Assembly: GCA_904830895.1 (NCBI GenBank)
Contig: LR882958.1
Coordinates: 3,987,501-4,051,500, forward strand
DNA from: Planktothrix rubescens CCAP 1459/22
GTDB lineage: Bacteria > Cyanobacteriota > Cyanobacteriia > Cyanobacteriales > Microcoleaceae
Length of the DNA: 64,000 nt
Direction of reading: 5' to 3'
Shown: piece after piece, positions 1 through 64,000 of the stretch
Layout: every line of letters begins with the position of its first letter
Numbering within the stretch: the stretch's first letter is position 1
The notes under the pieces: model-generated
Database searches by the model: none
Told to the model about the DNA's origin: nothing
The model's input: only the letters and a program-made list of their open reading frames with translations
Translations under genes and position numbers: made by a program

Positions 1-948
1 TAACGGGGTTTGATCAAGTATTCCTTCCAGAGCTTCTGGAATTTGACCAACGGCCTTGGTCTGACCAATGGAGGCACTAGAAATCACGGATAGACCCAAA
101 CGGTGAGCCACTTCTAGGACAGGAAGCCATGTTCGTTTCACTTGTTGAGTGGGTTGAACCAATGCCTCTAGCATCGTGGCATTGAAAGGTAACTGAAGGA
201 ATTTGAAATGATCTGTCCCATTGGGGGCCACTTGAGATGCAATCGCTTTTGCCTTGGCTAAATCAAGATGGTTGGGGTGGGTTGGTGGGACTCGGAAGCC
301 ATCCCAAGTAGCTAACCCATAGCTACTAATTTTTCCTTGACTAACGGCTTTTTCTAATACTTCAAATGCCAGCATTAAACGGTGATAAAAAATTTCTGGC
401 GAAACTTCAGATAATTGCATTTCAGGGTTATGAAGATAATAAATATCAATTGTTTCTACTCCCAAATTATCCAAACTGCGCTCCAGTTGATCCCAAATAT
501 ATTCCGGGTGTAGGCAGTGACATTCTGCCACTAAATCCCCAGGTTTGATTGAAAATCTACTGTTTTCAATATATCGAGAATAAAACCAACTGATCCGATC
601 TAAATCGGGAATAAAACCTCCTTTCGTACAAATAATTAATTCATCTCTGGAGACAACTTCATCCCGGATTAAAGCGCGTAAAGCATGGCTTAGACTCCAT
701 TCAGCGTGCATATAGCGATAATTAATTGCGGTATCAATCAAATTAATTCCATTTTTAACCGACTCGATAATTGCGTCGGTGACCCGATCATCTGTTCGGG
801 AGTCTGCGGCACCTAAATAAGTACCAATACCTATCGAACTTACAACCCAATCATTGGCTTCTCGAAAATGAGCAGCAATACAGTCTTGGTGATGCCGTTC
901 TCGATATTTTTGGGTTCCTGTTAAAGTCGCTTTACCTGAAATTTTCAT
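1..948 (-). CDS. Aldo/keto reductase, partial (3' end beyond window)
   Basis: NADPH-dependent oxidoreductase of the aldo/keto reductase superfamily, TIM-barrel, cytosolic. Reading the complement from ATG at 948 gives 316 open codons running off the left edge, so the C-terminus is missing. The catalytic tetrad is visible: Asp in NLIDTAINYRY, the following Tyr, Lys in IICTKGG, His in YYLHNPE. It is divergent from aerA across a 250-base gap that must hold both promoters. A second reductase of the same superfamily sits at the other side of the cluster (24532). Whether this one belongs to the peptide pathway or only borders it cannot be told; substrate unknown. Confidence 0.85.
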   Translation of the reverse strand, partial: MKISGKATLTGTQKYRERHHQDCIAAHFREANDWVVSSIGIGTYLGAADSRTDDRVTDAIIESVKNGINLIDTAINYRYMHAEWSLSHALRALIRDEVVSRDELIICTKGGFIPDLDRISWFYSRYIENSRFSIKPGDLVAECHCLHPEYIWDQLERSLDNLGVETIDIYYLHNPEMQLSEVSPEIFYHRLMLAFEVLEKAVSQGKISSYGLATWDGFRVPPTHPNHLDLAKAKAIASQVAPNGTDHFKFLQLPFNATMLEALVQPTQQVKRTWLPVLEVAHRLGLSVISSASIGQTKAVGQIPEALEGILDQTPL

Positions 949-1201
949 ACTGTTCTAGGTTAAATGGGCCAATAAACCTCTAAACACTTTTACGGAATCT
1001 TAACAAGTTTTTCCTACATCTCCATATTATAATTGACAAAGACAAAGACTAATACTCAAATCAAAACAATGCAATCTTTTTCTTTCTGTTTGTAATTAAG
1101 CTGTTCCATTTTATATGCTATCATAATAAACCAACAGGTTCAACCCTAAAAGCTCCTTTTTGAGAGGCTTTCAAAAAGTATATCCAGTTATTTTTTTAGG
1201 T
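949..1201. promoter_or_regulatory. Divergent intergenic region between AKR and aerA
   Basis: A 253-base AT-rich gap between the minus-strand reductase and aerA. It should carry the promoter of the aer cluster, because the following plus-strand genes are closely spaced. I see no clear operator palindrome or unambiguous -35/-10 pair. This is inferred from gene layout only. Confidence 0.4.
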
Positions 1202-4200
1202 ATGACTACTAATCAACAAAATTCACAATTAAATTGCCAGAAAATCGCGGAAGTCTTGTTGTCAAATCCATTGGTAGAAGATTGCTATTTACTGGTACGG
1301 GATAGTGAATTAGTCGCTTATATCGTTTACTCTGGAACTGGGAATCCAGAACAATTATCCTCTGATGTGAAGTCAAAATTACCCGATCATCTCTTACCCA
1401 CTTTCTATGTGCAAGTTTCTAATTTACCCTTAACAAATACTGGTTGTGTAGATGAGTTAGCCTTAAAAAATATAGAAATTATCGACGAAAATTTAGTAAA
1501 TAATACCGAAAAAAAACTACAGTCTTTATCAGGAATTGAGCAAGTTGCTGTGGTCATTACTTCCCAAAAATACAAAAATCTCCCGCTACATCTATCGGAA
1601 TTATTGCCATTAAAACAACCAGAAACAGTTGAGAAGCAAAATCAAGAAATCGAAACCCGGATCACTCTACCCATTCACGCTTCTAATGCTCAACAAGCTA
1701 TTAGTCACGGACAACCTTTAGTAGAGTCTGTACTACAGCCAAAAACCTTGGGAGATATACTCCAGAAAACAGCCGAAAACTATCCGAATAGAGGAATTAT
1801 CTATATTCAATCTAATGGTTCTCAGATATTTCAATCCTATCAACAATTATGGGAACAAGCCCAAAGAATACAAACAGGATTACAAAAGCTAGGTTTACAG
1901 AATCAAGATAAAGTCATTTTCCAATTATCGGAAAATTGTGACATCATTTCCGCATTTTGGGGATGTATTTTAGGGGGCTTTATTCCTGTGATTCTCTCAG
2001 TTCCACCCACCTACAAAGAGATTAATCATGAAATTAATAAAATTTGTCAGGTCTGGGAATTGTTAGAACATCCTCTAATTATCACGAATGAATCCCGACA
2101 ACAAGACGTAAAAAAATTAGAAAAATGGCTATCTAATCAACCAATTAAACTGAGTTGTATTGAAGAATTAAAAACCTACTCCCCCGATCATCCCCATATT
2201 AGTCAACCTGATGATATAGCTTTTTTCAATCTGACATCAGGTAGCACGGGAATGTCTAAATGTATATCATTAACCCATAAAAATGTTATCTCTCGTGCGA
2301 GAGGAGCCAACATAATTTGTGAATATAATAACGACGATATTATCCTGAATTGGCTGCCTTTTGACCATATCGGGAGCATTTCTGAGTTGCATATTCGCTG
2401 TGTTGATTTAGGATGCCAAATGGTCTATGTTCAAACGGAATATATATTAGGTCGTCCTCTCAATTGGTTAGATTTAATTCATCAATACCGGATTACTCAT
2501 AGTTGGGCTCCTAATTTTGCTTATAATCTGATCAATGAAGCTCTTAAAAAAGAACCCTCTCAGACTTGGAATTTAGACTCGATTAAATTCTTTTTAGTAG
2601 CTGGTGAAGCAGTTTCCGATCAAGTGGTCGGAGAATTTACTAATAAACTTCATAGCGAATATAAATTGAAAACAACGGCGATTCGTCCTGCTTTTGGGAT
2701 GGCAGAAATGGGATCGGGAATTACTTATTATCAACCGACAATAGAACAGCCTTTACTCTTTCATACGGTTGATAAATATTCCTTGACTCATACTTTAAAA
2801 AGAGTCCATCCTGAACATCCCAATAGCACAACCTTTACGGATTTAGGATTACCTATTCCGGGCGTATCAATTAGAATTGTTGATCAAGAAAATTCCCTAC
2901 TTCCAGAAGAAACGATTGGTCATTTACAAGTCAAAGGAGATCCAGTTTCACCGGGATATTATAAAAATCCAGAAGCAAATCAAGAAGCTTTCTTAAAAGA
3001 TGGCTGGTTTAAGACAGGAGATTTAGGATTTATTAGCAACGGACATTTAGTGATTACAGGAAGAAGTAAAGAAACGATTATTATTAATGGGGTGAATTAT
3101 TACAGTCACGAAATTGAAACAGTTGTTGAAGCTATTGAAGAAGTAGCAGCATCTTATACTGCCGCTTGTGCTGTTCATGATCCTAAGAGTAGTACAGATC
3201 AATTAGCTTTATTTTTTAGTGTAGAAATCGATCCCCAGGATTTACCTGAACTGCTGAAAAAGATTAGACGAAAAGTGATTAACAGTTTTGGCGTTAATCC
3301 CGAATATTTAATCCCCTTAAATAAAAACGAAATCCCCAAAACTTCTATCGGTAAAATTCAGCGATCGCAATTAACTAAACGTTTTGAAGCCGGGGAATTT
3401 AATCCTGTTCTTAAAGAGATAGATATTCTTTTAGAAAATGCGAATACTATTCCTGATTGGTTTTACCGGAAAGTTTGGAAGTCCAGATCTCCGGTTAATC
3501 TGAAGCCAGAACTTTCTAACAATTATACTTTAATTTTTTTGGATCAGTTAGGTTTAGGAGAATTTTTAGCTGCACAAATCCAAGCCAAAAACTTACCCTT
3601 TGTAACGGTTTTGGCGGGAGAAGAATTTTCTAAATTAAGTAACGATCGCTATACAATAAAACCAGGGGAAGCAGAACACTATCAACATTTAATGGCATCT
3701 TTAGCAGAGGAAAAAATTACTATTGGGAATATTATTCATCTCTGGACGTATCAAAAATATTCGGGAGAAATTGATAGTATAGAGCAGCTAGAAAAAGCAC
3801 AAAATCTAGGAATCTATAGTTTATTGTTCCTCGTTCAAGCCCTAGCTAAAATTCACGATTTAAACCGAACAATTCAATTGTTATTTGTTTCTAGCCATAG
3901 CCAATTTGTTACTAAAGCTGATGAAATTGCTTATGAAAAATCTCCCGTTTTAGGACTGATTAAAAGCCTAGCTCAAGAAATTCCTTGGTTAAATAGTCGT
4001 CATCTCGATTTACCCATTGATAAAAATGAAATCAATGGGGCTGATCTTCTCCAAGAACTTTACGTTTTATCAAGGGAAAGAGAAATTGCCTATCGAGCAG
4101 GAAAGCGTTTTATTTCTGGCTTGAAAAAAGTCAATTTACCTGAACAACTTAAACAAGAATTACCCTTTAAACCAGGGGGAATTTATCTAATTACTGGGGG

Positions 4201-5446
4201 CTTAGGAGGAATAGGCATAAAAGTTGCTGAATATTTGCTTAAAAATTATCAGGCTCGGTTACTATTGATTGGAAAAACCGCTTTACCGGAAAAACATCTC
4301 TGGAATGATCATCTGAAAAAAGAAGATGAATTTTCCTTGAAAATCAAAAATTTACAAGCCTTAGAAAACCTGGGGGGAGAAGTAATTTACCAAGCGGTAG
4401 ATGTTGCTAATTACACTCAAGTACAGCAAGCTGTAGACGAGGTGAAACAGCATTGGAAAGGAGAACTCGATGGAGTCATTCATCTAGCAGGAATCTATAA
4501 AAATTGTTTACTGCTGGACGAAACAAAACAAGGTTTAGCAGCCATTCTTCGTCCCAAAGTATTAGGCACTTGGATCTTACATCAACTGATCAAAGAATCT
4601 CAGGGAATTTTTATCAGTTTTTCATCCTTAGCTAGTTTTTTTGGAGGAGCAACTTTGGGTTCCTATGCGGCGGCAAATACTTTCCTAGAACATCTTAATA
4701 ACTATCAAAAATCTAAAAATTTATTCCCCAGTTATTGTTATAGTTGGACAACTTGGAAAGAAACAGGAATTAGTAAAGGCTATCAGATGCAATATCTAAC
4801 CCAATCTCAAGGGTATTACGATATGACAGTACAGCAAGGATTAGACTCATTTTTAGCGAGTTTATATCATAACCAAGGACAGTTAATGATCGGTTTAGAT
4901 GGGAGCAATTCTAAAATTAAACGTTTTACATCTTTGTCTGAGGGATTACAGAAATTAACGGCTTATTACATCCCGAAATCACCTCCTAATCCGATTAATT
5001 TAGCCGATCATTTAACCCTAAAAGATCGATTTGGAACTCCCTATAACTGTTCATTGATTCCTAGACAATCCTTCCCTCTTACAGACCAGGGTGAAATTGA
5101 TAAACAACAATTACTAAAGGAACTTCAGGGTCAAGAAAATAGCGAATGGATAGCGCCCAGAACTGAAGCAGAAAGTAAAGTTGCTCAAATTTGGCAAAAT
5201 GTCCTTAACCTACCCCAAATCGGTATTCACGACAATTTCTTTGAACTCGGAGGACATTCATTGCTGGCGAGTCAAGTCATATCTCGTTTGCGGGATGTTT
5301 TCTCGTTGGAATTATCTTTACAGAGTTTATTAGAATACCCGACTGTGGCTAGTTTAACTCAAACCCTTGAGGTGCTTAATGTGGCAAAAAATAGTCACAG
5401 TGCTATTAGAGAAACCCAAGAAGATTACGAAGAAGGAGAATTATAA
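1202..5446 (+). CDS. aerA: Aeruginosin synthetase AerA, A-KR-PCP loading module
   Basis: Loading module that activates an aryl-pyruvate (phenyl- or hydroxyphenylpyruvate) and reduces it on the carrier to the phenyllactate starter of aeruginosins. Domains in order (1414 aa): residues 1-110 resemble an orphan A8-A10 end of an adenylation domain; A domain about 180-720 (TSGSTGMSK; LPFDHIGS typical of cyanobacterial keto/aryl-acid loaders; NK-type end PKTSIGK); ketoreductase about 985-1235 (TGGLGGIG, SYAAAN); PCP with the phosphopantetheine Ser in LGGHSL near 1350; acidic C-terminal tail. ATG at 1202 is preferred to an upstream in-frame TTG at 1160 that lies ahead of the domain. aerB follows after 175 bases. 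The A-KR-PCP order is the recognised hallmark of AerA; the exact acid is inferred. Confidence 0.9.
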   Translation: MTTNQQNSQLNCQKIAEVLLSNPLVEDCYLLVRDSELVAYIVYSGTGNPEQLSSDVKSKLPDHLLPTFYVQVSNLPLTNTGCVDELALKNIEIIDENLVNNTEKKLQSLSGIEQVAVVITSQKYKNLPLHLSELLPLKQPETVEKQNQEIETRITLPIHASNAQQAISHGQPLVESVLQPKTLGDILQKTAENYPNRGIIYIQSNGSQIFQSYQQLWEQAQRIQTGLQKLGLQNQDKVIFQLSENCDIISAFWGCILGGFIPVILSVPPTYKEINHEINKICQVWELLEHPLIITNESRQQDVKKLEKWLSNQPIKLSCIEELKTYSPDHPHISQPDDIAFFNLTSGSTGMSKCISLTHKNVISRARGANIICEYNNDDIILNWLPFDHIGSISELHIRCVDLGCQMVYVQTEYILGRPLNWLDLIHQYRITHSWAPNFAYNLINEALKKEPSQTWNLDSIKFFLVAGEAVSDQVVGEFTNKLHSEYKLKTTAIRPAFGMAEMGSGITYYQPTIEQPLLFHTVDKYSLTHTLKRVHPEHPNSTTFTDLGLPIPGVSIRIVDQENSLLPEETIGHLQVKGDPVSPGYYKNPEANQEAFLKDGWFKTGDLGFISNGHLVITGRSKETIIINGVNYYSHEIETVVEAIEEVAASYTAACAVHDPKSSTDQLALFFSVEIDPQDLPELLKKIRRKVINSFGVNPEYLIPLNKNEIPKTSIGKIQRSQLTKRFEAGEFNPVLKEIDILLENANTIPDWFYRKVWKSRSPVNLKPELSNNYTLIFLDQLGLGEFLAAQIQAKNLPFVTVLAGEEFSKLSNDRYTIKPGEAEHYQHLMASLAEEKITIGNIIHLWTYQKYSGEIDSIEQLEKAQNLGIYSLLFLVQALAKIHDLNRTIQLLFVSSHSQFVTKADEIAYEKSPVLGLIKSLAQEIPWLNSRHLDLPIDKNEINGADLLQELYVLSREREIAYRAGKRFISGLKKVNLPEQLKQELPFKPGGIYLITGGLGGIGIKVAEYLLKNYQARLLLIGKTALPEKHLWNDHLKKEDEFSLKIKNLQALENLGGEVIYQAVDVANYTQVQQAVDEVKQHWKGELDGVIHLAGIYKNCLLLDETKQGLAAILRPKVLGTWILHQLIKESQGIFISFSSLASFFGGATLGSYAAANTFLEHLNNYQKSKNLFPSYCYSWTTWKETGISKGYQMQYLTQSQGYYDMTVQQGLDSFLASLYHNQGQLMIGLDGSNSKIKRFTSLSEGLQKLTAYYIPKSPPNPINLADHLTLKDRFGTPYNCSLIPRQSFPLTDQGEIDKQQLLKELQGQENSEWIAPRTEAESKVAQIWQNVLNLPQIGIHDNFFELGGHSLLASQVISRLRDVFSLELSLQSLLEYPTVASLTQTLEVLNVAKNSHSAIRETQEDYEEGEL

Positions 5447-5621
5447 AAATATGTTGATTGAGGCTTTTTGGAGTTCGTTTCCTGTAGAATGTAAAGTTAT
5501 ATATATGTATTTGATATTTCTGATCAGGGATATGCTATAAACAATGACCAGAAAATAAACCCAAATCCAAAAAAACTAAACCGCTATTCACACAAACAGA
5601 AATTCAGGAAAAAGACACCGA

Positions 5622-8600
5622 ATGAAAGTAGTAGAATTTTTATCTTACTTAAATAGTTTAGAGATCAAACTTTGGCTTGAGGAAGATAAGTTAAAATATC
5701 AGGCTCCCCAGGGAGTAATGACAGCCGAAATCAAGCAAGAAATCGGGACAAGAAAATCTGAAATTCTCGACTTTTTAAGCAGAGAAGCCCAACCATCCCC
5801 TAACTCTCCTGAATCAGTAATTATTCCCGTTTCACGGGATGAAGATTTACCCCTATCTTTTGCTCAACAGAGGATGTGGTTTCTCTATCAGATGGATAGT
5901 CAAAATCCTGCTTACAATGAGTGTCCAGCCATCCGTTTAACGGGAAACTTAAATATTGATATTTTGGAGCAGAGTCTCAACGCCATTATTCAACGTCATG
6001 AAATTTTGCGGACAACCTTTCCGATGGTAGAAGGAAAACCCATCCAGAAAATTGCTCCCTTCCTGAAGGTGAATTTGTTAAAAGTTGAGTTAAAAGACTT
6101 ACCGATAGAAAAAGTAGAAGAAATCGTCGCTCAAGAACTACAAAAACCCTTCGATTTAACTCAATCTCCGTTGTTAAGATTTACTCTTTTTGATTTGGGA
6201 TATGAAGATTATATTTTAGTTCCAGTTATTCATCATATTATTATTGATGGTTGGTCAAAAGGGATCTTATTTAAAGAATTATCTAGCTTTTATCAAGCAT
6301 TATTATCAAATTCGACTGCTTCTTTACCCGAATTAACGATTCAGTATGCAGATTTTGCAGTTTGGCAAAGACAATGGTTACAAGGAGAAGTTTTAGCAAA
6401 CCAGCTAAACTATTGGAAAAAACAATTAGCTGCTGCTCCCCCTTTATTAGAACTTCCCACAGACAAACCTCGTCCTCCCATCCCCAGTTTTCGAGGCTCT
6501 AGTATTTGCTTTAAAATCGACTCGGATGTAACAGAAAAACTGAAAAGTCTCAGTCAAAAATCAGGGGTTACTCTATTTATGACCTTACTGGCTACTTTAA
6601 ACACTTTACTCTTTCGTTATAGCAGCCAAAAAGATATTCTGGTAGGAACTCCCACGGCGAACCGAAATCGACAAGAAATTGAACCCCTGATTGGTTTTTT
6701 TGTTAATACTTTAGTGATGCGAAATTCCCTAGAAGGGAATCTTTCTTTTTCAGAATTATTGCAACAAGTTCGCAATGTTGTCTTAGAATCTTATGCGAAC
6801 CAAGATGTCCCTTTTGAGCAAGTCGTAGATGGCTTACAGATAGAACGGAGCTTGAGTTATAATCCCCTATTTCAAGTGATGTTTGCCCTACAAAATACCC
6901 CTCTAACAGCCTTAGATATACCGGGGTTAAGGGTGAAATCTATGGCGGTAGAAAACGTCAGAGTGAAATTTGATCTGACCTTAATTTTAGAAGAAATAGA
7001 GACAGATCAAGGAACTTATTTAGAAGGTTATTGGGAATATAATGGCGATCTATATACAGCCGAAAGAATCACCCGTTTGATGGGTCATTTCCAAACTTTA
7101 TTAAAGGGAATTGTGAAAAATCCCCAGCAAAAAGTCGGGGAATTACCCTTACTGACTGACCCAGAAAAACAACAAATATTAGTGGAATGGAATCAAACTC
7201 AAGTCCCCTATCAGGATCATCAATGTATTCATCAGTTATTTGAAGAACAAGTTGCCAAAAATCCTGATGCTGTAGCGGTCATTTATGAACAGGAATGCCT
7301 CACCTATCAACAGTTAAATCAAAAAGCAAATCAACTCGCCCATTATCTGCAAAGTTTAGGGATTAAAACCGAGGAATTAGTAGGAGTTTGTGTAGAGCGA
7401 TCGCCATTAATAATTATTGGTATTTTAGGAATTCTTAAAGCGGGTGCAGCTTATTTACCTCTTGATCCCAGCTATCCGCCAAACCGCTTAATTTATATGG
7501 TAGAAGATTCTGGCGTATCCGTAGTATTGACTCAAGAAAAGTTAGCCAATACGTTACAATTAGAAAATCTTCAAAAAGTTTACTTAGATCAAGATTGGCC
7601 GATCATCTCACAGCAAAGTTCAGATCCTCCTGTTAGTGAAACTCAGGCTAAAAATCTAGCTTATGTGATTTATACTTCGGGATCAACCGGAAAGCCAAAA
7701 GGGGTTTTACTTGCCCACAAAGGAGTCTGTAACTTAGCAACGCAACAAAGAAAAATTTTTAATATTAAAGCTCAGAGTCGGGTTTTGCAATTTGCTTCCT
7801 TTAGTTTCGATGCTTCCGTGTGGGAAATTTTTATGGCCCTGGGTTCTGGGGCAACCTTAGTCATGGGCGACAGTGATTCTTTGTTACCAGGAGAAAATTT
7901 ACTAAATCTGTTAAAAAAACAAAAGATTACTATAGCAACATTGCCACCCTCAGCCTTAGCGGTCATGCCTACAGATGAATTACCAGATTTACAGAGTCTT
8001 ATCGTAGCTGGGGAATCTTCATCGGCTGATTTATTAAAAAAATGGTGTCAGAATCGTCATGTATTTAATGCCTATGGGCCTACGGAATCGACGGTTTGTA
8101 CGACCATCGCGTTAATTAAAGATCCCCAGGAAAAACCACCTATTGGAAAACCTCTGGGGAATTTTCAGGTTTATATTTTAGATCCTTGTTTGAATCCTGT
8201 TCCGATTGGAATTAATGGAGAATTATACATTGGTGGCGAAGGTTTAGCAAAGGGTTATCTGGGTCAGCCGGAGTTAACAAACTCTAAATTTATATCGAAT
8301 CCTTTTAATGATGATCCAGCCTCCCGTTTGTACAAAACTGGGGATATAGTGCGCTATCTAGCAGATGGCAATATTGATTTTATGGGTCGTATTGATCATC
8401 AGATCAAAATCAGAGGTTTTAGAATTGAATTAGGAGAAATAGAAACTGTTCTCAGTCAGCATCCTCAAGTCCAGGAAGGAATCGTCATTGCCAGAGAAGA
8501 TGAACTAGGGGTCAAGCGTTTGTCTGCTTATGTTATCCCAGTGACTCAACAATTAACCCGGCAAGAATTGCGCCAATTTTTGCAAGATAAGCTTCCCAAT

Positions 8601-10382
8601 TATATGGTACCTGCTTTCTTGATGCTCTTAGACTCTTTTCCCCTGACTCCTAATGGAAAAGTAGATCGTCGTGCTTTACCGATACCGGAAATTGATCTCC
8701 ATGAATTAGAAAATTATATTGCCCCCAGTACCGACACAGAAACAATCCTCGCTCAAATTTGGCAAAGTGTTTTGGGACGGGAAAGAATTAGTATTCATGA
8801 CAACTTTTTTGAATTAGGGGGAGATTCAATTATTGGGATTCAAATTGTGGCTAAAGCCAATCAAGCCGGACTAGGAATTACCCCAAAACAGTTATTTAGC
8901 CATCAAACTATTGCCCAATTAGCAACAGTAACTGAGAAAGCTCCTGTCACTCAAATCATGCAGGATTTGGTTAGCGGTCAAGTTCCTTTAACGCCGATTC
9001 AACAGTGGTTTTTTGAGCAAAATTTACCCGAACTCCATCACTTTAATCAATCGGTATTCTTAGAAGTTCCGGCCCATCTACAGCCGGATTTATTAAAACC
9101 AGCCATTGCCAAATTACTGTATCATCATGATGCTTTACGTTTACGCTTTGTGCATAAACAAGGACAATGGCAACAGTATCACAGCGATGATTGGGAGTCT
9201 TTTGGTTTTGAAGTCATGGATTTATCCCCGATGTCTTCGGGTGAACAATTGACCACAATGGCAGAAATTTCAGAGGCTCAACAGCGCTCCCTAAATTTAG
9301 AAAAAGGCCCCTTAATTTCGGTGGTTTTCTTTCAATTAGGTGACGCAGGAAGATTGTTAATTATTATTCATCATCTAGTAGTCGATGGGGTTTCCTGGCG
9401 CATTTTCCTAGAAGATTTACTCACCAGTTACCACCAATTAGAAACCGGAAAACCTCTGGAATTACCCCTAAAAACTAGCTCCTTTAAACATTGGGCTGAG
9501 GAAATCCAAAATTATGCTCAAAACCCAGAACACAAGTCTTACTTAGATTACTGGTTAAAGCAGGATTTTCCCTCAATTCCCCATCTTCCCTTGGATTATC
9601 AAACTGATATCAAGTCTAATACCGTTGCTCATGCGAGAACGGTCTCTTTTACCCTGGGCGAAGAACAAACTCGCTTACTATTGCAGGATGTTCCTCAAGC
9701 ATACAACACCCAAATTAATGATGTATTACTGACGGCTTTAGTACAAGCTTTTGCTCGTTGGACAGGGTTTTGTGATCTTGTTATTGACATTGAAGGTCAT
9801 GGCAGGGAAAATGTAATCAACTCCCTGAGTTTGTCCCGAACTATTGGTTGGTTTACCAGTATTTTTCCTGTCATTTTGACTTTAAAAAATATTGACCATC
9901 CTGGTGAATGTCTCAAGTCAGTTAAAGAGCAATTACGACAAATTCCAAATCGGGGAGTTGATTATGGAATTGGATATTATCTTAACCCAGATTTAACCAT
10001 TCAATCCCGTCTAAGAAGTTATCCGAAACCAGAAATCAGCTTTAATTATTTGGGGCAATTTACTCGCCCACAAATAGGTTCTGTTGACTGGAAATTTTCT
10101 AAAGAAGCGAGTGGTTCTATTCATAGTCCCTTGGGGCAACGTTGCCATTTAATTGCGATTAATGGACTCGTTGTTGATGGGAAACTAGAAATGGAATGGC
10201 AATATAGTGAGAATTTTCATCAAAAAACAACGATAGAAAATTTAGCTAATGCTTATCAAGAATCTTTAGAAATCCTAATTAACCATTGTTTATCAGGAGA
10301 CGGAGGTTATACTCCATCGGATTTTCCCGATGCTGATCTCAATCAAGCAGAATTAGATGAACTGCTTTTGGAACTAGATTAA
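5622..10382 (+). CDS. aerB: Aeruginosin synthetase AerB, C-A-PCP-E with TubC docking domain
   Basis: NRPS elongation module adding the second residue and epimerising it to the D form. Domains (1586 aa): TubC-like N-terminal docking domain 1-50; C about 75-500 with intact HHIIIDG; A about 525-1020 (YTSGSTGKPKG, NAYGPTE); PCP with LGGDS near 1067; E about 1120-1560 with HHLVVDG, EGHGRE and NYLGQ motifs intact; acidic helical C-terminal tail that probably docks to AerG. Aligning by eye with GrsA gives specificity residues D-A-W-T-I-A-A-V-C, a Phe-type code, so D-Phe is the best guess rather than the common D-Leu. Lies between aerA and the accessory genes on the same strand. Confidence 0.92.
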   Translation: MKVVEFLSYLNSLEIKLWLEEDKLKYQAPQGVMTAEIKQEIGTRKSEILDFLSREAQPSPNSPESVIIPVSRDEDLPLSFAQQRMWFLYQMDSQNPAYNECPAIRLTGNLNIDILEQSLNAIIQRHEILRTTFPMVEGKPIQKIAPFLKVNLLKVELKDLPIEKVEEIVAQELQKPFDLTQSPLLRFTLFDLGYEDYILVPVIHHIIIDGWSKGILFKELSSFYQALLSNSTASLPELTIQYADFAVWQRQWLQGEVLANQLNYWKKQLAAAPPLLELPTDKPRPPIPSFRGSSICFKIDSDVTEKLKSLSQKSGVTLFMTLLATLNTLLFRYSSQKDILVGTPTANRNRQEIEPLIGFFVNTLVMRNSLEGNLSFSELLQQVRNVVLESYANQDVPFEQVVDGLQIERSLSYNPLFQVMFALQNTPLTALDIPGLRVKSMAVENVRVKFDLTLILEEIETDQGTYLEGYWEYNGDLYTAERITRLMGHFQTLLKGIVKNPQQKVGELPLLTDPEKQQILVEWNQTQVPYQDHQCIHQLFEEQVAKNPDAVAVIYEQECLTYQQLNQKANQLAHYLQSLGIKTEELVGVCVERSPLIIIGILGILKAGAAYLPLDPSYPPNRLIYMVEDSGVSVVLTQEKLANTLQLENLQKVYLDQDWPIISQQSSDPPVSETQAKNLAYVIYTSGSTGKPKGVLLAHKGVCNLATQQRKIFNIKAQSRVLQFASFSFDASVWEIFMALGSGATLVMGDSDSLLPGENLLNLLKKQKITIATLPPSALAVMPTDELPDLQSLIVAGESSSADLLKKWCQNRHVFNAYGPTESTVCTTIALIKDPQEKPPIGKPLGNFQVYILDPCLNPVPIGINGELYIGGEGLAKGYLGQPELTNSKFISNPFNDDPASRLYKTGDIVRYLADGNIDFMGRIDHQIKIRGFRIELGEIETVLSQHPQVQEGIVIAREDELGVKRLSAYVIPVTQQLTRQELRQFLQDKLPNYMVPAFLMLLDSFPLTPNGKVDRRALPIPEIDLHELENYIAPSTDTETILAQIWQSVLGRERISIHDNFFELGGDSIIGIQIVAKANQAGLGITPKQLFSHQTIAQLATVTEKAPVTQIMQDLVSGQVPLTPIQQWFFEQNLPELHHFNQSVFLEVPAHLQPDLLKPAIAKLLYHHDALRLRFVHKQGQWQQYHSDDWESFGFEVMDLSPMSSGEQLTTMAEISEAQQRSLNLEKGPLISVVFFQLGDAGRLLIIIHHLVVDGVSWRIFLEDLLTSYHQLETGKPLELPLKTSSFKHWAEEIQNYAQNPEHKSYLDYWLKQDFPSIPHLPLDYQTDIKSNTVAHARTVSFTLGEEQTRLLLQDVPQAYNTQINDVLLTALVQAFARWTGFCDLVIDIEGHGRENVINSLSLSRTIGWFTSIFPVILTLKNIDHPGECLKSVKEQLRQIPNRGVDYGIGYYLNPDLTIQSRLRSYPKPEISFNYLGQFTRPQIGSVDWKFSKEASGSIHSPLGQRCHLIAINGLVVDGKLEMEWQYSENFHQKTTIENLANAYQESLEILINHCLSGDGGYTPSDFPDADLNQAELDELLLELD

Positions 10383-10418
10383 ATCATTTCTGTACTCTAA
10401 CTGGAGATTTAAGCCCTT

Positions 10419-11285
10419 ATGTTGCCATCTATTGAAAGCCTCACTCAAAGCAAAAATGGATTACTCAAGCAAGACATTGTATGTCAGTCAATGGATAAAG
10501 ATATATGTAATTCATTAGCCCTAGAAATTCCCTGTATTTCTTATCAAAGTATGAAGCGTTCTTCTCGAGTATTAAGAGAATTTGTACTCTATTATTTTCC
10601 GCTTTATAATCTTTCTTGGAGTGACTTTTTTAGATTTTATCCAATTTTAGGTTTTATGGAAGCGCTGGTTTATGAAACCGATGAAGAAGTTGAGCAAATC
10701 CAAGCAACAAATTGTCTACTAAAACAACATTCCCCTTGGAAAACCAAACAAGAAATGATTTTAGCAGTTTTAGAAAAATCTAATTTTAAACATCATCAAG
10801 TTGAAACCTATTTAGATAACTTAGGAGAATACTTTGAACTAGAAACCCATTTATTAATTTCTCCTGAGATCACTCATCAAGAGATTATGAAAGCTGCTCA
10901 ATTACGCTCTTCTGACTATCGATTTTTACATTGTACATTGCTAAAAATGTTAGGACAAAACTTTCATGATGAAGAATTAAATGAAGAGTTAAGATTAATG
11001 TGGTCATTAGAAGTTTTAAATGATATCGAAGACGACATAGAATCTTATGAAAAAGATGTGGCTACCAAACATTATAATACTTACAGGATGTTTGTTAAAA
11101 TTTATGGACAACAAGCTCCTTATTATCTCAAAAAAGAATTGGATTACTATGAACATTTATTCCATCAAGGGGTTGAAAAAATATCAGACAATCCCTTAAA
11201 ATATAAAGGATTTAAAAAATCTTGGAACGCCTATCGTCTTGATCATCCTGTTCCCTTAATTCCCCAGCCAATTTTGGAAAATTAA
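10419..11285 (+). CDS. All-alpha protein with class I terpenoid-synthase-like motif, function unknown
   Basis: A 288-aa protein without signal peptide or membrane segment, predicted helical throughout. It starts 36 bases after aerB and 40 bases before the Rieske gene, so it is co-transcribed with them. Residues 205-213 read DDIESYEKD, which fits the (N/D)Dxx(S/T)xxx(E/D) NSE-type metal motif of class I terpene synthases, at the spacing usual for that fold. At 88-91 an acidic DEEVE stretch sits where the first aspartate motif would lie, but it is not a canonical DDxxD. Function is unknown. Position suggests a role in tailoring or in making the guanidino end group. The motif match is seen; the fold is inference. 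Confidence 0.6.
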   Translation: MLPSIESLTQSKNGLLKQDIVCQSMDKDICNSLALEIPCISYQSMKRSSRVLREFVLYYFPLYNLSWSDFFRFYPILGFMEALVYETDEEVEQIQATNCLLKQHSPWKTKQEMILAVLEKSNFKHHQVETYLDNLGEYFELETHLLISPEITHQEIMKAAQLRSSDYRFLHCTLLKMLGQNFHDEELNEELRLMWSLEVLNDIEDDIESYEKDVATKHYNTYRMFVKIYGQQAPYYLKKELDYYEHLFHQGVEKISDNPLKYKGFKKSWNAYRLDHPVPLIPQPILEN

Positions 11286-11325
11286 TTTTTCAACAGAAAA
11301 CATCTTTAAACATACCTAAGAGCCA

Positions 11326-13536
11326 ATGAATCACATTAAGATTAAGTCGGAAACCCTAAATAAACTGTTCATTAATATAGGACAACAGCAAGGAGAAATT
11401 GTTTATAGAGGGCGTAAACTTGCTCAAAAATCTCAAAAAAATTGGGATGAATTTATCACCACTTTACTAGAAGGAAAAGGAAACCCACAGATAGGGAAAG
11501 TCTATCAAGATTTATCTCTAGCTGTAGAACAGTATAATCAAGAAGGTCAAAACCCCGTTGCTTTTGAAGTTGTTTATCATTACTTTGTCGCTAAAATTAT
11601 CCGTTTAATCAATCTTAATCCAGCAGATTTTCCTCATCAATGGTATCTAGCTTGTAAAACAGAAGATATTTCCCATCCAGGAGATTTTATTACTCTGAAA
11701 CTGTTTCAAGAACCGCTAGTCATTGTCCATCAAGAAGACGGAACAATTGGATGTTTTCTTAATGTTTGTACTCACCGTCAATCTCCTGTTTTTGAAGGAA
11801 AAGGATGTGCGAGTCGTAATAAAAAAGTCCTTTGTCCCTATCATGGATGGGCGTTTGATTTAGACGGAAATTGTCAAAATGCCCCAGGAGCAAGTCGAGG
11901 GGAATTTGGCAGTAATTTTGACCTTAATCTATATGGGTTGCAAGAAATAGAAGTCAAGCAAGATGGGGAATATATTTTTGTCAAATTATTGCCAACCAAA
12001 CCAGAAGAAAATGAGACAAAGAGAGATTATAATTCAGAAAATATCGGAGTAGCAATTGCCAACTTACTAGACCAAGTAAGTCCTGGTTATGCAGAAGGAA
12101 AAAGTGCTTCACTTCCTGAAGCTATTCGTCTCTGGCTAAAAATTGGTTATTTAGAAAAAGAGTTAACTTTTCTCGTAGCATCCCTTAATCATTCTCCAGG
12201 AATTATTTCTGAAGATGTTAATTATTCCCAAGAAACTGAATTATTGATTGAGTCTTTAGTTAGAGAACTTAAGCAAGCAATTTTGATGGTAGAGAATCAA
12301 GAGTTAACGGTCAATTTTGGGGAAATTTTAGAGCGTATTGGACTACCGCAAGAAATGGAAAAACCAACGAAATTTAATCCCTTTGAAGATTCAGAGTTAG
12401 GGGGAGAAAATGACTCAGAGGATGAACTAGCACAATTGAATACAGAACCTTTGCCTATTTGGATTTATGGGGATACAGCCCTATTTACCCTAGAAATTGA
12501 CCATTTAATCGCTCCTACTTGGCAATTTGTCTGTCATATAAATGAAGTTCCCGAAGCAGGAAACTTCACTTGGTTAGATATTATTGGCGAGAGAGCTTAT
12601 GTTATACGAACCAATGAAGGAGAATTATTTGCTGGAAGACTTAAACATCTAGATGAGCGCAATAATTCTCCTAATTTCAGTTTACCCAATTACGGATTAG
12701 AACCGATTGATATTGATATTTTTTATGGCTTTGTTTTTATTCGTTTCAGTTGGGAAGGAGCCAGACTCAAAGAACTTTGGTATCAAGCGGATTTACTAAA
12801 ACCCTATAACCTCGAAGCCATGCAGCCTATTAATGGTCTTGGACGGTACGATATTAATGTCGAAGTTGACTATAAATTATTGTGGGAAAACTTTTTAGAA
12901 GACTACCATTTCCCCATGATGCACAAAGGCTTAACCCGTCGCTTTAAACTATCGAGTGATTGCGAAGGAATAAACGGGATGATTATTCCCATGAAAGACC
13001 CTCCATCTCCCTATTTAAACCCTACTGAACGCAAGTATTATGACTGTGCAAAAAGTTTAGGCAGACATTCTTGGGAACATGAAACCAAATTACAAGAAAT
13101 AGCAGCACAAACCCAATCACTCCCAGAAACTTTGTGTTATTCTGCTTTTTGTTCCATGTCATCTCAAGAAGAGATGCCCATGCCCTTTTCTTTGAGTATC
13201 TTTCCTGAACACGTTCAAACATTTTCCATAGTGCCAGGAGGAGCTAGAGAAAGTCGTTTTCACGTCCGCAGTTATGCCCATCCAGTTGACCCAAATTCTC
13301 CCCATAGTCAAACCATAAAAGATGCCCAACTGGCTAATATTCAACTGTTGATTGAATCCTTACACGAAGACATTAGAGTTAACTATATTACCCAGGATAG
13401 TGTATCATCTATATTGTTTGAAAAAAAGGGAATATTTAGCATTGCCGAGTTGGATGTTGCTAAATTTCAACAAGCCATTCGTCTTAAATTACCTATGACC
13501 AAATTTCAAAATAGAACTTTCTTAGTAAATCATTAA
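11326..13536 (+). CDS. Rieske-type non-heme iron oxygenase with duplicated, degenerate second Rieske domain
   Basis: Putative oxygenase (736 aa, versus 350-450 for usual Rieske oxygenases). Residues 100-222 form a Rieske domain with ligands C148-x-H150 and C170-x-x-H173. Residues 225-380 are a charged linker region. Residues 385-475 again resemble a Rieske beta-domain (TWQFVCHINEVPE, GFVFIRF) but the cluster-binding loops are gone. Residues 505-736 are the catalytic domain with ENFLEDYHFPMMH (H528 and H533) and a later Asp in HEDIRVNY that may complete the iron site. No reductase or ferredoxin gene is adjacent. In the aer cluster it likely hydroxylates or desaturates an intermediate, perhaps of the guanidino amine; substrate unproven. 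Confidence 0.8.
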   Translation: MNHIKIKSETLNKLFINIGQQQGEIVYRGRKLAQKSQKNWDEFITTLLEGKGNPQIGKVYQDLSLAVEQYNQEGQNPVAFEVVYHYFVAKIIRLINLNPADFPHQWYLACKTEDISHPGDFITLKLFQEPLVIVHQEDGTIGCFLNVCTHRQSPVFEGKGCASRNKKVLCPYHGWAFDLDGNCQNAPGASRGEFGSNFDLNLYGLQEIEVKQDGEYIFVKLLPTKPEENETKRDYNSENIGVAIANLLDQVSPGYAEGKSASLPEAIRLWLKIGYLEKELTFLVASLNHSPGIISEDVNYSQETELLIESLVRELKQAILMVENQELTVNFGEILERIGLPQEMEKPTKFNPFEDSELGGENDSEDELAQLNTEPLPIWIYGDTALFTLEIDHLIAPTWQFVCHINEVPEAGNFTWLDIIGERAYVIRTNEGELFAGRLKHLDERNNSPNFSLPNYGLEPIDIDIFYGFVFIRFSWEGARLKELWYQADLLKPYNLEAMQPINGLGRYDINVEVDYKLLWENFLEDYHFPMMHKGLTRRFKLSSDCEGINGMIIPMKDPPSPYLNPTERKYYDCAKSLGRHSWEHETKLQEIAAQTQSLPETLCYSAFCSMSSQEEMPMPFSLSIFPEHVQTFSIVPGGARESRFHVRSYAHPVDPNSPHSQTIKDAQLANIQLLIESLHEDIRVNYITQDSVSSILFEKKGIFSIAELDVAKFQQAIRLKLPMTKFQNRTFLVNH

Positions 13537-13636
13537 TCCCTTTTTATTCCCACAATTTTTCTGAACTTGAAATTGCTTTATTTTGTACAGGAAATGCTAA
13601 TTTATCAACCCTTAAAAAATCTGGAGCCTTAAAACC

Positions 13637-14245
13637 ATGTTAAAGTTTTCGATGGAATTTTGTTATCCCCAACCTGATGTAAAAACTTTAATCGTTGGCA
13701 CTTTAGGGCCAAAAGAAACCAGTAGTGAACAGACCTTAAATTATCTGATTACTCAATGGCAAGCGGAACAAATTTCTGTTACCAGTCATTTATTTGATAC
13801 CTTTACAGAGTTGAAAGAATCTTTGCTCCAAGATCAGGTGGATTTGGCTTTGGTTCCCCATGCTTATGAAAGAGTTAATGATTTTTATATGGAACCCAGT
13901 TTAAAACTAGGTTTTGTTTTTACCTATCCCACACCAGTTTATGGATTAGCCAAGCGCAAAAATGAAGAATTAGTTTGGGAAAATTGCACCCTAGTTACTC
14001 ATCCCGCTCCCTTTCCTTTACTCCCTTATTTATTACCCGGCTACCCCAATCAAAAAAATATTAAAGTGGAGTTTGTTAATTCTACAAGTGCAGCCGCTAT
14101 TCAAGTTAAGCAAGGGTTAGCCGATTTAGCAATCACCAATGAGAATGCTCTCAAAGAAAATGATTTAGAGTTTATTGCAGAATATGGGAAAATTGAGATG
14201 AGTTGGTCTATTTTTCATAAAAAAGGAACAGTCCATAGAGAATAA
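13637..14245 (+). CDS. aerD: Prephenate decarboxylase AerD (BacA-like)
   Basis: First step of Choi (2-carboxy-6-hydroxyoctahydroindole) formation: non-aromatising decarboxylation of prephenate, as for BacA in bacilysin synthesis. The 202-aa protein has the prephenate-dehydratase-like fold signature GTLGPKETSSEQTLNYL near the N-terminus. It is followed at short spacing by aerE and aerF, giving the same BacA-BacB-BacC gene order as bacilysin clusters. ATG at 13637 is used; MEFCYP ten codons in is an alternative start that is less supported by length. Assignment is firm at family level from motif and context. Confidence 0.88.
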   Translation: MLKFSMEFCYPQPDVKTLIVGTLGPKETSSEQTLNYLITQWQAEQISVTSHLFDTFTELKESLLQDQVDLALVPHAYERVNDFYMEPSLKLGFVFTYPTPVYGLAKRKNEELVWENCTLVTHPAPFPLLPYLLPGYPNQKNIKVEFVNSTSAAAIQVKQGLADLAITNENALKENDLEFIAEYGKIEMSWSIFHKKGTVHRE

Positions 14246-14292
14246 ATAATTAAGAATTAATTTTTGAGAAAAACTTAATTAAGGAGATCAAA

Positions 14293-14934
14293 ATGCCTAC
14301 ATTTTTCCCCGAAGGAAAAACAATTAATATCAATGGAGAAGTGGAGTTATTGGCATTCCAATGTCAGGATACAGTCGTCCAATTAGCCGCCATTGCACCA
14401 GGTGCTATTTTTCCCCTGCACCAACACACAGAAAGTCAAATCGGAATGATATTTAACGGCAATTTGGAAATGAATCTCAACGGGAATAAAACTGTTATTC
14501 AACCTTTAGATCATCTCTATGTTGCCGGGGCTAATGTTCTTCACGGTTCAGCTAATCTTTTGCATGAAACTATCTTAGGATTTGATGTCAAAAGAATCAT
14601 CAACCCTCCCATACAAGGAGAAGATGAACCCACAATCCTGCGCGTGACTCCCAGTGAAAATCATGCCACTGGTTTAGTTTGTCAATCTGTGACTGGTTCT
14701 TGGTTTGAGATTATTATTACTCAGATTCCTCCAGGAAAAACAATCCCTAAACATCAGTCTAGTTGCCAAAAAATGGGAATTATTCTTAATGGAAAACTTG
14801 ATGTTTATGTAGGGGGGGAAGAACAGCAACTAGCTTATGGTAATATTTACTATGCACCCCCTGAGATACCGCACGAAATATCTAATTTTACTGACGAAAC
14901 AGTATCTTTACTTGATATTTTGATTACACAATAA
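14293..14934 (+). CDS. aerE: Bicupin isomerase AerE (BacB-like)
   Basis: Bicupin protein (213 aa) related to BacB, which isomerises the dihydro-4-hydroxyphenylpyruvate made by the decarboxylase. Two cupin folds are visible: residues 1-100 with metal-ligand motif HQHTESQ and a later HGS, and residues 105-213 with KHQSSCQ and PHEI. A good ribosome site (AAGGAG) lies 7 bases before the ATG. It sits 47 bases after aerD and 28 bases before aerF. Cytosolic. Confidence 0.88.
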   Translation: MPTFFPEGKTININGEVELLAFQCQDTVVQLAAIAPGAIFPLHQHTESQIGMIFNGNLEMNLNGNKTVIQPLDHLYVAGANVLHGSANLLHETILGFDVKRIINPPIQGEDEPTILRVTPSENHATGLVCQSVTGSWFEIIITQIPPGKTIPKHQSSCQKMGIILNGKLDVYVGGEEQQLAYGNIYYAPPEIPHEISNFTDETVSLLDILITQ

Positions 14935-14962
14935 ATGTTTATACATTAGAGGACGAATAATT

Positions 14963-15757
14963 ATGGATTTAGGATTAACAGGAAAAGTTGCTTTAGTAAC
15001 AGGAGCTAGTGCAGGAATTGGTTTTGCTGTAGCCGAAAGATTAGCCGAAGAAGGCTGCCGATTAATAATTTGCGGTAGGAATGGTGAACAACTGGAGAAA
15101 GCCAGTCAATCTTTACTGAATTTTAATGTAGAAGTAATCCCTTTAATTGCCGATGTTCAAAACGAATCGGACTCGCAAAAGCTAGTAGAAAGATCCCTTA
15201 GTAAGTTGGGCAGAATTGATATTTTAATTAATAACTCAGAAGGGGCTAGTTTTTCTGGAGAATCAATAGAAGATATCTCAGATGCAGAATGGAGAGGCGT
15301 ATTTGAAGGAAAATTAATGGGCTATATTCGCATGACTAACTTAGTTTTGCCTAGTATGAAAAATCAGCAATGGGGACGAATTATTAATATTATTGGAACA
15401 TCAGGAAAAGAACCTTCTCCCCGTCTGATAAAATCAGGAGTTGCTAATGCCGGGTTAATTAACTTCACTAAAGCAGTCGCAACTGAAGTGGCTAAGTATA
15501 ATGTTTTAGTGACTGCTATTAATCCGGGTATTATTGATACACCCAGACATCGACAATATTTAACGGTGAATGCTGAAAAACAAGGTGTAACCGTGGATAA
15601 TATTCGAGCCGGAATTATGAATAATATTCCACTTCGTCGTATTGGTAATTCTGGTGAAGTAGCTAATTTAGTCGCTTTTTTATCGTCAGAATGTGCCAGC
15701 TATATCACAGGAATAACAATTCCGGTGGATGGAGGTTTATCTTCTGGAGCTTTCTAA
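14963..15757 (+). CDS. aerF: Short-chain dehydrogenase AerF, lacking the YxxxK pair
   Basis: SDR-family protein (264 aa) expected to act in the reductive part of Choi formation. NAD(P) site TGASAGIG at residues 14-21, and the NN(S)EG and PG-end motifs of a classical SDR are present. The catalytic YxxxK is absent: the aligned stretch reads SGVAN (within IKSGVANAGLINFTK), so Tyr is Ser and Lys is Asn. Other atypical SDRs share this kind of change. The enzyme therefore either uses other residues or has a non-redox role. Placement directly after aerE, with a GAGG site before ATG, supports the aerF name. Confidence 0.85.
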   Translation: MDLGLTGKVALVTGASAGIGFAVAERLAEEGCRLIICGRNGEQLEKASQSLLNFNVEVIPLIADVQNESDSQKLVERSLSKLGRIDILINNSEGASFSGESIEDISDAEWRGVFEGKLMGYIRMTNLVLPSMKNQQWGRIINIIGTSGKEPSPRLIKSGVANAGLINFTKAVATEVAKYNVLVTAINPGIIDTPRHRQYLTVNAEKQGVTVDNIRAGIMNNIPLRRIGNSGEVANLVAFLSSECASYITGITIPVDGGLSSGAF

Positions 15758-15886
15758 GAAGACTTAGATAATTTATACAAATTTATGATCTAAGTATCTG
15801 TTTTAAATATCTTGACTCATAGTTCTAGTTATTCTCAAGTAATGAATTTAATTCTTCATCAAAAAAACAAACAATAAATTCAACTC

Positions 15887-18800
15887 ATGGTTAACTCAAA
15901 TAATTCCAATAAAAGCAAAGATATCGAAGCAATTTATCCCCTTTCTCCCACTCAGGAAGGGATGTTATTTCATACTCTCTACAACCCAGAATCTAATACT
16001 TATTTTGATCAATTTCAATTAACATTTCAGGGAGAACTAGATATTTCTGCTTTTGAAAAATCTTGGCAACAAATACTAGATAGACACACGATTTTACGAA
16101 CCCAATTTATTTGGAAAAATCGTAAAAAGCCCCTTCAGATCGTGCGAAAAAAAGTTAAATTACCTTGGATTAATATAGACTGGAGATCCCTGTCTCAGAG
16201 CGATCAACAAACTCACCTGAATCGTTTCTTAGAGGAAGATAGACAACGAGGTGTTGAAACGGATAAAGCTCCTCTGATGCGATGTACCTTAATTCAATTA
16301 GAGAACCAAACTTATCAACTGATCTGGAGTTTTCATCACATCCTCTGTGATGGTTGGAGTTGGCCGATTCTTTTTCAAGAAATCTTCACCTTTTATGATG
16401 CGATTAAGCAAGGAAAAGAGTGTCATTTACCAACACCTCGCCCTTACCAAGACTATATTAATTGGTTACAACAGCAAGATATTTCCGCCTCAGAAACATT
16501 TTGGCGAAAAACCCTTCTGGGGTTTAGTATTCCGACTCCTTTAATTGGGGAACAAGCCCGCGAAAGGAATAATAAAACCTACAATATCCGCCAAATCAAT
16601 CTATTAGCTAAAACCACCGCCAACTTAAAATCTTTTGTAGCTCAAAACCATTTGACTCTTTCTACTTTAGTACAAGCAGCTTGGGCGTTATTACTGAGTC
16701 GTTATAGCGGTGAGGAAGATATCGTTTTTGGAAGTGTTGTCTCTGGTCGTCACCCTAGTTTATCAGGAGTAGAATCAATGGTCGGGTTATTTATTAATAC
16801 CCTACCTGCTAGGGTATTAATCCCAGAAACAACAGAATTATTACCCTGGTTACATCAATTACAAGAACAACACATTCAGCGAGAACAATATTCTTATACT
16901 CCACTGGTAGACATTCAAGGATGGAGTGAAATTCCCAGAAACGAGTCTTTATTTGAAAGCATTATCGCTTTTGAAAATTATCCTGCAACAGCAAATTTTT
17001 CCGAACTTCCTGGGGGAATAAAAATTAGTAATATTGAAGACATCGGACAAACTAATTATCCGCTTGTTTTGCGTGCTGTTCCGGGTCAAGAAATGGCATT
17101 AATCATCAATTACGAGGAAAATCGTTTTGATTTACCAACCATTGAACGGATGCTGGGTCATCTGCAAACTTTACTCGAAGAAATGGTGATTAATCCCCAT
17201 CGTTTCCCTAAAGATTTACCGATTCTTACTGAATCAGAACGGGAAATGCTGTTAGAAGAATGGAACCATACTGAATCTTTATTTCCGATTAGCCAATGTA
17301 TTCATCAATTATTTGAGGAACAGGTTGAAAAAACACCGAATGCAGTCGCAGTAGTCTATGAAAATCAACAGTTAACCTATCAACAGTTAAACCAAAAGGC
17401 GAATCAATTAGCACATTCTTTACAATGCTTAGGAGTTACACCCGATAGTTTAGTTGCGATATGTCTTGAACGATCTTTAGATATGGCTGTAGCAATTTTG
17501 GGGACTCTCAAGGCTGGAGGAGCTTGTGTTCCGATTGACACTAAATATCCAGAGGAACGAATTAATTTTATCCTGGCAGATAGTGGTACAAAAGTTGTGT
17601 TAACACAAAATTCTTGTGCTTCAATGCTGTCTCAAAATTTCTCCCATCATCTGCTGATATTAGAAGATAAATGGGATGATATTACTCAAGAATCCGATCA
17701 AAATATTACGATTGAAATCAATAATGATCATTTAGCTTATCTGATTTATACTTCCGGTTCCACAGGAGTTCCTAAAGGTGTTGCTGTCCCCCATCGCTCC
17801 CTCACCAATTTAGTTGAACACCATCGAGATCAAATGCTGACAGGAGGAGGTGTTCTTCAGTTTGCATCTTTTAGCTTTGATGTTAGCTATCACGAAATAG
17901 TTGCGGCTTGGTGTTTTGGAGGAACTTTATATATTGCTTCTGAAGATACCCGCCTAGATTTAGATAAATTAGTCAATTTACTTACAAATAATCCTATTGA
18001 AAAAGTTATTCTTCCTGTGACTTTGTGGCAGCAAATTGCCGAACTCTATGGAGCAAAACCCGATCTTTTTAAGAATTTAAAAGAGGCCATAACTGCTGGA
18101 GAACAACTGCAAATTACTCAACCGATGGTTGAAATGTTTAAAAGTTTAAAAAACTGCACCTTGTATAACTTTTATGGGCCTTCTGAAGCTGATTTAGTCA
18201 CCGCTTATCGTTTTAGCCATCAACCTGAAGAATGGCCCCTTTATCCTCCCATTGGTAAACCGGCTGTTAATGTCAAAGTTTATTTATTAGATAGTAATTT
18301 CCAACCTGTTCCTTTAGGTAGTATAGGAGAGTTATATGTTAGTGGTGCGGGACTCGCTCGCGGTTATTTTAATTGCCCAGAGTTAACCAAAGAAAAATTT
18401 ATTCCTAATCCTTTTCATCAAAATTCTTATTCATGTCTGTATAAAACTGGAGACTTAGCTCGTTATTTGTCAGATGGAAATATTGAGTTTTTAGGACGAA
18501 TAGATGACCGGGTAAAAATCAGGGGTTATAGTATTGAATTAGGAGAATTAGAAGCGGTATTAAATAAACATCCCTTCCTAAGTCAAGCTGTGGTTAAAGT
18601 CTATGGGGAAAGTGCTAGAGAAAAATATTTATGTGCTTATTTTGTTCCCCTGCAATTACAAACAATTACTATTGAACAACTGCGTCACTTTCTCCAAGAA
18701 CAACTTCCAGAATATATGATTCCTTCCGCCTTCGTCCCGATGGAATCTTTTCCCTTAACTTCTAATGGCAAAGTTGATCGGCGAAAACTCCCAAAACCCA

Positions 18801-20755
18801 CAACTAGCAGACCCGAATTAAGTCAAATTTATGTCGCCCCATCCACTCCTACAGAAGAAATATTAACAGCCATCTGGCAAGATATTTTAGGATTAACTAA
18901 AATCGGGGTCAATGACAACTTCTTTACTGTAGGGGGGCATTCTTTATTCGCGACTCAAGTTATTGCGATGACCCGCAAAGCTTTTAATTTGGAATTGCCC
19001 ATCAGAAGTCTATTTCAATCTCCTACTATTGCTGAATTAGCGAAAAAGATTGAGATCGGAAGTTATCAAGAATTAGAACAAGAAATTATTCCGATTACAC
19101 GCCAAACCTCTGATTCTGAATTAGTACCAATTTCTTTAACTCAGTTAGAGCTTTGGTTTTTCAACCAATTTTATCCCGATAATTCTGTCTATAATCTACC
19201 CTTAATTTATCGAATTGAAGGCTCACTTAACGTTCCTGTACTAGAGCAAAGCTTAAAAGAAATTGTTAAACGTCATCAAACTTTGCGAACTAATTTTATT
19301 TGTATAGACGGACAAGTTTTCCAAAAAATTTCGTCTGAACCCCGTTTTGATTTTTCAATTATTGATCTCCAAGGGTTAAGTGAAATAGAACGGGAGCGAG
19401 AATCTGAACGATTAGCATCAGAAGAAATTGCTCGAATTTTTGACCTAAAACAAGGTTCATTATTCCGAAGTAAACTTATACAATTAGCTGAAAATGACTA
19501 TCTGTTTATTGTTACTATGCACCATATTATTTCTGATGGTTGGTCTTTCGGTGTTTTGATTCGGGAATTAACCTTAATTTACGAAGCGTTTTCTGAGGGT
19601 AAACCTTCACCACTACCCCCTTTACCGATTCAATATTCCGATTTTGCCCTGTGGCAATGGCAATCTATAGAAGACAAATCATGGCAATCTCAGCTTGATT
19701 TCTGGAAGCAGCATATCGGCGTTAATCCACCGATTTTAAAATTCCCTACTGACCATCCAAGGCCCTCTAAGCTAACATTTAAGGAAGCCCATCATCCTAT
19801 TACTATTTCCCCAGAATTAACTGATGCTTTAAAAAGATTAAGCCAGCAAGAAGGCGTAACTTTATATATGACTTTGTTAGCGACTTTTAAAGCACTCATC
19901 CTTTACTATACACAACAGGAAGACATCATTGTTGGTGGTATTATTGCCAATCGTAACAGACCTGAAACACAGGATTTAATTGGACTTTTTGTGCAGTTTC
20001 TCCCCTTGTATACAAATGTAGGAGGTAATCCCAATTTTCGAGAATTACTGCGTCGAGTTAAGGAGACGAGCTTAGGATTTTATGCTCATCAGGAAATTCC
20101 TTTTATCAAGTTAGTAGAAGAATTAAAACCTATCAGAGAACCTCAATATACTTTGTTTAATCAGGTGATATTTCTTTTCCAGAATACTCCGAAACAAGAT
20201 TTAAAATTTGCCAATCTCACTCTAAAAGACCAGTTACTAAAAATATATACAGAAGCAGATACGGCAGAAAATGATTTAACTCTATCCCTCGAAGAAACTG
20301 ATAACAGCATTGAAGGAATTATATCTTATAAAGTTAATTTATTTACTACTACAAGTATAGCTAAAATGGGAGAGCAGTTTATCAAAATTTTAGAAAATAT
20401 TATTGTTAATCCCCAGGAAAAAATTATGGCTATTTCTCCTTTTTCTGAACAGGAACGTTACTCAATCAATAATTATCACTGGTCTTCACCAATTGAGGAA
20501 GTTAAATCAACTGACTTCATGAAACCACGTAATTTAACTGAAGAATCTTTGCTCAAGATTTGGCAAGAAGTGTTAAATTTAGAAGATATTAGCATTGATG
20601 ATAACTTTTTTGAACTGGGAGGAACTTCTCAAAAAGTTCTTCAAGTCATAGATAAAGTTACTAAAAAATTTCCGATTGATTTACCCCTGCGTAACTTCTT
20701 TGCTAACCCAACCTTAGCCGATTTAGCAGCAACAATTGAGCATCATATCTTATAA
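15887..20755 (+). CDS. aerG: Aeruginosin synthetase AerG (AerG1-type), C-A-PCP-C-PCP, no TE
   Basis: NRPS that should add Choi and then the terminal amine. Domains (1622 aa): C1 about 10-440, opening IYPLSPTQEGML as in C domains that accept a D-residue from an E domain, HHILCDG intact; A about 470-970 (YTSGSTGVPKG) with eye-read code D-V-H-I-I-A-F-L-V, unlike proteinogenic codes; PCP1 with VGGHS near 1018; C2 about 1075-1500, HHIISDG intact; PCP2 with LGGTS near 1580, then the end. There is no second A domain and no thioesterase. Release is therefore likely by condensation with a free or otherwise loaded guanidino amine. A strong hairpin follows at 20774. Confidence 0.9.
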   Translation: MVNSNNSNKSKDIEAIYPLSPTQEGMLFHTLYNPESNTYFDQFQLTFQGELDISAFEKSWQQILDRHTILRTQFIWKNRKKPLQIVRKKVKLPWINIDWRSLSQSDQQTHLNRFLEEDRQRGVETDKAPLMRCTLIQLENQTYQLIWSFHHILCDGWSWPILFQEIFTFYDAIKQGKECHLPTPRPYQDYINWLQQQDISASETFWRKTLLGFSIPTPLIGEQARERNNKTYNIRQINLLAKTTANLKSFVAQNHLTLSTLVQAAWALLLSRYSGEEDIVFGSVVSGRHPSLSGVESMVGLFINTLPARVLIPETTELLPWLHQLQEQHIQREQYSYTPLVDIQGWSEIPRNESLFESIIAFENYPATANFSELPGGIKISNIEDIGQTNYPLVLRAVPGQEMALIINYEENRFDLPTIERMLGHLQTLLEEMVINPHRFPKDLPILTESEREMLLEEWNHTESLFPISQCIHQLFEEQVEKTPNAVAVVYENQQLTYQQLNQKANQLAHSLQCLGVTPDSLVAICLERSLDMAVAILGTLKAGGACVPIDTKYPEERINFILADSGTKVVLTQNSCASMLSQNFSHHLLILEDKWDDITQESDQNITIEINNDHLAYLIYTSGSTGVPKGVAVPHRSLTNLVEHHRDQMLTGGGVLQFASFSFDVSYHEIVAAWCFGGTLYIASEDTRLDLDKLVNLLTNNPIEKVILPVTLWQQIAELYGAKPDLFKNLKEAITAGEQLQITQPMVEMFKSLKNCTLYNFYGPSEADLVTAYRFSHQPEEWPLYPPIGKPAVNVKVYLLDSNFQPVPLGSIGELYVSGAGLARGYFNCPELTKEKFIPNPFHQNSYSCLYKTGDLARYLSDGNIEFLGRIDDRVKIRGYSIELGELEAVLNKHPFLSQAVVKVYGESAREKYLCAYFVPLQLQTITIEQLRHFLQEQLPEYMIPSAFVPMESFPLTSNGKVDRRKLPKPTTSRPELSQIYVAPSTPTEEILTAIWQDILGLTKIGVNDNFFTVGGHSLFATQVIAMTRKAFNLELPIRSLFQSPTIAELAKKIEIGSYQELEQEIIPITRQTSDSELVPISLTQLELWFFNQFYPDNSVYNLPLIYRIEGSLNVPVLEQSLKEIVKRHQTLRTNFICIDGQVFQKISSEPRFDFSIIDLQGLSEIERERESERLASEEIARIFDLKQGSLFRSKLIQLAENDYLFIVTMHHIISDGWSFGVLIRELTLIYEAFSEGKPSPLPPLPIQYSDFALWQWQSIEDKSWQSQLDFWKQHIGVNPPILKFPTDHPRPSKLTFKEAHHPITISPELTDALKRLSQQEGVTLYMTLLATFKALILYYTQQEDIIVGGIIANRNRPETQDLIGLFVQFLPLYTNVGGNPNFRELLRRVKETSLGFYAHQEIPFIKLVEELKPIREPQYTLFNQVIFLFQNTPKQDLKFANLTLKDQLLKIYTEADTAENDLTLSLEETDNSIEGIISYKVNLFTTTSIAKMGEQFIKILENIIVNPQEKIMAISPFSEQERYSINNYHWSSPIEEVKSTDFMKPRNLTEESLLKIWQEVLNLEDISIDDNFFELGGTSQKVLQVIDKVTKKFPIDLPLRNFFANPTLADLAATIEHHIL

Positions 20756-20773
20756 ATCTATCTTGATTCAGAC

Positions 20774-20806
20774 AATAGACGGGTTATATTGACCGTCTAT
20801 TTGGCT
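20774..20806 (+). terminator. Hairpin after aerG
   Basis: A perfect 9-bp stem AATAGACGG / CCGTCTATT with a 10-base loop, followed by a T-containing tail (TTGGCTTTT), lies 19 bases after the aerG stop. It resembles an intrinsic terminator with a weak U-tract and may separate the synthetase operon from the downstream tailoring gene. Confidence 0.55.
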
Positions 20807-20886
20807 TTTAAAATCAGGATTATGAATTTTTATTTCAAAATATTGTTTTCTTAATCTTTACTGATAAATTAAATATTGAATTGAGA

Positions 20887-21855
20887 ATGATTACCAAAGA
20901 TATTGCCATGAATAAAATAGTTCCCGTAATTGATTTTCAGCCCTTTTTTGATGGTGACACAAAGGAAAAGGAAACTGTGGCCAAACAAATCTATGAAGCT
21001 TTTGATAAAGTTGGTTGTATATATCTAAAAAATTACGGTTTTTCCCCCGATTTAGTTAACAAAGCTTTTTCTCAATCTCAGGCTTTTTTTGCTCTACCAA
21101 TAGAAGACAAACAAAAAATTGCCATGGGCAAGATGAACCCAGGATATGAGCAAGCACGAGATCAAGAGGGAAAAGATTTCAGAGAAGTATTTCATTATGG
21201 GTTAGAAAGAACTCCAGAGGAGATAAGTTCTGGTCGCTATCTGGCTACTGCTCCTAATCAATGGCCTGAAAATCTACCAGAATTTCGAGATACTTTTATC
21301 CAATTTTTCCAAGAATGTGAGAAAATGTCATGGAAGTTATTCCAAGCACTTGCTATTGCCTTAAAAGTACCGGAAACAGTTTTTACAGATGTAATTTCTG
21401 ACAGAAATTGCTATTCGTTTTTAGCTCATTACCTACCCCTGACCGAACCTATAAAGCTAAACCAAACTCGCGCTAAACCTCATTATGGTTCAGGAACTTT
21501 TGGGTTAATATTCCAAGATGACGGTAAAGGTTTAGAAATCTGTCCTCTTGGTGAGGAATGGATTCCTGTTCCTCCAATTCCTGGTACGGTAGTAGTTATT
21601 ATGGAAGATCTGATCCAAAGGTGGACAAATGATCGGCTTTATTCCACGCTGCATCAAGTTTCAATTCCAGAAGAAGACTTCTATAAGGCTCGTTCTAGGT
21701 ACTCAATTGCCTTTAAGATAACTCCTAATAATGACACAGAAATTCGCTGTGTTGAAACTTGTGTCACCGAGGATAATCCTCTTAAATATCCTCCCATTTC
21801 CGTTGATGATTATTATAAAGAGTGGGACGCGAAACACGAAAATACTTATAAGTAG
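20887..21855 (+). CDS. Fe(II)/2-oxoglutarate enzyme of IPNS-like family with HxG iron motif (candidate halogenase)
   Basis: Member of the isopenicillin-N-synthase-like 2OG/Fe(II) family (about 322 aa): N-terminal VPVIDFQPFF and a late RYSIAFK that holds the 2-oxoglutarate-binding Arg. The usual HxD iron motif (HTDYGTLTLLFQD type) reads HYGSGTFGLIFQD here, so the Asp ligand is Gly. The distal His is kept (STLHQVSIP). Loss of this carboxylate leaves room for a halide and is the hallmark of 2OG halogenases such as WelO5 and BesD (HxG). It lies 130 bases after aerG. Start at ATG 20887; ATG 20908 is an alternative. Halogenation is inference; a changed hydroxylase or inactive enzyme is possible. 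Confidence 0.75.
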   Translation: MITKDIAMNKIVPVIDFQPFFDGDTKEKETVAKQIYEAFDKVGCIYLKNYGFSPDLVNKAFSQSQAFFALPIEDKQKIAMGKMNPGYEQARDQEGKDFREVFHYGLERTPEEISSGRYLATAPNQWPENLPEFRDTFIQFFQECEKMSWKLFQALAIALKVPETVFTDVISDRNCYSFLAHYLPLTEPIKLNQTRAKPHYGSGTFGLIFQDDGKGLEICPLGEEWIPVPPIPGTVVVIMEDLIQRWTNDRLYSTLHQVSIPEEDFYKARSRYSIAFKITPNNDTEIRCVETCVTEDNPLKYPPISVDDYYKEWDAKHENTYK

Positions 21856-21897
21856 GTAGGCAGAATTAAACATCAAATATCATCGCAGTACCCTAAT

Positions 21898-23157
21898 CTA
21901 TTTAACAGTAGGATCACAAATTTTCTGAAACTCTACCAATAGAGTTTCACTAATTTGTTCCCAAGAAAACTTGTCAACAACTCTTTGGCGTCCAGCTTTT
22001 CCCATTTCTTGACTAAGATTTTCATCGGAAAGAAGGCGTAAAATTGCTTCAGCTAGAGCATCAGCGTTACTTCTTTCCACCAATAAACCCGTTTTTTCAT
22101 CCTCGACAATTTCTGGAAAAGCACCGCTATAAGTAGCAATAACGGGTAATTCCATAGCCATCGCTTCCACTAAGGGAATTCCAAAAGGTTCATTCCACAC
22201 AGAGGGAAAGATGAAAATGTCCGCATCTTGATAATGTTCAACTAAATCGAGTTGTTCAACCGGCCCAAAGAAACACACTGAATTAGCTGCATTGGGAGAA
22301 ATAATTTGTCGCAGTTGATCACTATATTCTCCCTGGTAAAATGGAATGAGAGTTTGAACATAAGGATCTTCTGTATTGATCATTTGTATGGGTAATACGC
22401 CATATTTTCCTTCTGGCCCGATCAATTTAAGCTGTACTTGGGGATACTGCAAGATCACTTTGTTAAACGCTTCTAGTAAAATATGTAATCCTTTTTCGGG
22501 TGAAATTCTACCCACAAAAAGAAGAGTTTTTATCTCTTTCTTTTTATTTTTTTTGGCTTCATTATTAACAACAAAATGATTAATATCTACGCCATTAAAA
22601 ATTGTTTAACAAGGAACATTAGGAAATCTTGTCCGAATTTGATTGGTAATATAGTCACTACATCCAATCACAAGATCCACCGCTTTTAATTTCCGTTCAA
22701 TCATTTTAGGATCAAGTTGTGTTAACCACTCAGTCTGTAGAAAGATGACAATTTTTGCCTGTGGATTAAAAGCTCGAATTAGTGGGGAAACATGAAAGGC
22801 AAAGTTAATTTGAATAATATCACAATTCTGGGATTGCAAATCTTTTGCTATTTGCCAATAATATTTGAAGTCAGATAAAATTGAAGTAAAAAAAGGACGT
22901 TTTGCCGGAAAGATTTTCCAGTCATCTAGTACATATAATAAGCCTAATATTTTATCAATAAAGTTATTAGGAATCCTCCGATATGTAATTCCATCTTCTG
23001 AATATTCTAACTCTTGGTGATGAGCAGCTTTTGAACCATAGAAAATCAGATCATTGCCGCGAGCTAAACGAAGTGCTAACTGGTAACAGAGGATACCTGA
23101 TCCAAATTTGGGAGGTTCAGCAAAAGTCCAAACATAATCAAAGAATGCTATTTTCAT
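21898..23157 (-). pseudogene. aerI: GT4 glycosyltransferase (aerI-like) interrupted by one in-frame TAA
   Basis: Family 4 glycosyltransferase expected to glycosylate the peptide, as in aeruginosides. Reading from ATG 23157 gives 183 aa ending in RFPNVPC, then TAA at 22606-22608. The same frame continues without interruption as TIFNGVDINHFVV and on through VGRISPEKGLHILLEAF (NDP-sugar domain) and EPFGIPLVEAMA (GT4 E-x7-E motif) to 21898. Total 419 codons, the normal GT4 length, with a single stop at codon 184, exactly where GT4 enzymes have a conserved linker. One base change (for example CAA or AAA to TAA) explains it. It is antiparallel to the rest of the cluster. Readthrough or a sequencing error are alternatives. 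Confidence 0.85.
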
Positions 23158-23340
23158 GTTTTTTGTTTAGTAATGATAACCGAATATCGTGTGATTTCAT
23201 GCTAATATCACTATATTAGCTAATTACCTCCCGATCAAGAGCTTCCTTCTTTCTCAGATTTGATCAACTCTGATATTATTAGGGGTTGGCGTAAATGGGG
23301 ATTTGATCTTTACACGATATCTTAACTTAAATCTATCACA
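23158..23340. promoter_or_regulatory. Divergent promoter region, glycosyltransferase / sulfotransferase
   Basis: 183 bases between two outward-facing genes. It contains the imperfect dyad AGATTTGATCAACTCTGAT near 23256 but no clear sigma-70 pair. Promoter content is inferred from layout. Confidence 0.35.
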
Positions 23341-24468
23341 ATGCCAGCCAAATTTTTTAAAATCCAGAGCAAAAATAAACCCTATTTCTTAAGTATTCCT
23401 TCCCTAGATGATTTTCATTATCAAGAAGCAAATACGGTTGATATTAATATTATCTTAGAAAAGCCTAATATTAGTTTATATTGCCTTGATTTTTCCAGAA
23501 AATGGGCAATTTTTGTAGAAACTGATCCAGAGGTTGATATTGATCAATTTCCTTTTTTTTATCAAGCGCAATATGACCATGCAAAAAACCTAATTGCCAT
23601 TACTTTTTCGGAATTATTAGAAATCGGAAAACAACTAGAAATCCCTGAAAATCTTGTAATTGTTTATTCAGTAGGACGCTGTGGATCAACCCTAGTTCAT
23701 TCGGCATTTAATCAGCTAGAAAATACCCTAAGTCTTTCTGAACCAGGTGTCTATGATCAGCTTGTCATTATGCGTCAATGGGATGGAAGTAATGATGCTG
23801 AAATTAGTGAATTAATAGAAAGCTGTACCAAAATATTATGTACATCCTCACGATTAGATGATCATTCATATAGATGGGTGATTAAATTGAGAAGTTATGG
23901 AATTGAGATAGCAGATCTAATCTTTAAGCATTTTCCCAAAGCCAAAATTATTTTCTTATATCGGGATACTGAAACTTGGATGAAGTCTGTTTTTCGTGCA
24001 TCTTTAGGAGAAATTCCTAATACAGTTGATTCTCTAAAAGCAATGCAAAATCAAGTCAGTCAAGTTAGTCCCCTAATTCATCAGGATGAACAGGATCAAC
24101 CCTTATCTTATCTGCAAATTTTAACCTTAGCATGGTTATCAGTCATGGAAGGTTATTTGCGACTCCATCAACAAGGAGTTTTGGCTCTAGCGATTCGTTT
24201 TCAGGATTTGATAACAGCACCACAACAGACAATTATAGAGATATTAAAATACTGTGATATACCCACTACCAACCTAACCCAAATATTTGAAGTATTGCAG
24301 AAAGATTCACAAGCTGATACTATTTTATCAAAAGCCAATCTCAACAATCAACAAGTTAAGTTAACTCAAGAAGATTTAAAGGAGATCAGAGCAACTTTAC
24401 AAGAACATTCAACCATCAAGACTTCTGATTTTATAGTCCCTAATACATTACAGCTAGGAGAATTTTGA
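23341..24468 (+). CDS. Sulfotransferase family protein
   Basis: PAPS-dependent sulfotransferase-like protein (375 aa). The 5'-phosphosulfate loop appears as VYSVGRCGSTLVH (about residues 102-114) and the 3'-phosphate motif as FLYRDTETWMKSVFRAS (about 203-219). An N-terminal region of about 100 residues precedes the P-loop. It could sulfate the aeruginosin (sulfated congeners are known) and sits between the broken glycosyltransferase and an aldo/keto reductase. Acceptor is inferred from context only; no proof that this protein acts on the peptide. Confidence 0.75.
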   Translation: MPAKFFKIQSKNKPYFLSIPSLDDFHYQEANTVDINIILEKPNISLYCLDFSRKWAIFVETDPEVDIDQFPFFYQAQYDHAKNLIAITFSELLEIGKQLEIPENLVIVYSVGRCGSTLVHSAFNQLENTLSLSEPGVYDQLVIMRQWDGSNDAEISELIESCTKILCTSSRLDDHSYRWVIKLRSYGIEIADLIFKHFPKAKIIFLYRDTETWMKSVFRASLGEIPNTVDSLKAMQNQVSQVSPLIHQDEQDQPLSYLQILTLAWLSVMEGYLRLHQQGVLALAIRFQDLITAPQQTIIEILKYCDIPTTNLTQIFEVLQKDSQADTILSKANLNNQQVKLTQEDLKEIRATLQEHSTIKTSDFIVPNTLQLGEF

Positions 24469-24531
24469 ATTCCACTTAGAAGCCCAAGAAATTACAATTA
24501 ATTAGAATCCACTAATTTATAGCTAGATAAA

Positions 24532-25692
24532 ATGAAATATCGTAGATTTGGACGTACAGAAATTCCCATGCCTATTTTTTCTTGCGGGGGTATGCGTTAC
24601 ATTTATGATGAGTTTAAAGAGTATCCTAAAGAACAAATTCCCCTGGATAATCAACAAAATTTAGAAGCGACCATCCGCCGCTCCCTAGAAATTGGTATTA
24701 ATCACCATGAAACTGCTCGAATGTATGGCACATCTGAGATGCAGTTAGGGGAAATTTTGCCGAAACTACCCCGTCAAAAACTGATTATACAAACGAAAGT
24801 TACACCCCAATCTGATCCTCAACAATTTCGTCATTTATTTGAACAATCCTTAGCTTATTTAGGACTAGATTATGTTGACTTGTTGACGATACATGGTATT
24901 AATTACAAACCACAACTAGATGATACTATTCGTCCTGGCGGGTGTCTTGATGTGATTAAACAATTACAAATGGAGGGGAAAGTTCGCTTTAGGGGATTTT
25001 CTACCCATGGGCCGACAAACCTAATTATCAAAACCATTGAAACCGATCAATTTGATTATGTAAATCTGCATTGGTACTATATTAATCAATTCAATTGGTC
25101 AGCAATTGAAGCCGCCAATCGTTATGACATGGGGGTGTTTATTATTAGTCCTTCGGATAAAGGGGGAATGCTTTACAAACCGCCCCAAAAATTAGTAGAC
25201 TTGTGCTATCCTCTGAGTCCGATGCTATTTAATGATCTGTTTTGTTTGAGCCATCCCCAAGTTCATACATTAAGTCTAGGTGCAGCCAAACCTTCGGATT
25301 TTGATGAACATTTAAAAGTGATTGAACTTTTAGAAAAAGCCGATGAAATTTTACCTCAAATTATAAATCGTTTGGAAACAGAAGCGATCGCTAAATTAGG
25401 CGAAAGTTGGTTTCATACTTGGAATCTTGGTTTACCTTCCTATCAAGAAACTCCTGGGGAAATCAATATTCCCGTGATCTTATGGTTAAGAAATTTAGCT
25501 TTAGCATACGATATGTTTGACTTTGCCAAAAGGCGTTACAATCACTTAAAAACTCGTGATCCCTGGTTTCCGGGTAATACGGCCGCAGGATTATCCGAAT
25601 TTGACTTAGAGCCTGATCTAAAAAACAGTCCCCATCGAGATAAAATTGTCGCAATACTAGAAGATACCCATCAGCTATTAAATATTTCATAA
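24532..25692 (+). CDS. Aldo/keto reductase
   Basis: Second aldo/keto reductase of the region (386 aa). TIM-barrel motifs: RFGRTEIPMPIFSCGG at the start, Tyr in ARMYG, Lys in IIQTKV, His in LLTIHG. The tetrad Asp appears as Glu (HHETARMYG), an unusual change. The C-terminal part (TPGEINIPVILWLRNLA) resembles the tail that in related enzymes carries Cys clusters, here without Cys. It follows the sulfotransferase by 63 bases and precedes the ABC exporter, so it is probably part of the same unit. Substrate unknown. Confidence 0.82.
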   Translation: MKYRRFGRTEIPMPIFSCGGMRYIYDEFKEYPKEQIPLDNQQNLEATIRRSLEIGINHHETARMYGTSEMQLGEILPKLPRQKLIIQTKVTPQSDPQQFRHLFEQSLAYLGLDYVDLLTIHGINYKPQLDDTIRPGGCLDVIKQLQMEGKVRFRGFSTHGPTNLIIKTIETDQFDYVNLHWYYINQFNWSAIEAANRYDMGVFIISPSDKGGMLYKPPQKLVDLCYPLSPMLFNDLFCLSHPQVHTLSLGAAKPSDFDEHLKVIELLEKADEILPQIINRLETEAIAKLGESWFHTWNLGLPSYQETPGEINIPVILWLRNLALAYDMFDFAKRRYNHLKTRDPWFPGNTAAGLSEFDLEPDLKNSPHRDKIVAILEDTHQLLNIS

Positions 25693-25816
25693 ACCATCTT
25701 TTTTTGTTTGCGTCAGTCTTGTCTTTTGGCAGAACATGGTATGCTTAATTATTATCTAACTCAATAGATAGGCATTAAAGATTATAACGTCCCTCCCGTA
25801 ACATCAGGAAAACCCA

Positions 25817-27811
25817 ATGAATGTTTCAGAAAAAAGCTCAGAGCATATCGATCTCAAAGAGGATATCAAAACTTTTAATAAATCTCTACAACAATTTTTA
25901 GGGTTTCTTCAAGTTTATTGGTATCCAAAAGAAACCCAGGATAGAGCCTTTTCAGAGATTATTCGCTCTTGGGGAATGATCTGTTTATTATTTTTATTAT
26001 TGGTGGGAATCGTTGGTTTTAATGCTTTTAATAGCTTCGTTTTTAGAGACTTAATTGATTTTACTGAATCAAAAGATTTATCTAAATTAACTCATCTAGT
26101 AATAATTTATAGTATAGCCCTTGGGAGTATGACCCTATTAACAGGGTTTTCTAAATTTCTTAAAAAGATAATTGCACTCGATTGGTATCAATGGATCAAC
26201 AATAATATTTTGAATCAATATTTTAAAAATCGGGCTTATTATCAAATTAATTTTAAAGAAAACATTAAAAATCCCGATCAACGTTTGGCTCAAGAAATTG
26301 AGCCGATCACTAAAACAACGATGAATTTTTTAACCACCTGCGTCGAAAAGTTCATGGAGATGATGGTTTTTATTGTCATTCTCTGGTCAATTTCTGAAAC
26401 CATTTCTATTATCCTGATTATTTATACGATTCTTGGCAACATTCTGTCTACCTATATTACTCAACAATTAAATAAAATTAGCAAACAAGAATTAGAAATG
26501 GAAGCAAACTATAATTATGCCCTGACTCATGTTCGTAACCATGCAGAATCCATTGCTTTTTTTAGGGGCGAAGAAAAAGAATTAAATATTATTCAGCGAA
26601 AATTCAATCAGATGATTGAAATAGTTATTAATAGAGTTAATTGGGAAAGAAACCAAGATTTTTTTAACAGAGGCTTCCAATCCATTGTTCAAATATTTCC
26701 TTTCTTAATTGTCTCTCCCTTATATATTAGTGGTCAAATTGAGTTGGGAGAAGTCAACCAAGCCAGCTATTGTTGCTATTTCTTTTCAACGGCGTTATCC
26801 GTATTAGTAGAGGAATTTGGTAGGTCAGGTGAGTTTATCAATTATATTGAACGTTTAGATAGCTTTTCCCAAGCCTTAGAAGCCGTCGGGTACCAATCTA
26901 ACCCGGTGAATACCATTAAAGTTATTGAAAACGATCATCTTGCTTTTGAGGATGTTACCTTACAAACACCAGACTTTACCAAAGTCATCGTCGAACATTT
27001 ATCAGTTTCAGTTGAACCCGGTGAAGGTTTATTAATTGTAGGGCCAAGTGGTCGAGGGAAAAGTTCTCTTTTACGCGCCATTTCTGGGTTATGGAATACA
27101 GGTACAGGGGATTTAGTGCGACCTCCCCTAGATGACATCTTATTTTTACCGCAACGTCCTTATATCATTTTAGGAACCTTGCGCGAACAGCTAATTTATC
27201 CTCAGACAACAAATCCAATTAGTGATTCAGAATTAAAAGAAATCTTGCACCAAGTTAACCTACAAAATGTCCTGACTCGAATCGAAAATTTTGATGAGGA
27301 ACTGCCTTGGGAAAGTATTTTATCTTTGGGAGAACAACAACGTCTCGCCTTTGCTCGACTGTTAGTTAATCATCCTAACTTCGTTATTTTAGATGAAGCT
27401 ACCAGTGCTTTAGACTTAAAAAATGAGGATAATTTATATAAACAGTTACAAGAAACTGGTAAGACATTTATTAGTGTCGGACATCGGGAAAGTTTGTTTA
27501 ATTATCATCAAAAAGTTTTAGAAATGTCAGAGGATTCTAGTTGGCGTTTAGTTGACATTAAAGACTATCCTGTGAGCGCAGTGTTCCCTCTTAATCCCAA
27601 CAATACAAAAGTAAGTCTTGAAACCGTAGAAATTCTGTCAGAAATTGATCAGAAAAATCATTTTTCCCATCAAGAAATACAAAAATTAACCCGTTATAGC
27701 TTAAGTACCATCAAAAATAAAGCCAGTCGAGGTCAAACGATTGTTGCTGATGATGGTTTTACCTATCGTTATGACAAAACCCTCGATCAATTAAAATGGG
27801 TGAGAATTTAG
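25817..27811 (+). CDS. ABC transporter, SbmA/ABCD-like exporter half with C-terminal extension
   Basis: Fused membrane-ATPase half transporter (664 aa) likely exporting or compartmentalising the peptide. Membrane domain about 50-350 with around six hydrophobic helices of the ABC_membrane_2 type; ATPase domain about 375-585 with Walker A GPSGRGKSS, signature LSLGEQQRLAFAR and Walker B FVILDEATSALD. Residues 590-664 form an extra small domain (SHQEIQKLTRYSLSTIKNKASRG) that looks helix-turn-helix-like and is not part of the ABC fold. Similar transporters close other cyanobacterial peptide clusters. Last gene of the cluster; probably acts as a homodimer. Confidence 0.88.
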   Translation: MNVSEKSSEHIDLKEDIKTFNKSLQQFLGFLQVYWYPKETQDRAFSEIIRSWGMICLLFLLLVGIVGFNAFNSFVFRDLIDFTESKDLSKLTHLVIIYSIALGSMTLLTGFSKFLKKIIALDWYQWINNNILNQYFKNRAYYQINFKENIKNPDQRLAQEIEPITKTTMNFLTTCVEKFMEMMVFIVILWSISETISIILIIYTILGNILSTYITQQLNKISKQELEMEANYNYALTHVRNHAESIAFFRGEEKELNIIQRKFNQMIEIVINRVNWERNQDFFNRGFQSIVQIFPFLIVSPLYISGQIELGEVNQASYCCYFFSTALSVLVEEFGRSGEFINYIERLDSFSQALEAVGYQSNPVNTIKVIENDHLAFEDVTLQTPDFTKVIVEHLSVSVEPGEGLLIVGPSGRGKSSLLRAISGLWNTGTGDLVRPPLDDILFLPQRPYIILGTLREQLIYPQTTNPISDSELKEILHQVNLQNVLTRIENFDEELPWESILSLGEQQRLAFARLLVNHPNFVILDEATSALDLKNEDNLYKQLQETGKTFISVGHRESLFNYHQKVLEMSEDSSWRLVDIKDYPVSAVFPLNPNNTKVSLETVEILSEIDQKNHFSHQEIQKLTRYSLSTIKNKASRGQTIVADDGFTYRYDKTLDQLKWVRI

Positions 27812-27897
27812 CAACTCTGTCTTTGGGCGTGCTTTTAATTCTTAATTCTTAATTCCTCGCCATCGCTGTAAGTACATTCGTAGAGAAGGTTATTCCT

Positions 27898-28797
27898 ATG
27901 CCATCCTTGAAATATGCCTATTTTCCTGGCTGTGTTGCCCAGGGAGCTTGTCGAGAACTGTATCAGTCTACGCAAGTTCTCACCCAAGCGTTAGGTATTG
28001 AACTAATTGAACTGAAAAAGGCATCTTGCTGCGGTTCAGGAACCTTCAAAGAAGATTCCCGACTGTTGGAAGATACGGTCAATGCCCGGAATATTGCCTT
28101 AGCAGAAGAACTAAATTTACCCTTACTGACCCATTGCAGCACCTGTCAGGGGGTAATTGGTCACGTTGACGAACGGTTAAAAGAATTTCAGGAAAATGAT
28201 CCAGCCTATATTGAAAAAGTGAATGGGTTACTTAGCAAAGAAGGTTGTTCACCCTATCAAGGAACAACGGAAGTTAAACACCTGCTGTGGGCCTTAGTCG
28301 CCGATTATGGTTTAGCCGAAATTGAACTCCGAGTCCGTCGCAAACTATCGGGTTTGAAGTGTGCTGCCTTTTATGGTTGCTATCTCCTCCGTGCTCAAAC
28401 CCATTTGCCCTATGATGACCCCCAGCAACCGGAATCCATGGAAAACCTGTTTCGGGCTGTAGGGGCAACTCCGGTCTATTATCGGGGGAGAACCCAATGC
28501 TGCGGTTGGCCTCTATCGAGTTACGCCACGGAATCCGCCTTTCAAATGGCTGGAAACCATATTCAAGAGGCAATTGATCACGGTGCAGATTGTCTGGTTA
28601 CGCCCTGTCCCCTGTGTCATCTGAATTTAGATTCACGTCAACCGGAAGTGGAAAAAGTGATCGGTCGTCCCTTGGGTTTACCTGTCCTCCATCTTCCCCA
28701 ATTAGTGGCCCTTGCCCTGGATATTGACCCCAAACAACTGGGTTTAGACCGCCATGTTGTTTCCACAAAGTCTGTGTTGGACAAAATTAGAGCCTGA
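27898..28797 (+). CDS. HdrB-like CCG-domain iron-sulfur protein
   Basis: Homologue of heterodisulfide reductase subunit B (299 aa), cytosolic. Two CCG-type Cys motifs: YFPGC ... KKASCCGSG ... HCSTCQG in the N-terminal half and YGCYLLR ... RTQCCGWP ... CPLCHLN in the C-terminal half. These build non-cubane [4Fe-4S] clusters in HdrB. Methanogen cofactors are not expected in cyanobacteria, so the partner is unknown; a thiol/disulfide or electron-transfer role is likely. Codon use is more GC-rich than the aer genes upstream, marking the end of the cluster. psaC follows 188 bases downstream. Confidence 0.82.
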   Translation: MPSLKYAYFPGCVAQGACRELYQSTQVLTQALGIELIELKKASCCGSGTFKEDSRLLEDTVNARNIALAEELNLPLLTHCSTCQGVIGHVDERLKEFQENDPAYIEKVNGLLSKEGCSPYQGTTEVKHLLWALVADYGLAEIELRVRRKLSGLKCAAFYGCYLLRAQTHLPYDDPQQPESMENLFRAVGATPVYYRGRTQCCGWPLSSYATESAFQMAGNHIQEAIDHGADCLVTPCPLCHLNLDSRQPEVEKVIGRPLGLPVLHLPQLVALALDIDPKQLGLDRHVVSTKSVLDKIRA

Positions 28798-28955
28798 ACT
28801 GTGAACTGTTAAGGCGGGAAATATTACATTGTTTAAAGTTTTATCGCCTTATGTGTATTGGAAGTGAAACACTGGAGTATTGTGATGCAATATATGGGAT
28901 GATCCCGCTCCTATTAAGCTGGACTTCTAACCTGTATTTAGGGCAGAACTTGTAA

Positions 28956-29231
<276 letters not shown>

Positions 29232-29313
29232 ACTCTGCCTGAAAGCGGGTGTTTATCTCGATCCATAATGTATTGCTTTCACCGGAAAGGATACAGTGGA
29301 TTCAATCTTTACG

Positions 29314-29340
29314 GAGGGAGGAAATTCCACCCTCTTTTTT
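29314..29340 (+). terminator. Rho-independent terminator of psaC
   Basis: Stem GAGGGAGG / CCACCCTC (one mismatch-free pairing through the A/T core) with loop AAATT, followed directly by six T. It lies 83 bases after the psaC stop. Confidence 0.8.
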
Positions 29341-29406
29341 GTTGAGATGTTGACGGTTGACCGGGTTGGCACAGATATTGACAAAACCGATCACCAGGGA
29401 CGGGTT

Positions 29407-29560
29407 TATAGCAACCGCCAAGGCAGTTAAGACACCAGACGGATCTTAGAACCCAGACGGTGAAGTATTTTCTCCCCTGTTCCCTCCCCCCCTAGCCCCC
29501 AGGGCTGTTTGGGGGGGCTGTTCCCTATTCCCTATTCCCTATTCCCTATTCCCTGCTATA
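29407..29560. repeat. Miniature TIR element, copy 1
   Basis: A 154-base non-coding element bounded by TATAGCA and its inverse TGCTATA. The left part (CAACCGCCAAGGCAGTTAAG) and the C/G-rich part match the complement of the element at 47953-48075. The right end holds four tandem TTCCCTA units. No ORF; looks like a miniature inverted-repeat element. Confidence 0.7.
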
Positions 29561-29587
29561 AAAGTTTTACAAGTTCTCGACACAAAG

Positions 29588-30111
29588 CCCACCTCTTTCA
29601 AGGGTGGGATGTAGTGTCGCCACCTTTAGGTGGAGTCAAGATTTTAATATAATCCCTAAGAACTTCAGCCATTGATACAGATTGGCTTCCGGCATATATC
29701 TTCAACTTTTCGTACTCCCTATCAGTCATCCACATTGAAAATCGTTTTTCTCTTGACATGGCTTCTATTCCGGTATACGATTAGGAGTATAGCAGGATGT
29801 TCCTAGCTTGTCTAGTCGGATGTTCCGACAACCAAACAAGTTGTCAATAGCGAGAAAAAGGCAACCACTGTAACAACCTTAGTGAGCTATAGAGAACTAC
29901 GCAAAATCCAATCAGAGATTGAGACCGTAATAGTCGTAGTTGCTAATTAGGGCGAGGTGTTTGGCAATCCTCAGAGTCCTCGTACTCTCCTCTAATGTTG
30001 CTGTGAAGCAACTCTGGAAACAGTAAGGAGGCAACTCCATGAATACTACTTAGGTAGGGCTAGATAGGAGAATCCCACGACTTTAGCGTAGCGTAGTCGT
30101 GGGAGTGTCAA
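29588..30111. mobile_element. Remnant of an IS200/IS605-type (TnpB) element without transposase
   Basis: About 520 bases framed by subterminal hairpins: CCCACC-9-GGTGGG at 29588-29608 and the 10-bp stem TCCCACGACT / AGTCGTGGGA at 30073-30104, followed by GGGAGTGTCAA as at the right ends of many cyanobacterial IS605-type elements. It contains a small RHH ORF on the minus strand but no tnpA or tnpB. The stretch 29820-30072 has no ORF and is rich in short dyads (GTCGGATGTTCCGAC), compatible with an omegaRNA/right-end region. Assignment is by structure, not by transposase homology. Confidence 0.5.
29598..29759 (-). CDS. Small ribbon-helix-helix (CopG/Arc-like) protein in IS remnant
   Basis: A 53-aa ORF starting at ATG 29759 (MSREKRFSMWMTDREYEKLK...). 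The pattern RFSMWMTDREYEKLKIYA followed by SVSMAEVLRDYI fits a ribbon-helix-helix DNA-binding fold (beta strand then two helices). Upstream on the minus strand lies TATACTCC, a possible -10. The stop is inside the left hairpin of the IS remnant, so it belongs to the element and may have repressed its lost transposase or nuclease. Confidence 0.6.
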   Translation of the reverse strand: MSREKRFSMWMTDREYEKLKIYAGSQSVSMAEVLRDYIKILTPPKGGDTTSHP

Positions 30112-30736
30112 CAATATCAATCATCGTTTCCTGAACTCCTTTTTCTTTTCTTTCACTATAGCGATCGCTCAGATAATCTGTATGTCCTCTTAATAACAAA
30201 GTGAATTTGTAGAGTTCTTCCATCACGTCAACCACGCGATCTCGATAGGGAGAATCCTTCATCACCCCATCTTCATCGAACTCCTGATAGGCTTTAGCCA
30301 CCGAAGACTGATTAGGAATCGTAAACATCCGCATCCAGCGCCCCAAAATTCGTAGGGTGTTAACCGCATTAAAAGACTGGGAACCGCCACAAACCTGCAT
30401 CACGGCCAAAGTTCGGCCCTGGGTTGGTCTAATCGCCCCCATGGTCAGGGGAATCCAATCAATTTGATTTTTCATCACCCCACTAATTTGGCCATGGAGT
30501 TCTGGACTAGACCAGACTTGGCCCTCTGACCACAAACTCAATTCCCGTAACTCCTGAACTTTGGGGTGAGTATCCGGTACGCTTCCATAAATCGGCAATT
30601 CTCGTGGGTCAAAAAACCTGACTTCTGCACCAAAATCCTGAATAATTAGGGCTGCTTCTTCTGCTAATAAACGACTATAAGACCGTCCTCTTAAGGAGCC
30701 GTATAATAATAGAATTCGAGGTGGATGATTAGACAT
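30083..30736 (-). CDS. arsH: ArsH, NADPH-dependent FMN reductase, C-terminus altered by IS end
   Basis: Flavoprotein of the arsenic resistance operon that oxidises organoarsenicals and reduces FMN. 217 aa with [19 protein letters not shown] (phosphate loop of FMN) and [17 protein letters not shown] typical of ArsH. Third gene of acr3-arsC-arsH, 155 bases after arsC with a dispersed hairpin repeat in the gap. Odd point: the last nine residues (VDTPTTTLR) and the stop are encoded by the terminal hairpin of the IS remnant, so the native end was replaced. The core fold appears complete. Confidence 0.9.
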
Positions 30737-30751
30737 ATATTAGGTAATGGG

Positions 30752-30822
30752 GATCACAGATTAAAGAGGATTTCACGGATTTCACGGATTTTAATCTGTG
30801 TAATCCTCTTAAATCCGTGATC
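30752..30822. repeat. Dispersed palindromic repeat, copy 1 (arsC-arsH gap)
   Basis: A 71-base imperfect palindrome (GATCAC ... GTGATC; AAGAGGATT ... AATCCTCTT; CAGATTAAA ... TTTAATCTG). A near match occurs at 42456-42525. Sits between arsC and arsH, where it could form a strong mRNA hairpin. Confidence 0.7.
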
Positions 30823-30891
30823 AGGAATGGGTAATGGTAATAGCATTTCATATTACCCTAGCCAGGGAGGACGCTGGTAGTGCAAAAATTG

Positions 30892-31287
30892 TTAACTCAA
30901 ACTATCAATTAACTTTTGAACTCTTGCTTTAATTTCATCTCTGACTCGATGAAAAGTTTCAATAGGTTGTCCATCGGGATCATCTAATTGCCAATCTTCA
31001 AACACTTCTTGCATTACCCAAGATTCAGGTAAGTTTACCCCACAACCGCATAAAGAAATCACTGCATCATAATCTTCTGCTTGGAAATCACTTAAAGGGT
31101 TAGAAGTTTGATTGGTAATATCAATTCCGATTTCATCCATGACTTGAATTGCCGTAGGATGCACCCGACTGGCTTCTAAACCAGAACTGGTGACGGCTAT
31201 TTTTCCCGCCCCTAAAGTTCTAGCAAATCCTTCGGCCATTTGAGAACGGCAAGAATTTCTTTTGCAAACAAACATAACTTTTTTCAT
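30892..31287 (-). CDS. arsC: Arsenate reductase ArsC (LMW-phosphatase-like)
   Basis: Reduces arsenate to arsenite for export. 131 aa from ATG 31287, chosen because GGAGATTT lies 4 bases upstream; an in-frame start four codons earlier has no such site. The P-loop CKRNSCRSQMAEG is seen at residues 8-20, and SLCGCGVNLPESW carries the redox Cys pair. This is the Synechocystis-type reductase that uses glutaredoxin/glutathione. Second gene of the ars operon, 58 bases after acr3. Confidence 0.95.
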   Translation of the reverse strand: MKKVMFVCKRNSCRSQMAEGFARTLGAGKIAVTSSGLEASRVHPTAIQVMDEIGIDITNQTSNPLSDFQAEDYDAVISLCGCGVNLPESWVMQEVFEDWQLDDPDGQPIETFHRVRDEIKARVQKLIDSLS

Positions 31288-31345
31288 GTAAATCTCCAAT
31301 GTTTAGAATAGCTAAATGATCTAAAAAATCAGGATATTTATTGAT

Positions 31346-32494
31346 TTAACCCTTAAAACAACGCGGATCAAGTAAACTGGCTTTTTCTGGTTCTCTGGGG
31401 AACCAAAAAGCTGTTTTTTTACAAAGTTCAACTAACATTAACATTACTGGAACTTCAATTAATACCCCCACAACCGTTGCTAAAGCAGCACCCGAATTTA
31501 AACCAAATAAGGTTACGGCTGTTGCGATCGCTACTTCAAAATGATTACTCGCCCCAATTAAAGCCGCCGGAGCCGCATCTTCATAGGACATTTTCATTTT
31601 TAAAGCAATCAGATAGCTAATCAGAAAGATAAAATTGGTTTGGATAAATAAAGGAACTGCAATTAACAGAATATGAAAAGGATTGTTAACAATCAATTCC
31701 CCTTTAAAGGCAAATAGTAACACCAAAGTAATCAACAATGCCGAGATAGCAATTGGGCTTAAATAGTGCAGAAATTCCCGTTCAAACCAAGCCTTACCCT
31801 TGTTTTTAAAAATCCAATGGCGACTATACATTCCCGCCACTAAAGGTAATCCCACATAAATTATAACCGACAAAAAAATCGTTAGCCAAGGAACAGTTAA
31901 ATCATTTGCTGCTAGTAACCAACGCCCTAACGGTGCATATAAAAATAACATCGCTAAGGAATTAACCGCCACCATCACTAAAGTATGACCTTGATTCCCA
32001 TAACATAGATAACCCCACATCAAAACCATCGCGGTACAGGGAGCAATTCCTAATAAAATAGTTCCCGCAATATAGGAATTTGCCAAAGAAACTTCCTGTC
32101 CTCCGATCAGTTCTGTTCCAGTAATTAAAGGACGAAATAACCATCCCAAAAAGAACTGAGAAAACGCCACCATTGTAAAGGGTTTAATTAACCAATTTAC
32201 AACTAAAGTTAGTAATACTGGTTTCGGGGCGTGGATAGCGTTTACAGCCTGGGTAAAATCAATTTTTACCATGATGGGATACATCATAAAAAACAGGCAA
32301 ATGGCAATGGGAATTGAGATTTGATAGACGCTCATCGAGTCCAAAGTAACCGCAACTCCGGGGAATAAACGCCCTAAAATAATACCGCCAATAATACATA
32401 AAAACACCCAAACGGTTAGGTATTTTTCAAAAATACTTAGTTTACCCCCAGCTTGCACTGCTGATGGGTTAACTTGAGGTGAATTTCTACTCAT
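31346..32494 (-). CDS. acr3: Arsenite efflux transporter Acr3
   Basis: Membrane arsenite exporter of the ACR3/BASS family (382 aa) with about ten hydrophobic segments. Diagnostic stretches: [19 protein letters not shown] with the conserved Cys, and [21 protein letters not shown]. First gene of the operon, behind the operator-promoter at 32573-32600. No arsR lies nearby, so the repressor must be encoded elsewhere. Inner membrane. Confidence 0.95.
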
Positions 32495-32572
32495 TAAACC
32501 TCCTGAAAAATCAGTATTCTGCTTTGTGTCTTTGTGTCTTTGTGGTTAAATTAGGCCTTAATAGCCATCTAA

Positions 32573-32600
32573 ATCATATCAAATTTTTTTGATATGTCAA
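32573..32600 (-). promoter_or_regulatory. ars operon promoter with ArsR-type operator
   Basis: On the minus strand TTGACA (32595-32600), 16 bases, TATGAT (32573-32578): a near-consensus sigma-70 promoter about 80 bases before acr3. Across it lies the perfect dyad CATATCAAA-TTTT-TTTGATATG (32575-32596), containing ATCAA(N6)TTGAT, the motif described for Synechocystis ArsR. Repressor binding would block polymerase. A second dyad TTTTAGATcATCTAAAA is at 32622-32638. Confidence 0.8.
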
Positions 32601-32726
32601 GTTAAAAAAAGGTTAAGATTCTTTTAGATCATCTAAAAATGCTAAATTAGTCCGGTAAAGATTAGGGAAAATAGGAAAATTGCGATCGCTAATTTCCCCT
32701 TAAAAATCTCATCTTAGAATTATTAA

Positions 32727-33401
32727 TTAAAACTTTGGTAACTGCCATAACTCCGGTTCAAATTCACTTAGAGAATTAAGAATTTGATCAGCTTCTTGAT
32801 AAAGGGATTTATCCATATCCGACGAGGGAACTGCTATTACGGACATTCCCGCCGCCCGAGCCGCAGAAACCCCCGCCAAGGCATCTTCAAAGACTAAACA
32901 GTTTTCGGGATTTGCCCCTAAACGTTGTGCGACTAATAGGAAAATATCCGGTGCGGGTTTGCCATTTTTAAGTTCAGGATCATCTCCCCTAACAATAGAT
33001 TGAAACAGGGAAAACCATTGTTGATGACTTTGGGTTTTTGCGGTAAAAGGGCGATTTCCTGAACTGGTTGCGATCGCTTGGGGAATATTATGAGCCGCCA
33101 GATGTTCCGTGAGAAAAACCGCTCCCTCTAAGGGCAAAACATGGGGATACAATTGATAAATAATGGCATCTTTTCGCTCTAAAAATTGTTCAACAGTTAC
33201 TGACAATTCCAACTCCTGAATTAAGAGTTTAACGGAATCATGGGATTTTCTCCCCCTAACTTTACAACCGAGGGCATGATCAATAGTTTTGCCATAATAG
33301 TTGGCAACCATTTGATTAACTTTCGTATGAAGGGGTTCTGTATCTAACAGTAAACCGTCTAAATCGTAAATAACGTGGGTAATTTTGTTAAAATTTGGCA
33401 T
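32727..33401 (-). CDS. HAD-superfamily hydrolase (subfamily IA phosphatase)
   Basis: Sugar- or nucleotide-phosphate phosphatase of the beta-phosphoglucomutase-like group (224 aa). Motif I DLDGLLLDTEP, motif II ATSSGN, motif III GKPAPD and motif IV VFEDALAGVSAARAAG are intact. The DLDGxLLDTE start is shared with pseudouridine-5'-phosphatase-like enzymes. Single gene on the minus strand; substrate not predictable from sequence. Confidence 0.88.
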   Translation of the reverse strand: MPNFNKITHVIYDLDGLLLDTEPLHTKVNQMVANYYGKTIDHALGCKVRGRKSHDSVKLLIQELELSVTVEQFLERKDAIIYQLYPHVLPLEGAVFLTEHLAAHNIPQAIATSSGNRPFTAKTQSHQQWFSLFQSIVRGDDPELKNGKPAPDIFLLVAQRLGANPENCLVFEDALAGVSAARAAGMSVIAVPSSDMDKSLYQEADQILNSLSEFEPELWQLPKF

Positions 33402-33498
33402 TGGTCAAGGAATAAAGCATTATAATTATTATGAATTAAATTGACTGATAAATCAAGAGATCAAAATTATCGGGAATCAAACCGAAAATCAATTGAGT

Positions 33499-34044
33499 CT
33501 AGGGTGTTAATTGCCAAGATTGATGACAAGTCCAAGATTGATCTAGGTGTCGCTGATAAAACCTTAATTCCCAGTCCGCTTGGGCGTAGGGATTAATTTG
33601 ATTTTGAGCTAAATCTTGTAATTGTCGAGCGTGTTGGGGCTGAAATTCATAGGCTAAACTCAAATGGAGCCAAGTTTTTAATCGCAAGGCTTCTAAACGA
33701 GTTGCTGAATTGACTAATTGACTAAAATGAATCAATAACAATGGAATGCCTTGGGCTTGTAATTCCAAACCATACCAAGTGGCTTGAAATGTCATTTGAG
33801 TCACATTAATCTTTAAGGGAATCGCGGTTAATTGTGCGGTATTGTAAGCGGTTTCTATGGCTTGAATATATAGGTTAATTTGTGATTCTTGATCTTGAAA
33901 AAAGCCAGTTAAGGTACAATGGGGCATATAATTATGGGCAGCATTTGATCCGCACAATTTCAGACTTTCTTGATAAAAGGTTTCAATTTGTTCCGCTAAT
34001 TCTCCCTGGGGACAAGCATAAACAATAAATTGACTGAGTGACAT
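33499..34044 (-). CDS. 2H phosphoesterase / RNA-ligase-like protein
   Basis: A 181-aa protein with two HxT/S-type motifs, PHCTLTG (about residue 41) and LHLSLAY (about residue 127), the pair that forms the active site of 2H phosphoesterases acting on 2',3'-cyclic phosphates or nucleotide-like substrates. No extra domains. It stands alone, 98 bases downstream in transcription order from the gap before the HAD gene. Substrate unknown. Confidence 0.72.
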   Translation of the reverse strand: MSLSQFIVYACPQGELAEQIETFYQESLKLCGSNAAHNYMPHCTLTGFFQDQESQINLYIQAIETAYNTAQLTAIPLKINVTQMTFQATWYGLELQAQGIPLLLIHFSQLVNSATRLEALRLKTWLHLSLAYEFQPQHARQLQDLAQNQINPYAQADWELRFYQRHLDQSWTCHQSWQLTP

Positions 34045-34353
34045 ATAGCAGGAAATAGGGAGTACAGTATGGTTTTAACATGACAAATGTTTCCTTAAAC
34101 AAATCTTAATAAGATCATCAGTATTTTACTAGATAAAGTTAGTTAAATTTAGGTAATCTTAGGATTAAATTTAATTTAATTTTTTAGAAAAAATAAAAAT
34201 TCAAACAATAGTATTATTTTTTAAAGTAATTATAACTTTTGTAAAAAAATCTAATAATTGAATCCCTTGACTTTAATATCTTTTTGCTTTAAGATAGGAT
34301 TTTAGTTTTAGAATGAACAGTATAACTAGAATTTGCAGAATTTGGATATAATT
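34045..34353. other. AT-rich intergenic region without recognised features
   Basis: About 300 bases, strongly AT-rich with A/T runs. I see no ORF, hairpin-T terminator or known RNA motif. It separates a minus-strand gene from plus-strand genes and so should contain two promoters. Confidence 0.5.
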
Positions 34354-34569
34354 ATGAGATCAACCCCAGATTTTTTTGATCAGACTCAGATTGATCATTG
34401 GGAAACTCAGATCCCTCCTGTATCTAATCAAGCTCAATTACAAGGGTTTGTGATTGATATTACCCAAATTTTTAGCTTAGAAACCCAAGGAACACTCTCT
34501 TCCAGACAAGCCTATAGCCAGATTAAGCAGTTAGTCACGGAATTACAAAACAGTGTGATTAATGACTAA
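34354..34569 (+). CDS. Small hypothetical protein
   Basis: A 71-aa hydrophilic protein (MRSTPDFFDQ...) from ATG 34354; an in-frame TTG 21 bases upstream is possible. Predicted mostly helical, no Cys pairs, no membrane segment. It precedes the CHAD gene by 93 bases on the same strand. Not recognised; codon use is like its neighbours, so probably real. Confidence 0.5.
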   Translation: MRSTPDFFDQTQIDHWETQIPPVSNQAQLQGFVIDITQIFSLETQGTLSSRQAYSQIKQLVTELQNSVIND

Positions 34570-34662
34570 ACTCAATTTTATAACAATCTTAAATCCTCTG
34601 TAAAAACTATTTGGGATTGTTATAATAAGACGGTTATCAATTAGTATTTTTAGGTGCTTATA

Positions 34663-35625
34663 ATGGAAACAACAATTAATCCTCAAACCCAGACTTTAGG
34701 ATATTCGGCGGTACAAGCTATTCAGAAACACCTAGAAAAAGTTATTAGTCATGAATCTGAAGTTTTAAAAGATCATGATCCTGAAGAATTACATCAAATG
34801 CGGGTAGGAATGCGACGGTTAAGATCTGCGGTGGTTGGTTTTGCTCCAGTATTAAAATTACCTGAATCTGCCCAGGATGAAAAAATTGGTAGAATTGCCC
34901 GTCGTTTGGGAAAATTGCGAGATTTAGATGTTTTATTAGAAATATTACAAAATACTTACTATTCACAATTACCGCCATCGGAACAAGAAATTTTAGATAA
35001 AATATTAATAGATTGGATCAAACAACGTCACAAAGCTTTTCGAGTTGTGGAATGGAGTTTAGAACATAAAATATATCAAAACTTGAAAGAAGATTTGCAA
35101 GATTGGATAAAAGAACCTAGTTTTACGACTCTGGAAGCACTACCAATTAATGAAGTCTTACCGGATTTATTACTTCCCCAAATTAGTCATTTATTCCTGC
35201 ATCCAGGTTGGCAAGTGGGAGTAACTCAAGATCCAGTTAATTCTGCTGAAATTACTTCAGAAACCTTAGAAATAATCTTAGATAAACAGGGAGAATCTTT
35301 GCACGATTTAAGAAAGCAAGCTAAGAAAGTCCGTTATCAAATGAGTTTGTTTAATGATTTTTATAGTCCTAAATATTCAACTTATTTAGAAGATATCAAA
35401 GCCATTCAAGAACATTTAGGAGATATTCAAGATAGTATGGTTTTGATGGAAAAAATAGCTGATAAAATCCCATCAAAAATTAGGTCTAAACTTCCAACTT
35501 TTATCAATCTTCTAGCGGAAAAACGCTATGAATCTTGGCAAAAATGGCAAGAACTTCAACAGCGTTATTTAAAGGCTGAAAATCGCCAGGAATTTCGCTT
35601 AGAATTACTGCATCCTGTGATCTAG
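34663..35625 (+). CDS. CHAD-domain protein
   Basis: 320-aa protein made of a CHAD domain, a helical fold that binds polyphosphate through conserved His and basic residues. Seen: LHQMRVGMRRLRSAVVGFAP near residue 42, LGKLRDLDVLLEIL near 82, and the second-half repeat LHDLRKQAKKVRYQMSLF with LGDIQD after it. No linked CYTH domain. Probably polyphosphate-associated; exact role unknown. The ATG at 34663 follows a TAGGTG site. Confidence 0.85.
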   Translation: METTINPQTQTLGYSAVQAIQKHLEKVISHESEVLKDHDPEELHQMRVGMRRLRSAVVGFAPVLKLPESAQDEKIGRIARRLGKLRDLDVLLEILQNTYYSQLPPSEQEILDKILIDWIKQRHKAFRVVEWSLEHKIYQNLKEDLQDWIKEPSFTTLEALPINEVLPDLLLPQISHLFLHPGWQVGVTQDPVNSAEITSETLEIILDKQGESLHDLRKQAKKVRYQMSLFNDFYSPKYSTYLEDIKAIQEHLGDIQDSMVLMEKIADKIPSKIRSKLPTFINLLAEKRYESWQKWQELQQRYLKAENRQEFRLELLHPVI

Positions 35626-35649
35626 GAGGGAATAATAAAACCGTCAAAG

Positions 35650-35678
35650 TCCCCCTTTTTAATGGGGATTTAGGGGGA
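35650..35678. terminator. Hairpin between convergent genes
   Basis: Stem TCCCCC / GGGGGA enclosing an AT-rich loop that itself contains AATGGGGATT. This TCCCCCTTTTTA-type element is common in cyanobacterial genomes. It lies between the CHAD gene and the convergent DUF3352 gene and may stop transcription from both sides. Confidence 0.5.
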
Positions 35679-35704
35679 TCTAATCTCATGCTAAAACATA
35701 GTAT

Positions 35705-37414
35705 TTAAGGTTCTTTTTTGGGAGTTGCAGTTGCAGGAAGTTGAGTGCTAGGGGTTTTAATTTTAACAAAAATATCATAACGGCTGGTGCGATCGCTTAT
35801 AATTGCAGTAGTTAATCCAATTGATTGAATCGCATCAATCCATAACTTTTGACCCGGGGGAAGTTGAGGTAAGGATAGAGTTCTAACATTCGGATTAAAT
35901 ACCCGTTCAAGATTTATAAAAAAGTTGCCATTATTGGGGTTTAATCCCATTGGAACAGTTTGCTGAAATAGCGGATTAGCAGTGATTTGAGCTTGAGGTA
36001 AAGGTACAATTTGATCCGCCACCGCTCCCCCCAAAGTAACAAAAGCCACATCGGATTCTAACCAACCACGAGTTACCATAAATCCCCCAAAGGGAGACAC
36101 CCATTGCACCGCCGATTGCTCCTTAACTTTAATTTCACTAACCTTAAATTTCTTATTCTTCATCACTTCATCTAACTGGGTTAAAGCCTTATCCGCCGCA
36201 CTGCGATCGGAAACCTTCACCATTAATACTAACCCCGCCGTAAATCGTTCTAAAGCTCTAGGATTTGGATTAGCGGGAACTAAAGATAAAGAAAATTCCC
36301 CACCCATCCAATTAAGAACATCTTTTTCTAACTCCATCCCCGTCGCTGATTTAAAACTAGAACTCAAAACTTGAGGATTCAAGGGCGCTATCGGATTAGC
36401 ATTTGCCCCTTGAGTATAATCTTCCCAAACCCGTTTTAAATTACTTCCAGAAACCATCATTAATGTATTTTCTGGAATCCGAGGTAGAATCTCTTGAGCT
36501 TTATTTTCAACGGTAAATTTTTTCTGACTATTCGGTTTTAACCAAGACACTCCCTTAAACCCAACTCCCTGAGATTCTAAACTAATATTAGTTGCTAATC
36601 CTTGATGCTGTTGTACCTGTTCTAAATTTTTATCAGGAATCGGATTAGGAGAACGATAGGAGGCAATTTTTGTGGCGACGGGAATATTTAGGTAAACTTG
36701 AGCAAAGGGATTAGTAGTTTTAATCGTCTCTAAATTAGCAGCATATCCAGGGGTTTTCGCTAAAGAATCTGAACCTCTATAAGTATCAATTACCCGTTCA
36801 GTTGCATTCGGATCGGTGGTGACAACTAAAAAATCTTGTCCCAGGACAGAAATCGAATAATTCTGTTTAGGATTTCCCTGGGTTTCAATAATATCAACCC
36901 CTCGATAGGAGCGCTGAGTAGTTTGGCCCTGTTGTAGTGTTCTCGGTCGTGATAATAATTCTTTAGCTTTGGTAGGGTTAGCAATAGGAAGCACCACCAC
37001 CATCGTCTGTTGATTTAAGGAGGTGGAAGTATCAGAGTTAGGAGCAGTCCCAGAAATCAAGCTAGAATTAGGTAAAGAAGCGATCATTACTTCTTGACCG
37101 ACCCAAGGCTGAATATCCTGTTGATAATTATAGCCATTGTCTGTAAATACCCGATTTTGCCAATTTTTGAGAATATCTTGCAACGCCGCTTGAGATTGAA
37201 CCGTACCGTATTGGCTTAATTTATCCCATTGTTGGGGATTTGTGGAGAGGGATACAGCCACCATTGCTTCCTGGGGTACAACATTCGCACCCAGGGGAAC
37301 ACCTTCTAAAAATTTACGCGAAACTAAACCGTAGTAGGCTGCAATTCCACCTCCAACCAGCAGTGTCGCAACTCCCACAGTCAAAACTAGATTGGGTTTA
37401 ATTTTTTGGATCAT
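35705..37414 (-). CDS. DUF3352 domain-containing membrane-anchored protein
   Basis: 569 aa from ATG 37414 (MIQKIKPNLVLTVG). An N-terminal hydrophobic segment (LVLTVGVATLLVGGGIAAYY) should anchor or export it; the rest is a large periplasmic-type region of repeated beta-alpha units with LPNSS, GSNLKRVWEDY and GGFMVTRGWL. Matches the cyanobacterial DUF3352 family in length and in the VPQEAMVAVSLSTN opening. Function of the family is unknown. An upstream in-frame start 25 codons earlier is less likely, as it lengthens the tail before the anchor. Confidence 0.75.
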   Translation of the reverse strand: MIQKIKPNLVLTVGVATLLVGGGIAAYYGLVSRKFLEGVPLGANVVPQEAMVAVSLSTNPQQWDKLSQYGTVQSQAALQDILKNWQNRVFTDNGYNYQQDIQPWVGQEVMIASLPNSSLISGTAPNSDTSTSLNQQTMVVVLPIANPTKAKELLSRPRTLQQGQTTQRSYRGVDIIETQGNPKQNYSISVLGQDFLVVTTDPNATERVIDTYRGSDSLAKTPGYAANLETIKTTNPFAQVYLNIPVATKIASYRSPNPIPDKNLEQVQQHQGLATNISLESQGVGFKGVSWLKPNSQKKFTVENKAQEILPRIPENTLMMVSGSNLKRVWEDYTQGANANPIAPLNPQVLSSSFKSATGMELEKDVLNWMGGEFSLSLVPANPNPRALERFTAGLVLMVKVSDRSAADKALTQLDEVMKNKKFKVSEIKVKEQSAVQWVSPFGGFMVTRGWLESDVAFVTLGGAVADQIVPLPQAQITANPLFQQTVPMGLNPNNGNFFINLERVFNPNVRTLSLPQLPPGQKLWIDAIQSIGLTTAIISDRTSRYDIFVKIKTPSTQLPATATPKKEP

Positions 37415-37515
37415 GAATAGCAAGGATGGCTCTAGCCTGTAAACAAAATGATTCGGTGTCGAGGGAGATTTTAACCCAGGGGGTTGCACTTTGCAAATTC
37501 CCTCGTCCCTCGTCC

Positions 37516-37622
37516 CTCGTTGCTAGGTTCTACCTAGCAATGCCTTCTTGCAGGCTCCGCCTGCTTCTTGACCGGAGGCAGAGCCTCCTGTTGGGGTTCC
37601 CTGGTGGAACCAGGGGAACCAG
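37516..37622. repeat. RAYT-associated palindromic repeat, copy A
   Basis: Three successive hairpins: TTGCTAGGT-TCT-ACCTAGCAA (37520-37540), AGGCTCCGCCT, and GGTTCCCTGGTGGAACC overlapping CCAGGGGAACC. It lies 15 bases beyond the 3' end of the RAYT gene. About 85 percent like copies B and C by eye. Confidence 0.8.
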
Positions 37623-37637
37623 AGGTAGTGCTGTGGT

Positions 37638-38168
37638 TTATGAAATAATTTCGATGGGGATTAATCCCGGTAAATCTTGATAGTTTCGATAACTAGAATA
37701 TCGCCAGTGTAGGGGATCGTCAATATAACCGCGTTTGACTGGATTGTTATGAATATAGTCTAATTTTTGCCATAACATTTCTTCTGTGAGAATGGCTTGA
37801 GGATGAAAGCCTTCTTGCCAAAGTTGATATTCTTGATCGGTTTTATGGGGAAGTTTAGCGGCTTTAAGTTGAGTTAAGAGGTGATGACTTTGATTTTGTT
37901 TTAATTGATCAATAATGGAACGAGCAGTAAAGGATTTAAAGGTTCTAATTTCTTTGGATAGGTTTTCGGCAGTGCCAATTAAATGCAGATGGTTTTCCAT
38001 TAAAACATAGCTATGTAAAATTAAGCGGTGTTGGTCGTGTAAAAACTTTAAAGAATTAAGGATAATTTGAGCAAATTCTGGATGGCTGAAAATCGGAATC
38101 CAGTTAACCGTAGTACAGGTCACAAAATGGGGTCTGTCTTCTAATACTTTATAGCGGCTGCGTCCCAT
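37638..38168 (-). CDS. REP-associated tyrosine transposase (RAYT, Y1/HUH family)
   Basis: Single-strand DNA transposase of the IS200-like Y1 family (176 aa). The HUH metal motif is seen as LMENHLHLIG near residue 62 and the catalytic Tyr candidate in LDYIHNNPVKRGY near residue 139; WRYSSYRNY at the end is typical of RAYT proteins. RAYTs are domesticated and mobilise REP-type palindromes. Here palindromic repeats flank it on both sides (37516, 38255, 38381), the arrangement known as a REPtron. ATG 38168. Confidence 0.88.
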   Translation of the reverse strand: MGRSRYKVLEDRPHFVTCTTVNWIPIFSHPEFAQIILNSLKFLHDQHRLILHSYVLMENHLHLIGTAENLSKEIRTFKSFTARSIIDQLKQNQSHHLLTQLKAAKLPHKTDQEYQLWQEGFHPQAILTEEMLWQKLDYIHNNPVKRGYIDDPLHWRYSSYRNYQDLPGLIPIEIIS

Positions 38169-38254
38169 CTCTGTTTAATATTATTGAGAGTTTTCGGGTT
38201 GACTGATCTGAATTATATAACGACTTACCCTCGTCGCCTCCCTCCTTCCCCTCG

Positions 38255-38364
38255 TTGCTAGGTTCTACCTAGCAATGCCTTCTTACAGGCTCCGCCTGCT
38301 ATTTTGTTTTCACTGAAGGCAGAGCCTCTATTATCGGTTCCCTGGTGGAACCAGGGGAACCAGG
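38255..38364. repeat. RAYT-associated palindromic repeat, copy B
   Basis: 110 bases with the same three hairpins as copy A, upstream of the RAYT gene. Identical by eye to copy C, from which it is separated by 16 bases, so the two arose by a recent 126-base tandem duplication. Confidence 0.85.
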
Positions 38365-38380
38365 GAACGACTTCCCCTCG

Positions 38381-38490
38381 TTGCTAGGTTCTACCTAGCA
38401 ATGCCTTCTTACAGGCTCCGCCTGCTATTTTGTTTTCACTGAAGGCAGAGCCTCTATTATCGGTTCCCTGGTGGAACCAGGGGAACCAGG
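38381..38490. repeat. RAYT-associated palindromic repeat, copy C
   Basis: Second unit of the tandem pair with copy B; sequence identical by eye over 110 bases. Followed directly by a purine-rich low-complexity tract. Confidence 0.85.
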
Positions 38491-38562
38491 TAAAAAAAAA
38501 GAAAGAAGGGTAAAGAAGAAAGAAGGGTAAAGGGCAAAAGGGCTAAAGAAAATAGGGCTAAA
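38491..38562. repeat. Purine-rich low-complexity tract
   Basis: Repeats of AGAAGGGTAAAG and GGGCTAAAG types occupy the gap between palindrome copy C and the 3' end of the kinase-FGE gene. No coding potential. Confidence 0.7.
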
Positions 38563-38578
38563 AGTCCTGCACAGCAAC

Positions 38579-40558
38579 CTACGACGCACCTACAACCCAA
38601 CAAACCCGAAAGCCGCCGTAGTTGTCGAAGTAGTCGGGGGTGACCCAGGTACGATTAGCAGAACGGCAGTAATCAGGAACGTCGACCCACGAACCGCCCC
38701 GCAGCACCCGGTATTGAGTATTTCCGCCCGACTCCCAAACACTGCCATCTGTCGGCGCACCATTATAATTATCATGCCAAGGGTCGGCGCACCATTCCCA
38801 AACGTTACCGTGCATATCGTATAATCCAAAGGCGTTGGGGGGAAAACTGCCGACAACGGTTGTCTTTCTTCGATAAATCCCTTTTGGCCCGGAGCCGTAG
38901 GTAGAGTTGCCGTTATAATTGACTAAATCGGTGGTGATGGTTTCACCGAAATAAAAGGGTGTGGTAGTTCCAGCACGACAGGCATATTCCCATTCTGCCT
39001 CACTGGGTAAACGATGGCTACGTCCGGTGAATTGAGAGAGGCGATCGCAAAATTCTACCGCTTCAAACCAAGTTACACTCTCAACAGGCAAGTTATCCCC
39101 TTTAAAACTGGAGGGGTCGGAATTCAGATCAATCTGACGTTTGGGTAAACCTGCTACCGCCCGCCATTGGGCTTGAGTCACGGCATATTGACCCATCAAA
39201 AAAGAGGCTATATTAACAGTACGTTGTGGCCCTTCATCGTTATCTCGTTCTAATTCACTGCTAGGGGAACCCATGAGGAATGTTCCGGCTGGAATTACGA
39301 CTAAATCTAATATTATCCCATTGATATTTTCACTCAAAATTTGGGCTTGGGCTTGCCAACGCTTGTTGATTTGTCCCGTTGAGTTGACGGTTACGGTTTC
39401 AAAGCTAACGGTTTTGAAGGGACTGGGTGAGGGGGTTGGTGTCGGGGTTGGGGTTGGTGTCGGTGTCGGGGTTGGTGTCGGGGTTGGTTGGGGAGATATG
39501 GGGGTAGAAGTAGAGTTATTTTCAGGAGAAGAAATAATCAGTTTTTCCCCAGCTAATGCGACCAAAAATCCGATACCACTAAAAGCCGCAAATTGTAATA
39601 TTGTTCGTCGGGTTGTGGTAGGGTCTGGAGTCAGTATTGTGCTAGGAGCGGGTGTTGGGGTGGGAGCGGGTGTTGGGTTGGGAGCGGGTGTTGGGATGGG
39701 AGTCGGTATTGGGGTGGGAGCAGGTGTTGGGGTGGGAAATAAGGTGGAAAGAGCTTCTAATGTTTCATCGGCATCTTGATAGCGCCCAGAAAAGTGATCC
39801 CGCACCATTTTATCTAAGAAATTCCCTAACTCATTACTAACTTGGGCTTGATTTCGCCAAAGGACTTCTCCGGTATTATAATCATGGGGCAAAGTCTCAG
39901 GTATTCTTCCCGTTAGGGCTTGTATTCCGACCATTCCAACGGCATAAATATCACTGGCGAGTTTGGGGTGTCCCTTCGCTTGTTCACCGGGCATATAACC
40001 CAGAGTTCCTATCGCAATGGTAAGGCTGGTTTGTCCTTGAGCATTGACAATTAAGGTTCCAAGTTCTTTAACTGCTCCAAAGTCAATTAGGATAATTTTA
40101 CCATCACTACGCCGCATTAAATTAGCGGGTTTAATATCTCTATGGATGATATTTTGTCGATGAACAATAGCTAAAACTTCTAGGATATTTTTTAATAATT
40201 TAATAACAGCAGATTCAGTTAATGTTTTCCCTGGTGTGATTTCTTTGGTAAGATCATAGCCGTCAATAAATTGTTGAACAAAATAAAATTCTCCCTGTTC
40301 TTCAAAGTGGGCAAATAGTTTGGGAATGCGTTCATCTAAAAGACTCAGTTTATAGAGGGCATTGGCTTCTTTTTCAAATAGCCTTCGAGCAATTACTAAT
40401 AGGGCGGGGGTGGGATTTTTGGGTTTAAGATGTTTGACGACGCAGTGGGGATGTCCGGGTAGGTCTAGGTCTTTAGCGAGGTAGGTTTCACCAAAACCTC
40501 CTCCTCCCAGGAATTGTATAATTTGATAACGGTTACGGAGGGTTCGACCTACTAGCAT
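38579..40558 (-). CDS. Ser/Thr protein kinase - FGE-sulfatase fusion, candidate DGR target protein
   Basis: 659-aa membrane protein. Kinase domain about 10-275 ([38 protein letters not shown]); Pro-Thr repeat linkers about 280-320 and 350-380; membrane segment about 318-342 ([18 protein letters not shown]); formylglycine-generating-enzyme/C-type-lectin-like domain about 400-659 ([36 protein letters not shown]). The end, from RGGSW to GFRVCW, has NNC or NNT codons at nearly all non-conserved sites (GTC GAC GTT, GAT TAC, GAC TAC TTC GAC AAC TAC), as expected when AAY template codons are mutated at adenine by a diversity-generating retroelement. No reverse transcriptase is in the window. It may be an ordinary FGE kinase. 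Confidence 0.82.
38612..38690 (-). other. Putative DGR variable region in kinase-FGE gene
   Basis: Segment encoding [21 protein letters not shown] and the fixed blocks CRSANR and GFRV. Variable-looking sites are NNC/NNT codons while fixed sites keep ordinary codons. The adjacent GC-rich 3' stretch could be the IMH. Template repeat not seen here. Confidence 0.5.
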
Positions 40559-40605
40559 AATTGTGACTATCGTAGATTGTCCTGAGTTTGATTTTATAGC
40601 AATTT

Positions 40606-40648
40606 GTAGTCAGGCGTGAACGCCTGTTAGCCCTAAAGGGCTTACTAC
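40606..40648. repeat. Dispersed palindromic repeat (cloverleaf type)
   Basis: Outer stem GTAGT / ACTAC enclosing two hairpins, AGGCGTgaACGCCT and AGCCCTaaAGGGCT. Lies between the kinase-FGE promoter and the 3' end of corA. A related, cut-off unit is at the right window edge. Confidence 0.75.
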
Positions 40649-41823
40649 GTTATTTTATCTTGATCTTGAGGATCGGAAAGATTATTAAACCAACCGCGTT
40701 TCCAGAAGAAGAAAAATAACCCCAAAGCGATGAAAAACATCATTCCCAAACAGACAGGATAACCCCAATACCAATTAAGTTCGGGCATATTCCAAGGAGA
40801 ATTTTCGGGGTTAAAATTCATTCCGTAGACCCCGGCCACAAAGGTTAGGGGAATAAAAATAGTTGAAATCACGGTGAGCAATTTCATAATTTCATTCATT
40901 TTGTTGCTCATCGTAGACATATAAATTCCCATCAAATCCGAGGATAATTCTCGATAGGTTTCTACCATATCCCGAACTAAAATAGTATGATCATAACAGT
41001 CTCGTAAATATATCCGAACTTCTGGACTAATTAAATCACTTCCATCTCTAATTAATACATTAATCGCTTCCCGTTGCGCCCAAATTGCCCGTCTTAGGGT
41101 AAATAAATCTCGGCGAATACTATAAATTTTAGCTAGATCTTTAGGTACAGGATTAAATACCACCTTGTCTTCTAAGTCTTCTAAAAGATCTCCATATTCT
41201 TCTAATACCGGGAAAAACCCATCAATAATTGCATCTAAAATCGCATAGGCTAAATAATCAGCCCCTTGTTTACGAATAATTCCTTGATTATAACGAATGC
41301 GATCGCGCACAGGTTGTAAACAATCATATTCCGCTTCTTCCTGCACCGTGAGTAAATAATTTTTCCCTAAAATAATACTAACCTGTTCTTTATGTAGGGG
41401 ATCTTCTCCAGGTTTGATCATGATCATCCAGGCGACAATTACCAATTGCCCCTCATATTCTACTACTTTAGGCCGTTGGGGAACATTCACCACATCTTCT
41501 AAGGCAATCGGATGTAAATTAAATACCTGCGCCATCCGATCCCAAGTGTCCTGATTTCCTAATCCTAAAATATCTAACCAAGAAACAGAATGGGTATCTA
41601 AATAGGGTGCACATTCCTCCGGTGTTTTTAAGATTAAACGAGTTGCCATTTCGTCGCTATAATCAATTAACACCATTTCTGGAGGGGGATCATCCGCTTC
41701 CACATCTAATGTTCCCGGTGGTGTTCCCGGATCATCATAGAAATAATCTAAATTAGATTCATCTTCATCTTCATCAATGACAGAATCGAGGGGGGGCATT
41801 GTGGATTTTATACTATGTGCCAT
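40645..41823 (-). CDS. corA: CorA-type Mg2+/Co2+ transporter
   Basis: Divalent-cation channel of the inner membrane (392 aa), pentameric in the family. Large acidic cytosolic N-terminal domain; two C-terminal membrane helices with the signature YGMNF between TFVAGVYGMNFNPENS and the second helix (LGMMFFIALGLFFFFW). The N-terminus is very acidic (EDEDESNLDYFYDD). Single gene; its stop overlaps a palindromic repeat. Confidence 0.93.
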   Translation of the reverse strand: MAHSIKSTMPPLDSVIDEDEDESNLDYFYDDPGTPPGTLDVEADDPPPEMVLIDYSDEMATRLILKTPEECAPYLDTHSVSWLDILGLGNQDTWDRMAQVFNLHPIALEDVVNVPQRPKVVEYEGQLVIVAWMIMIKPGEDPLHKEQVSIILGKNYLLTVQEEAEYDCLQPVRDRIRYNQGIIRKQGADYLAYAILDAIIDGFFPVLEEYGDLLEDLEDKVVFNPVPKDLAKIYSIRRDLFTLRRAIWAQREAINVLIRDGSDLISPEVRIYLRDCYDHTILVRDMVETYRELSSDLMGIYMSTMSNKMNEIMKLLTVISTIFIPLTFVAGVYGMNFNPENSPWNMPELNWYWGYPVCLGMMFFIALGLFFFFWKRGWFNNLSDPQDQDKIT

Positions 41824-41928
41824 AAAAAAACGGCCCTGAAGTTTAATGAAATGGGTTTAGAAATCGCAAAACTAATCCTAGTTTAACCGATATGGTTCAA
41901 AAGGTAACTTAGTATTTAAAAAAAAACT

Positions 41929-42393
41929 CTATAGGTTTTTTTCTAAAAGTTTAAATTCTCTTAAAGCAGGTAAAAAGTTTTTGTTTTCATGGCTAGGACG
42001 GCTTAATTTTATTAAGGAAAATCGTTGTAAATGGCTTAAGTCTTGCCATTGTTTTAAGGTAATATTAACACCAATTTCTTCTAACTTTTGCTGTACTGCA
42101 TCCGGTAATTTTGTTATTTCTAACCAAAGGGGGTGATCCTCAATCGGTAAATCCTTGAGGGGAATATTAGTATATTGTTCAGCTAATTCATACAGTAAAC
42201 TCCGATAACCTGTAATTTCTTCCGGTGTATTAATTGAATTTTGGACTAACTGTTGACGATCCTCCTGACTAAATTTATTCCAATGTTCTAGTTTTAACTT
42301 CACCCCACAACTATCAAGTTTATACCGCACAACCATCGGAATACAATGCAAAGATTCAACAAAATCCTGTTCAAATTCAAACAAATTATTCAT
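41929..42393 (-). CDS. narM: Nitrate reductase-associated protein (NarM-like)
   Basis: 154-aa protein of the cyanobacterial nitrate-reductase-associated family. The opening LFEFEQDFVESLHCIPMVVRYKLD and a second, similar half (AVQQKLEEIGVNITLKQWQ) are characteristic: two related helical repeats. In Synechococcus, NarM is needed for active nitrate reductase. No nar genes lie beside it here. Family call is from recalled motif similarity, so the symbol is tentative. Confidence 0.65.
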   Translation of the reverse strand: MNNLFEFEQDFVESLHCIPMVVRYKLDSCGVKLKLEHWNKFSQEDRQQLVQNSINTPEEITGYRSLLYELAEQYTNIPLKDLPIEDHPLWLEITKLPDAVQQKLEEIGVNITLKQWQDLSHLQRFSLIKLSRPSHENKNFLPALREFKLLEKNL

Positions 42394-42455
42394 AAAGTAG
42401 TCCTATTTCCGATTTTAGCTCGTTTATTAAAGATTCTATATCTTCCCCAAAACCC

Positions 42456-42525
42456 ATCACGGATTTAAGATGATTACGCAGATTAACACAGATTAAAATC
42501 CGTGAAATCCTCTTAAATCCGTGAT
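42456..42525. repeat. Dispersed palindromic repeat, copy 2
   Basis: 70-base imperfect palindrome ATCACGGATTTAAGA ... TCTTAAATCCGTGAT, sharing AAATCCTCTTAAATCCGTGAT with the copy at 30752-30822. Located just downstream of the LOG-family gene. Confidence 0.7.
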
Positions 42526-42544
42526 CCCTATTACCCATTCCCTG

Positions 42545-43612
42545 CTATTTCTGCTCTGGATGAGCCGCTTCTGGGGAAGTAGCACCCATTTGATTAATTG
42601 TATAAATCATTTGATACAATCGCCCAACTCGACGTTGATTAAAATGGAAGGTTAAACGGGGTAATTCCTCTGTGTCGTCGCCAACTTCTTCCGGTAAGGC
42701 TTGAGTTTTTTCAATCTTACCTTTAGATAACATATCGTGAAACTCCGTATTTAGTTGTTCCACTTGTTGCTCAGATAATTCCGATTTTAACCGCATGACA
42801 AACTTATCTTTAACATGACGACTAGAATGATAGACTTGATAGAAACTGGCGATCGCTTCACAAGCAACAGACAAATCATCCGTAATTGTATAAAAACTGG
42901 GATCATCTGGTGAAATCAACCCCCGATTTAGCATTTGTTTATGAATAAATTGGTTGAGATCATACCAATAATCTCCCCCTGGACGATCCACCAAAATCAA
43001 TGGGGCCGGGCCGAATTTTCCCGTCTGAATTAATGTTAAACATTCAAAGGTTTCATCTAAAGTTCCAAAACCCCCTGGAAACAGAGCCAAAGCATCACTT
43101 TCACGCAGAAAAAATAACTTGCGCGTGAAAAAATACTTGAACATAATCGCTTTTTTGTTTCCTTGAATATAAGGATTTGAAGCTTGTTCAAAAGGAAGCT
43201 GAATATTTAAACCAAAAGATAAATCCAGACCCGCACCCTCATTTCCCGCCTGCATAATACCACCTCCACCCCCGGTTAATACCATAAAACCTTGTTGGGT
43301 GACATATTTAGCAAAATCTGCCGCCATCCGATATTCTTGTGTGTCAGCAGAAATTCGAGCCGAACCAAAAATACAAATTTTGCGAACATGGCGATAGGGA
43401 TAAAAAATTTGAAAACCCCGCTCTAAGTCCAATAAAGAAGCCGAAATAATTTTCCAGTCCAGGGTTTCAAATTCCTCTCCAGCCATCCGAACTAGACTAG
43501 AAAGCGATCGCGAAATCCATTTTTTATGCTTTAAATTCGGCAATTTATCCACCAACTGGATAATATCTGCTTGTAGAGAATCTACCGCTAAACTAATATC
43601 TGAGGAGTTCAT
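42545..43612 (-). CDS. LOG-family protein (lysine-decarboxylase-like Rossmann fold)
   Basis: 355-aa protein with the LOG/TIGR00730-type motif pair: GGGGGIMQAGNEGA (about 120) and PGGFGTLDE (about 185). Family members are nucleotide 5'-monophosphate phosphoribohydrolases, including cytokinin-activating LOG. The protein is longer than plain LOG, with N- and C-terminal extensions typical of a cyanobacterial subgroup. ATG 43612 is chosen because AGGTGA lies 8 bases before it; a GTG four codons upstream overlaps that site. Confidence 0.85.
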   Translation of the reverse strand: MNSSDISLAVDSLQADIIQLVDKLPNLKHKKWISRSLSSLVRMAGEEFETLDWKIISASLLDLERGFQIFYPYRHVRKICIFGSARISADTQEYRMAADFAKYVTQQGFMVLTGGGGGIMQAGNEGAGLDLSFGLNIQLPFEQASNPYIQGNKKAIMFKYFFTRKLFFLRESDALALFPGGFGTLDETFECLTLIQTGKFGPAPLILVDRPGGDYWYDLNQFIHKQMLNRGLISPDDPSFYTITDDLSVACEAIASFYQVYHSSRHVKDKFVMRLKSELSEQQVEQLNTEFHDMLSKGKIEKTQALPEEVGDDTEELPRLTFHFNQRRVGRLYQMIYTINQMGATSPEAAHPEQK

Positions 43613-43829
43613 AAAATTTATCACCTAAAACAAAGCGCCTTAGAGCCAAGGTTCCAAGACGCAATACCCGTGAATAATCAGCTTGAGGTTCAAGTATCAC
43701 TTTCCTGGGAATCGAAAACCACTTTGATCAACTAACTCAAACTCACTCTTTTTTTAAGTCTGTTTTTAAGTTAAGTCATCAACCCCTGCAACAATGATTC
43801 AAGTGTTCTATTGGTTACTTTTAGGAGAA

Positions 43830-44153
43830 TTAAATATACTTCTCCAAAGTAGTTGCTAAAGTCGTTTTAGGAATAGCACCTACAACCATATCCACCTTTT
43901 GACCATCTTTGAAAATCATCAGCGTTGGAATACTGCGAATTCCATACTGACTAGCAGTATTAGGATTTTCATCTGTATTCAGCTTGACTACTTTAAGTTT
44001 TCCAATATACTGGTCTGCAATTTCACTTACAACAGGTGCAACCATACGACAAGGCCCACACCAAGGAGCCCAAAAATCCACTAATACTGGGATCGGACTA
44101 TCAAGCACATCGTCTTTAAAACTAGCATCAGTAACTGGTAAGGCGTTGGACAT
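43830..44153 (-). CDS. trxA: Thioredoxin
   Basis: 107-aa disulfide reductase with active site [14 protein letters not shown], cis-Pro in SIPTLMIF, and normal thioredoxin length. Cytosolic; probably m-type. Located downstream of Yfr1 and guaB, the conserved cyanobacterial order. A leader of several hundred bases separates it from Yfr1. Confidence 0.97.
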
Positions 44154-44565
44154 CCCTAGAAATCCTTATATATAAAAGACCCTATCAAATTCGACAGTCC
44201 CATTGGAAATACTTTAGTATTTCGTGATGGATTCTTGTATGACAGACGAGATTGGCATTGAGTTAAGGTTAAATTTAACTGGCTCCCGGCAATCACGTCC
44301 ACAAGCATTTTAATCCTTCCGTCTACTGACCGTCTAAAAGTAGACAAAGGCACAGAGCAGCTAATTTCTCTCTGATTTTTGCTGGCTTTTTGTCTCCCTC
44401 ACCCTGAAAAATTGGAGGTCTATACCCCGTCTTTTTAGGCCAGGTTGCTAACTCGGGCGTTATTTAGCATAACCCTATCCAATCTTACCGTAAAAGGATC
44501 TTCTCTTTTACGATTGTTGAGAGTGGAGATTGACAGCCGGTGCAATCGACTTTAATTGCTAGGAT
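44154..44565. other. Gap between Yfr1 and trxA
   Basis: About 410 bases, probably the trxA promoter and a long leader on the minus strand. It contains the partial dyad CTTTTACGGTAAGATT / TCGTAAAAGAGAAG near 44485-44525. A 65-codon minus-strand reading frame here has no recognisable features and I do not call it a gene. Confidence 0.45.
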
Positions 44566-44637
44566 CAAGAAACCGCCCGAACAAAAGTCCAGGCGGAGTG
44601 TGGTGTGAGGAGTGAACGGAAACATACGTCTCCGCTT
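44566..44637 (-). ncRNA. yfr1: Yfr1 small regulatory RNA
   Basis: On the minus strand the ultraconserved single-stranded motif ACTCCTCACAC is present (44603-44613). It is preceded by a 5' hairpin (GCGGAGACG ... TTCCG) and followed by CCGCC-...-GGGCGG hairpin and TTTCTT, a terminator ending near 44566. Yfr1 regulates porin-type mRNAs and sits between guaB and trxA in many cyanobacteria, exactly as here. Ends are approximate. Confidence 0.85.
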
Positions 44638-44741
44638 CTTCTATTGTGCCATTTTATTTCATATAATTCTAGGTTGGGTTGTAAGTTTTACAACGATTTA
44701 ACAAGTTTTGTCAATAATTCTGAAACCCAACCCCGATTAAT

Positions 44742-45905
44742 TTATTTGCCCATTCCCAACTGTTGGGCTTTTTGATAGACTTTTCCTTCGGTCAACAGTG
44801 AAGGCGCAATCACCACTTCCACCTGCTGCATCTCTTGAATGGTCTGAGCTCCCAGGGTTCCCATACTGGTTTTTAACGCCCCCAATAAATTATGAGTCCC
44901 GTCATCAAGTTGAGCCGGGCCACGCAAAATTTGTTCTAAAGTTCCCGTTGTCCCCACCCGAATCCGAGTTCCACGAGGTAACACCGGGCTAGGGGTCGCC
45001 ATACCCCAATGATAGCCGCGTCCGGGTGCTTCTTTAGCCCGGGCAAAGGGGGAACCAATCATCACCCCATCAGCACCACAGGCGATACATTTACAGATAT
45101 CTCCTCCGGTAATTAGGCCACCATCAGCAATAATTTCCACATAACGTCCGGTTTCTCGGTAATAATCATTCCGGGCGGCGGCACAGTCAGCCACGGCCGT
45201 TGCTTGGGGAACTCCCACCCCTAAAACCCCTCTGGAAGTACAGGCTGCACCTGGGCCAATCCCTACTAAAATTCCCGCCGCTCCCGCTTTAAGTAAATCT
45301 AGGGTGACATCATAGGTAACGCAGTTGCCCAAAATCACCGGAATCGGCATTTCTTGACAAAACTTAACTAAATCCAGAGGAATAACTGACTCTGGAGATA
45401 GGAATGTGGTTGATACCACCGTGGCTTGGACGAAAAATAAATCAGCCCCGGCCTCAGCCACCACCAAACCATATTTACTCGCTCCCACAGGGGTCGCACT
45501 CACCGCCGCAATTCCGCCTCCTGCCTTGATTTCCTGAATCCTTTGGATAATCAATTCCGGTTTAATCGGTTCTGCATATAATTCTTGCATTAGGGTGACA
45601 AACCCTTCTTTCCCAACTGAAGTGATGCGGTCTAAAATCGGTTCTGGGTCTTGATAGCGGGTGTGAATCCCTTCTAGGTTTAATACCCCCAATGCTCCCA
45701 ATTTCGATAATTCCACAGCCATCCGCACATCAACTACCCCATCCATGGCACTGGCAATAATCGGAATTTCTCGTTGAATGCCACCAATTGTCCATGTTGT
45801 ATCTGCTAAACCCGGGTCAAGGGTACGTTGTCCAGGGACTAACGCAATTTCATCAATGCCATAAGCTCTGCGGGCAACCTTGCCCCGACCAATTACAATA
45901 TCCAC
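44742..45905 (-). CDS. guaB: IMP dehydrogenase-related protein (GuaB3 type)
   Basis: Guanine nucleotide synthesis or GuaB-paralogue, 387 aa, TIM barrel without the CBS pair of full-length IMPDH. Opening DIVIGRGKVARRAYGIDEIALVPG and catalytic loop GIGPGAACTSRGVLGVGVPQ (Cys in CTSR) are typical of the shorter cyanobacterial/actinobacterial family. GTG 45905 is preferred to TTG 45923 since family members begin MDIxIGRGK. Lies upstream of Yfr1 and trxA on the same strand. Confidence 0.9.
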   Translation of the reverse strand: MDIVIGRGKVARRAYGIDEIALVPGQRTLDPGLADTTWTIGGIQREIPIIASAMDGVVDVRMAVELSKLGALGVLNLEGIHTRYQDPEPILDRITSVGKEGFVTLMQELYAEPIKPELIIQRIQEIKAGGGIAAVSATPVGASKYGLVVAEAGADLFFVQATVVSTTFLSPESVIPLDLVKFCQEMPIPVILGNCVTYDVTLDLLKAGAAGILVGIGPGAACTSRGVLGVGVPQATAVADCAAARNDYYRETGRYVEIIADGGLITGGDICKCIACGADGVMIGSPFARAKEAPGRGYHWGMATPSPVLPRGTRIRVGTTGTLEQILRGPAQLDDGTHNLLGALKTSMGTLGAQTIQEMQQVEVVIAPSLLTEGKVYQKAQQLGMGK

Positions 45906-46171
45906 TCTTGTATGTGTTCCCAAGACTCTATTTTTAATTAGACTATCATAATGGAGCCAAAGGACTGTCCCTAAGCATGGAATGGTTAGTGGGTAGTGGG
46001 TAGTGGGTAGTGGATTGATTACATTCTACTAATAATTGATTATATTTTTGATCTGACTGGATGGATTCTATCTGATATTTCTTGAATTTTTCTGATTACT
46101 CCTTAAATCCGATGGGGAAACTGGGGTATAATAAGAACACAGATTTTCATTGAACTTAGAGGATATTAACT

Positions 46172-46810
46172 ATGACACTTCGACTTGGGGATACTGTCCC
46201 TAACTTTACTCAAGCCTCCTCTGAAGGGGACATCAGTTTTTATGATTGGGCTGGGGATAGCTGGGTGGTATTATTTTCTCACCCGGCCGACTATACTCCC
46301 GTTTGTACAACAGAATTGGGCACTGTTGCTAAGTTAAAACCCGAATTTGACAAACGCAATGTAAAAGTTATTGCTCTGAGTGTGGATGATGCCGAATCCC
46401 ATAAAGGCTGGATTCAAGATATTAACGAAACCCAAAATACTGTGGTTAATTACCCTATTTTAGCGGATGGCGATCGCAAAGTATCCGAATTGTACGATAT
46501 GATTCATCCCAATGCTAATGCGACCCTGACCGTGCGTAGTGTCTTCATCATTGACCCTAACAAAAAACTGCGTTTGAGCTTCACCTATCCCCCGAGCACC
46601 GGACGCAACTTTGATGAAATTCTGCGGGTAATTGATTCTCTGCAACTGACTGACCACTATAGCGTTGCTACTCCCGCCGACTGGAAAGATGGGGAAGATT
46701 GTGTAATTGTGCCCTCCCTGAAAGACCCTGAAGTCTTAAAAGAGAAGTTCCCCAAAGGTTATCAAGAAGTTAAACCCTATTTACGTCTGACTCCTCAACC
46801 CAATAAATAA
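46172..46810 (+). CDS. 1-Cys peroxiredoxin
   Basis: Peroxidase of the Prx6/1-Cys type (212 aa). Active site HPADYTPVCTTELG with peroxidatic Cys; C-terminal extension DWKDGEDCVIVPSLKDPE typical of Prx6. Reduces hydrogen peroxide and alkyl peroxides in the cytosol. ATG after GAGGATATTAACT. A clear terminator follows. Confidence 0.95.
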   Translation: MTLRLGDTVPNFTQASSEGDISFYDWAGDSWVVLFSHPADYTPVCTTELGTVAKLKPEFDKRNVKVIALSVDDAESHKGWIQDINETQNTVVNYPILADGDRKVSELYDMIHPNANATLTVRSVFIIDPNKKLRLSFTYPPSTGRNFDEILRVIDSLQLTDHYSVATPADWKDGEDCVIVPSLKDPEVLKEKFPKGYQEVKPYLRLTPQPNK

Positions 46811-46823
46811 ACCCATCTTGAAC

Positions 46824-46855
46824 AAAAAACTCGGTTTCACCAAGCCGGGTTTTTT
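46824..46855 (+). terminator. Rho-independent terminator of peroxiredoxin gene
   Basis: AAAAAACTCGG-TTTCACCAAG-CCGGGTTTTTT: GC stem flanked by A and T runs, 14 bases after the stop codon. Confidence 0.85.
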
Positions 46856-46921
46856 GCATTAGTCCTGTTAATCCCTAAAATAAAAGAAACCCACTACTAA
46901 ATTTTAACTAGGACGTTGCTC

Positions 46922-47905
46922 ATGGACATCAAAAACGGTTTTATCGGCACAATTGGGAATACACCTTTAATTCGATTAAATAGTTTTAGTGATGAAACTG
47001 GCTGTGAAATTTTAGGGAAAGGAGAATTTTTAAATCCGGGGGGGTCTGTAAAAGATCGGGCGGCTTTATATATTATTAAAGATGCAGAAGAAAAAGGATT
47101 ACTTAAACCCGGTGGAACCGTTGTAGAAGGAACCGCAGGCAATACTGGGATTGGATTAGCTCATATTTGTAATGCGAAAGGCTACAAATGTTTAATTATT
47201 ATTCCCGATACTCAATCCTCGGAGAAAATGGAAGCATTAAGAACTTTAGGGGCAGAAGTTCGTCCGGTTCCTGCTGTTCCTTATAAAGACCCCAATAATT
47301 ATGTAAAATTATCGGGACGTTTGGCTTCAGAAATGGAAAATGCAGTTTGGGCGAATCAATTTGATAATTTAGCTAATCGGATTGCCCATTATGAAACCAC
47401 CGGGCCAGAAATTTGGCAACAAACCGATGGTAAAGTTGATGCTTGGGTGGCAGCAACGGGAACCGGAGGAACTTTTGCGGGAGTTTCGCTGTTTTTAAAA
47501 GAGAAGAATAATCGGATTAAAACCGTTGTTGCTGACCCGATGGGAAGTGGTTTATATAGTTATGTGAAAACCGGAGAAATTACCCCTCAAGGTAATTCGA
47601 TCACAGAAGGTATTGGGAATAGTCGAATCACGGCAAATATGCAGGATGTTCTAATTGATGATGCGATTTTAGTCGATGATCAAGAAGCTGTACGGGTGGT
47701 TTATCAACTATTAAGAAAAGACGGATTATTTATGGGGGGTTCCGTTGGCATTAATGTGGCGGCGGCCGTAGCTTTAGCGAAAGAAATGGGCCCAGGTCAT
47801 ACCATTGTGACGGTTTTATGTGATGGAGGCGCTCGTTATCAATCTAAATTGTTTAATAAAGAATGGTTACAGGAACGGAATCTCTGGCCGAATAATTTAG
47901 ATTAG
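46922..47905 (+). CDS. cysK: Cysteine synthase (PLP-dependent)
   Basis: O-acetylserine sulfhydrylase-family enzyme making cysteine from O-acetylserine and sulfide (327 aa). PLP Lys in NPGGSVKDRAA, phosphate loop GTAGNTGIG, and the GTGGTFAGVS block are intact. ATG 46922 (MDIKNGF) is used; TTG two codons upstream is unlikely. Some relatives of this cyanobacterial branch are called CysM/cysteine synthase A interchangeably. Single gene. Confidence 0.9.
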   Translation: MDIKNGFIGTIGNTPLIRLNSFSDETGCEILGKGEFLNPGGSVKDRAALYIIKDAEEKGLLKPGGTVVEGTAGNTGIGLAHICNAKGYKCLIIIPDTQSSEKMEALRTLGAEVRPVPAVPYKDPNNYVKLSGRLASEMENAVWANQFDNLANRIAHYETTGPEIWQQTDGKVDAWVAATGTGGTFAGVSLFLKEKNNRIKTVVADPMGSGLYSYVKTGEITPQGNSITEGIGNSRITANMQDVLIDDAILVDDQEAVRVVYQLLRKDGLFMGGSVGINVAAAVALAKEMGPGHTIVTVLCDGGARYQSKLFNKEWLQERNLWPNNLD

Positions 47906-47952
47906 AAAACCACCAGACTCCTAGAAATCGGGTTTCTGGAACAATCTTCACT

Positions 47953-48075
47953 TATAGCAGGGAACAGCCCCCCCAAACCCCCCGTGCACGGGGGGGAGGG
48001 AACACCGGGGGAAACACTTTACCGTCTGGGTTCCAATATCCGTCTGGTGTCTTAACTGCCTTGGCGGTTGCTATA
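47953..48075. repeat. Miniature TIR element, copy 2 (reverse orientation)
   Basis: 123 bases with ends TATAGCA and TGCTATA. Reverse complement matches copy 1 at 29407 over CAACCGCCAAGGCAGTTAAG and ACACCAGACGGAT. Contains the palindrome CCCCCCGTGCACGGGGGG. Between cysK and rsgA 3' ends, where it could also act as a terminator. Confidence 0.8.
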
Positions 48076-48116
48076 ACAGGACTTTTAAACACAACTCAAA
48101 TAGGATTGCTATAGTG

Positions 48117-49256
48117 TTATTCATCATCCTTGAATTCTTCACATAAATCCTGTAAGGTTTGATGTTGAAAACGACGGGAAGAACGACGATATTTCTTACT
48201 TGCTAACTTAGGTTCTAATTGTTGTTTACCTCCTAATTTTGTTTTAGATTTCGTATTGGTTTCTATATCCGGTTGTTGTTTAATAGCTTCTTGATAGGCG
48301 ATCGCAGCTTCTAAAAACTCCAAATAAATCGGATAACGTTCCCAGTCGCCCCGGACAATACAATTCGGTTCATCTCGATGGGAACAATCACTAAATTGAC
48401 ATTTTCCAGCACTAAAACGGTGTTTTGCTTCTGGGAAATAATCAACTAATTCTTCTGGATGACATTCTAATTCGGGTTGATTAAATCCCGGTGTATCGGC
48501 TAATAATCCCCCAGTTGGTAATTGAAATAATTCAACATGGCGAGTGGTATGTCTTCCCCGTCCTAACTTTCCTGAAACCGTAGCAACTCTGATATTAAGA
48601 CTCGGAATTAATTGATTAATTAAACTGGATTTTCCTACACCAGAAGGGCCAGAAATTACTGTAGTTTTATCTTTAAGTTGATGAAGTAAAGTATTCTCGT
48701 TAAAGGTATTTTCAGCTTGAAAAAGAGATTTTTGAATCACTCTACGTTCAGAACTAACCGTATATTCCAAACCATTATTAACACTAATAAATAAAGGATG
48801 ATATCCACAGTTTAACAAGCGATCGCGCCAAAATAATAACGCATCGGTCGAAACTAAATCGCACTTATTCAAACATAAACAGACCTCTAAACTCGTTGAT
48901 TCCGCCTTGACTAAAAACCGACTCAAAGCCGTGATTTCTAACTCCGGTTCTGCGATCGCAAAAACCAATAAAATTTGATTCGCATTGGCAATCGGAGGAC
49001 GACTCAGTTCCGTAATTCGGGGAAACACCCGAGCAATCGCCCCTCGTTTTCCCGACCAGTCAGGTTCCTCCACAACCACCCGATCCCCCACCATCACCTG
49101 CTGACCCATCTTTTTTAAAAGAGAACGACGGGTACATAATAACAGTCGTTGCGGGTCTAAAACCCCGTCGGATTCGAGTTGAACCTGATAGAAATTCGCT
49201 TGAACCGCGACAACAGTTCCCACCAGTTCCTTTATCAAGGGGTCATCGGTTGTCAT
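48117..49256 (-). CDS. rsgA: Ribosome biogenesis GTPase RsgA
   Basis: Circularly permuted GTPase that helps mature the 30S subunit (379 aa). OB fold about 1-85; permuted GTPase with G4 LNKCDLVS (about 130) before G1 GPSGVGKSSLIN (about 203) and G3 DTPGF (about 255); C-terminal zinc site CQFSDCSHRDEPNC. Basic tail. Start overlaps the stop of the TusA-like gene by four bases (ATGA), so they are translationally coupled. Confidence 0.95.
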   Translation of the reverse strand: MTTDDPLIKELVGTVVAVQANFYQVQLESDGVLDPQRLLLCTRRSLLKKMGQQVMVGDRVVVEEPDWSGKRGAIARVFPRITELSRPPIANANQILLVFAIAEPELEITALSRFLVKAESTSLEVCLCLNKCDLVSTDALLFWRDRLLNCGYHPLFISVNNGLEYTVSSERRVIQKSLFQAENTFNENTLLHQLKDKTTVISGPSGVGKSSLINQLIPSLNIRVATVSGKLGRGRHTTRHVELFQLPTGGLLADTPGFNQPELECHPEELVDYFPEAKHRFSAGKCQFSDCSHRDEPNCIVRGDWERYPIYLEFLEAAIAYQEAIKQQPDIETNTKSKTKLGGKQQLEPKLASKKYRRSSRRFQHQTLQDLCEEFKDDE

Positions 49257-49519
49257 TGAACAGATTTAGGAGTGAGTGGACAACGAACCTGAACCTCAAA
49301 AAACTCCCCACAATCTTTGATTTGTTCAATATCATATCCAGCCATCCTTAAACTATCAGGAACCTGTTCAATGGGTTCTCCCCCGTCCAACCAAACTTCC
49401 AAGAGCGAACCTGGTGTCATCTGTTCTAAGCGGAGTTTCGTCCGAACAAAATTCAAAGGACAAGGCGTTCCCCGCAAATCCAATTGAGCATTCGGCGTTA
49501 AAGTATCAATTTCTACCAT
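49253..49519 (-). CDS. TusA/SirA-like sulfurtransferase
   Basis: Small (88 aa) sulfur-carrier-type protein with the conserved RGTPCPLNFVRTKL motif whose Cys can carry persulfide. Length and beta-alpha pattern fit TusA/SirA. Coupled to rsgA downstream and following dnaJ by about 130 bases, as part of the grpE-dnaK-dnaJ block common in cyanobacteria. Confidence 0.85.
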   Translation of the reverse strand: MVEIDTLTPNAQLDLRGTPCPLNFVRTKLRLEQMTPGSLLEVWLDGGEPIEQVPDSLRMAGYDIEQIKDCGEFFEVQVRCPLTPKSVQ

Positions 49520-49648
49520 AAAAATAATATCTCAAAACGATAAAAATGAGAAATTTCAAAACAATCCGAGAGCAGGGGATAAAATTTAGGCCAAAAGTTG
49601 GCGCATAGAGTATCAATTACCTCTCCTGCTCTCCCCACCCCTACTCCC

Positions 49649-50779
49649 CTACTTTTGGTGGAATAAGTTACCCAGAAACCCCTCAATTCCGCCCTTTCCC
49701 GTGCGATCACCTCGAATTTTGACCAATTGTTCCAGCAGTTCCCGTTCTTCCTGTGCCACCTTGGTAGGAATTTCCACCAGAATCGTGATTAAGTGATCCC
49801 CCCGACTCACGGGATTTCCCAGACGGGGAACCCCCTTATTTTCCAGGGTTAATACCGTTCCGGGTTGAGTTCCCGCCGGAATCGTTAACTTAGTAGGGCC
49901 ATCAACGGTTTCCACCTCAAAATCAAACCCAAGGATTGCCTGAAGATAGCTAATTTTGACTTCCGATAGAATATTAATCCCATCCCGTTTAAATTTCGCA
50001 TCAGGTGCAACTGACAGGAACACATATAAATCCCCCGGAGGCCCACTGCGTTTTCCCGCATCCCCCTCGTTCGCGACCCGTAGACGAGTACCATTATCCA
50101 CCCCGGCCGGAACATTGATTTTTAGTTTCTTCGTGACTTCATTTAAACCCCGACCGCCACAGGTGGAACATTTATCCTCAATCATCTGTCCTGTGCCATT
50201 ACAGTTCGGACAAACGGAAACCTGAGTAAAACTGCCAAAGGGAGTCCGAGTCGCCCGACGGACTTGACCACTTCCGCCACAGGTGGAACAGGTTTGGGGG
50301 CGAGTCCCCGGTTTTGCCCCGGTTCCGGTGCAGGTTTCACAGGTTTCTAAATGCTTAATTCGGATTTCCTTTTCTCCGCCAAAAATCGCTTCTTTGAACT
50401 CTAAACGCAGGTCTAAGCGTAGATCATCCCCCCGCGCCGGGCCAGTACGTTTACGCGCTTGGGTATTACCGCCTACCCCGCCGCCGAACCCACTGAAGAA
50501 GCTCTCAAAAATATCAGTAAACGGATCTGTAAAGTTGGGGTCAAAGCCAGCCGCACCACTAGATACCCCGGCTTCTCCAAACCGGTCATATCGCGCCCGT
50601 AACTCCGGTTCTTTTAGCACTTCGTAGGCACGACTAATTTCTTTAAACCGTTCTTCGCTGCCTGCTTCTTTATTCACATCGGGGTGATACTTGCGAGCTA
50701 GGCGACGATAGGCACGCTTAAGTTCTTCTGTATCTGCCTCACGGGAGACACCCAATATTTCATAATAATCGCCTGCCAT
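49649..50779 (-). CDS. dnaJ: Chaperone DnaJ
   Basis: Hsp40 co-chaperone (376 aa). J domain with HPD (YHPDVNK) at about 33; Gly/Phe-rich segment 75-110; four CxxCxGxG zinc repeats ([32 protein letters not shown]) about 145-210; C-terminal substrate domains. Starts 19 bases after the dnaK stop, so co-transcribed. Confidence 0.97.
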
Positions 50780-50797
50780 AGAGTATTTTGCCTAAAA

Positions 50798-52867
50798 TTA
50801 TTCAGTGAATTGAGACGTAAAAGGATTGCCCGGATCGGTTGTTGGCTCTGGAACAGAAACAGGATCTATTCCAAAGGGGGTGTCGATGATACTGTTGTTC
50901 ACGAGGGATAACCCGCTACTGGTATCATCTGTATCTTCCATGCCTTCTATATCTTCTGCATTTTCAGTTTCTTCTGCATCTTCTTGAGTGGCATCCAATT
51001 TTGAATCCTCAGAAGCGAAAGACGAAGACGGGGACGGGGACGGGGAAGAATTCTGGCCAGCTTGTTCATAAATGGCCGAACCCAAAGCATACAACATTTC
51101 TTGGAACGATTCCACCTGTTGTTTCATCTCCTCGTAGGAGATCTCGGCATTTGCCACCGCTTTTTTTAAGGCCGCAGCTTCTTGACGGACTCGTTCTTTG
51201 AGTTCATCGCTAATCTGGTTAGCATTTCCTTTCAGGGTTTCTTTACAATTATAGAATAGGGTTTCGGATTGATTTTTCAGATCGGCAACTAAACGCCGTT
51301 TTTCATCTTCATCGGCATAAACCTCTGCTTCTTGACGCATCCGTTCAATTTCCGCTTCGGTCAGTCCTCCCGTATTGCTAATTTCAATACTTTGTTCCTG
51401 TCCGGTTCCTTTATCCTGAGCCGAAACTTTGAGAATACCATTGGCATCGAGATCAAAGGCGACTTCAATTTGAGGAATACCCCGTTTAGCCGCCGGAATA
51501 CCACTGAGGAGAAACTTGCCTAAACTTTTATTATCCTTTGCCATGGCCCGTTCTCCTTGGAGGACGTGAATTTCTACGGAGGACTGACCATCAACGGCTG
51601 TAGAAAACATTTGAGAACGGCTGGTCGGAATAGTAGTATTGCGTTCAATAATTTTAGTTGAGACTCCCCCTAGGGTTTCTAAACCCAAAGATAAAGGGGT
51701 AATATCTAATAACAATAAATCTTTCACTTCCCCGGCTAAGACCCCGGCTTGGATGGCGGCACCTAAAGCAACGGCTTCATCGGGGTTGACTGAACGATCT
51801 GGGGTGCGACCGCCAAAATAATCACTAATGGCTTGTTGCACCGCCGGAATTCGGGTAGACCCCCCGACTAAAATAATCCGATTAATTTGATTCGGTTGTA
51901 AACTCGCATCTTTGAGGGCTTGGGCCACGGGTTCAATGGTGCTGTCTACGAGATGTTTCACCAACCCTTCAAATTCCCCCCGACCGAGTTCTAGTTCCAA
52001 ATGTTTAGGCCCGGAATCATCGGAGACAATAAACGGTAAATTAATTGAAGTGGTGTTCCTATTTGATAACTCAATTTTGGCTTTTTCGGCGGCTTCTCGT
52101 AACCTTTGCACCGCCATTTTTTCCGATGATAGGCTAATTCCTTCCTGGGTTTTGAATTTTTGGATCATCCATTGCACAAGACAGTTATCAAAATCATCCC
52201 CACCCAAGTGATTATTTCCGGCCGTTGATTTGACTTCAAAAATCCCGTCTCCGAGTTGCAAAATGGAGACATCAAAGGTACCACCTCCGAGGTCAAAAAC
52301 CAAAATTTTCTGCTCTTGGTCTTGTTTATCTAACCCATAGGAGAGGGCGGCGGCCGTGGGTTCATTAATAATCCGCAGCACGTCTAACCCGGCAATGGTT
52401 CCGCCGTCCTTGGTGGCTTGTCTTTGAGCATCGGTAAAATAGGCGGGAACCGTAATTACTGCTTGGGTGACAGTTTCCCCTAAATAGGCTTCGGCATCTT
52501 CCTTCAGCTTTTGTAAGATCATCGCCGAGATTTCTTGCGGGGTATAAACTTGGTCGCGAATTTTCACATTCACGGTATCATCCTTGCCCTTAACACAGTT
52601 ATAGGGAACCCGGGAACGCTCTTCTTCGGTATCTTCCCAACGACGCCCAATAAACCGCTTAATGCTGTAAACGGTATTTTCCGCATTGGTAACGACTTGT
52701 CGCTTGCCTAATTGACCGATGAGGCGATCGCCATACTTCCCAAATCCCACAATACTAGGAGTCGTTCGTCCTCCCTCAGAGTTGGAAATTACAATGGGTT
52801 GTCCCCCTTCTAAGACCGCCACACAACTATTTGTTGTCCCTAAGTCTATGCCAATGACTTTTCCCAT
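50798..52867 (-). CDS. dnaK: Chaperone DnaK
   Basis: Hsp70 (689 aa): ATPase domain 1-385 ([27 protein letters not shown]), linker DLLLLD, substrate domain, then a long acidic, disordered tail from about 615 ([14 protein letters not shown]). The tail is longer than in most DnaK and may mark one of the several cyanobacterial DnaK paralogues. Between grpE and dnaJ on the minus strand. Confidence 0.97.
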
Positions 52868-53092
52868 AACTCCTCTTATTCAGTTATCAGTGATCAGTTA
52901 TCAGTTATCAGTTAATAGTTGTCAGTTAATAGTTGTCAGTCATCAGTTATGATCAGTCAACAATTATGTTCAGTAACCAGTTATCAGTTATTATCGGTAA
53001 ACAGTGATCAGTTAACAACTATTGTCGATCAATAACTAGGTATTAACTGTTAACTGTTAACTATTAACTATTAACTATTAACTGATAACTGA
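52868..53092. repeat. Heptamer (TCAGTTA-type) tandem repeat region between grpE and dnaK
   Basis: About 225 bases of degenerate TCAGTTA, ATCAGTT and TTAACTG units, running in both orientations so that the whole can fold into hairpins. Similar units recur at 59078-59110 before pilC. No unique spacers, so not CRISPR. Confidence 0.8.
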
Positions 53093-53827
53093 TTAAGGGG
53101 TTTCTGCGTCAGCCGTTGATTCTTCTGTAGAATCAGTTTCAGGAGCGGTTGCAACCTTCACCATGGCATGACGTAATACCTTTTCTCCCAATTGATAACC
53201 GTGCATTAAATCCTCAATTACCGTTCCTTCTGGGTAGGCATCCGTAGGTTCTCGCATCACCGCTTCATGTAAATTCGGGTCAAAAGGCTCTCCCTCTGGA
53301 CGCATTACCGCTACCCCAAGTTGTTTCAGGGAATCTACCATTAATTTATAAACCCCCTGGTAACTTTTGTGGATATTCATTTCCGCATCGGTTTGGGGTT
53401 TAATTTGAGATCTAGCCCGATCAAAGTTATCTACCACCTGAAGTAACGGCTTCAGGGTTGACCCTTTAATGGAAATTTCTAAATCCTCTTTTTCCTTTTG
53501 AGTCCGTTTGCGGAAGTTCTCAAAATCCGCAGCTAGACGGCGATATTGCCCCGTGATATCTTCTAGTTGAGCTTTCAAGGAAGCATTAACTTCTACTAAG
53601 GCCATAACTTCAGCAGGAAAGCCCTCCCCGCTTGATTCTATTTCCTGACCAAAGGTGGTTTCGGGGGTAGCAGTTGTGTCCGTCGCCACAGAAGTTTCGG
53701 AGCTTGATTCTGTCGCGGTTGTGGCATCATGTTCGAGATCACCAAAACTTTTCGCTTCCGATTCAGAGGTTGAATAGGATTGACCCGTTAGTTCATCAGG
53801 ATTATTCGCGGTTGAATTAGATACCAT
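53093..53827 (-). CDS. grpE: Nucleotide exchange factor GrpE
   Basis: DnaK co-chaperone (244 aa). Acidic Ser/Thr-rich N-terminus to about 75, coiled-coil ([36 protein letters not shown] trimmed to its core [11 protein letters not shown]), then beta domain with [13 protein letters not shown] and [17 protein letters not shown]. First gene of the grpE-dnaK-dnaJ block. No CIRCE operator was seen upstream. Confidence 0.96.
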
Positions 53828-54179
53828 AATCGTAATTTGTCCTTATTAATCATAAAAAATAAGCGCGAGATTTCCTAAACCTTCAAGATATTAGGAGCAA
53901 CCTCACTCTTGATCATCATGGCGTAAACGTTACTTCAAAAATTTTAACTGAATTGGAGCCATTCATTCCATCTCTGAGGGAACACCACAACACCGCAACA
54001 CCGCAACAGTAAGATTTGTGAGGAGAAGTTGCCTTAAATCAGAAGTTCTTCCATTGAGTTGCCTCAAACTATTAAATCTTAAAATACAACCCCGTGAGCG
54101 AGGAAAAGCTATTATCAAGAAATTGAGTCTAAAACCCCGTGTTTCTAGCACGGATTTGGATTAAGATAGAGATGGTTGA
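53828..54179. other. Intergenic region upstream of grpE
   Basis: About 350 bases. It holds the short tandem CACAACACCGCAACACCGCAAC near 53985 and the hairpin AACCCCGTG ... CACGG around 54133. It should include the grpE promoter. No ORF with coding signs. Confidence 0.5.
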
Positions 54180-54462
54180 AATCCCCAAGGTGGGCGGTTG
54201 TGAAGCGGCTGGACAATTTAAAGATATATAACTTAAGTCTAGGCTTTCACCAACCCCGCCCTAAAGGTGCGGGGATTGTCTAAACCAATTTAGACAACGA
54301 AAGAGGTGAATACCGCAAAAGACATAGCTTGGTACACACTTCCGAATACTTCCCTAGTTCGGACTATCTGTAAGCCTTATTGGTAAAGGCGTGTTTGTCA
54401 AGCCAAGACATCTTAGCTGTGTTGCGGGAAGGGACGAGAACAAGTAATTGGGTTATACCAAA
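54180..54462 (+). ncRNA. Putative omegaRNA of the IsrB element
   Basis: The roughly 280-base gap directly upstream of isrB has no ORF but strong structure: CCCCGC-9-GCGGGG (54254-54274), then the 9-bp hairpin TTGTCTAAA-ccaa-TTTAGACAA (54276-54297). IscB/IsrB guide-scaffold RNAs lie in this position and have about this length, with the guide at the 5' end. Ends are approximate; the guide would lie at or just before 54180. Confidence 0.6.
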
Positions 54463-55557
54463 ATGCGAATCCCAGTAGTAGCTCAAGACAACAAGCCATT
54501 AATGCCAACCACACCAGCGAGAGCTAGGAAGTGGATTGAGTCTGGAAAAGCAGTTAAACGCTGGTCAGATTGTGGGCAATTTTATCTCCAATTAACGGTT
54601 GAGCCGAGTGGATACACAACCCAAAATATTGTGATTGGGATTGACCCTGGCAAGAAATTCTCTGGGATCGGTGTTCAGTCAGCTAAGTTTACACTATATA
54701 CGGCTCATCTAATTTTACCGTTTCAGACAGTCCGTGAGCGCATGGATACAAGACGATTAATGCGTCGAAGTCGTAGAGGAAGAAGAATCAACCGGAAGAT
54801 TGAGTTTTCAAAACGCAATCATCGCCAAAAACGTTTTAGTAATCGTCGCCAAGGTAAACTGGCTCCATCAATTCGTGCTAATCGTCAATTGGAATTGAGA
54901 ATAGTTTCTGAATTATTCAAAATCTACCCAGTTGCAGAAATTAGATACGAGTACATCAAAGCTGATATTGACTTAACCAGTGGACGTAAACAAGCAAAAT
55001 CTGGTAAAGGCTTCTCGCCTGTAATGGTGGGACAAAAATGGATGTGTGGTCAACTGGAAAAGTTTGCAACCGTAGTTAAGATTGAAGGTTATCGAACCGC
55101 ATCAACTCGTAAATACTTGGGGTTAAAAAAGAACAAAACAGACAAATCTAAGGCTGAATTTAATACTCATGCAGTTGATGGCGTAGCTATTGCAGCAACA
55201 GCTTTTGTGAAGTATCGCCAATATCATACAGCAAAAACTGATGGTGCTAATTGGTTTGGTAATGTTGTAATTACAACTGCCCAATTCCGAGTGATTCGCA
55301 GACCGCCTTTTTCTCGTCGCCAACTTCACTTAATGCTCCCAGCAAAAGGTGGAATGCGTCGTAAGTATGGGGGTTCTACGACTCGTCATGGATTCCGTAA
55401 AGGGGACTTGGTTAAATCTCCCAAGGGTGTTGGTTATGTGTCAGGAGACACCGAAAGACAAGTATCTGTCAGCGATGCTAATTGGAAACGGTTAGGGCAG
55501 ATTGCTTCTAGTAAAGTACAGTTAATTCGCCGTTCCAACGGGTTGATTGTTACTTAG
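54463..55557 (+). CDS. isrB: IsrB, HNH-less RNA-guided RuvC nuclease of the IscB/Cas9 lineage
   Basis: 364-aa protein encoded by an IS200/IS605-like element. Seen: N-terminal PLMP motif (KPLMPTTPARARKW), RuvC-I with Asp61 (GIDPGKKFSG), Arg-rich bridge helix 97-112 (RRLMRRSRRGRR), RuvC-II with Glu near 159-163 (EIRYEYIKAD), RuvC-III with Asp239 (HAVDGVAIA), basic C-terminal domain. Between RuvC-II and -III there are only about 75 residues and no HNH Cys/His signature, which separates IsrB from IscB. IsrB proteins are omegaRNA-guided nickases. ATG 54463 is chosen as it places PLMP correctly. Ends 62 bases before pilB. Confidence 0.85.
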   Translation: MRIPVVAQDNKPLMPTTPARARKWIESGKAVKRWSDCGQFYLQLTVEPSGYTTQNIVIGIDPGKKFSGIGVQSAKFTLYTAHLILPFQTVRERMDTRRLMRRSRRGRRINRKIEFSKRNHRQKRFSNRRQGKLAPSIRANRQLELRIVSELFKIYPVAEIRYEYIKADIDLTSGRKQAKSGKGFSPVMVGQKWMCGQLEKFATVVKIEGYRTASTRKYLGLKKNKTDKSKAEFNTHAVDGVAIAATAFVKYRQYHTAKTDGANWFGNVVITTAQFRVIRRPPFSRRQLHLMLPAKGGMRRKYGGSTTRHGFRKGDLVKSPKGVGYVSGDTERQVSVSDANWKRLGQIASSKVQLIRRSNGLIVT

Positions 55558-55571
55558 AAGATTGTGTAAAG

Positions 55572-55597
55572 CCGTCCTTCGCTTCGCTAAAGGACGG
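55572..55597 (+). terminator. Right-end hairpin of IsrB element
   Basis: Stem CCGTCCTT / AAGGACGG around CGCTTCGCTA, of the subterminal hairpin type found at IS605-like ends. It lies 22 bases before the pilB ATG and may affect pilB transcription or translation. Confidence 0.65.
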
Positions 55598-55618
55598 GGT
55601 TTCAAACCCAGTTTTTCG

Positions 55619-57622
55619 ATGACTAATACATCCCAAAGACGCGCCTTGGTTGTTCAAAGCAATACTCCCTTTGGCAACAAATTAATTCAATCTGGTTATA
55701 TTAATCCTGAGCAACTTCAGCAGGCTATAAAAACAGCCCGCCCCGGTCAGCCCCTAACGGAAATTTTGGAATCAATTACGGGTCAGCCTCTGCCCCCGGA
55801 GTTAGCCCGTCAGTACAAAAAACAACAGTTATTTGAACTGAGAATTGTTCATGGGGTCGAAGCTTATGATCCTGAAATTGAACCGATGACGACGGAAGAA
55901 CTCGAAGTCATGCTGAAATTTCTGGAGACGAGTTTAGAAACCTGTAAACGCCATCGCTTTATTCCCCTACGCACAGTCGAAAGTGATCCATCTTCAGTTT
56001 TGATTGCGATGGTTGACCCCGATAACCTAACGGCTTTGGAGGAATTAAGAAACCAAATTCTGCGACCCAAAGCCCTGAAGTTACAACGGCGGGTGATTAC
56101 CCATGAAGATTATGATCAAATCATTTCTGCCTACAGTAATGAAGATGTTAAACGCAAAGCCGTCGAAGCTGCCATTCGTGAGAAAGAGAAATTAGAATTT
56201 ACCGCCGGGGATTTTGACACTACAGACCTCGAAGATGTGGGGGATGAAGGCGGTGGGATGGATTTGGCCGACGAAATCCAAGAATCTGAAACCGCCCCGG
56301 TGATCAAAGCGGTGAACGTGATTTTAGCCAAAGCTCTCTCGGAAGGGGTGTCTGATATTCACGTCGAACCCCAAGAACATGAGATGCGGATTCGGATGCG
56401 TCGAGATGGGGTGTTGGAGGAATATTATAAATTTCCTAAAAAGGTGATTCCAGCCATTACCTCCCGGTTTAAAATTCTAGCGGAAATGGATATTGCCGAA
56501 CGCCGTCAAGCCCAGGATGGCCGGATTCGTCGGAAGTTCCGAGGACGGACGGTGGATTTCCGTGTTAATAGTCTCCCCAGTCGCTACGGGGAAAAAATTG
56601 TTTTGCGGATTTTGGATAGTTCCTCAACTCAATTAGGGTTAGATAAATTAATTACTGATCAAGAAACCTTGGCCTTAGTTCGGGAAACCGCTTCTCGACC
56701 CTTTGGGTTGATTTTGGTGACTGGGCCAACGGGTTCAGGAAAATCAACCTCCTTGTATTCGGTTTTAGCCGAACGCAACGATCCAGCGATTAATATTAGT
56801 ACGGCCGAAGATCCGATTGAATATGCCTTACCCGGAATTACCCAGTGTCAGGTAATTCGAGAGAAAAATTTAACTTTTGCTAATATTTTACGGGCGTTTT
56901 TACGACAAGATCCCGATGTTTTATTGGTGGGGGAAACGCGAGATTTAGAAACGGCTAAGACTTCTATTGAAGCCGCCTTAACCGGACACTTAGTATTAAC
57001 TACTTTACACACAAACGACGCGGCCGGGGCGATCGCCCGTTTGGATGAAATGGGGGTAGAACCTTTCATGGTGTCGGCGGCCTTATTAGGGATTCTGGCT
57101 CAACGTCTGATGCGTCGGGTTTGTGGCGAGTGTCGGGTTCCCTATACCCCCACCAGTGAAGAACTAGGTCGCTATGGGTTATCTACTTCCCAAGAAGTCG
57201 ATATTACCTTTTATAAAGCCAATACCATTCCGATTGAACAACGCAAGCATCTGACGGATGGGGGTCAGTTGTGCAAAAAATGTAATGGACTGGGTTACAA
57301 AGGTCGGGTGGGGGTGTACGAATTCTTGAAGGTGACTGAAAGACTGCAAACCCTAATTACCAAAGGTGCGCCCACGGAACAAATTAAGGAAGCAGCCGTT
57401 GAAGAAGGGATGAAAACCATCTTAGCCTACAGTTTGCAGCTAGTCCGCGAAGGCTATACCACCTTTGAAGAAGTGGAGCGGGTGACGTTTACCGATTCTG
57501 GTTTAGAAGCTGAACTCAAAGCCAAACGGAAACAGGGCTTAACCTGTAAGAGTTGTGAAGCGGAATTGAAACCAGAATGGTTAGATTGTCCCTATTGCAT
57601 GACTCCACGCTTTACCAGCTAA
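55619..57622 (+). CDS. pilB: Type IV pilus assembly ATPase PilB
   Basis: Hexameric extension motor of type IV pili (667 aa), cytosolic face of the membrane. N-terminal MshEN-like region, then ATPase with Walker A GPTGSGKST, Asp box DIHVEPQ, Walker B DPDVLLVGETRD, His box TGHLVLTTLHTND; zinc motif CGECR ... CKKCNG; C-terminal zinc ribbon CKSCEAELKPEWLDCPYC. ATG 55619 starts the family sequence (MTNTSQRRALV); the reading frame further upstream is the IsrB right end. First gene of pilB-pilT-pilC. Confidence 0.95.
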   Translation: MTNTSQRRALVVQSNTPFGNKLIQSGYINPEQLQQAIKTARPGQPLTEILESITGQPLPPELARQYKKQQLFELRIVHGVEAYDPEIEPMTTEELEVMLKFLETSLETCKRHRFIPLRTVESDPSSVLIAMVDPDNLTALEELRNQILRPKALKLQRRVITHEDYDQIISAYSNEDVKRKAVEAAIREKEKLEFTAGDFDTTDLEDVGDEGGGMDLADEIQESETAPVIKAVNVILAKALSEGVSDIHVEPQEHEMRIRMRRDGVLEEYYKFPKKVIPAITSRFKILAEMDIAERRQAQDGRIRRKFRGRTVDFRVNSLPSRYGEKIVLRILDSSSTQLGLDKLITDQETLALVRETASRPFGLILVTGPTGSGKSTSLYSVLAERNDPAINISTAEDPIEYALPGITQCQVIREKNLTFANILRAFLRQDPDVLLVGETRDLETAKTSIEAALTGHLVLTTLHTNDAAGAIARLDEMGVEPFMVSAALLGILAQRLMRRVCGECRVPYTPTSEELGRYGLSTSQEVDITFYKANTIPIEQRKHLTDGGQLCKKCNGLGYKGRVGVYEFLKVTERLQTLITKGAPTEQIKEAAVEEGMKTILAYSLQLVREGYTTFEEVERVTFTDSGLEAELKAKRKQGLTCKSCEAELKPEWLDCPYCMTPRFTS

Positions 57623-57806
57623 ACATGGGGGAAAATTGCTATTTCCCAAAGGTTTCCTGTGGGGTTTAGAACGGTTTCGGTGCTTAGTAAAACACAACTA
57701 TTGGGAATACTAGGAGAAATTCTTAATTTTCACAGGTTTTGGGTTAACAGCAGGTTAATACCAGAACCGAGCAAATCGTTACAACCTAATTTAAAGGAGA
57801 AAAATA

Positions 57807-58907
57807 ATGGGATTAATGATTGAAGACGCTTTAGAGTCTTTAGTCGAGCAGGGGGGGTCTGATATTCATATTCAAGCAGGCGCACCTATCTTTTTCCGAA
57901 TTAGTGGAAAACTGACCCCTCAGCCTCAATTTGGGGAAACTCTATCCCCCGAAGAAGTGCAAGCTCTGATTTATCAAATGCTGAATAATATGCAGCGCAA
58001 GCAGTTAGAGCAGGAGTGGGAATTAGACTGTGCTTATGGGGTACGGGGACTAGCACGATTCCGGGTGAATGTCTATCGAGAACGGGGTTGTTGGGCTGCG
58101 TGTTTACGAGCTTTAGCCTCTAAGATTCCCAATGCGGATAAATTAGGAGTTCCCCAGGTGATTCGGGATATGACCGAACGCCCGAGGGGGATGGTGTTGG
58201 TAACTGGTCAAACGGGTTCGGGTAAAACCACAACCATGGCGGCTTTGTTAGACTTAATTAATCGGACTCGCTCGGAGCACGTCCTCACGGTGGAAGATCC
58301 AATTGAATATGTGTTTCCTAACATTAAAAGTTTATTCCACCAACGACAAAAAGGAGAAGACACTAAGAGTTTTGCGAATGCCCTAAAAGCGGCATTACGG
58401 GAAGACCCCGATATTATTCTGGTTGGGGAAATGCGAGATTTAGAAACTATTGGTCTAGCGATTTCTGCCGCTGAAACAGGTCACTTAGTCTTTGGAACTC
58501 TGCACACGAACTCGGCGGCGGCGACGGTAGACCGGATGTTAGACGTATTCCCGCCGATTCAACAACCCCAAGTCCGATCTCAGTTATCAGGTTCACTGGT
58601 GGGGGTTTGTAGTCAAAACTTGGTTCCCGCTATTGGGGGTGGTCGTCGGGCTTGTATCGAAATTATGATGAATACTCCGGCTATGGCCAACTTAATTCGG
58701 GAGGGAAAAACCGCTCAAATTTACTCCCAAATTCAAATGGGAGGGAAATTGGGAATGCAAACGATGGAAATGGCTTTGGCGAAACTCTATACCGAGGGTC
58801 AAGTCACTTGGGAAGCGGCGATGAGTAAATCGTCTAAACCCGATGAATTGGAACGTTTAATTGGCCCGGCTCCCTCGGCAACTAAGGGACAAAAAGCCAG
58901 AGCTTAA
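57807..58907 (+). CDS. pilT: Twitching motility ATPase PilT
   Basis: Retraction motor of type IV pili (366 aa). Walker A TGQTGSGKTT, Asp box GSDIHIQAG, Walker B DPDIILVGEMRDLET, His box TGHLVFGTLHT. A good AAAGGAG site precedes ATG. 184 bases after pilB. A miniature TIR element follows immediately, before pilC. Confidence 0.96.
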   Translation: MGLMIEDALESLVEQGGSDIHIQAGAPIFFRISGKLTPQPQFGETLSPEEVQALIYQMLNNMQRKQLEQEWELDCAYGVRGLARFRVNVYRERGCWAACLRALASKIPNADKLGVPQVIRDMTERPRGMVLVTGQTGSGKTTTMAALLDLINRTRSEHVLTVEDPIEYVFPNIKSLFHQRQKGEDTKSFANALKAALREDPDIILVGEMRDLETIGLAISAAETGHLVFGTLHTNSAAATVDRMLDVFPPIQQPQVRSQLSGSLVGVCSQNLVPAIGGGRRACIEIMMNTPAMANLIREGKTAQIYSQIQMGGKLGMQTMEMALAKLYTEGQVTWEAAMSKSSKPDELERLIGPAPSATKGQKARA

Positions 58908-58912
58908 TCAGT

Positions 58913-59077
58913 TATAGCAGGGAACACCGGAACAGCCCCCCCAAACCCCCCGTGCACGGGGGCTAGGGGGGGAGGGAACGCCGGATCTGGGAACACCGGA
59001 ACACCGCAAGAAAAGATTTCTCTGTTCAGGTTTGCTGCCTCAGTCTATGTCCTCCCAGACCAGGCGCAACTGCTATA
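58913..59077. repeat. Miniature TIR element, copy 3 (pilT-pilC gap)
   Basis: 165 bases with TATAGCA and TGCTATA ends and the same C/G-rich block (CCCCGTGCACGGGG) as copy 2, but a diverged second half. It starts 5 bases after the pilT stop, so it lies inside the pil transcription unit. Confidence 0.75.
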
Positions 59078-59140
59078 TCAGTTATCAGTTATCAGTTATC
59101 GGTTATCAGTAAAAAATTAATACTGAGTAGGTAAAAATAT

Positions 59141-60274
59141 ATGTCAAGCAGTGCAGTTCGGAGTCAAGTCAGAAACAGAGGTTTCGACTTTAAACGAATC
59201 GAAGAAAGTATTAGTATTGCCCTCGCAAGTATTACCGTTAAAGATTTGGCAATTTTTGCTCGTCAGTTTGCCTCAATGTTTAACGCCGGAATTTCGATGG
59301 CAAAATGTTTAAGTGTATTATGTGATCAATGTAGTAATGCGAAGTTAAAAAATGCCTTAACTTTTATTCGGGCTGATGTGGAAGAAGGGGTAGAACTTTC
59401 CTTGGCCATGAGAAAATTCCCCGATATTTTTGATCAGCTTTTTATTAGTATGGTCTCGGCGGGAGAAACTGGGGGGGTGTTAGATGAAGTCTTAGAAAGA
59501 CTAGCAGTAATGATGGAAAAAAACCACAAAACTAACGCCGAAATTAAGTCAGCTATGTCCTATCCCAAAACCGTTGGCTTTATTGCCATTGCGATCTTTT
59601 TTGGGATGACAACTTTTTTACTCCCCACCTTTGCGAAAGTGTTTCAGGATATTGGGGCAACACTGCCAGTATTTACGCAGATTATGCTCAATATTAGTTC
59701 CTTTTGTCGAACTTGGCCCCCGATTCCGCAAGCTATTGTGATCGGGACTTTGGTAGGAATATTAACGATTTATAAAGCCGTTTATAAAACTCCTGCTGGC
59801 AGAATGTTTTTTGATAGGCTATTTTTAAAGTTACCAATTTTTGGCAACCTGATTCAAATTTCTGCTGTGGCGCGGTTTTGTACAATTTTCGGCAGTTTAA
59901 CCCGATCTGGGGTTCCAATTATGAACTCTTTGCAAATTGTGGAAGAAGTGGCGGGAAATGCGGCGATCGCTTTATGTATTGCCAATGCCAGAGATTCTAT
60001 TCAACAAGGAGGTTTAATTAGTTTAGCCTTACAGGAAGGAAATGTATTTCCCGGGTTGGCAATTCAAATGATTGCTATTGGGGAAGAATCCGGGGAACTT
60101 GATAAAATGTTAATGAAAGTCGGGGCGTTCTATGAAACGGAAGTGGAAGAAGCCGTAAAAGGACTTACCAGTATGTTAGAACCTTTGATGATTGTTTTGG
60201 TTGCCGGAATTGTCGGTTCAATTTTGTTATCTATGTATTTGCCCATGTTTTCAGTCTTTGAAAAAATGGGTTAA
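59141..60274 (+). CDS. pilC: Type IV pilus inner membrane platform PilC
   Basis: Polytopic platform protein coupling motors to pilin (377 aa). Two GspF domains: about 40-165 (FARQFASMFNAGISM, SAGETGGVLDEVLERLA) and about 245-370 (FCTIFGSLTRSGVPIM, IGEESGELDKMLMKV), each followed by hydrophobic helices. Separated from pilT by a miniature element and TCAGTTA repeats, which is unusual for a tight pil operon. Confidence 0.95.
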   Translation: MSSSAVRSQVRNRGFDFKRIEESISIALASITVKDLAIFARQFASMFNAGISMAKCLSVLCDQCSNAKLKNALTFIRADVEEGVELSLAMRKFPDIFDQLFISMVSAGETGGVLDEVLERLAVMMEKNHKTNAEIKSAMSYPKTVGFIAIAIFFGMTTFLLPTFAKVFQDIGATLPVFTQIMLNISSFCRTWPPIPQAIVIGTLVGILTIYKAVYKTPAGRMFFDRLFLKLPIFGNLIQISAVARFCTIFGSLTRSGVPIMNSLQIVEEVAGNAAIALCIANARDSIQQGGLISLALQEGNVFPGLAIQMIAIGEESGELDKMLMKVGAFYETEVEEAVKGLTSMLEPLMIVLVAGIVGSILLSMYLPMFSVFEKMG

Positions 60275-60282
60275 ACACATTA

Positions 60283-60432
60283 AGAAGGGAACACCGGAAT
60301 AGGCAACAGGCAACAGAAAAGACTTAAGAAGGGAATAGGCAACAGGCAACAGCCTTAATATTCCCTGTTCCGGTGTTCCCTCCCCCCCTAGCCCCCCGTG
60401 CACGGGCGGGGGCTGTTCCGGTGTTCGTAATT
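60283..60432. repeat. Related repeat, copy 4 (degenerate)
   Basis: Contains GGGAACACCGGAATAGGCAACAGGCAACAG twice in part, and the block CCCCGTGCACGGGCGGGGG shared with copies 2 and 3. The TATAGCA ends are not present. Forms a long hairpin GAACACCGGAA / TTCCGGTGTTC between pilC and the next gene. Confidence 0.6.
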
Positions 60433-60456
60433 TCAAATTAATTTTTTATTCAGGTT

Positions 60457-61065
60457 ATGTCTATTCAAAAATCTCATTATGAAGCGTTGCTGGCAGAATA
60501 TAGTAATTGTGAATCCGCGATTACTTTACTTAAGCAACATCGTCCTTATTTTGAAATGGTTCCGAGTATTCGCCGTTCTGATGATAGTGTGATTACGATT
60601 CCCTTACCCATTGTGCGTTTACGTCAGGGAGTTTCCTATTCAGGACAACAGGGAATTAGTATTAAACCTGGGGATGCGGTGGGTTTACCCTGTGATATTG
60701 TGATTCTAATGTGTGATCCAGAATGGAAAGTTAAAATTGGGCCGGAAATTTTTATTTTTATTCATCGTCCCCAAGAAGAATTATCGGATTTATTAAGGCG
60801 CTGGCGATTAACTCAAGTCTTATTAGATCAAGATTATGAATGGATTATGCCGCATCATTATAAATACGTTGAGTCTCAAGAGGCAGAGGATCTTTATCCT
60901 TTATTTGTTTTATATCCCGACACATCCGAATCAATTAAACGGGGATTAATTGGGGCTAATTTACCATTTGTGATCCACTCCTTAGAGGAGATAATTGACA
61001 ATTATGAATACCCAGATTTCGATAAAATCCCATTAGAAGAATATCAAGAATTTGGTGGAGAATGA
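60457..61065 (+). CDS. Hypothetical protein
   Basis: 202-aa soluble acidic protein, no signal peptide, no membrane segment, no Cys clusters. It mentions no motif I can name; notable blocks are KPGDAVGLPCDIVILMCDPEW and WIMPHHYKYVE. It follows pilC on the same strand after a repeat, so co-transcription is possible. Codon use resembles its neighbours and the frame is clean, so it is probably a real gene of a family I do not recognise. Confidence 0.6.
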   Translation: MSIQKSHYEALLAEYSNCESAITLLKQHRPYFEMVPSIRRSDDSVITIPLPIVRLRQGVSYSGQQGISIKPGDAVGLPCDIVILMCDPEWKVKIGPEIFIFIHRPQEELSDLLRRWRLTQVLLDQDYEWIMPHHYKYVESQEAEDLYPLFVLYPDTSESIKRGLIGANLPFVIHSLEEIIDNYEYPDFDKIPLEEYQEFGGE

Positions 61066-61090
61066 GGATCAACTTTGACACTTCATATAA

Positions 61091-61681
61091 TTAATCTGGT
61101 TCCCGTTTATAACGTCGGGGGTTGCGTTCTCCAGGGTGACTTTGTTTCCTGTACCAGCGATACCATTCCCCAGAAATCCGAATGGAAAGCCATAGTAATA
61201 ATAATGCAATTAATCCCCCCTGTTTAGGGGCATCGAAGGCAAAAATTACTAAGAAAACACAAAGAATATCCTGTGCTAAAATCACCCATAGGGGCAAACC
61301 CCGTAGACGATAAAATAATCCTGTTTGCACTAATTGTAAAACCAGAGCCAGTAAACCCGCAACAATGGCAATAATCCAATATAAGCCTTGTTGAACGTTA
61401 GTTACTTTTGCGATCGCTAAACCCAAAATAGCACCCACAAAGGGGCTAAATAGTAATTGTATTATTTGTAAAATCCGTTGTCCTAGTATTTTTTTCGATG
61501 CAAAAATTTCAAATAATGACCAACTAACGAGAACCCCAACAACGACCTGTGGAGAAAATTGAGACAGAAAAGGTACACTCGACCATAAATCATTTCGCAA
61601 TAAACCAATAACCAGTAACGGTAAAGCAATCCTTAATCCCGCCGCCGCCGAAGCCGATAGCACCGCTAGAAGTTCAATCAT
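61091..61681 (-). CDS. DUF4126 membrane protein
   Basis: 196-aa integral membrane protein with about five hydrophobic segments and the family opening ELLAVLSASAAAGLRIALPLLVIGL. The Ala/Gly-rich first helix and short basic C-terminus (HPGERNPRRYKREPD) match DUF4126 proteins, whose function is unknown. Convergent with the preceding gene, 25 bases apart. Confidence 0.8.
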   Translation of the reverse strand: MIELLAVLSASAAAGLRIALPLLVIGLLRNDLWSSVPFLSQFSPQVVVGVLVSWSLFEIFASKKILGQRILQIIQLLFSPFVGAILGLAIAKVTNVQQGLYWIIAIVAGLLALVLQLVQTGLFYRLRGLPLWVILAQDILCVFLVIFAFDAPKQGGLIALLLLWLSIRISGEWYRWYRKQSHPGERNPRRYKREPD

Positions 61682-61912
61682 AAATCAAAGTTAGGAACAA
61701 AATATTTTATACCAAAAATCAAATAGGGGGTCTGAGCCTGGTTTAAAGGATGATCTTATATTCTATATACTAATTATAATTTGGTTAAAAATGGGGATTT
61801 TATTCCCTCTATTCAAGAAATTAAGGTTTTCTATCAAAATTTATGTGTTTATAAACTGGGTTAATTCTATTATGACATATCTATTCTAACTGGGAACTTT
61901 TTAAGTCATTAA
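61682..61912. promoter_or_regulatory. Divergent promoter region DUF4126 / FAD oxidoreductase
   Basis: 230-base AT-rich gap between two divergent genes; TATATACTAATTATAATTT near 61767 offers -10-like sequences. No operator dyad seen. Confidence 0.35.
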
Positions 61913-63946
61913 ATGTCTATAAAATTCGGAGCAAATAGCACTAAAATGATGTCCAAATTCCTGATGAGTTTAATCGTTAGTATCATCTCTTTAAATCCCA
62001 GTTTATCCCTGGCTTTAGCAACACCTCCTAGGATTGATCAAAAAGTAGAATGTGATCTATTAGTGGTTGGGGGCGGACTTGCGGGAAGTGCGGCTGCTTA
62101 TGAAGGGTTACTAGCAGGAAAAACCGTTTGTTTAACCGAAATTACCGACTGGGTTGGGGGACAAATTTCTGCCCAGGGAACCTCCGCCCTTGATGAAAGA
62201 CCGACCCAAAGATCCCTTTTATTTTATCCGAGAGGGTATTTAGAATTACGAGCAGAAATTGAAAAAAAATATGGGATGCTTAACCCGGGTGCTTGTTGGG
62301 TTAGTGAAGCCTGTTTTATGCCAGAAGCTGGGCATGAAATATTATTAAAAATGTTTAAAAAAGCCGAAAAAAAAGGTAAAGGAAAGTTACAGTGGTTTCC
62401 CAATACTGTGATTAAAGATATGACAATTGTTAATAATCAAATTACCGAAGCGATCGCAATTCAACATATTTCTGCCCCGGGACAACCTCAATTAAATACA
62501 AAACCTTTATCTACTATTATTGATGATGCTTATGAGTATGAAAATTCACCAAAATTGGATAAAACAATTATTAGATTTATTCCTAGACAAAAAGCTAATC
62601 AAGGAGCCGATTGGTATATTATTGAAGCAACAGAAACCGGAGAAATTATTGGCTTAACTAATATTCCCCATCAACTCGGAATTGATCCCCGTTCTTCTCA
62701 AGAACCAACGGCATCTAGTATTACAAAAGATCCCTATTGTACTCAAGGATTTACCTATACTTTTGCAATGGAGGCGACTAAAAATCCCCAAATTCATGAA
62801 AAACCCCCATTCTATGAACAATATGCTCCCTATTATAGTTATGAATTACCCCGATTAGCCGATTTTAATTTAGTTTATACCTATCGGCGAATTCATAGTA
62901 TGAATCCCAAAGAAAAACGTTCAGCAAATCCCAGGGAATGGCCGATTTATCCTGGGGATATTGCTATGCAAAATTGGACATGGGGAAATGATTATCGACC
63001 CGGAACCTCGGCGGATAATTTAATTTTAAGCCCCGCCCAATTAGCCGAAACTGGTCAACTTGAACCCGGAGGATGGAAGGGAGGTTTAAGAACAGAAACC
63101 TTGCGAAAAGGGGAAGAAAATGCTCAAGGTTTTTTCTATTGGTTAGTAGCAGGAACTACAGACTCCCAACTCGGTGAAGGGGTTAAACAAAAATATCCGA
63201 ATTATCGCTATTTATCGGGTTTAAATTCTCCGATGGGAACCGTTCATGGGTTATCAAAATATCCCTATATCCGAGAAGGGAGACGAATAATTGGTCGTCC
63301 TTCTTATGGTCAAAAAGACGGATTTAGGGTATCAGAAATTGATATTTCTCGAAATAACTTTCGTCAAAATTGGTATCCTGAAAATTTAACTCCAGAAACC
63401 TATAGACTGCTATGGTTAGAGTTAGGAGGGTTAAACAGTTTACCCGCTTTTTCAGGACAAAAAACCATTGCAGAAATTAAAGCCCGTTCTCGGTCTACAA
63501 TTTATCCTGATACCGTCGGAATTGGTCATTATGCGATTGATTTTCACCCCTGTTTAACCCTAAGTCCCCCGGAAACTCCAGGGAATACAGAACGCGAAGG
63601 AGAACGTCGCGGACAAGGACAAGCTTACCCCTTTCAAATTCCTTTAAGGGCGATGATTCCGCAAAAAATTGATAATCTATTAGTAGCTGGAAAAAGTATC
63701 GCCACCAGTCATATTGCGGCGGCGGCTTATCGGGTTCATTCCTTTGAATGGTCTGTGGGGGCGGCGGCGGGAACTACCGCAGCATTTAGCTTAAAAACCG
63801 AGATTTTTCCCTATCAATTAGTCGATGATTTACCCTATCGGGAACCAATATTAGAGGAGTTACAACGGTTATTAGAAAGCAATAATAATCCGATTTTATT
63901 CCCAGAAACGTCAATTTTTAATCAGTCTTGGGAAGATTGGAAATAA
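61913..63946 (+). CDS. Exported FAD-dependent oxidoreductase
   Basis: 677-aa flavoprotein. An N-terminal signal peptide is visible (basic start, then FLMSLIVSIISLNPSLSLALA, cleavage about residue 37). The FAD dinucleotide motif DLLVVGGGLAGSAAAYEG follows, then TDWVGGQISAQGTSALDE, and the C-terminal FAD block IDNLLVAGKSIATSHIAAAAYR. This is the FAD_oxidored type found exported in many bacteria and cyanobacteria. Substrate unknown. ATG 61913; MMSKFL eleven codons later is an alternative start and gives a neater signal peptide. Confidence 0.88.
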   Translation: MSIKFGANSTKMMSKFLMSLIVSIISLNPSLSLALATPPRIDQKVECDLLVVGGGLAGSAAAYEGLLAGKTVCLTEITDWVGGQISAQGTSALDERPTQRSLLFYPRGYLELRAEIEKKYGMLNPGACWVSEACFMPEAGHEILLKMFKKAEKKGKGKLQWFPNTVIKDMTIVNNQITEAIAIQHISAPGQPQLNTKPLSTIIDDAYEYENSPKLDKTIIRFIPRQKANQGADWYIIEATETGEIIGLTNIPHQLGIDPRSSQEPTASSITKDPYCTQGFTYTFAMEATKNPQIHEKPPFYEQYAPYYSYELPRLADFNLVYTYRRIHSMNPKEKRSANPREWPIYPGDIAMQNWTWGNDYRPGTSADNLILSPAQLAETGQLEPGGWKGGLRTETLRKGEENAQGFFYWLVAGTTDSQLGEGVKQKYPNYRYLSGLNSPMGTVHGLSKYPYIREGRRIIGRPSYGQKDGFRVSEIDISRNNFRQNWYPENLTPETYRLLWLELGGLNSLPAFSGQKTIAEIKARSRSTIYPDTVGIGHYAIDFHPCLTLSPPETPGNTEREGERRGQGQAYPFQIPLRAMIPQKIDNLLVAGKSIATSHIAAAAYRVHSFEWSVGAAAGTTAAFSLKTEIFPYQLVDDLPYREPILEELQRLLESNNNPILFPETSIFNQSWEDWK

Positions 63947-63977
63947 TTAATATAAATAAATCCATGTTGTTGGGCTT

Positions 63978-64000
63978 TAGCCCCAAAAATCTAGGGGCTA
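63978..64000. repeat. Palindromic repeat cut by window end
   Basis: TAGCCCC-9-GGGGCTA hairpin at the very edge, preceded by GGGCTT. Related in style to the palindromic repeat at 40606-40648; the rest lies outside. Confidence 0.5.

Follow-up and report, generated by a model that had tools for sequence, protein, structure and literature searches.

We analysed a stretch of 64,000 nucleotides of the bloom-forming cyanobacterium Planktothrix rubescens CCAP 1459/22 (hereafter the window) and found that the gene following aerG in its cluster for aeruginosin (aer), a peptide that inhibits proteases, is, with good probability, the aerH of the Planktothrix aeruginosin cluster, encoding an Fe(II)/2-oxoglutarate (2OG)-dependent radical halogenase that most likely chlorinates the side chain of residue 2. 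The idea that aerH encodes a halogenase is already in print, as an annotation together with a correlation (PMC6784222, 2019; PMC10744761, 2023). The parts that go beyond this printed suggestion are the proposed separate evolutionary origin of the clade and the predicted substrate. The features are collected in Table 1.

Table 1. Features of the aeruginosin cluster in the window and residues of the candidate halogenase.
Feature	Position in window	Strand	Basis
aerA, loading module with A, KR and PCP domains	1160..5446	+	domain matches
aerB, NRPS module for residue 2, A-domain code DAWTIAAV (Phe type)	5622..10382	+	code meaning from PMC10744761
Protein of 288 aa that matches no Pfam family, probably ORF3 of PMC10744761	10419..11285	+	
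Rieske oxygenase, probably AerC (Aeap formation)	11326..13536	+	Pfam; role from PMC10744761
aerD, aerE, aerF (Choi synthesis)	13637..15757	+	Pfam; roles from literature
aerG, NRPS for Choi and Arg-derived unit	15887..20755	+	Pfam; homologues in five related clusters; role from literature
AerH-type Fe/2OG enzyme, 322 aa, candidate chlorinase	20887..21855	+	ORF, Pfam, alignments, tree, fold model
Iron motif H199-Y200-G201, HxG where HxD is usual	21481..21489	+	alignments
E240	21604..21606	+	in 4/4 HxG rows; carboxylate in 0/43 HxD rows
Distal iron ligand H256	21652..21654	+	invariant in alignments A1 and A3
2OG-binding R271, RYS motif (R271-x-S273 kept)	21697..21699	+	R271 invariant in A1 and A3
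K277	21715..21717	+	in 4/4 HxG rows; Phe in 43/43 HxD rows
aerI-type glycosyltransferase, two pieces, in-frame stop between	21898..23157	-	relatives in L044 and L001 in one piece
Sulfotransferase	23341..24468	+	Pfam
Aldo-keto reductase, probably ORF8	24532..25692	+	Pfam
aerN-type ABC transporter	25817..27811	+	Pfam

The open reading frame is intact, with a TTG start at 20881 or an ATG start at 20887 and a stop at 21855; its length in Table 1 is counted from the ATG. The product matched DIOX_N (9e-26) and 2OG-FeII_Oxy (2.4e-15) of Pfam, both beyond the curated cut-off, and an NCBIfam search of the protein returned no family. Its nearest solved relative by sequence is the thymine dioxygenase 5c3p (E 3.4e-37), but this thymine 7-hydroxylase is an HxD enzyme. 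In the alignment of the two proteins, PHYGSGTFGLIFQD stands opposite EHTDYGSITLLFQD with no gaps around the motif, so that HTD faces HYG. Because of this gapless placement, H199-Y200-G201 can be equated with the HxD site, and an alignment error behind HxG is ruled out. A sequence-only reading of this DNA had proposed that the first iron motif reads HYG where HxD is expected and that the distal His and the 2OG-binding Arg are kept; the alignment confirms the former, and H256 and R271 are indeed present. Two features of 2OG halogenases are thus found, namely the replacement of the HxD/E carboxylate by Gly and the retention of the distal His and the 2OG-binding Arg.

We also considered a flavin halogenase of the AerJ kind. 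This identity was rejected, as the protein is without a Trp_halogenase/FAD domain and only DIOX_N and 2OG-FeII_Oxy were matched. In a whole-genome Pfam search the protein was the sole match to PF03171, and the search for PF04820 gave zero matches. The families searched were PF03171, PF04820 and PhyH, and the three PhyH matches in the genome have HxD-like motifs. On a 48-kb contig that partly matches Planktothrix plasmid records (C4), two PhyH-type 2OG proteins were seen near 34966 and 37684 (L059, L061) with an SDR-like frame between them; this pair is perhaps another biosynthetic locus.

The third feature of such halogenases, a double-stranded beta-helix 2OG fold, was predicted by AlphaFold from a 58-row alignment; an earlier 5-row run (pLDDT 54.4) was discarded. 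Fold comparison showed that the predicted fold is that of plant 2OG-dependent dioxygenases (2ODDs) such as anthocyanidin synthase. WelO5, BesD and SyrB2 were absent both among the best 60 of the 79 sequence matches that the A1 profile had with solved structures and among the best 50 matches in each of two fold searches. SyrB2, too, has lost the carboxylate of its iron site, which gave way to Gly or Ala. WelO5 and the Streptomyces amino acid halogenases share this loss and the proposed chemistry with the protein described here (PMC12346261). In our view the protein is likely to be an Fe/2OG halogenase and is probably AerH; we claim no membership of the WelO5, BesD or SyrB2 families.

To describe the distribution of the motif, the protein was used as a query against four overlapping sets of genomes: the genus (10 genomes), the class (388; E <= 1e-40), the order (388; E <= 1e-60) and the phylum (386; E <= 1e-66). 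Motifs were read at 30 of 67 places in the class search, 10 of 25 in the order search and 5 of 5 in the phylum search, and in paralogues within those loci. HxG was found in three genomes: P. rubescens CCAP 1459/22, Limnofasciculus (G571) and G596. The last has two tandem copies, HYG (74%) and HTG (about 60%), and a scan of genome contigs gave one relative, that of Limnofasciculus baicalensis (60% identical, motif HRG), on the contig that also represents G571. The four HxG proteins are 59-74% identical to one another, and a motif common to four proteins rules out chance or a sequencing slip. HxD is present in the 43 other tree rows and in 56/56 viral rows of alignment A3 (58 rows in total), the viral rows having been chosen from relatives retrieved in viral-contig searches. 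Such contigs (L053-L056, L064-L217) encode many distant AerH relatives: one search gave 205, of which 80 were kept. The plasmid records contained no close AerH relative, the match being below 60% identity in 308/308 records with a match. In G596 the tandem enzymes (L044, 13311-15268) are 61% identical to each other and lie in one aer cluster; they perhaps serve two chlorination sites.

Within the genus, AerH occurs in one of the ten genomes, and one further match is a 29% identical HxD protein. Absence from 9/10 genomes indicates that the gene is dispensable, and the adjoining aerI homologue has an in-frame stop; both would suit a degenerate or inactive enzyme. Nevertheless, the frame has no interruption, three genera share the motif region, and dN/dS inside the HxG clade is 0.07-0.27 (by a simple script, some dS values being saturated), so that decay of the enzyme is most improbable.

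We constructed a tree of 47 different rows (43 HxD, 4 HxG) and found that the HxG rows form one clade with support 100/100. With the root at the midpoint, this clade is joined at 98/94 to ten HxD rows, which are themselves grouped at 92/90. Eight of these ten rows lie in two suomilide-type clusters, one lies in another aer cluster, and one is G654. The suomilide-like clusters (G620 and G674; L046-L048) have four paralogous 2OG enzymes each. These SuoH-type enzymes (a name taken over from PMC8609519) resemble AerH as its nearest tree group and as members of aer-family clusters, but all eight rows are HxD. From the spread of HxD over this midpoint-rooted tree, we infer that HxD is the older state.

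The motif did not change alone. The residues common to the four HxG rows and absent in the 43 HxD rows include G201 (for Asp), G206 (mostly Thr), K214 (mostly Gly), E240 (Gly/Ala), K277 (Phe) and W313. Anthocyanidin synthase presumably has, at the position equivalent to K277, a Phe that stacks on the substrate; by this analogy K277, six residues past R271, may face the active site. E240 and K277 may form a pair, bind the substrate or contact chloride. The clade-specific E240 raises the question of whether another carboxylate could replace the lost aspartate on the iron and leave an ordinary oxygenase. Its distribution would fit, as would column 314 near the C-terminus, which is D/E with the same HxG/HxD contrast; carboxylates are also enriched in several further columns. 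However, in the predicted model E240 falls between a strand and a helix. The relatives have Gly or Ala here, and the position of the adjacent D241 is a carboxylate in 43/43 HxD rows; moreover, K277 changed together with E240, so a salt bridge is as likely. We consider a substitute iron carboxylate very improbable.

In the halogenase that we favour, H199, H256 and 2OG would hold the iron, and chloride could occupy the iron site because G201 replaces the aspartate. Reaction with O2 and 2OG would then yield an Fe(IV)-oxo chloride able to take a hydrogen from an aliphatic carbon, and chlorine would pass to the carbon radical so formed. The target would be the side chain of residue 2, which is Leu in Leu-type strains and Phe here; the residue, the carbon and the timing, on or off the NRPS, are all part of this prediction. 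Alternatively, AerH could keep water at the free site and hydroxylate or desaturate the peptide. AspH chelates iron with two His ligands and no carboxylate, yet hydroxylates (PMC10947486), and the closest relatives of AerH in aer-family clusters are HxD proteins and probably oxygenases. Such a two-histidine oxygenase is nonetheless quite improbable. PMC12346261 describes the exchange of D/E for G/A as the substitution that underlies the mechanism of 2OG halogenases. In the HxG clade the D-to-G change arrived with other fixed changes, and one Planktothrix strain out of four combines chlorinated aeruginosins with a non-heme iron halogenase (PMC6784222).

The genes of the window cluster follow one another in the order of Table 1, and the AerH gene follows aerG after a gap of 131 bp, both on the same strand, just where the sequence-only reading had put it. 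The order aerG-aerH-aerI of the Planktothrix cluster is thus found; that aerH has this place in the published cluster as well is taken from the gene names. With the broken aerI homologue, the product may be without a sugar. The 288-residue protein accompanies the Rieske oxygenase in all four clusters where either was seen (the window; L049, L051 and L052), and the stretches of G596 and G708 that were read gave no match to either; the 288-residue protein may be a partner in Aeap formation. The published Planktothrix AerH (PMC10744761; PMC6784222) is similar in following aerG in a cluster with Rieske oxygenase, glycosyltransferase and aldo-keto reductase genes, but its AerB is of the Leu type. 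By gene order and enzyme class, the two are probably the same gene.

The same early reading had attributed aeruginosin halogenation to the flavin enzyme AerJ. This was incomplete, since aerH had already been published as a second halogenase. Chlorinated aeruginosins were reported in 2014 in several Planktothrix strains, including No. 406, and aerJ or mcnD was supposed to be the cause (PMC4349496). PCC 7805 also produces them (PMC10744761; PMC6784222). Table 1 of PMC10744761 assigns the halogenation of Leu at position 2 to aerH ('this study') and the oxygenation for Aeap to aerC, and a 'perfect correlation' is claimed there for aerC, aerI, aerL1 and aerL2, with aerH not named. This omission and the supposed role of aerJ or mcnD count against our reading. 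PMC10143770 notes that AerH is similar to oxygenases of bacteria and that it had once been connected with Aeap. The consulted passages of PMC10744761 and PMC6784222 make no mention of the HxG motif, the phylogeny or an assay of AerH, and no AerH assay was found in the open-licence literature searched. The proposal of a candidate halogenase is supported by HxG conservation in one clade, purifying selection, the fold, the aer-cluster context and the chlorinated aeruginosins of the genus, with the activity being a prediction.

We then examined which residue could be chlorinated. A-domain codes of AerB were read at the GrsA positions and were DAWTIAAV in the window, DAWFLGNV in G596 and DAFFLGVT in Limnofasciculus. 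In PMC10744761, DAWTIAAV stands for Phe, DAWFLGNV for Leu and DAFFLGV for Ile. A fixed Leu target cannot hold for all HxG genomes because residue 2 differs among them. The Leu-activating AerB of the published chloroleucine assignment, which is a feature of the product and not of the enzyme family, is replaced here by one with a Phe code.

This variation could mean that AerH is a chlorinase of a part common to the HxG clusters, that is, Choi or the Arg-derived unit, both of which are shared by them. Aeruginosins 205A/B have been given with chloro-Choi (PMC10143770). The stretch that was read in Limnofasciculus gave no match to an aerA homologue, so residue 1 may vary as well. However, the structures of 205A/B were reportedly revised later to chloroleucine. 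In addition, the chlorine is at Leu-2 in 828A (PMC10744761), described with chloroleucine also in PMC12116083. Chlorination of a shared part is thus rather unlikely. Because of the chlorine position in 828A, we prefer residue 2 as the better guess, Choi or the amine being less likely.

The window cluster, with its Rieske gene for Aeap, its broken glycosyltransferase gene and its Phe code, agrees with the Pla-Phe-Choi-Aaep backbone of oscillarin, a peptide of Planktothrix agardhii B2 83 (PMC10143770). If AerH follows residue 2, a chloro-Phe variant would be expected here, with the benzylic carbon as an easy site and a chloro-oscillarin-like product. NIVA-CYA406 is of the Phe type (PMC10744761), and strain No. 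406 has chlorinated/sulfated aeruginosins (PMC4349496); if the two are the same strain, chlorine on a Phe-type peptide, whatever its position, has a precedent.

DAH, the dechloroacutumine halogenase of moonseed plants, provides a comparison. It shows that plant 2ODDs can turn into halogenases by a D-to-G switch (HxGXnH) from an HxD relative (PMC7170919, PMC12346261). DAH is sister to plant flavonol synthases, whereas AerH stands among bacterial aer-tailoring oxygenases. Judged from a tree built without DAH, the two are parallel cases and not related as halogenases. A wider interpretation, which we offer tentatively and hold at somewhat less than an even likelihood, is that AerH belongs to the thymine-hydroxylase/IPNS-like branch and became a bacterial radical halogenase by its own D-to-G switch within the aeruginosin-tailoring oxygenases, independent of WelO5, BesD, SyrB2 and DAH. 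It would follow residue 2 through Phe, Leu and Ile, chlorinate the beta-carbon, and set a benzylic chloride on the oscillarin-like peptide here, and the tandem copies of G596 could set two chlorines.

Enzymes that halogenate unactivated carbons by a radical route are few, and they are sought as catalysts. If our reading is true, the HxG clade would add another origin of this activity, and its HxD relatives in the same type of cluster would allow the step from hydroxylase to halogenase to be studied in bacteria, as for DAH. It would also explain the aliphatic chlorine of aeruginosins, unlike the aromatic halogenation by AerJ, and the HxG motif would predict which strains make variants with aliphatic chlorine.
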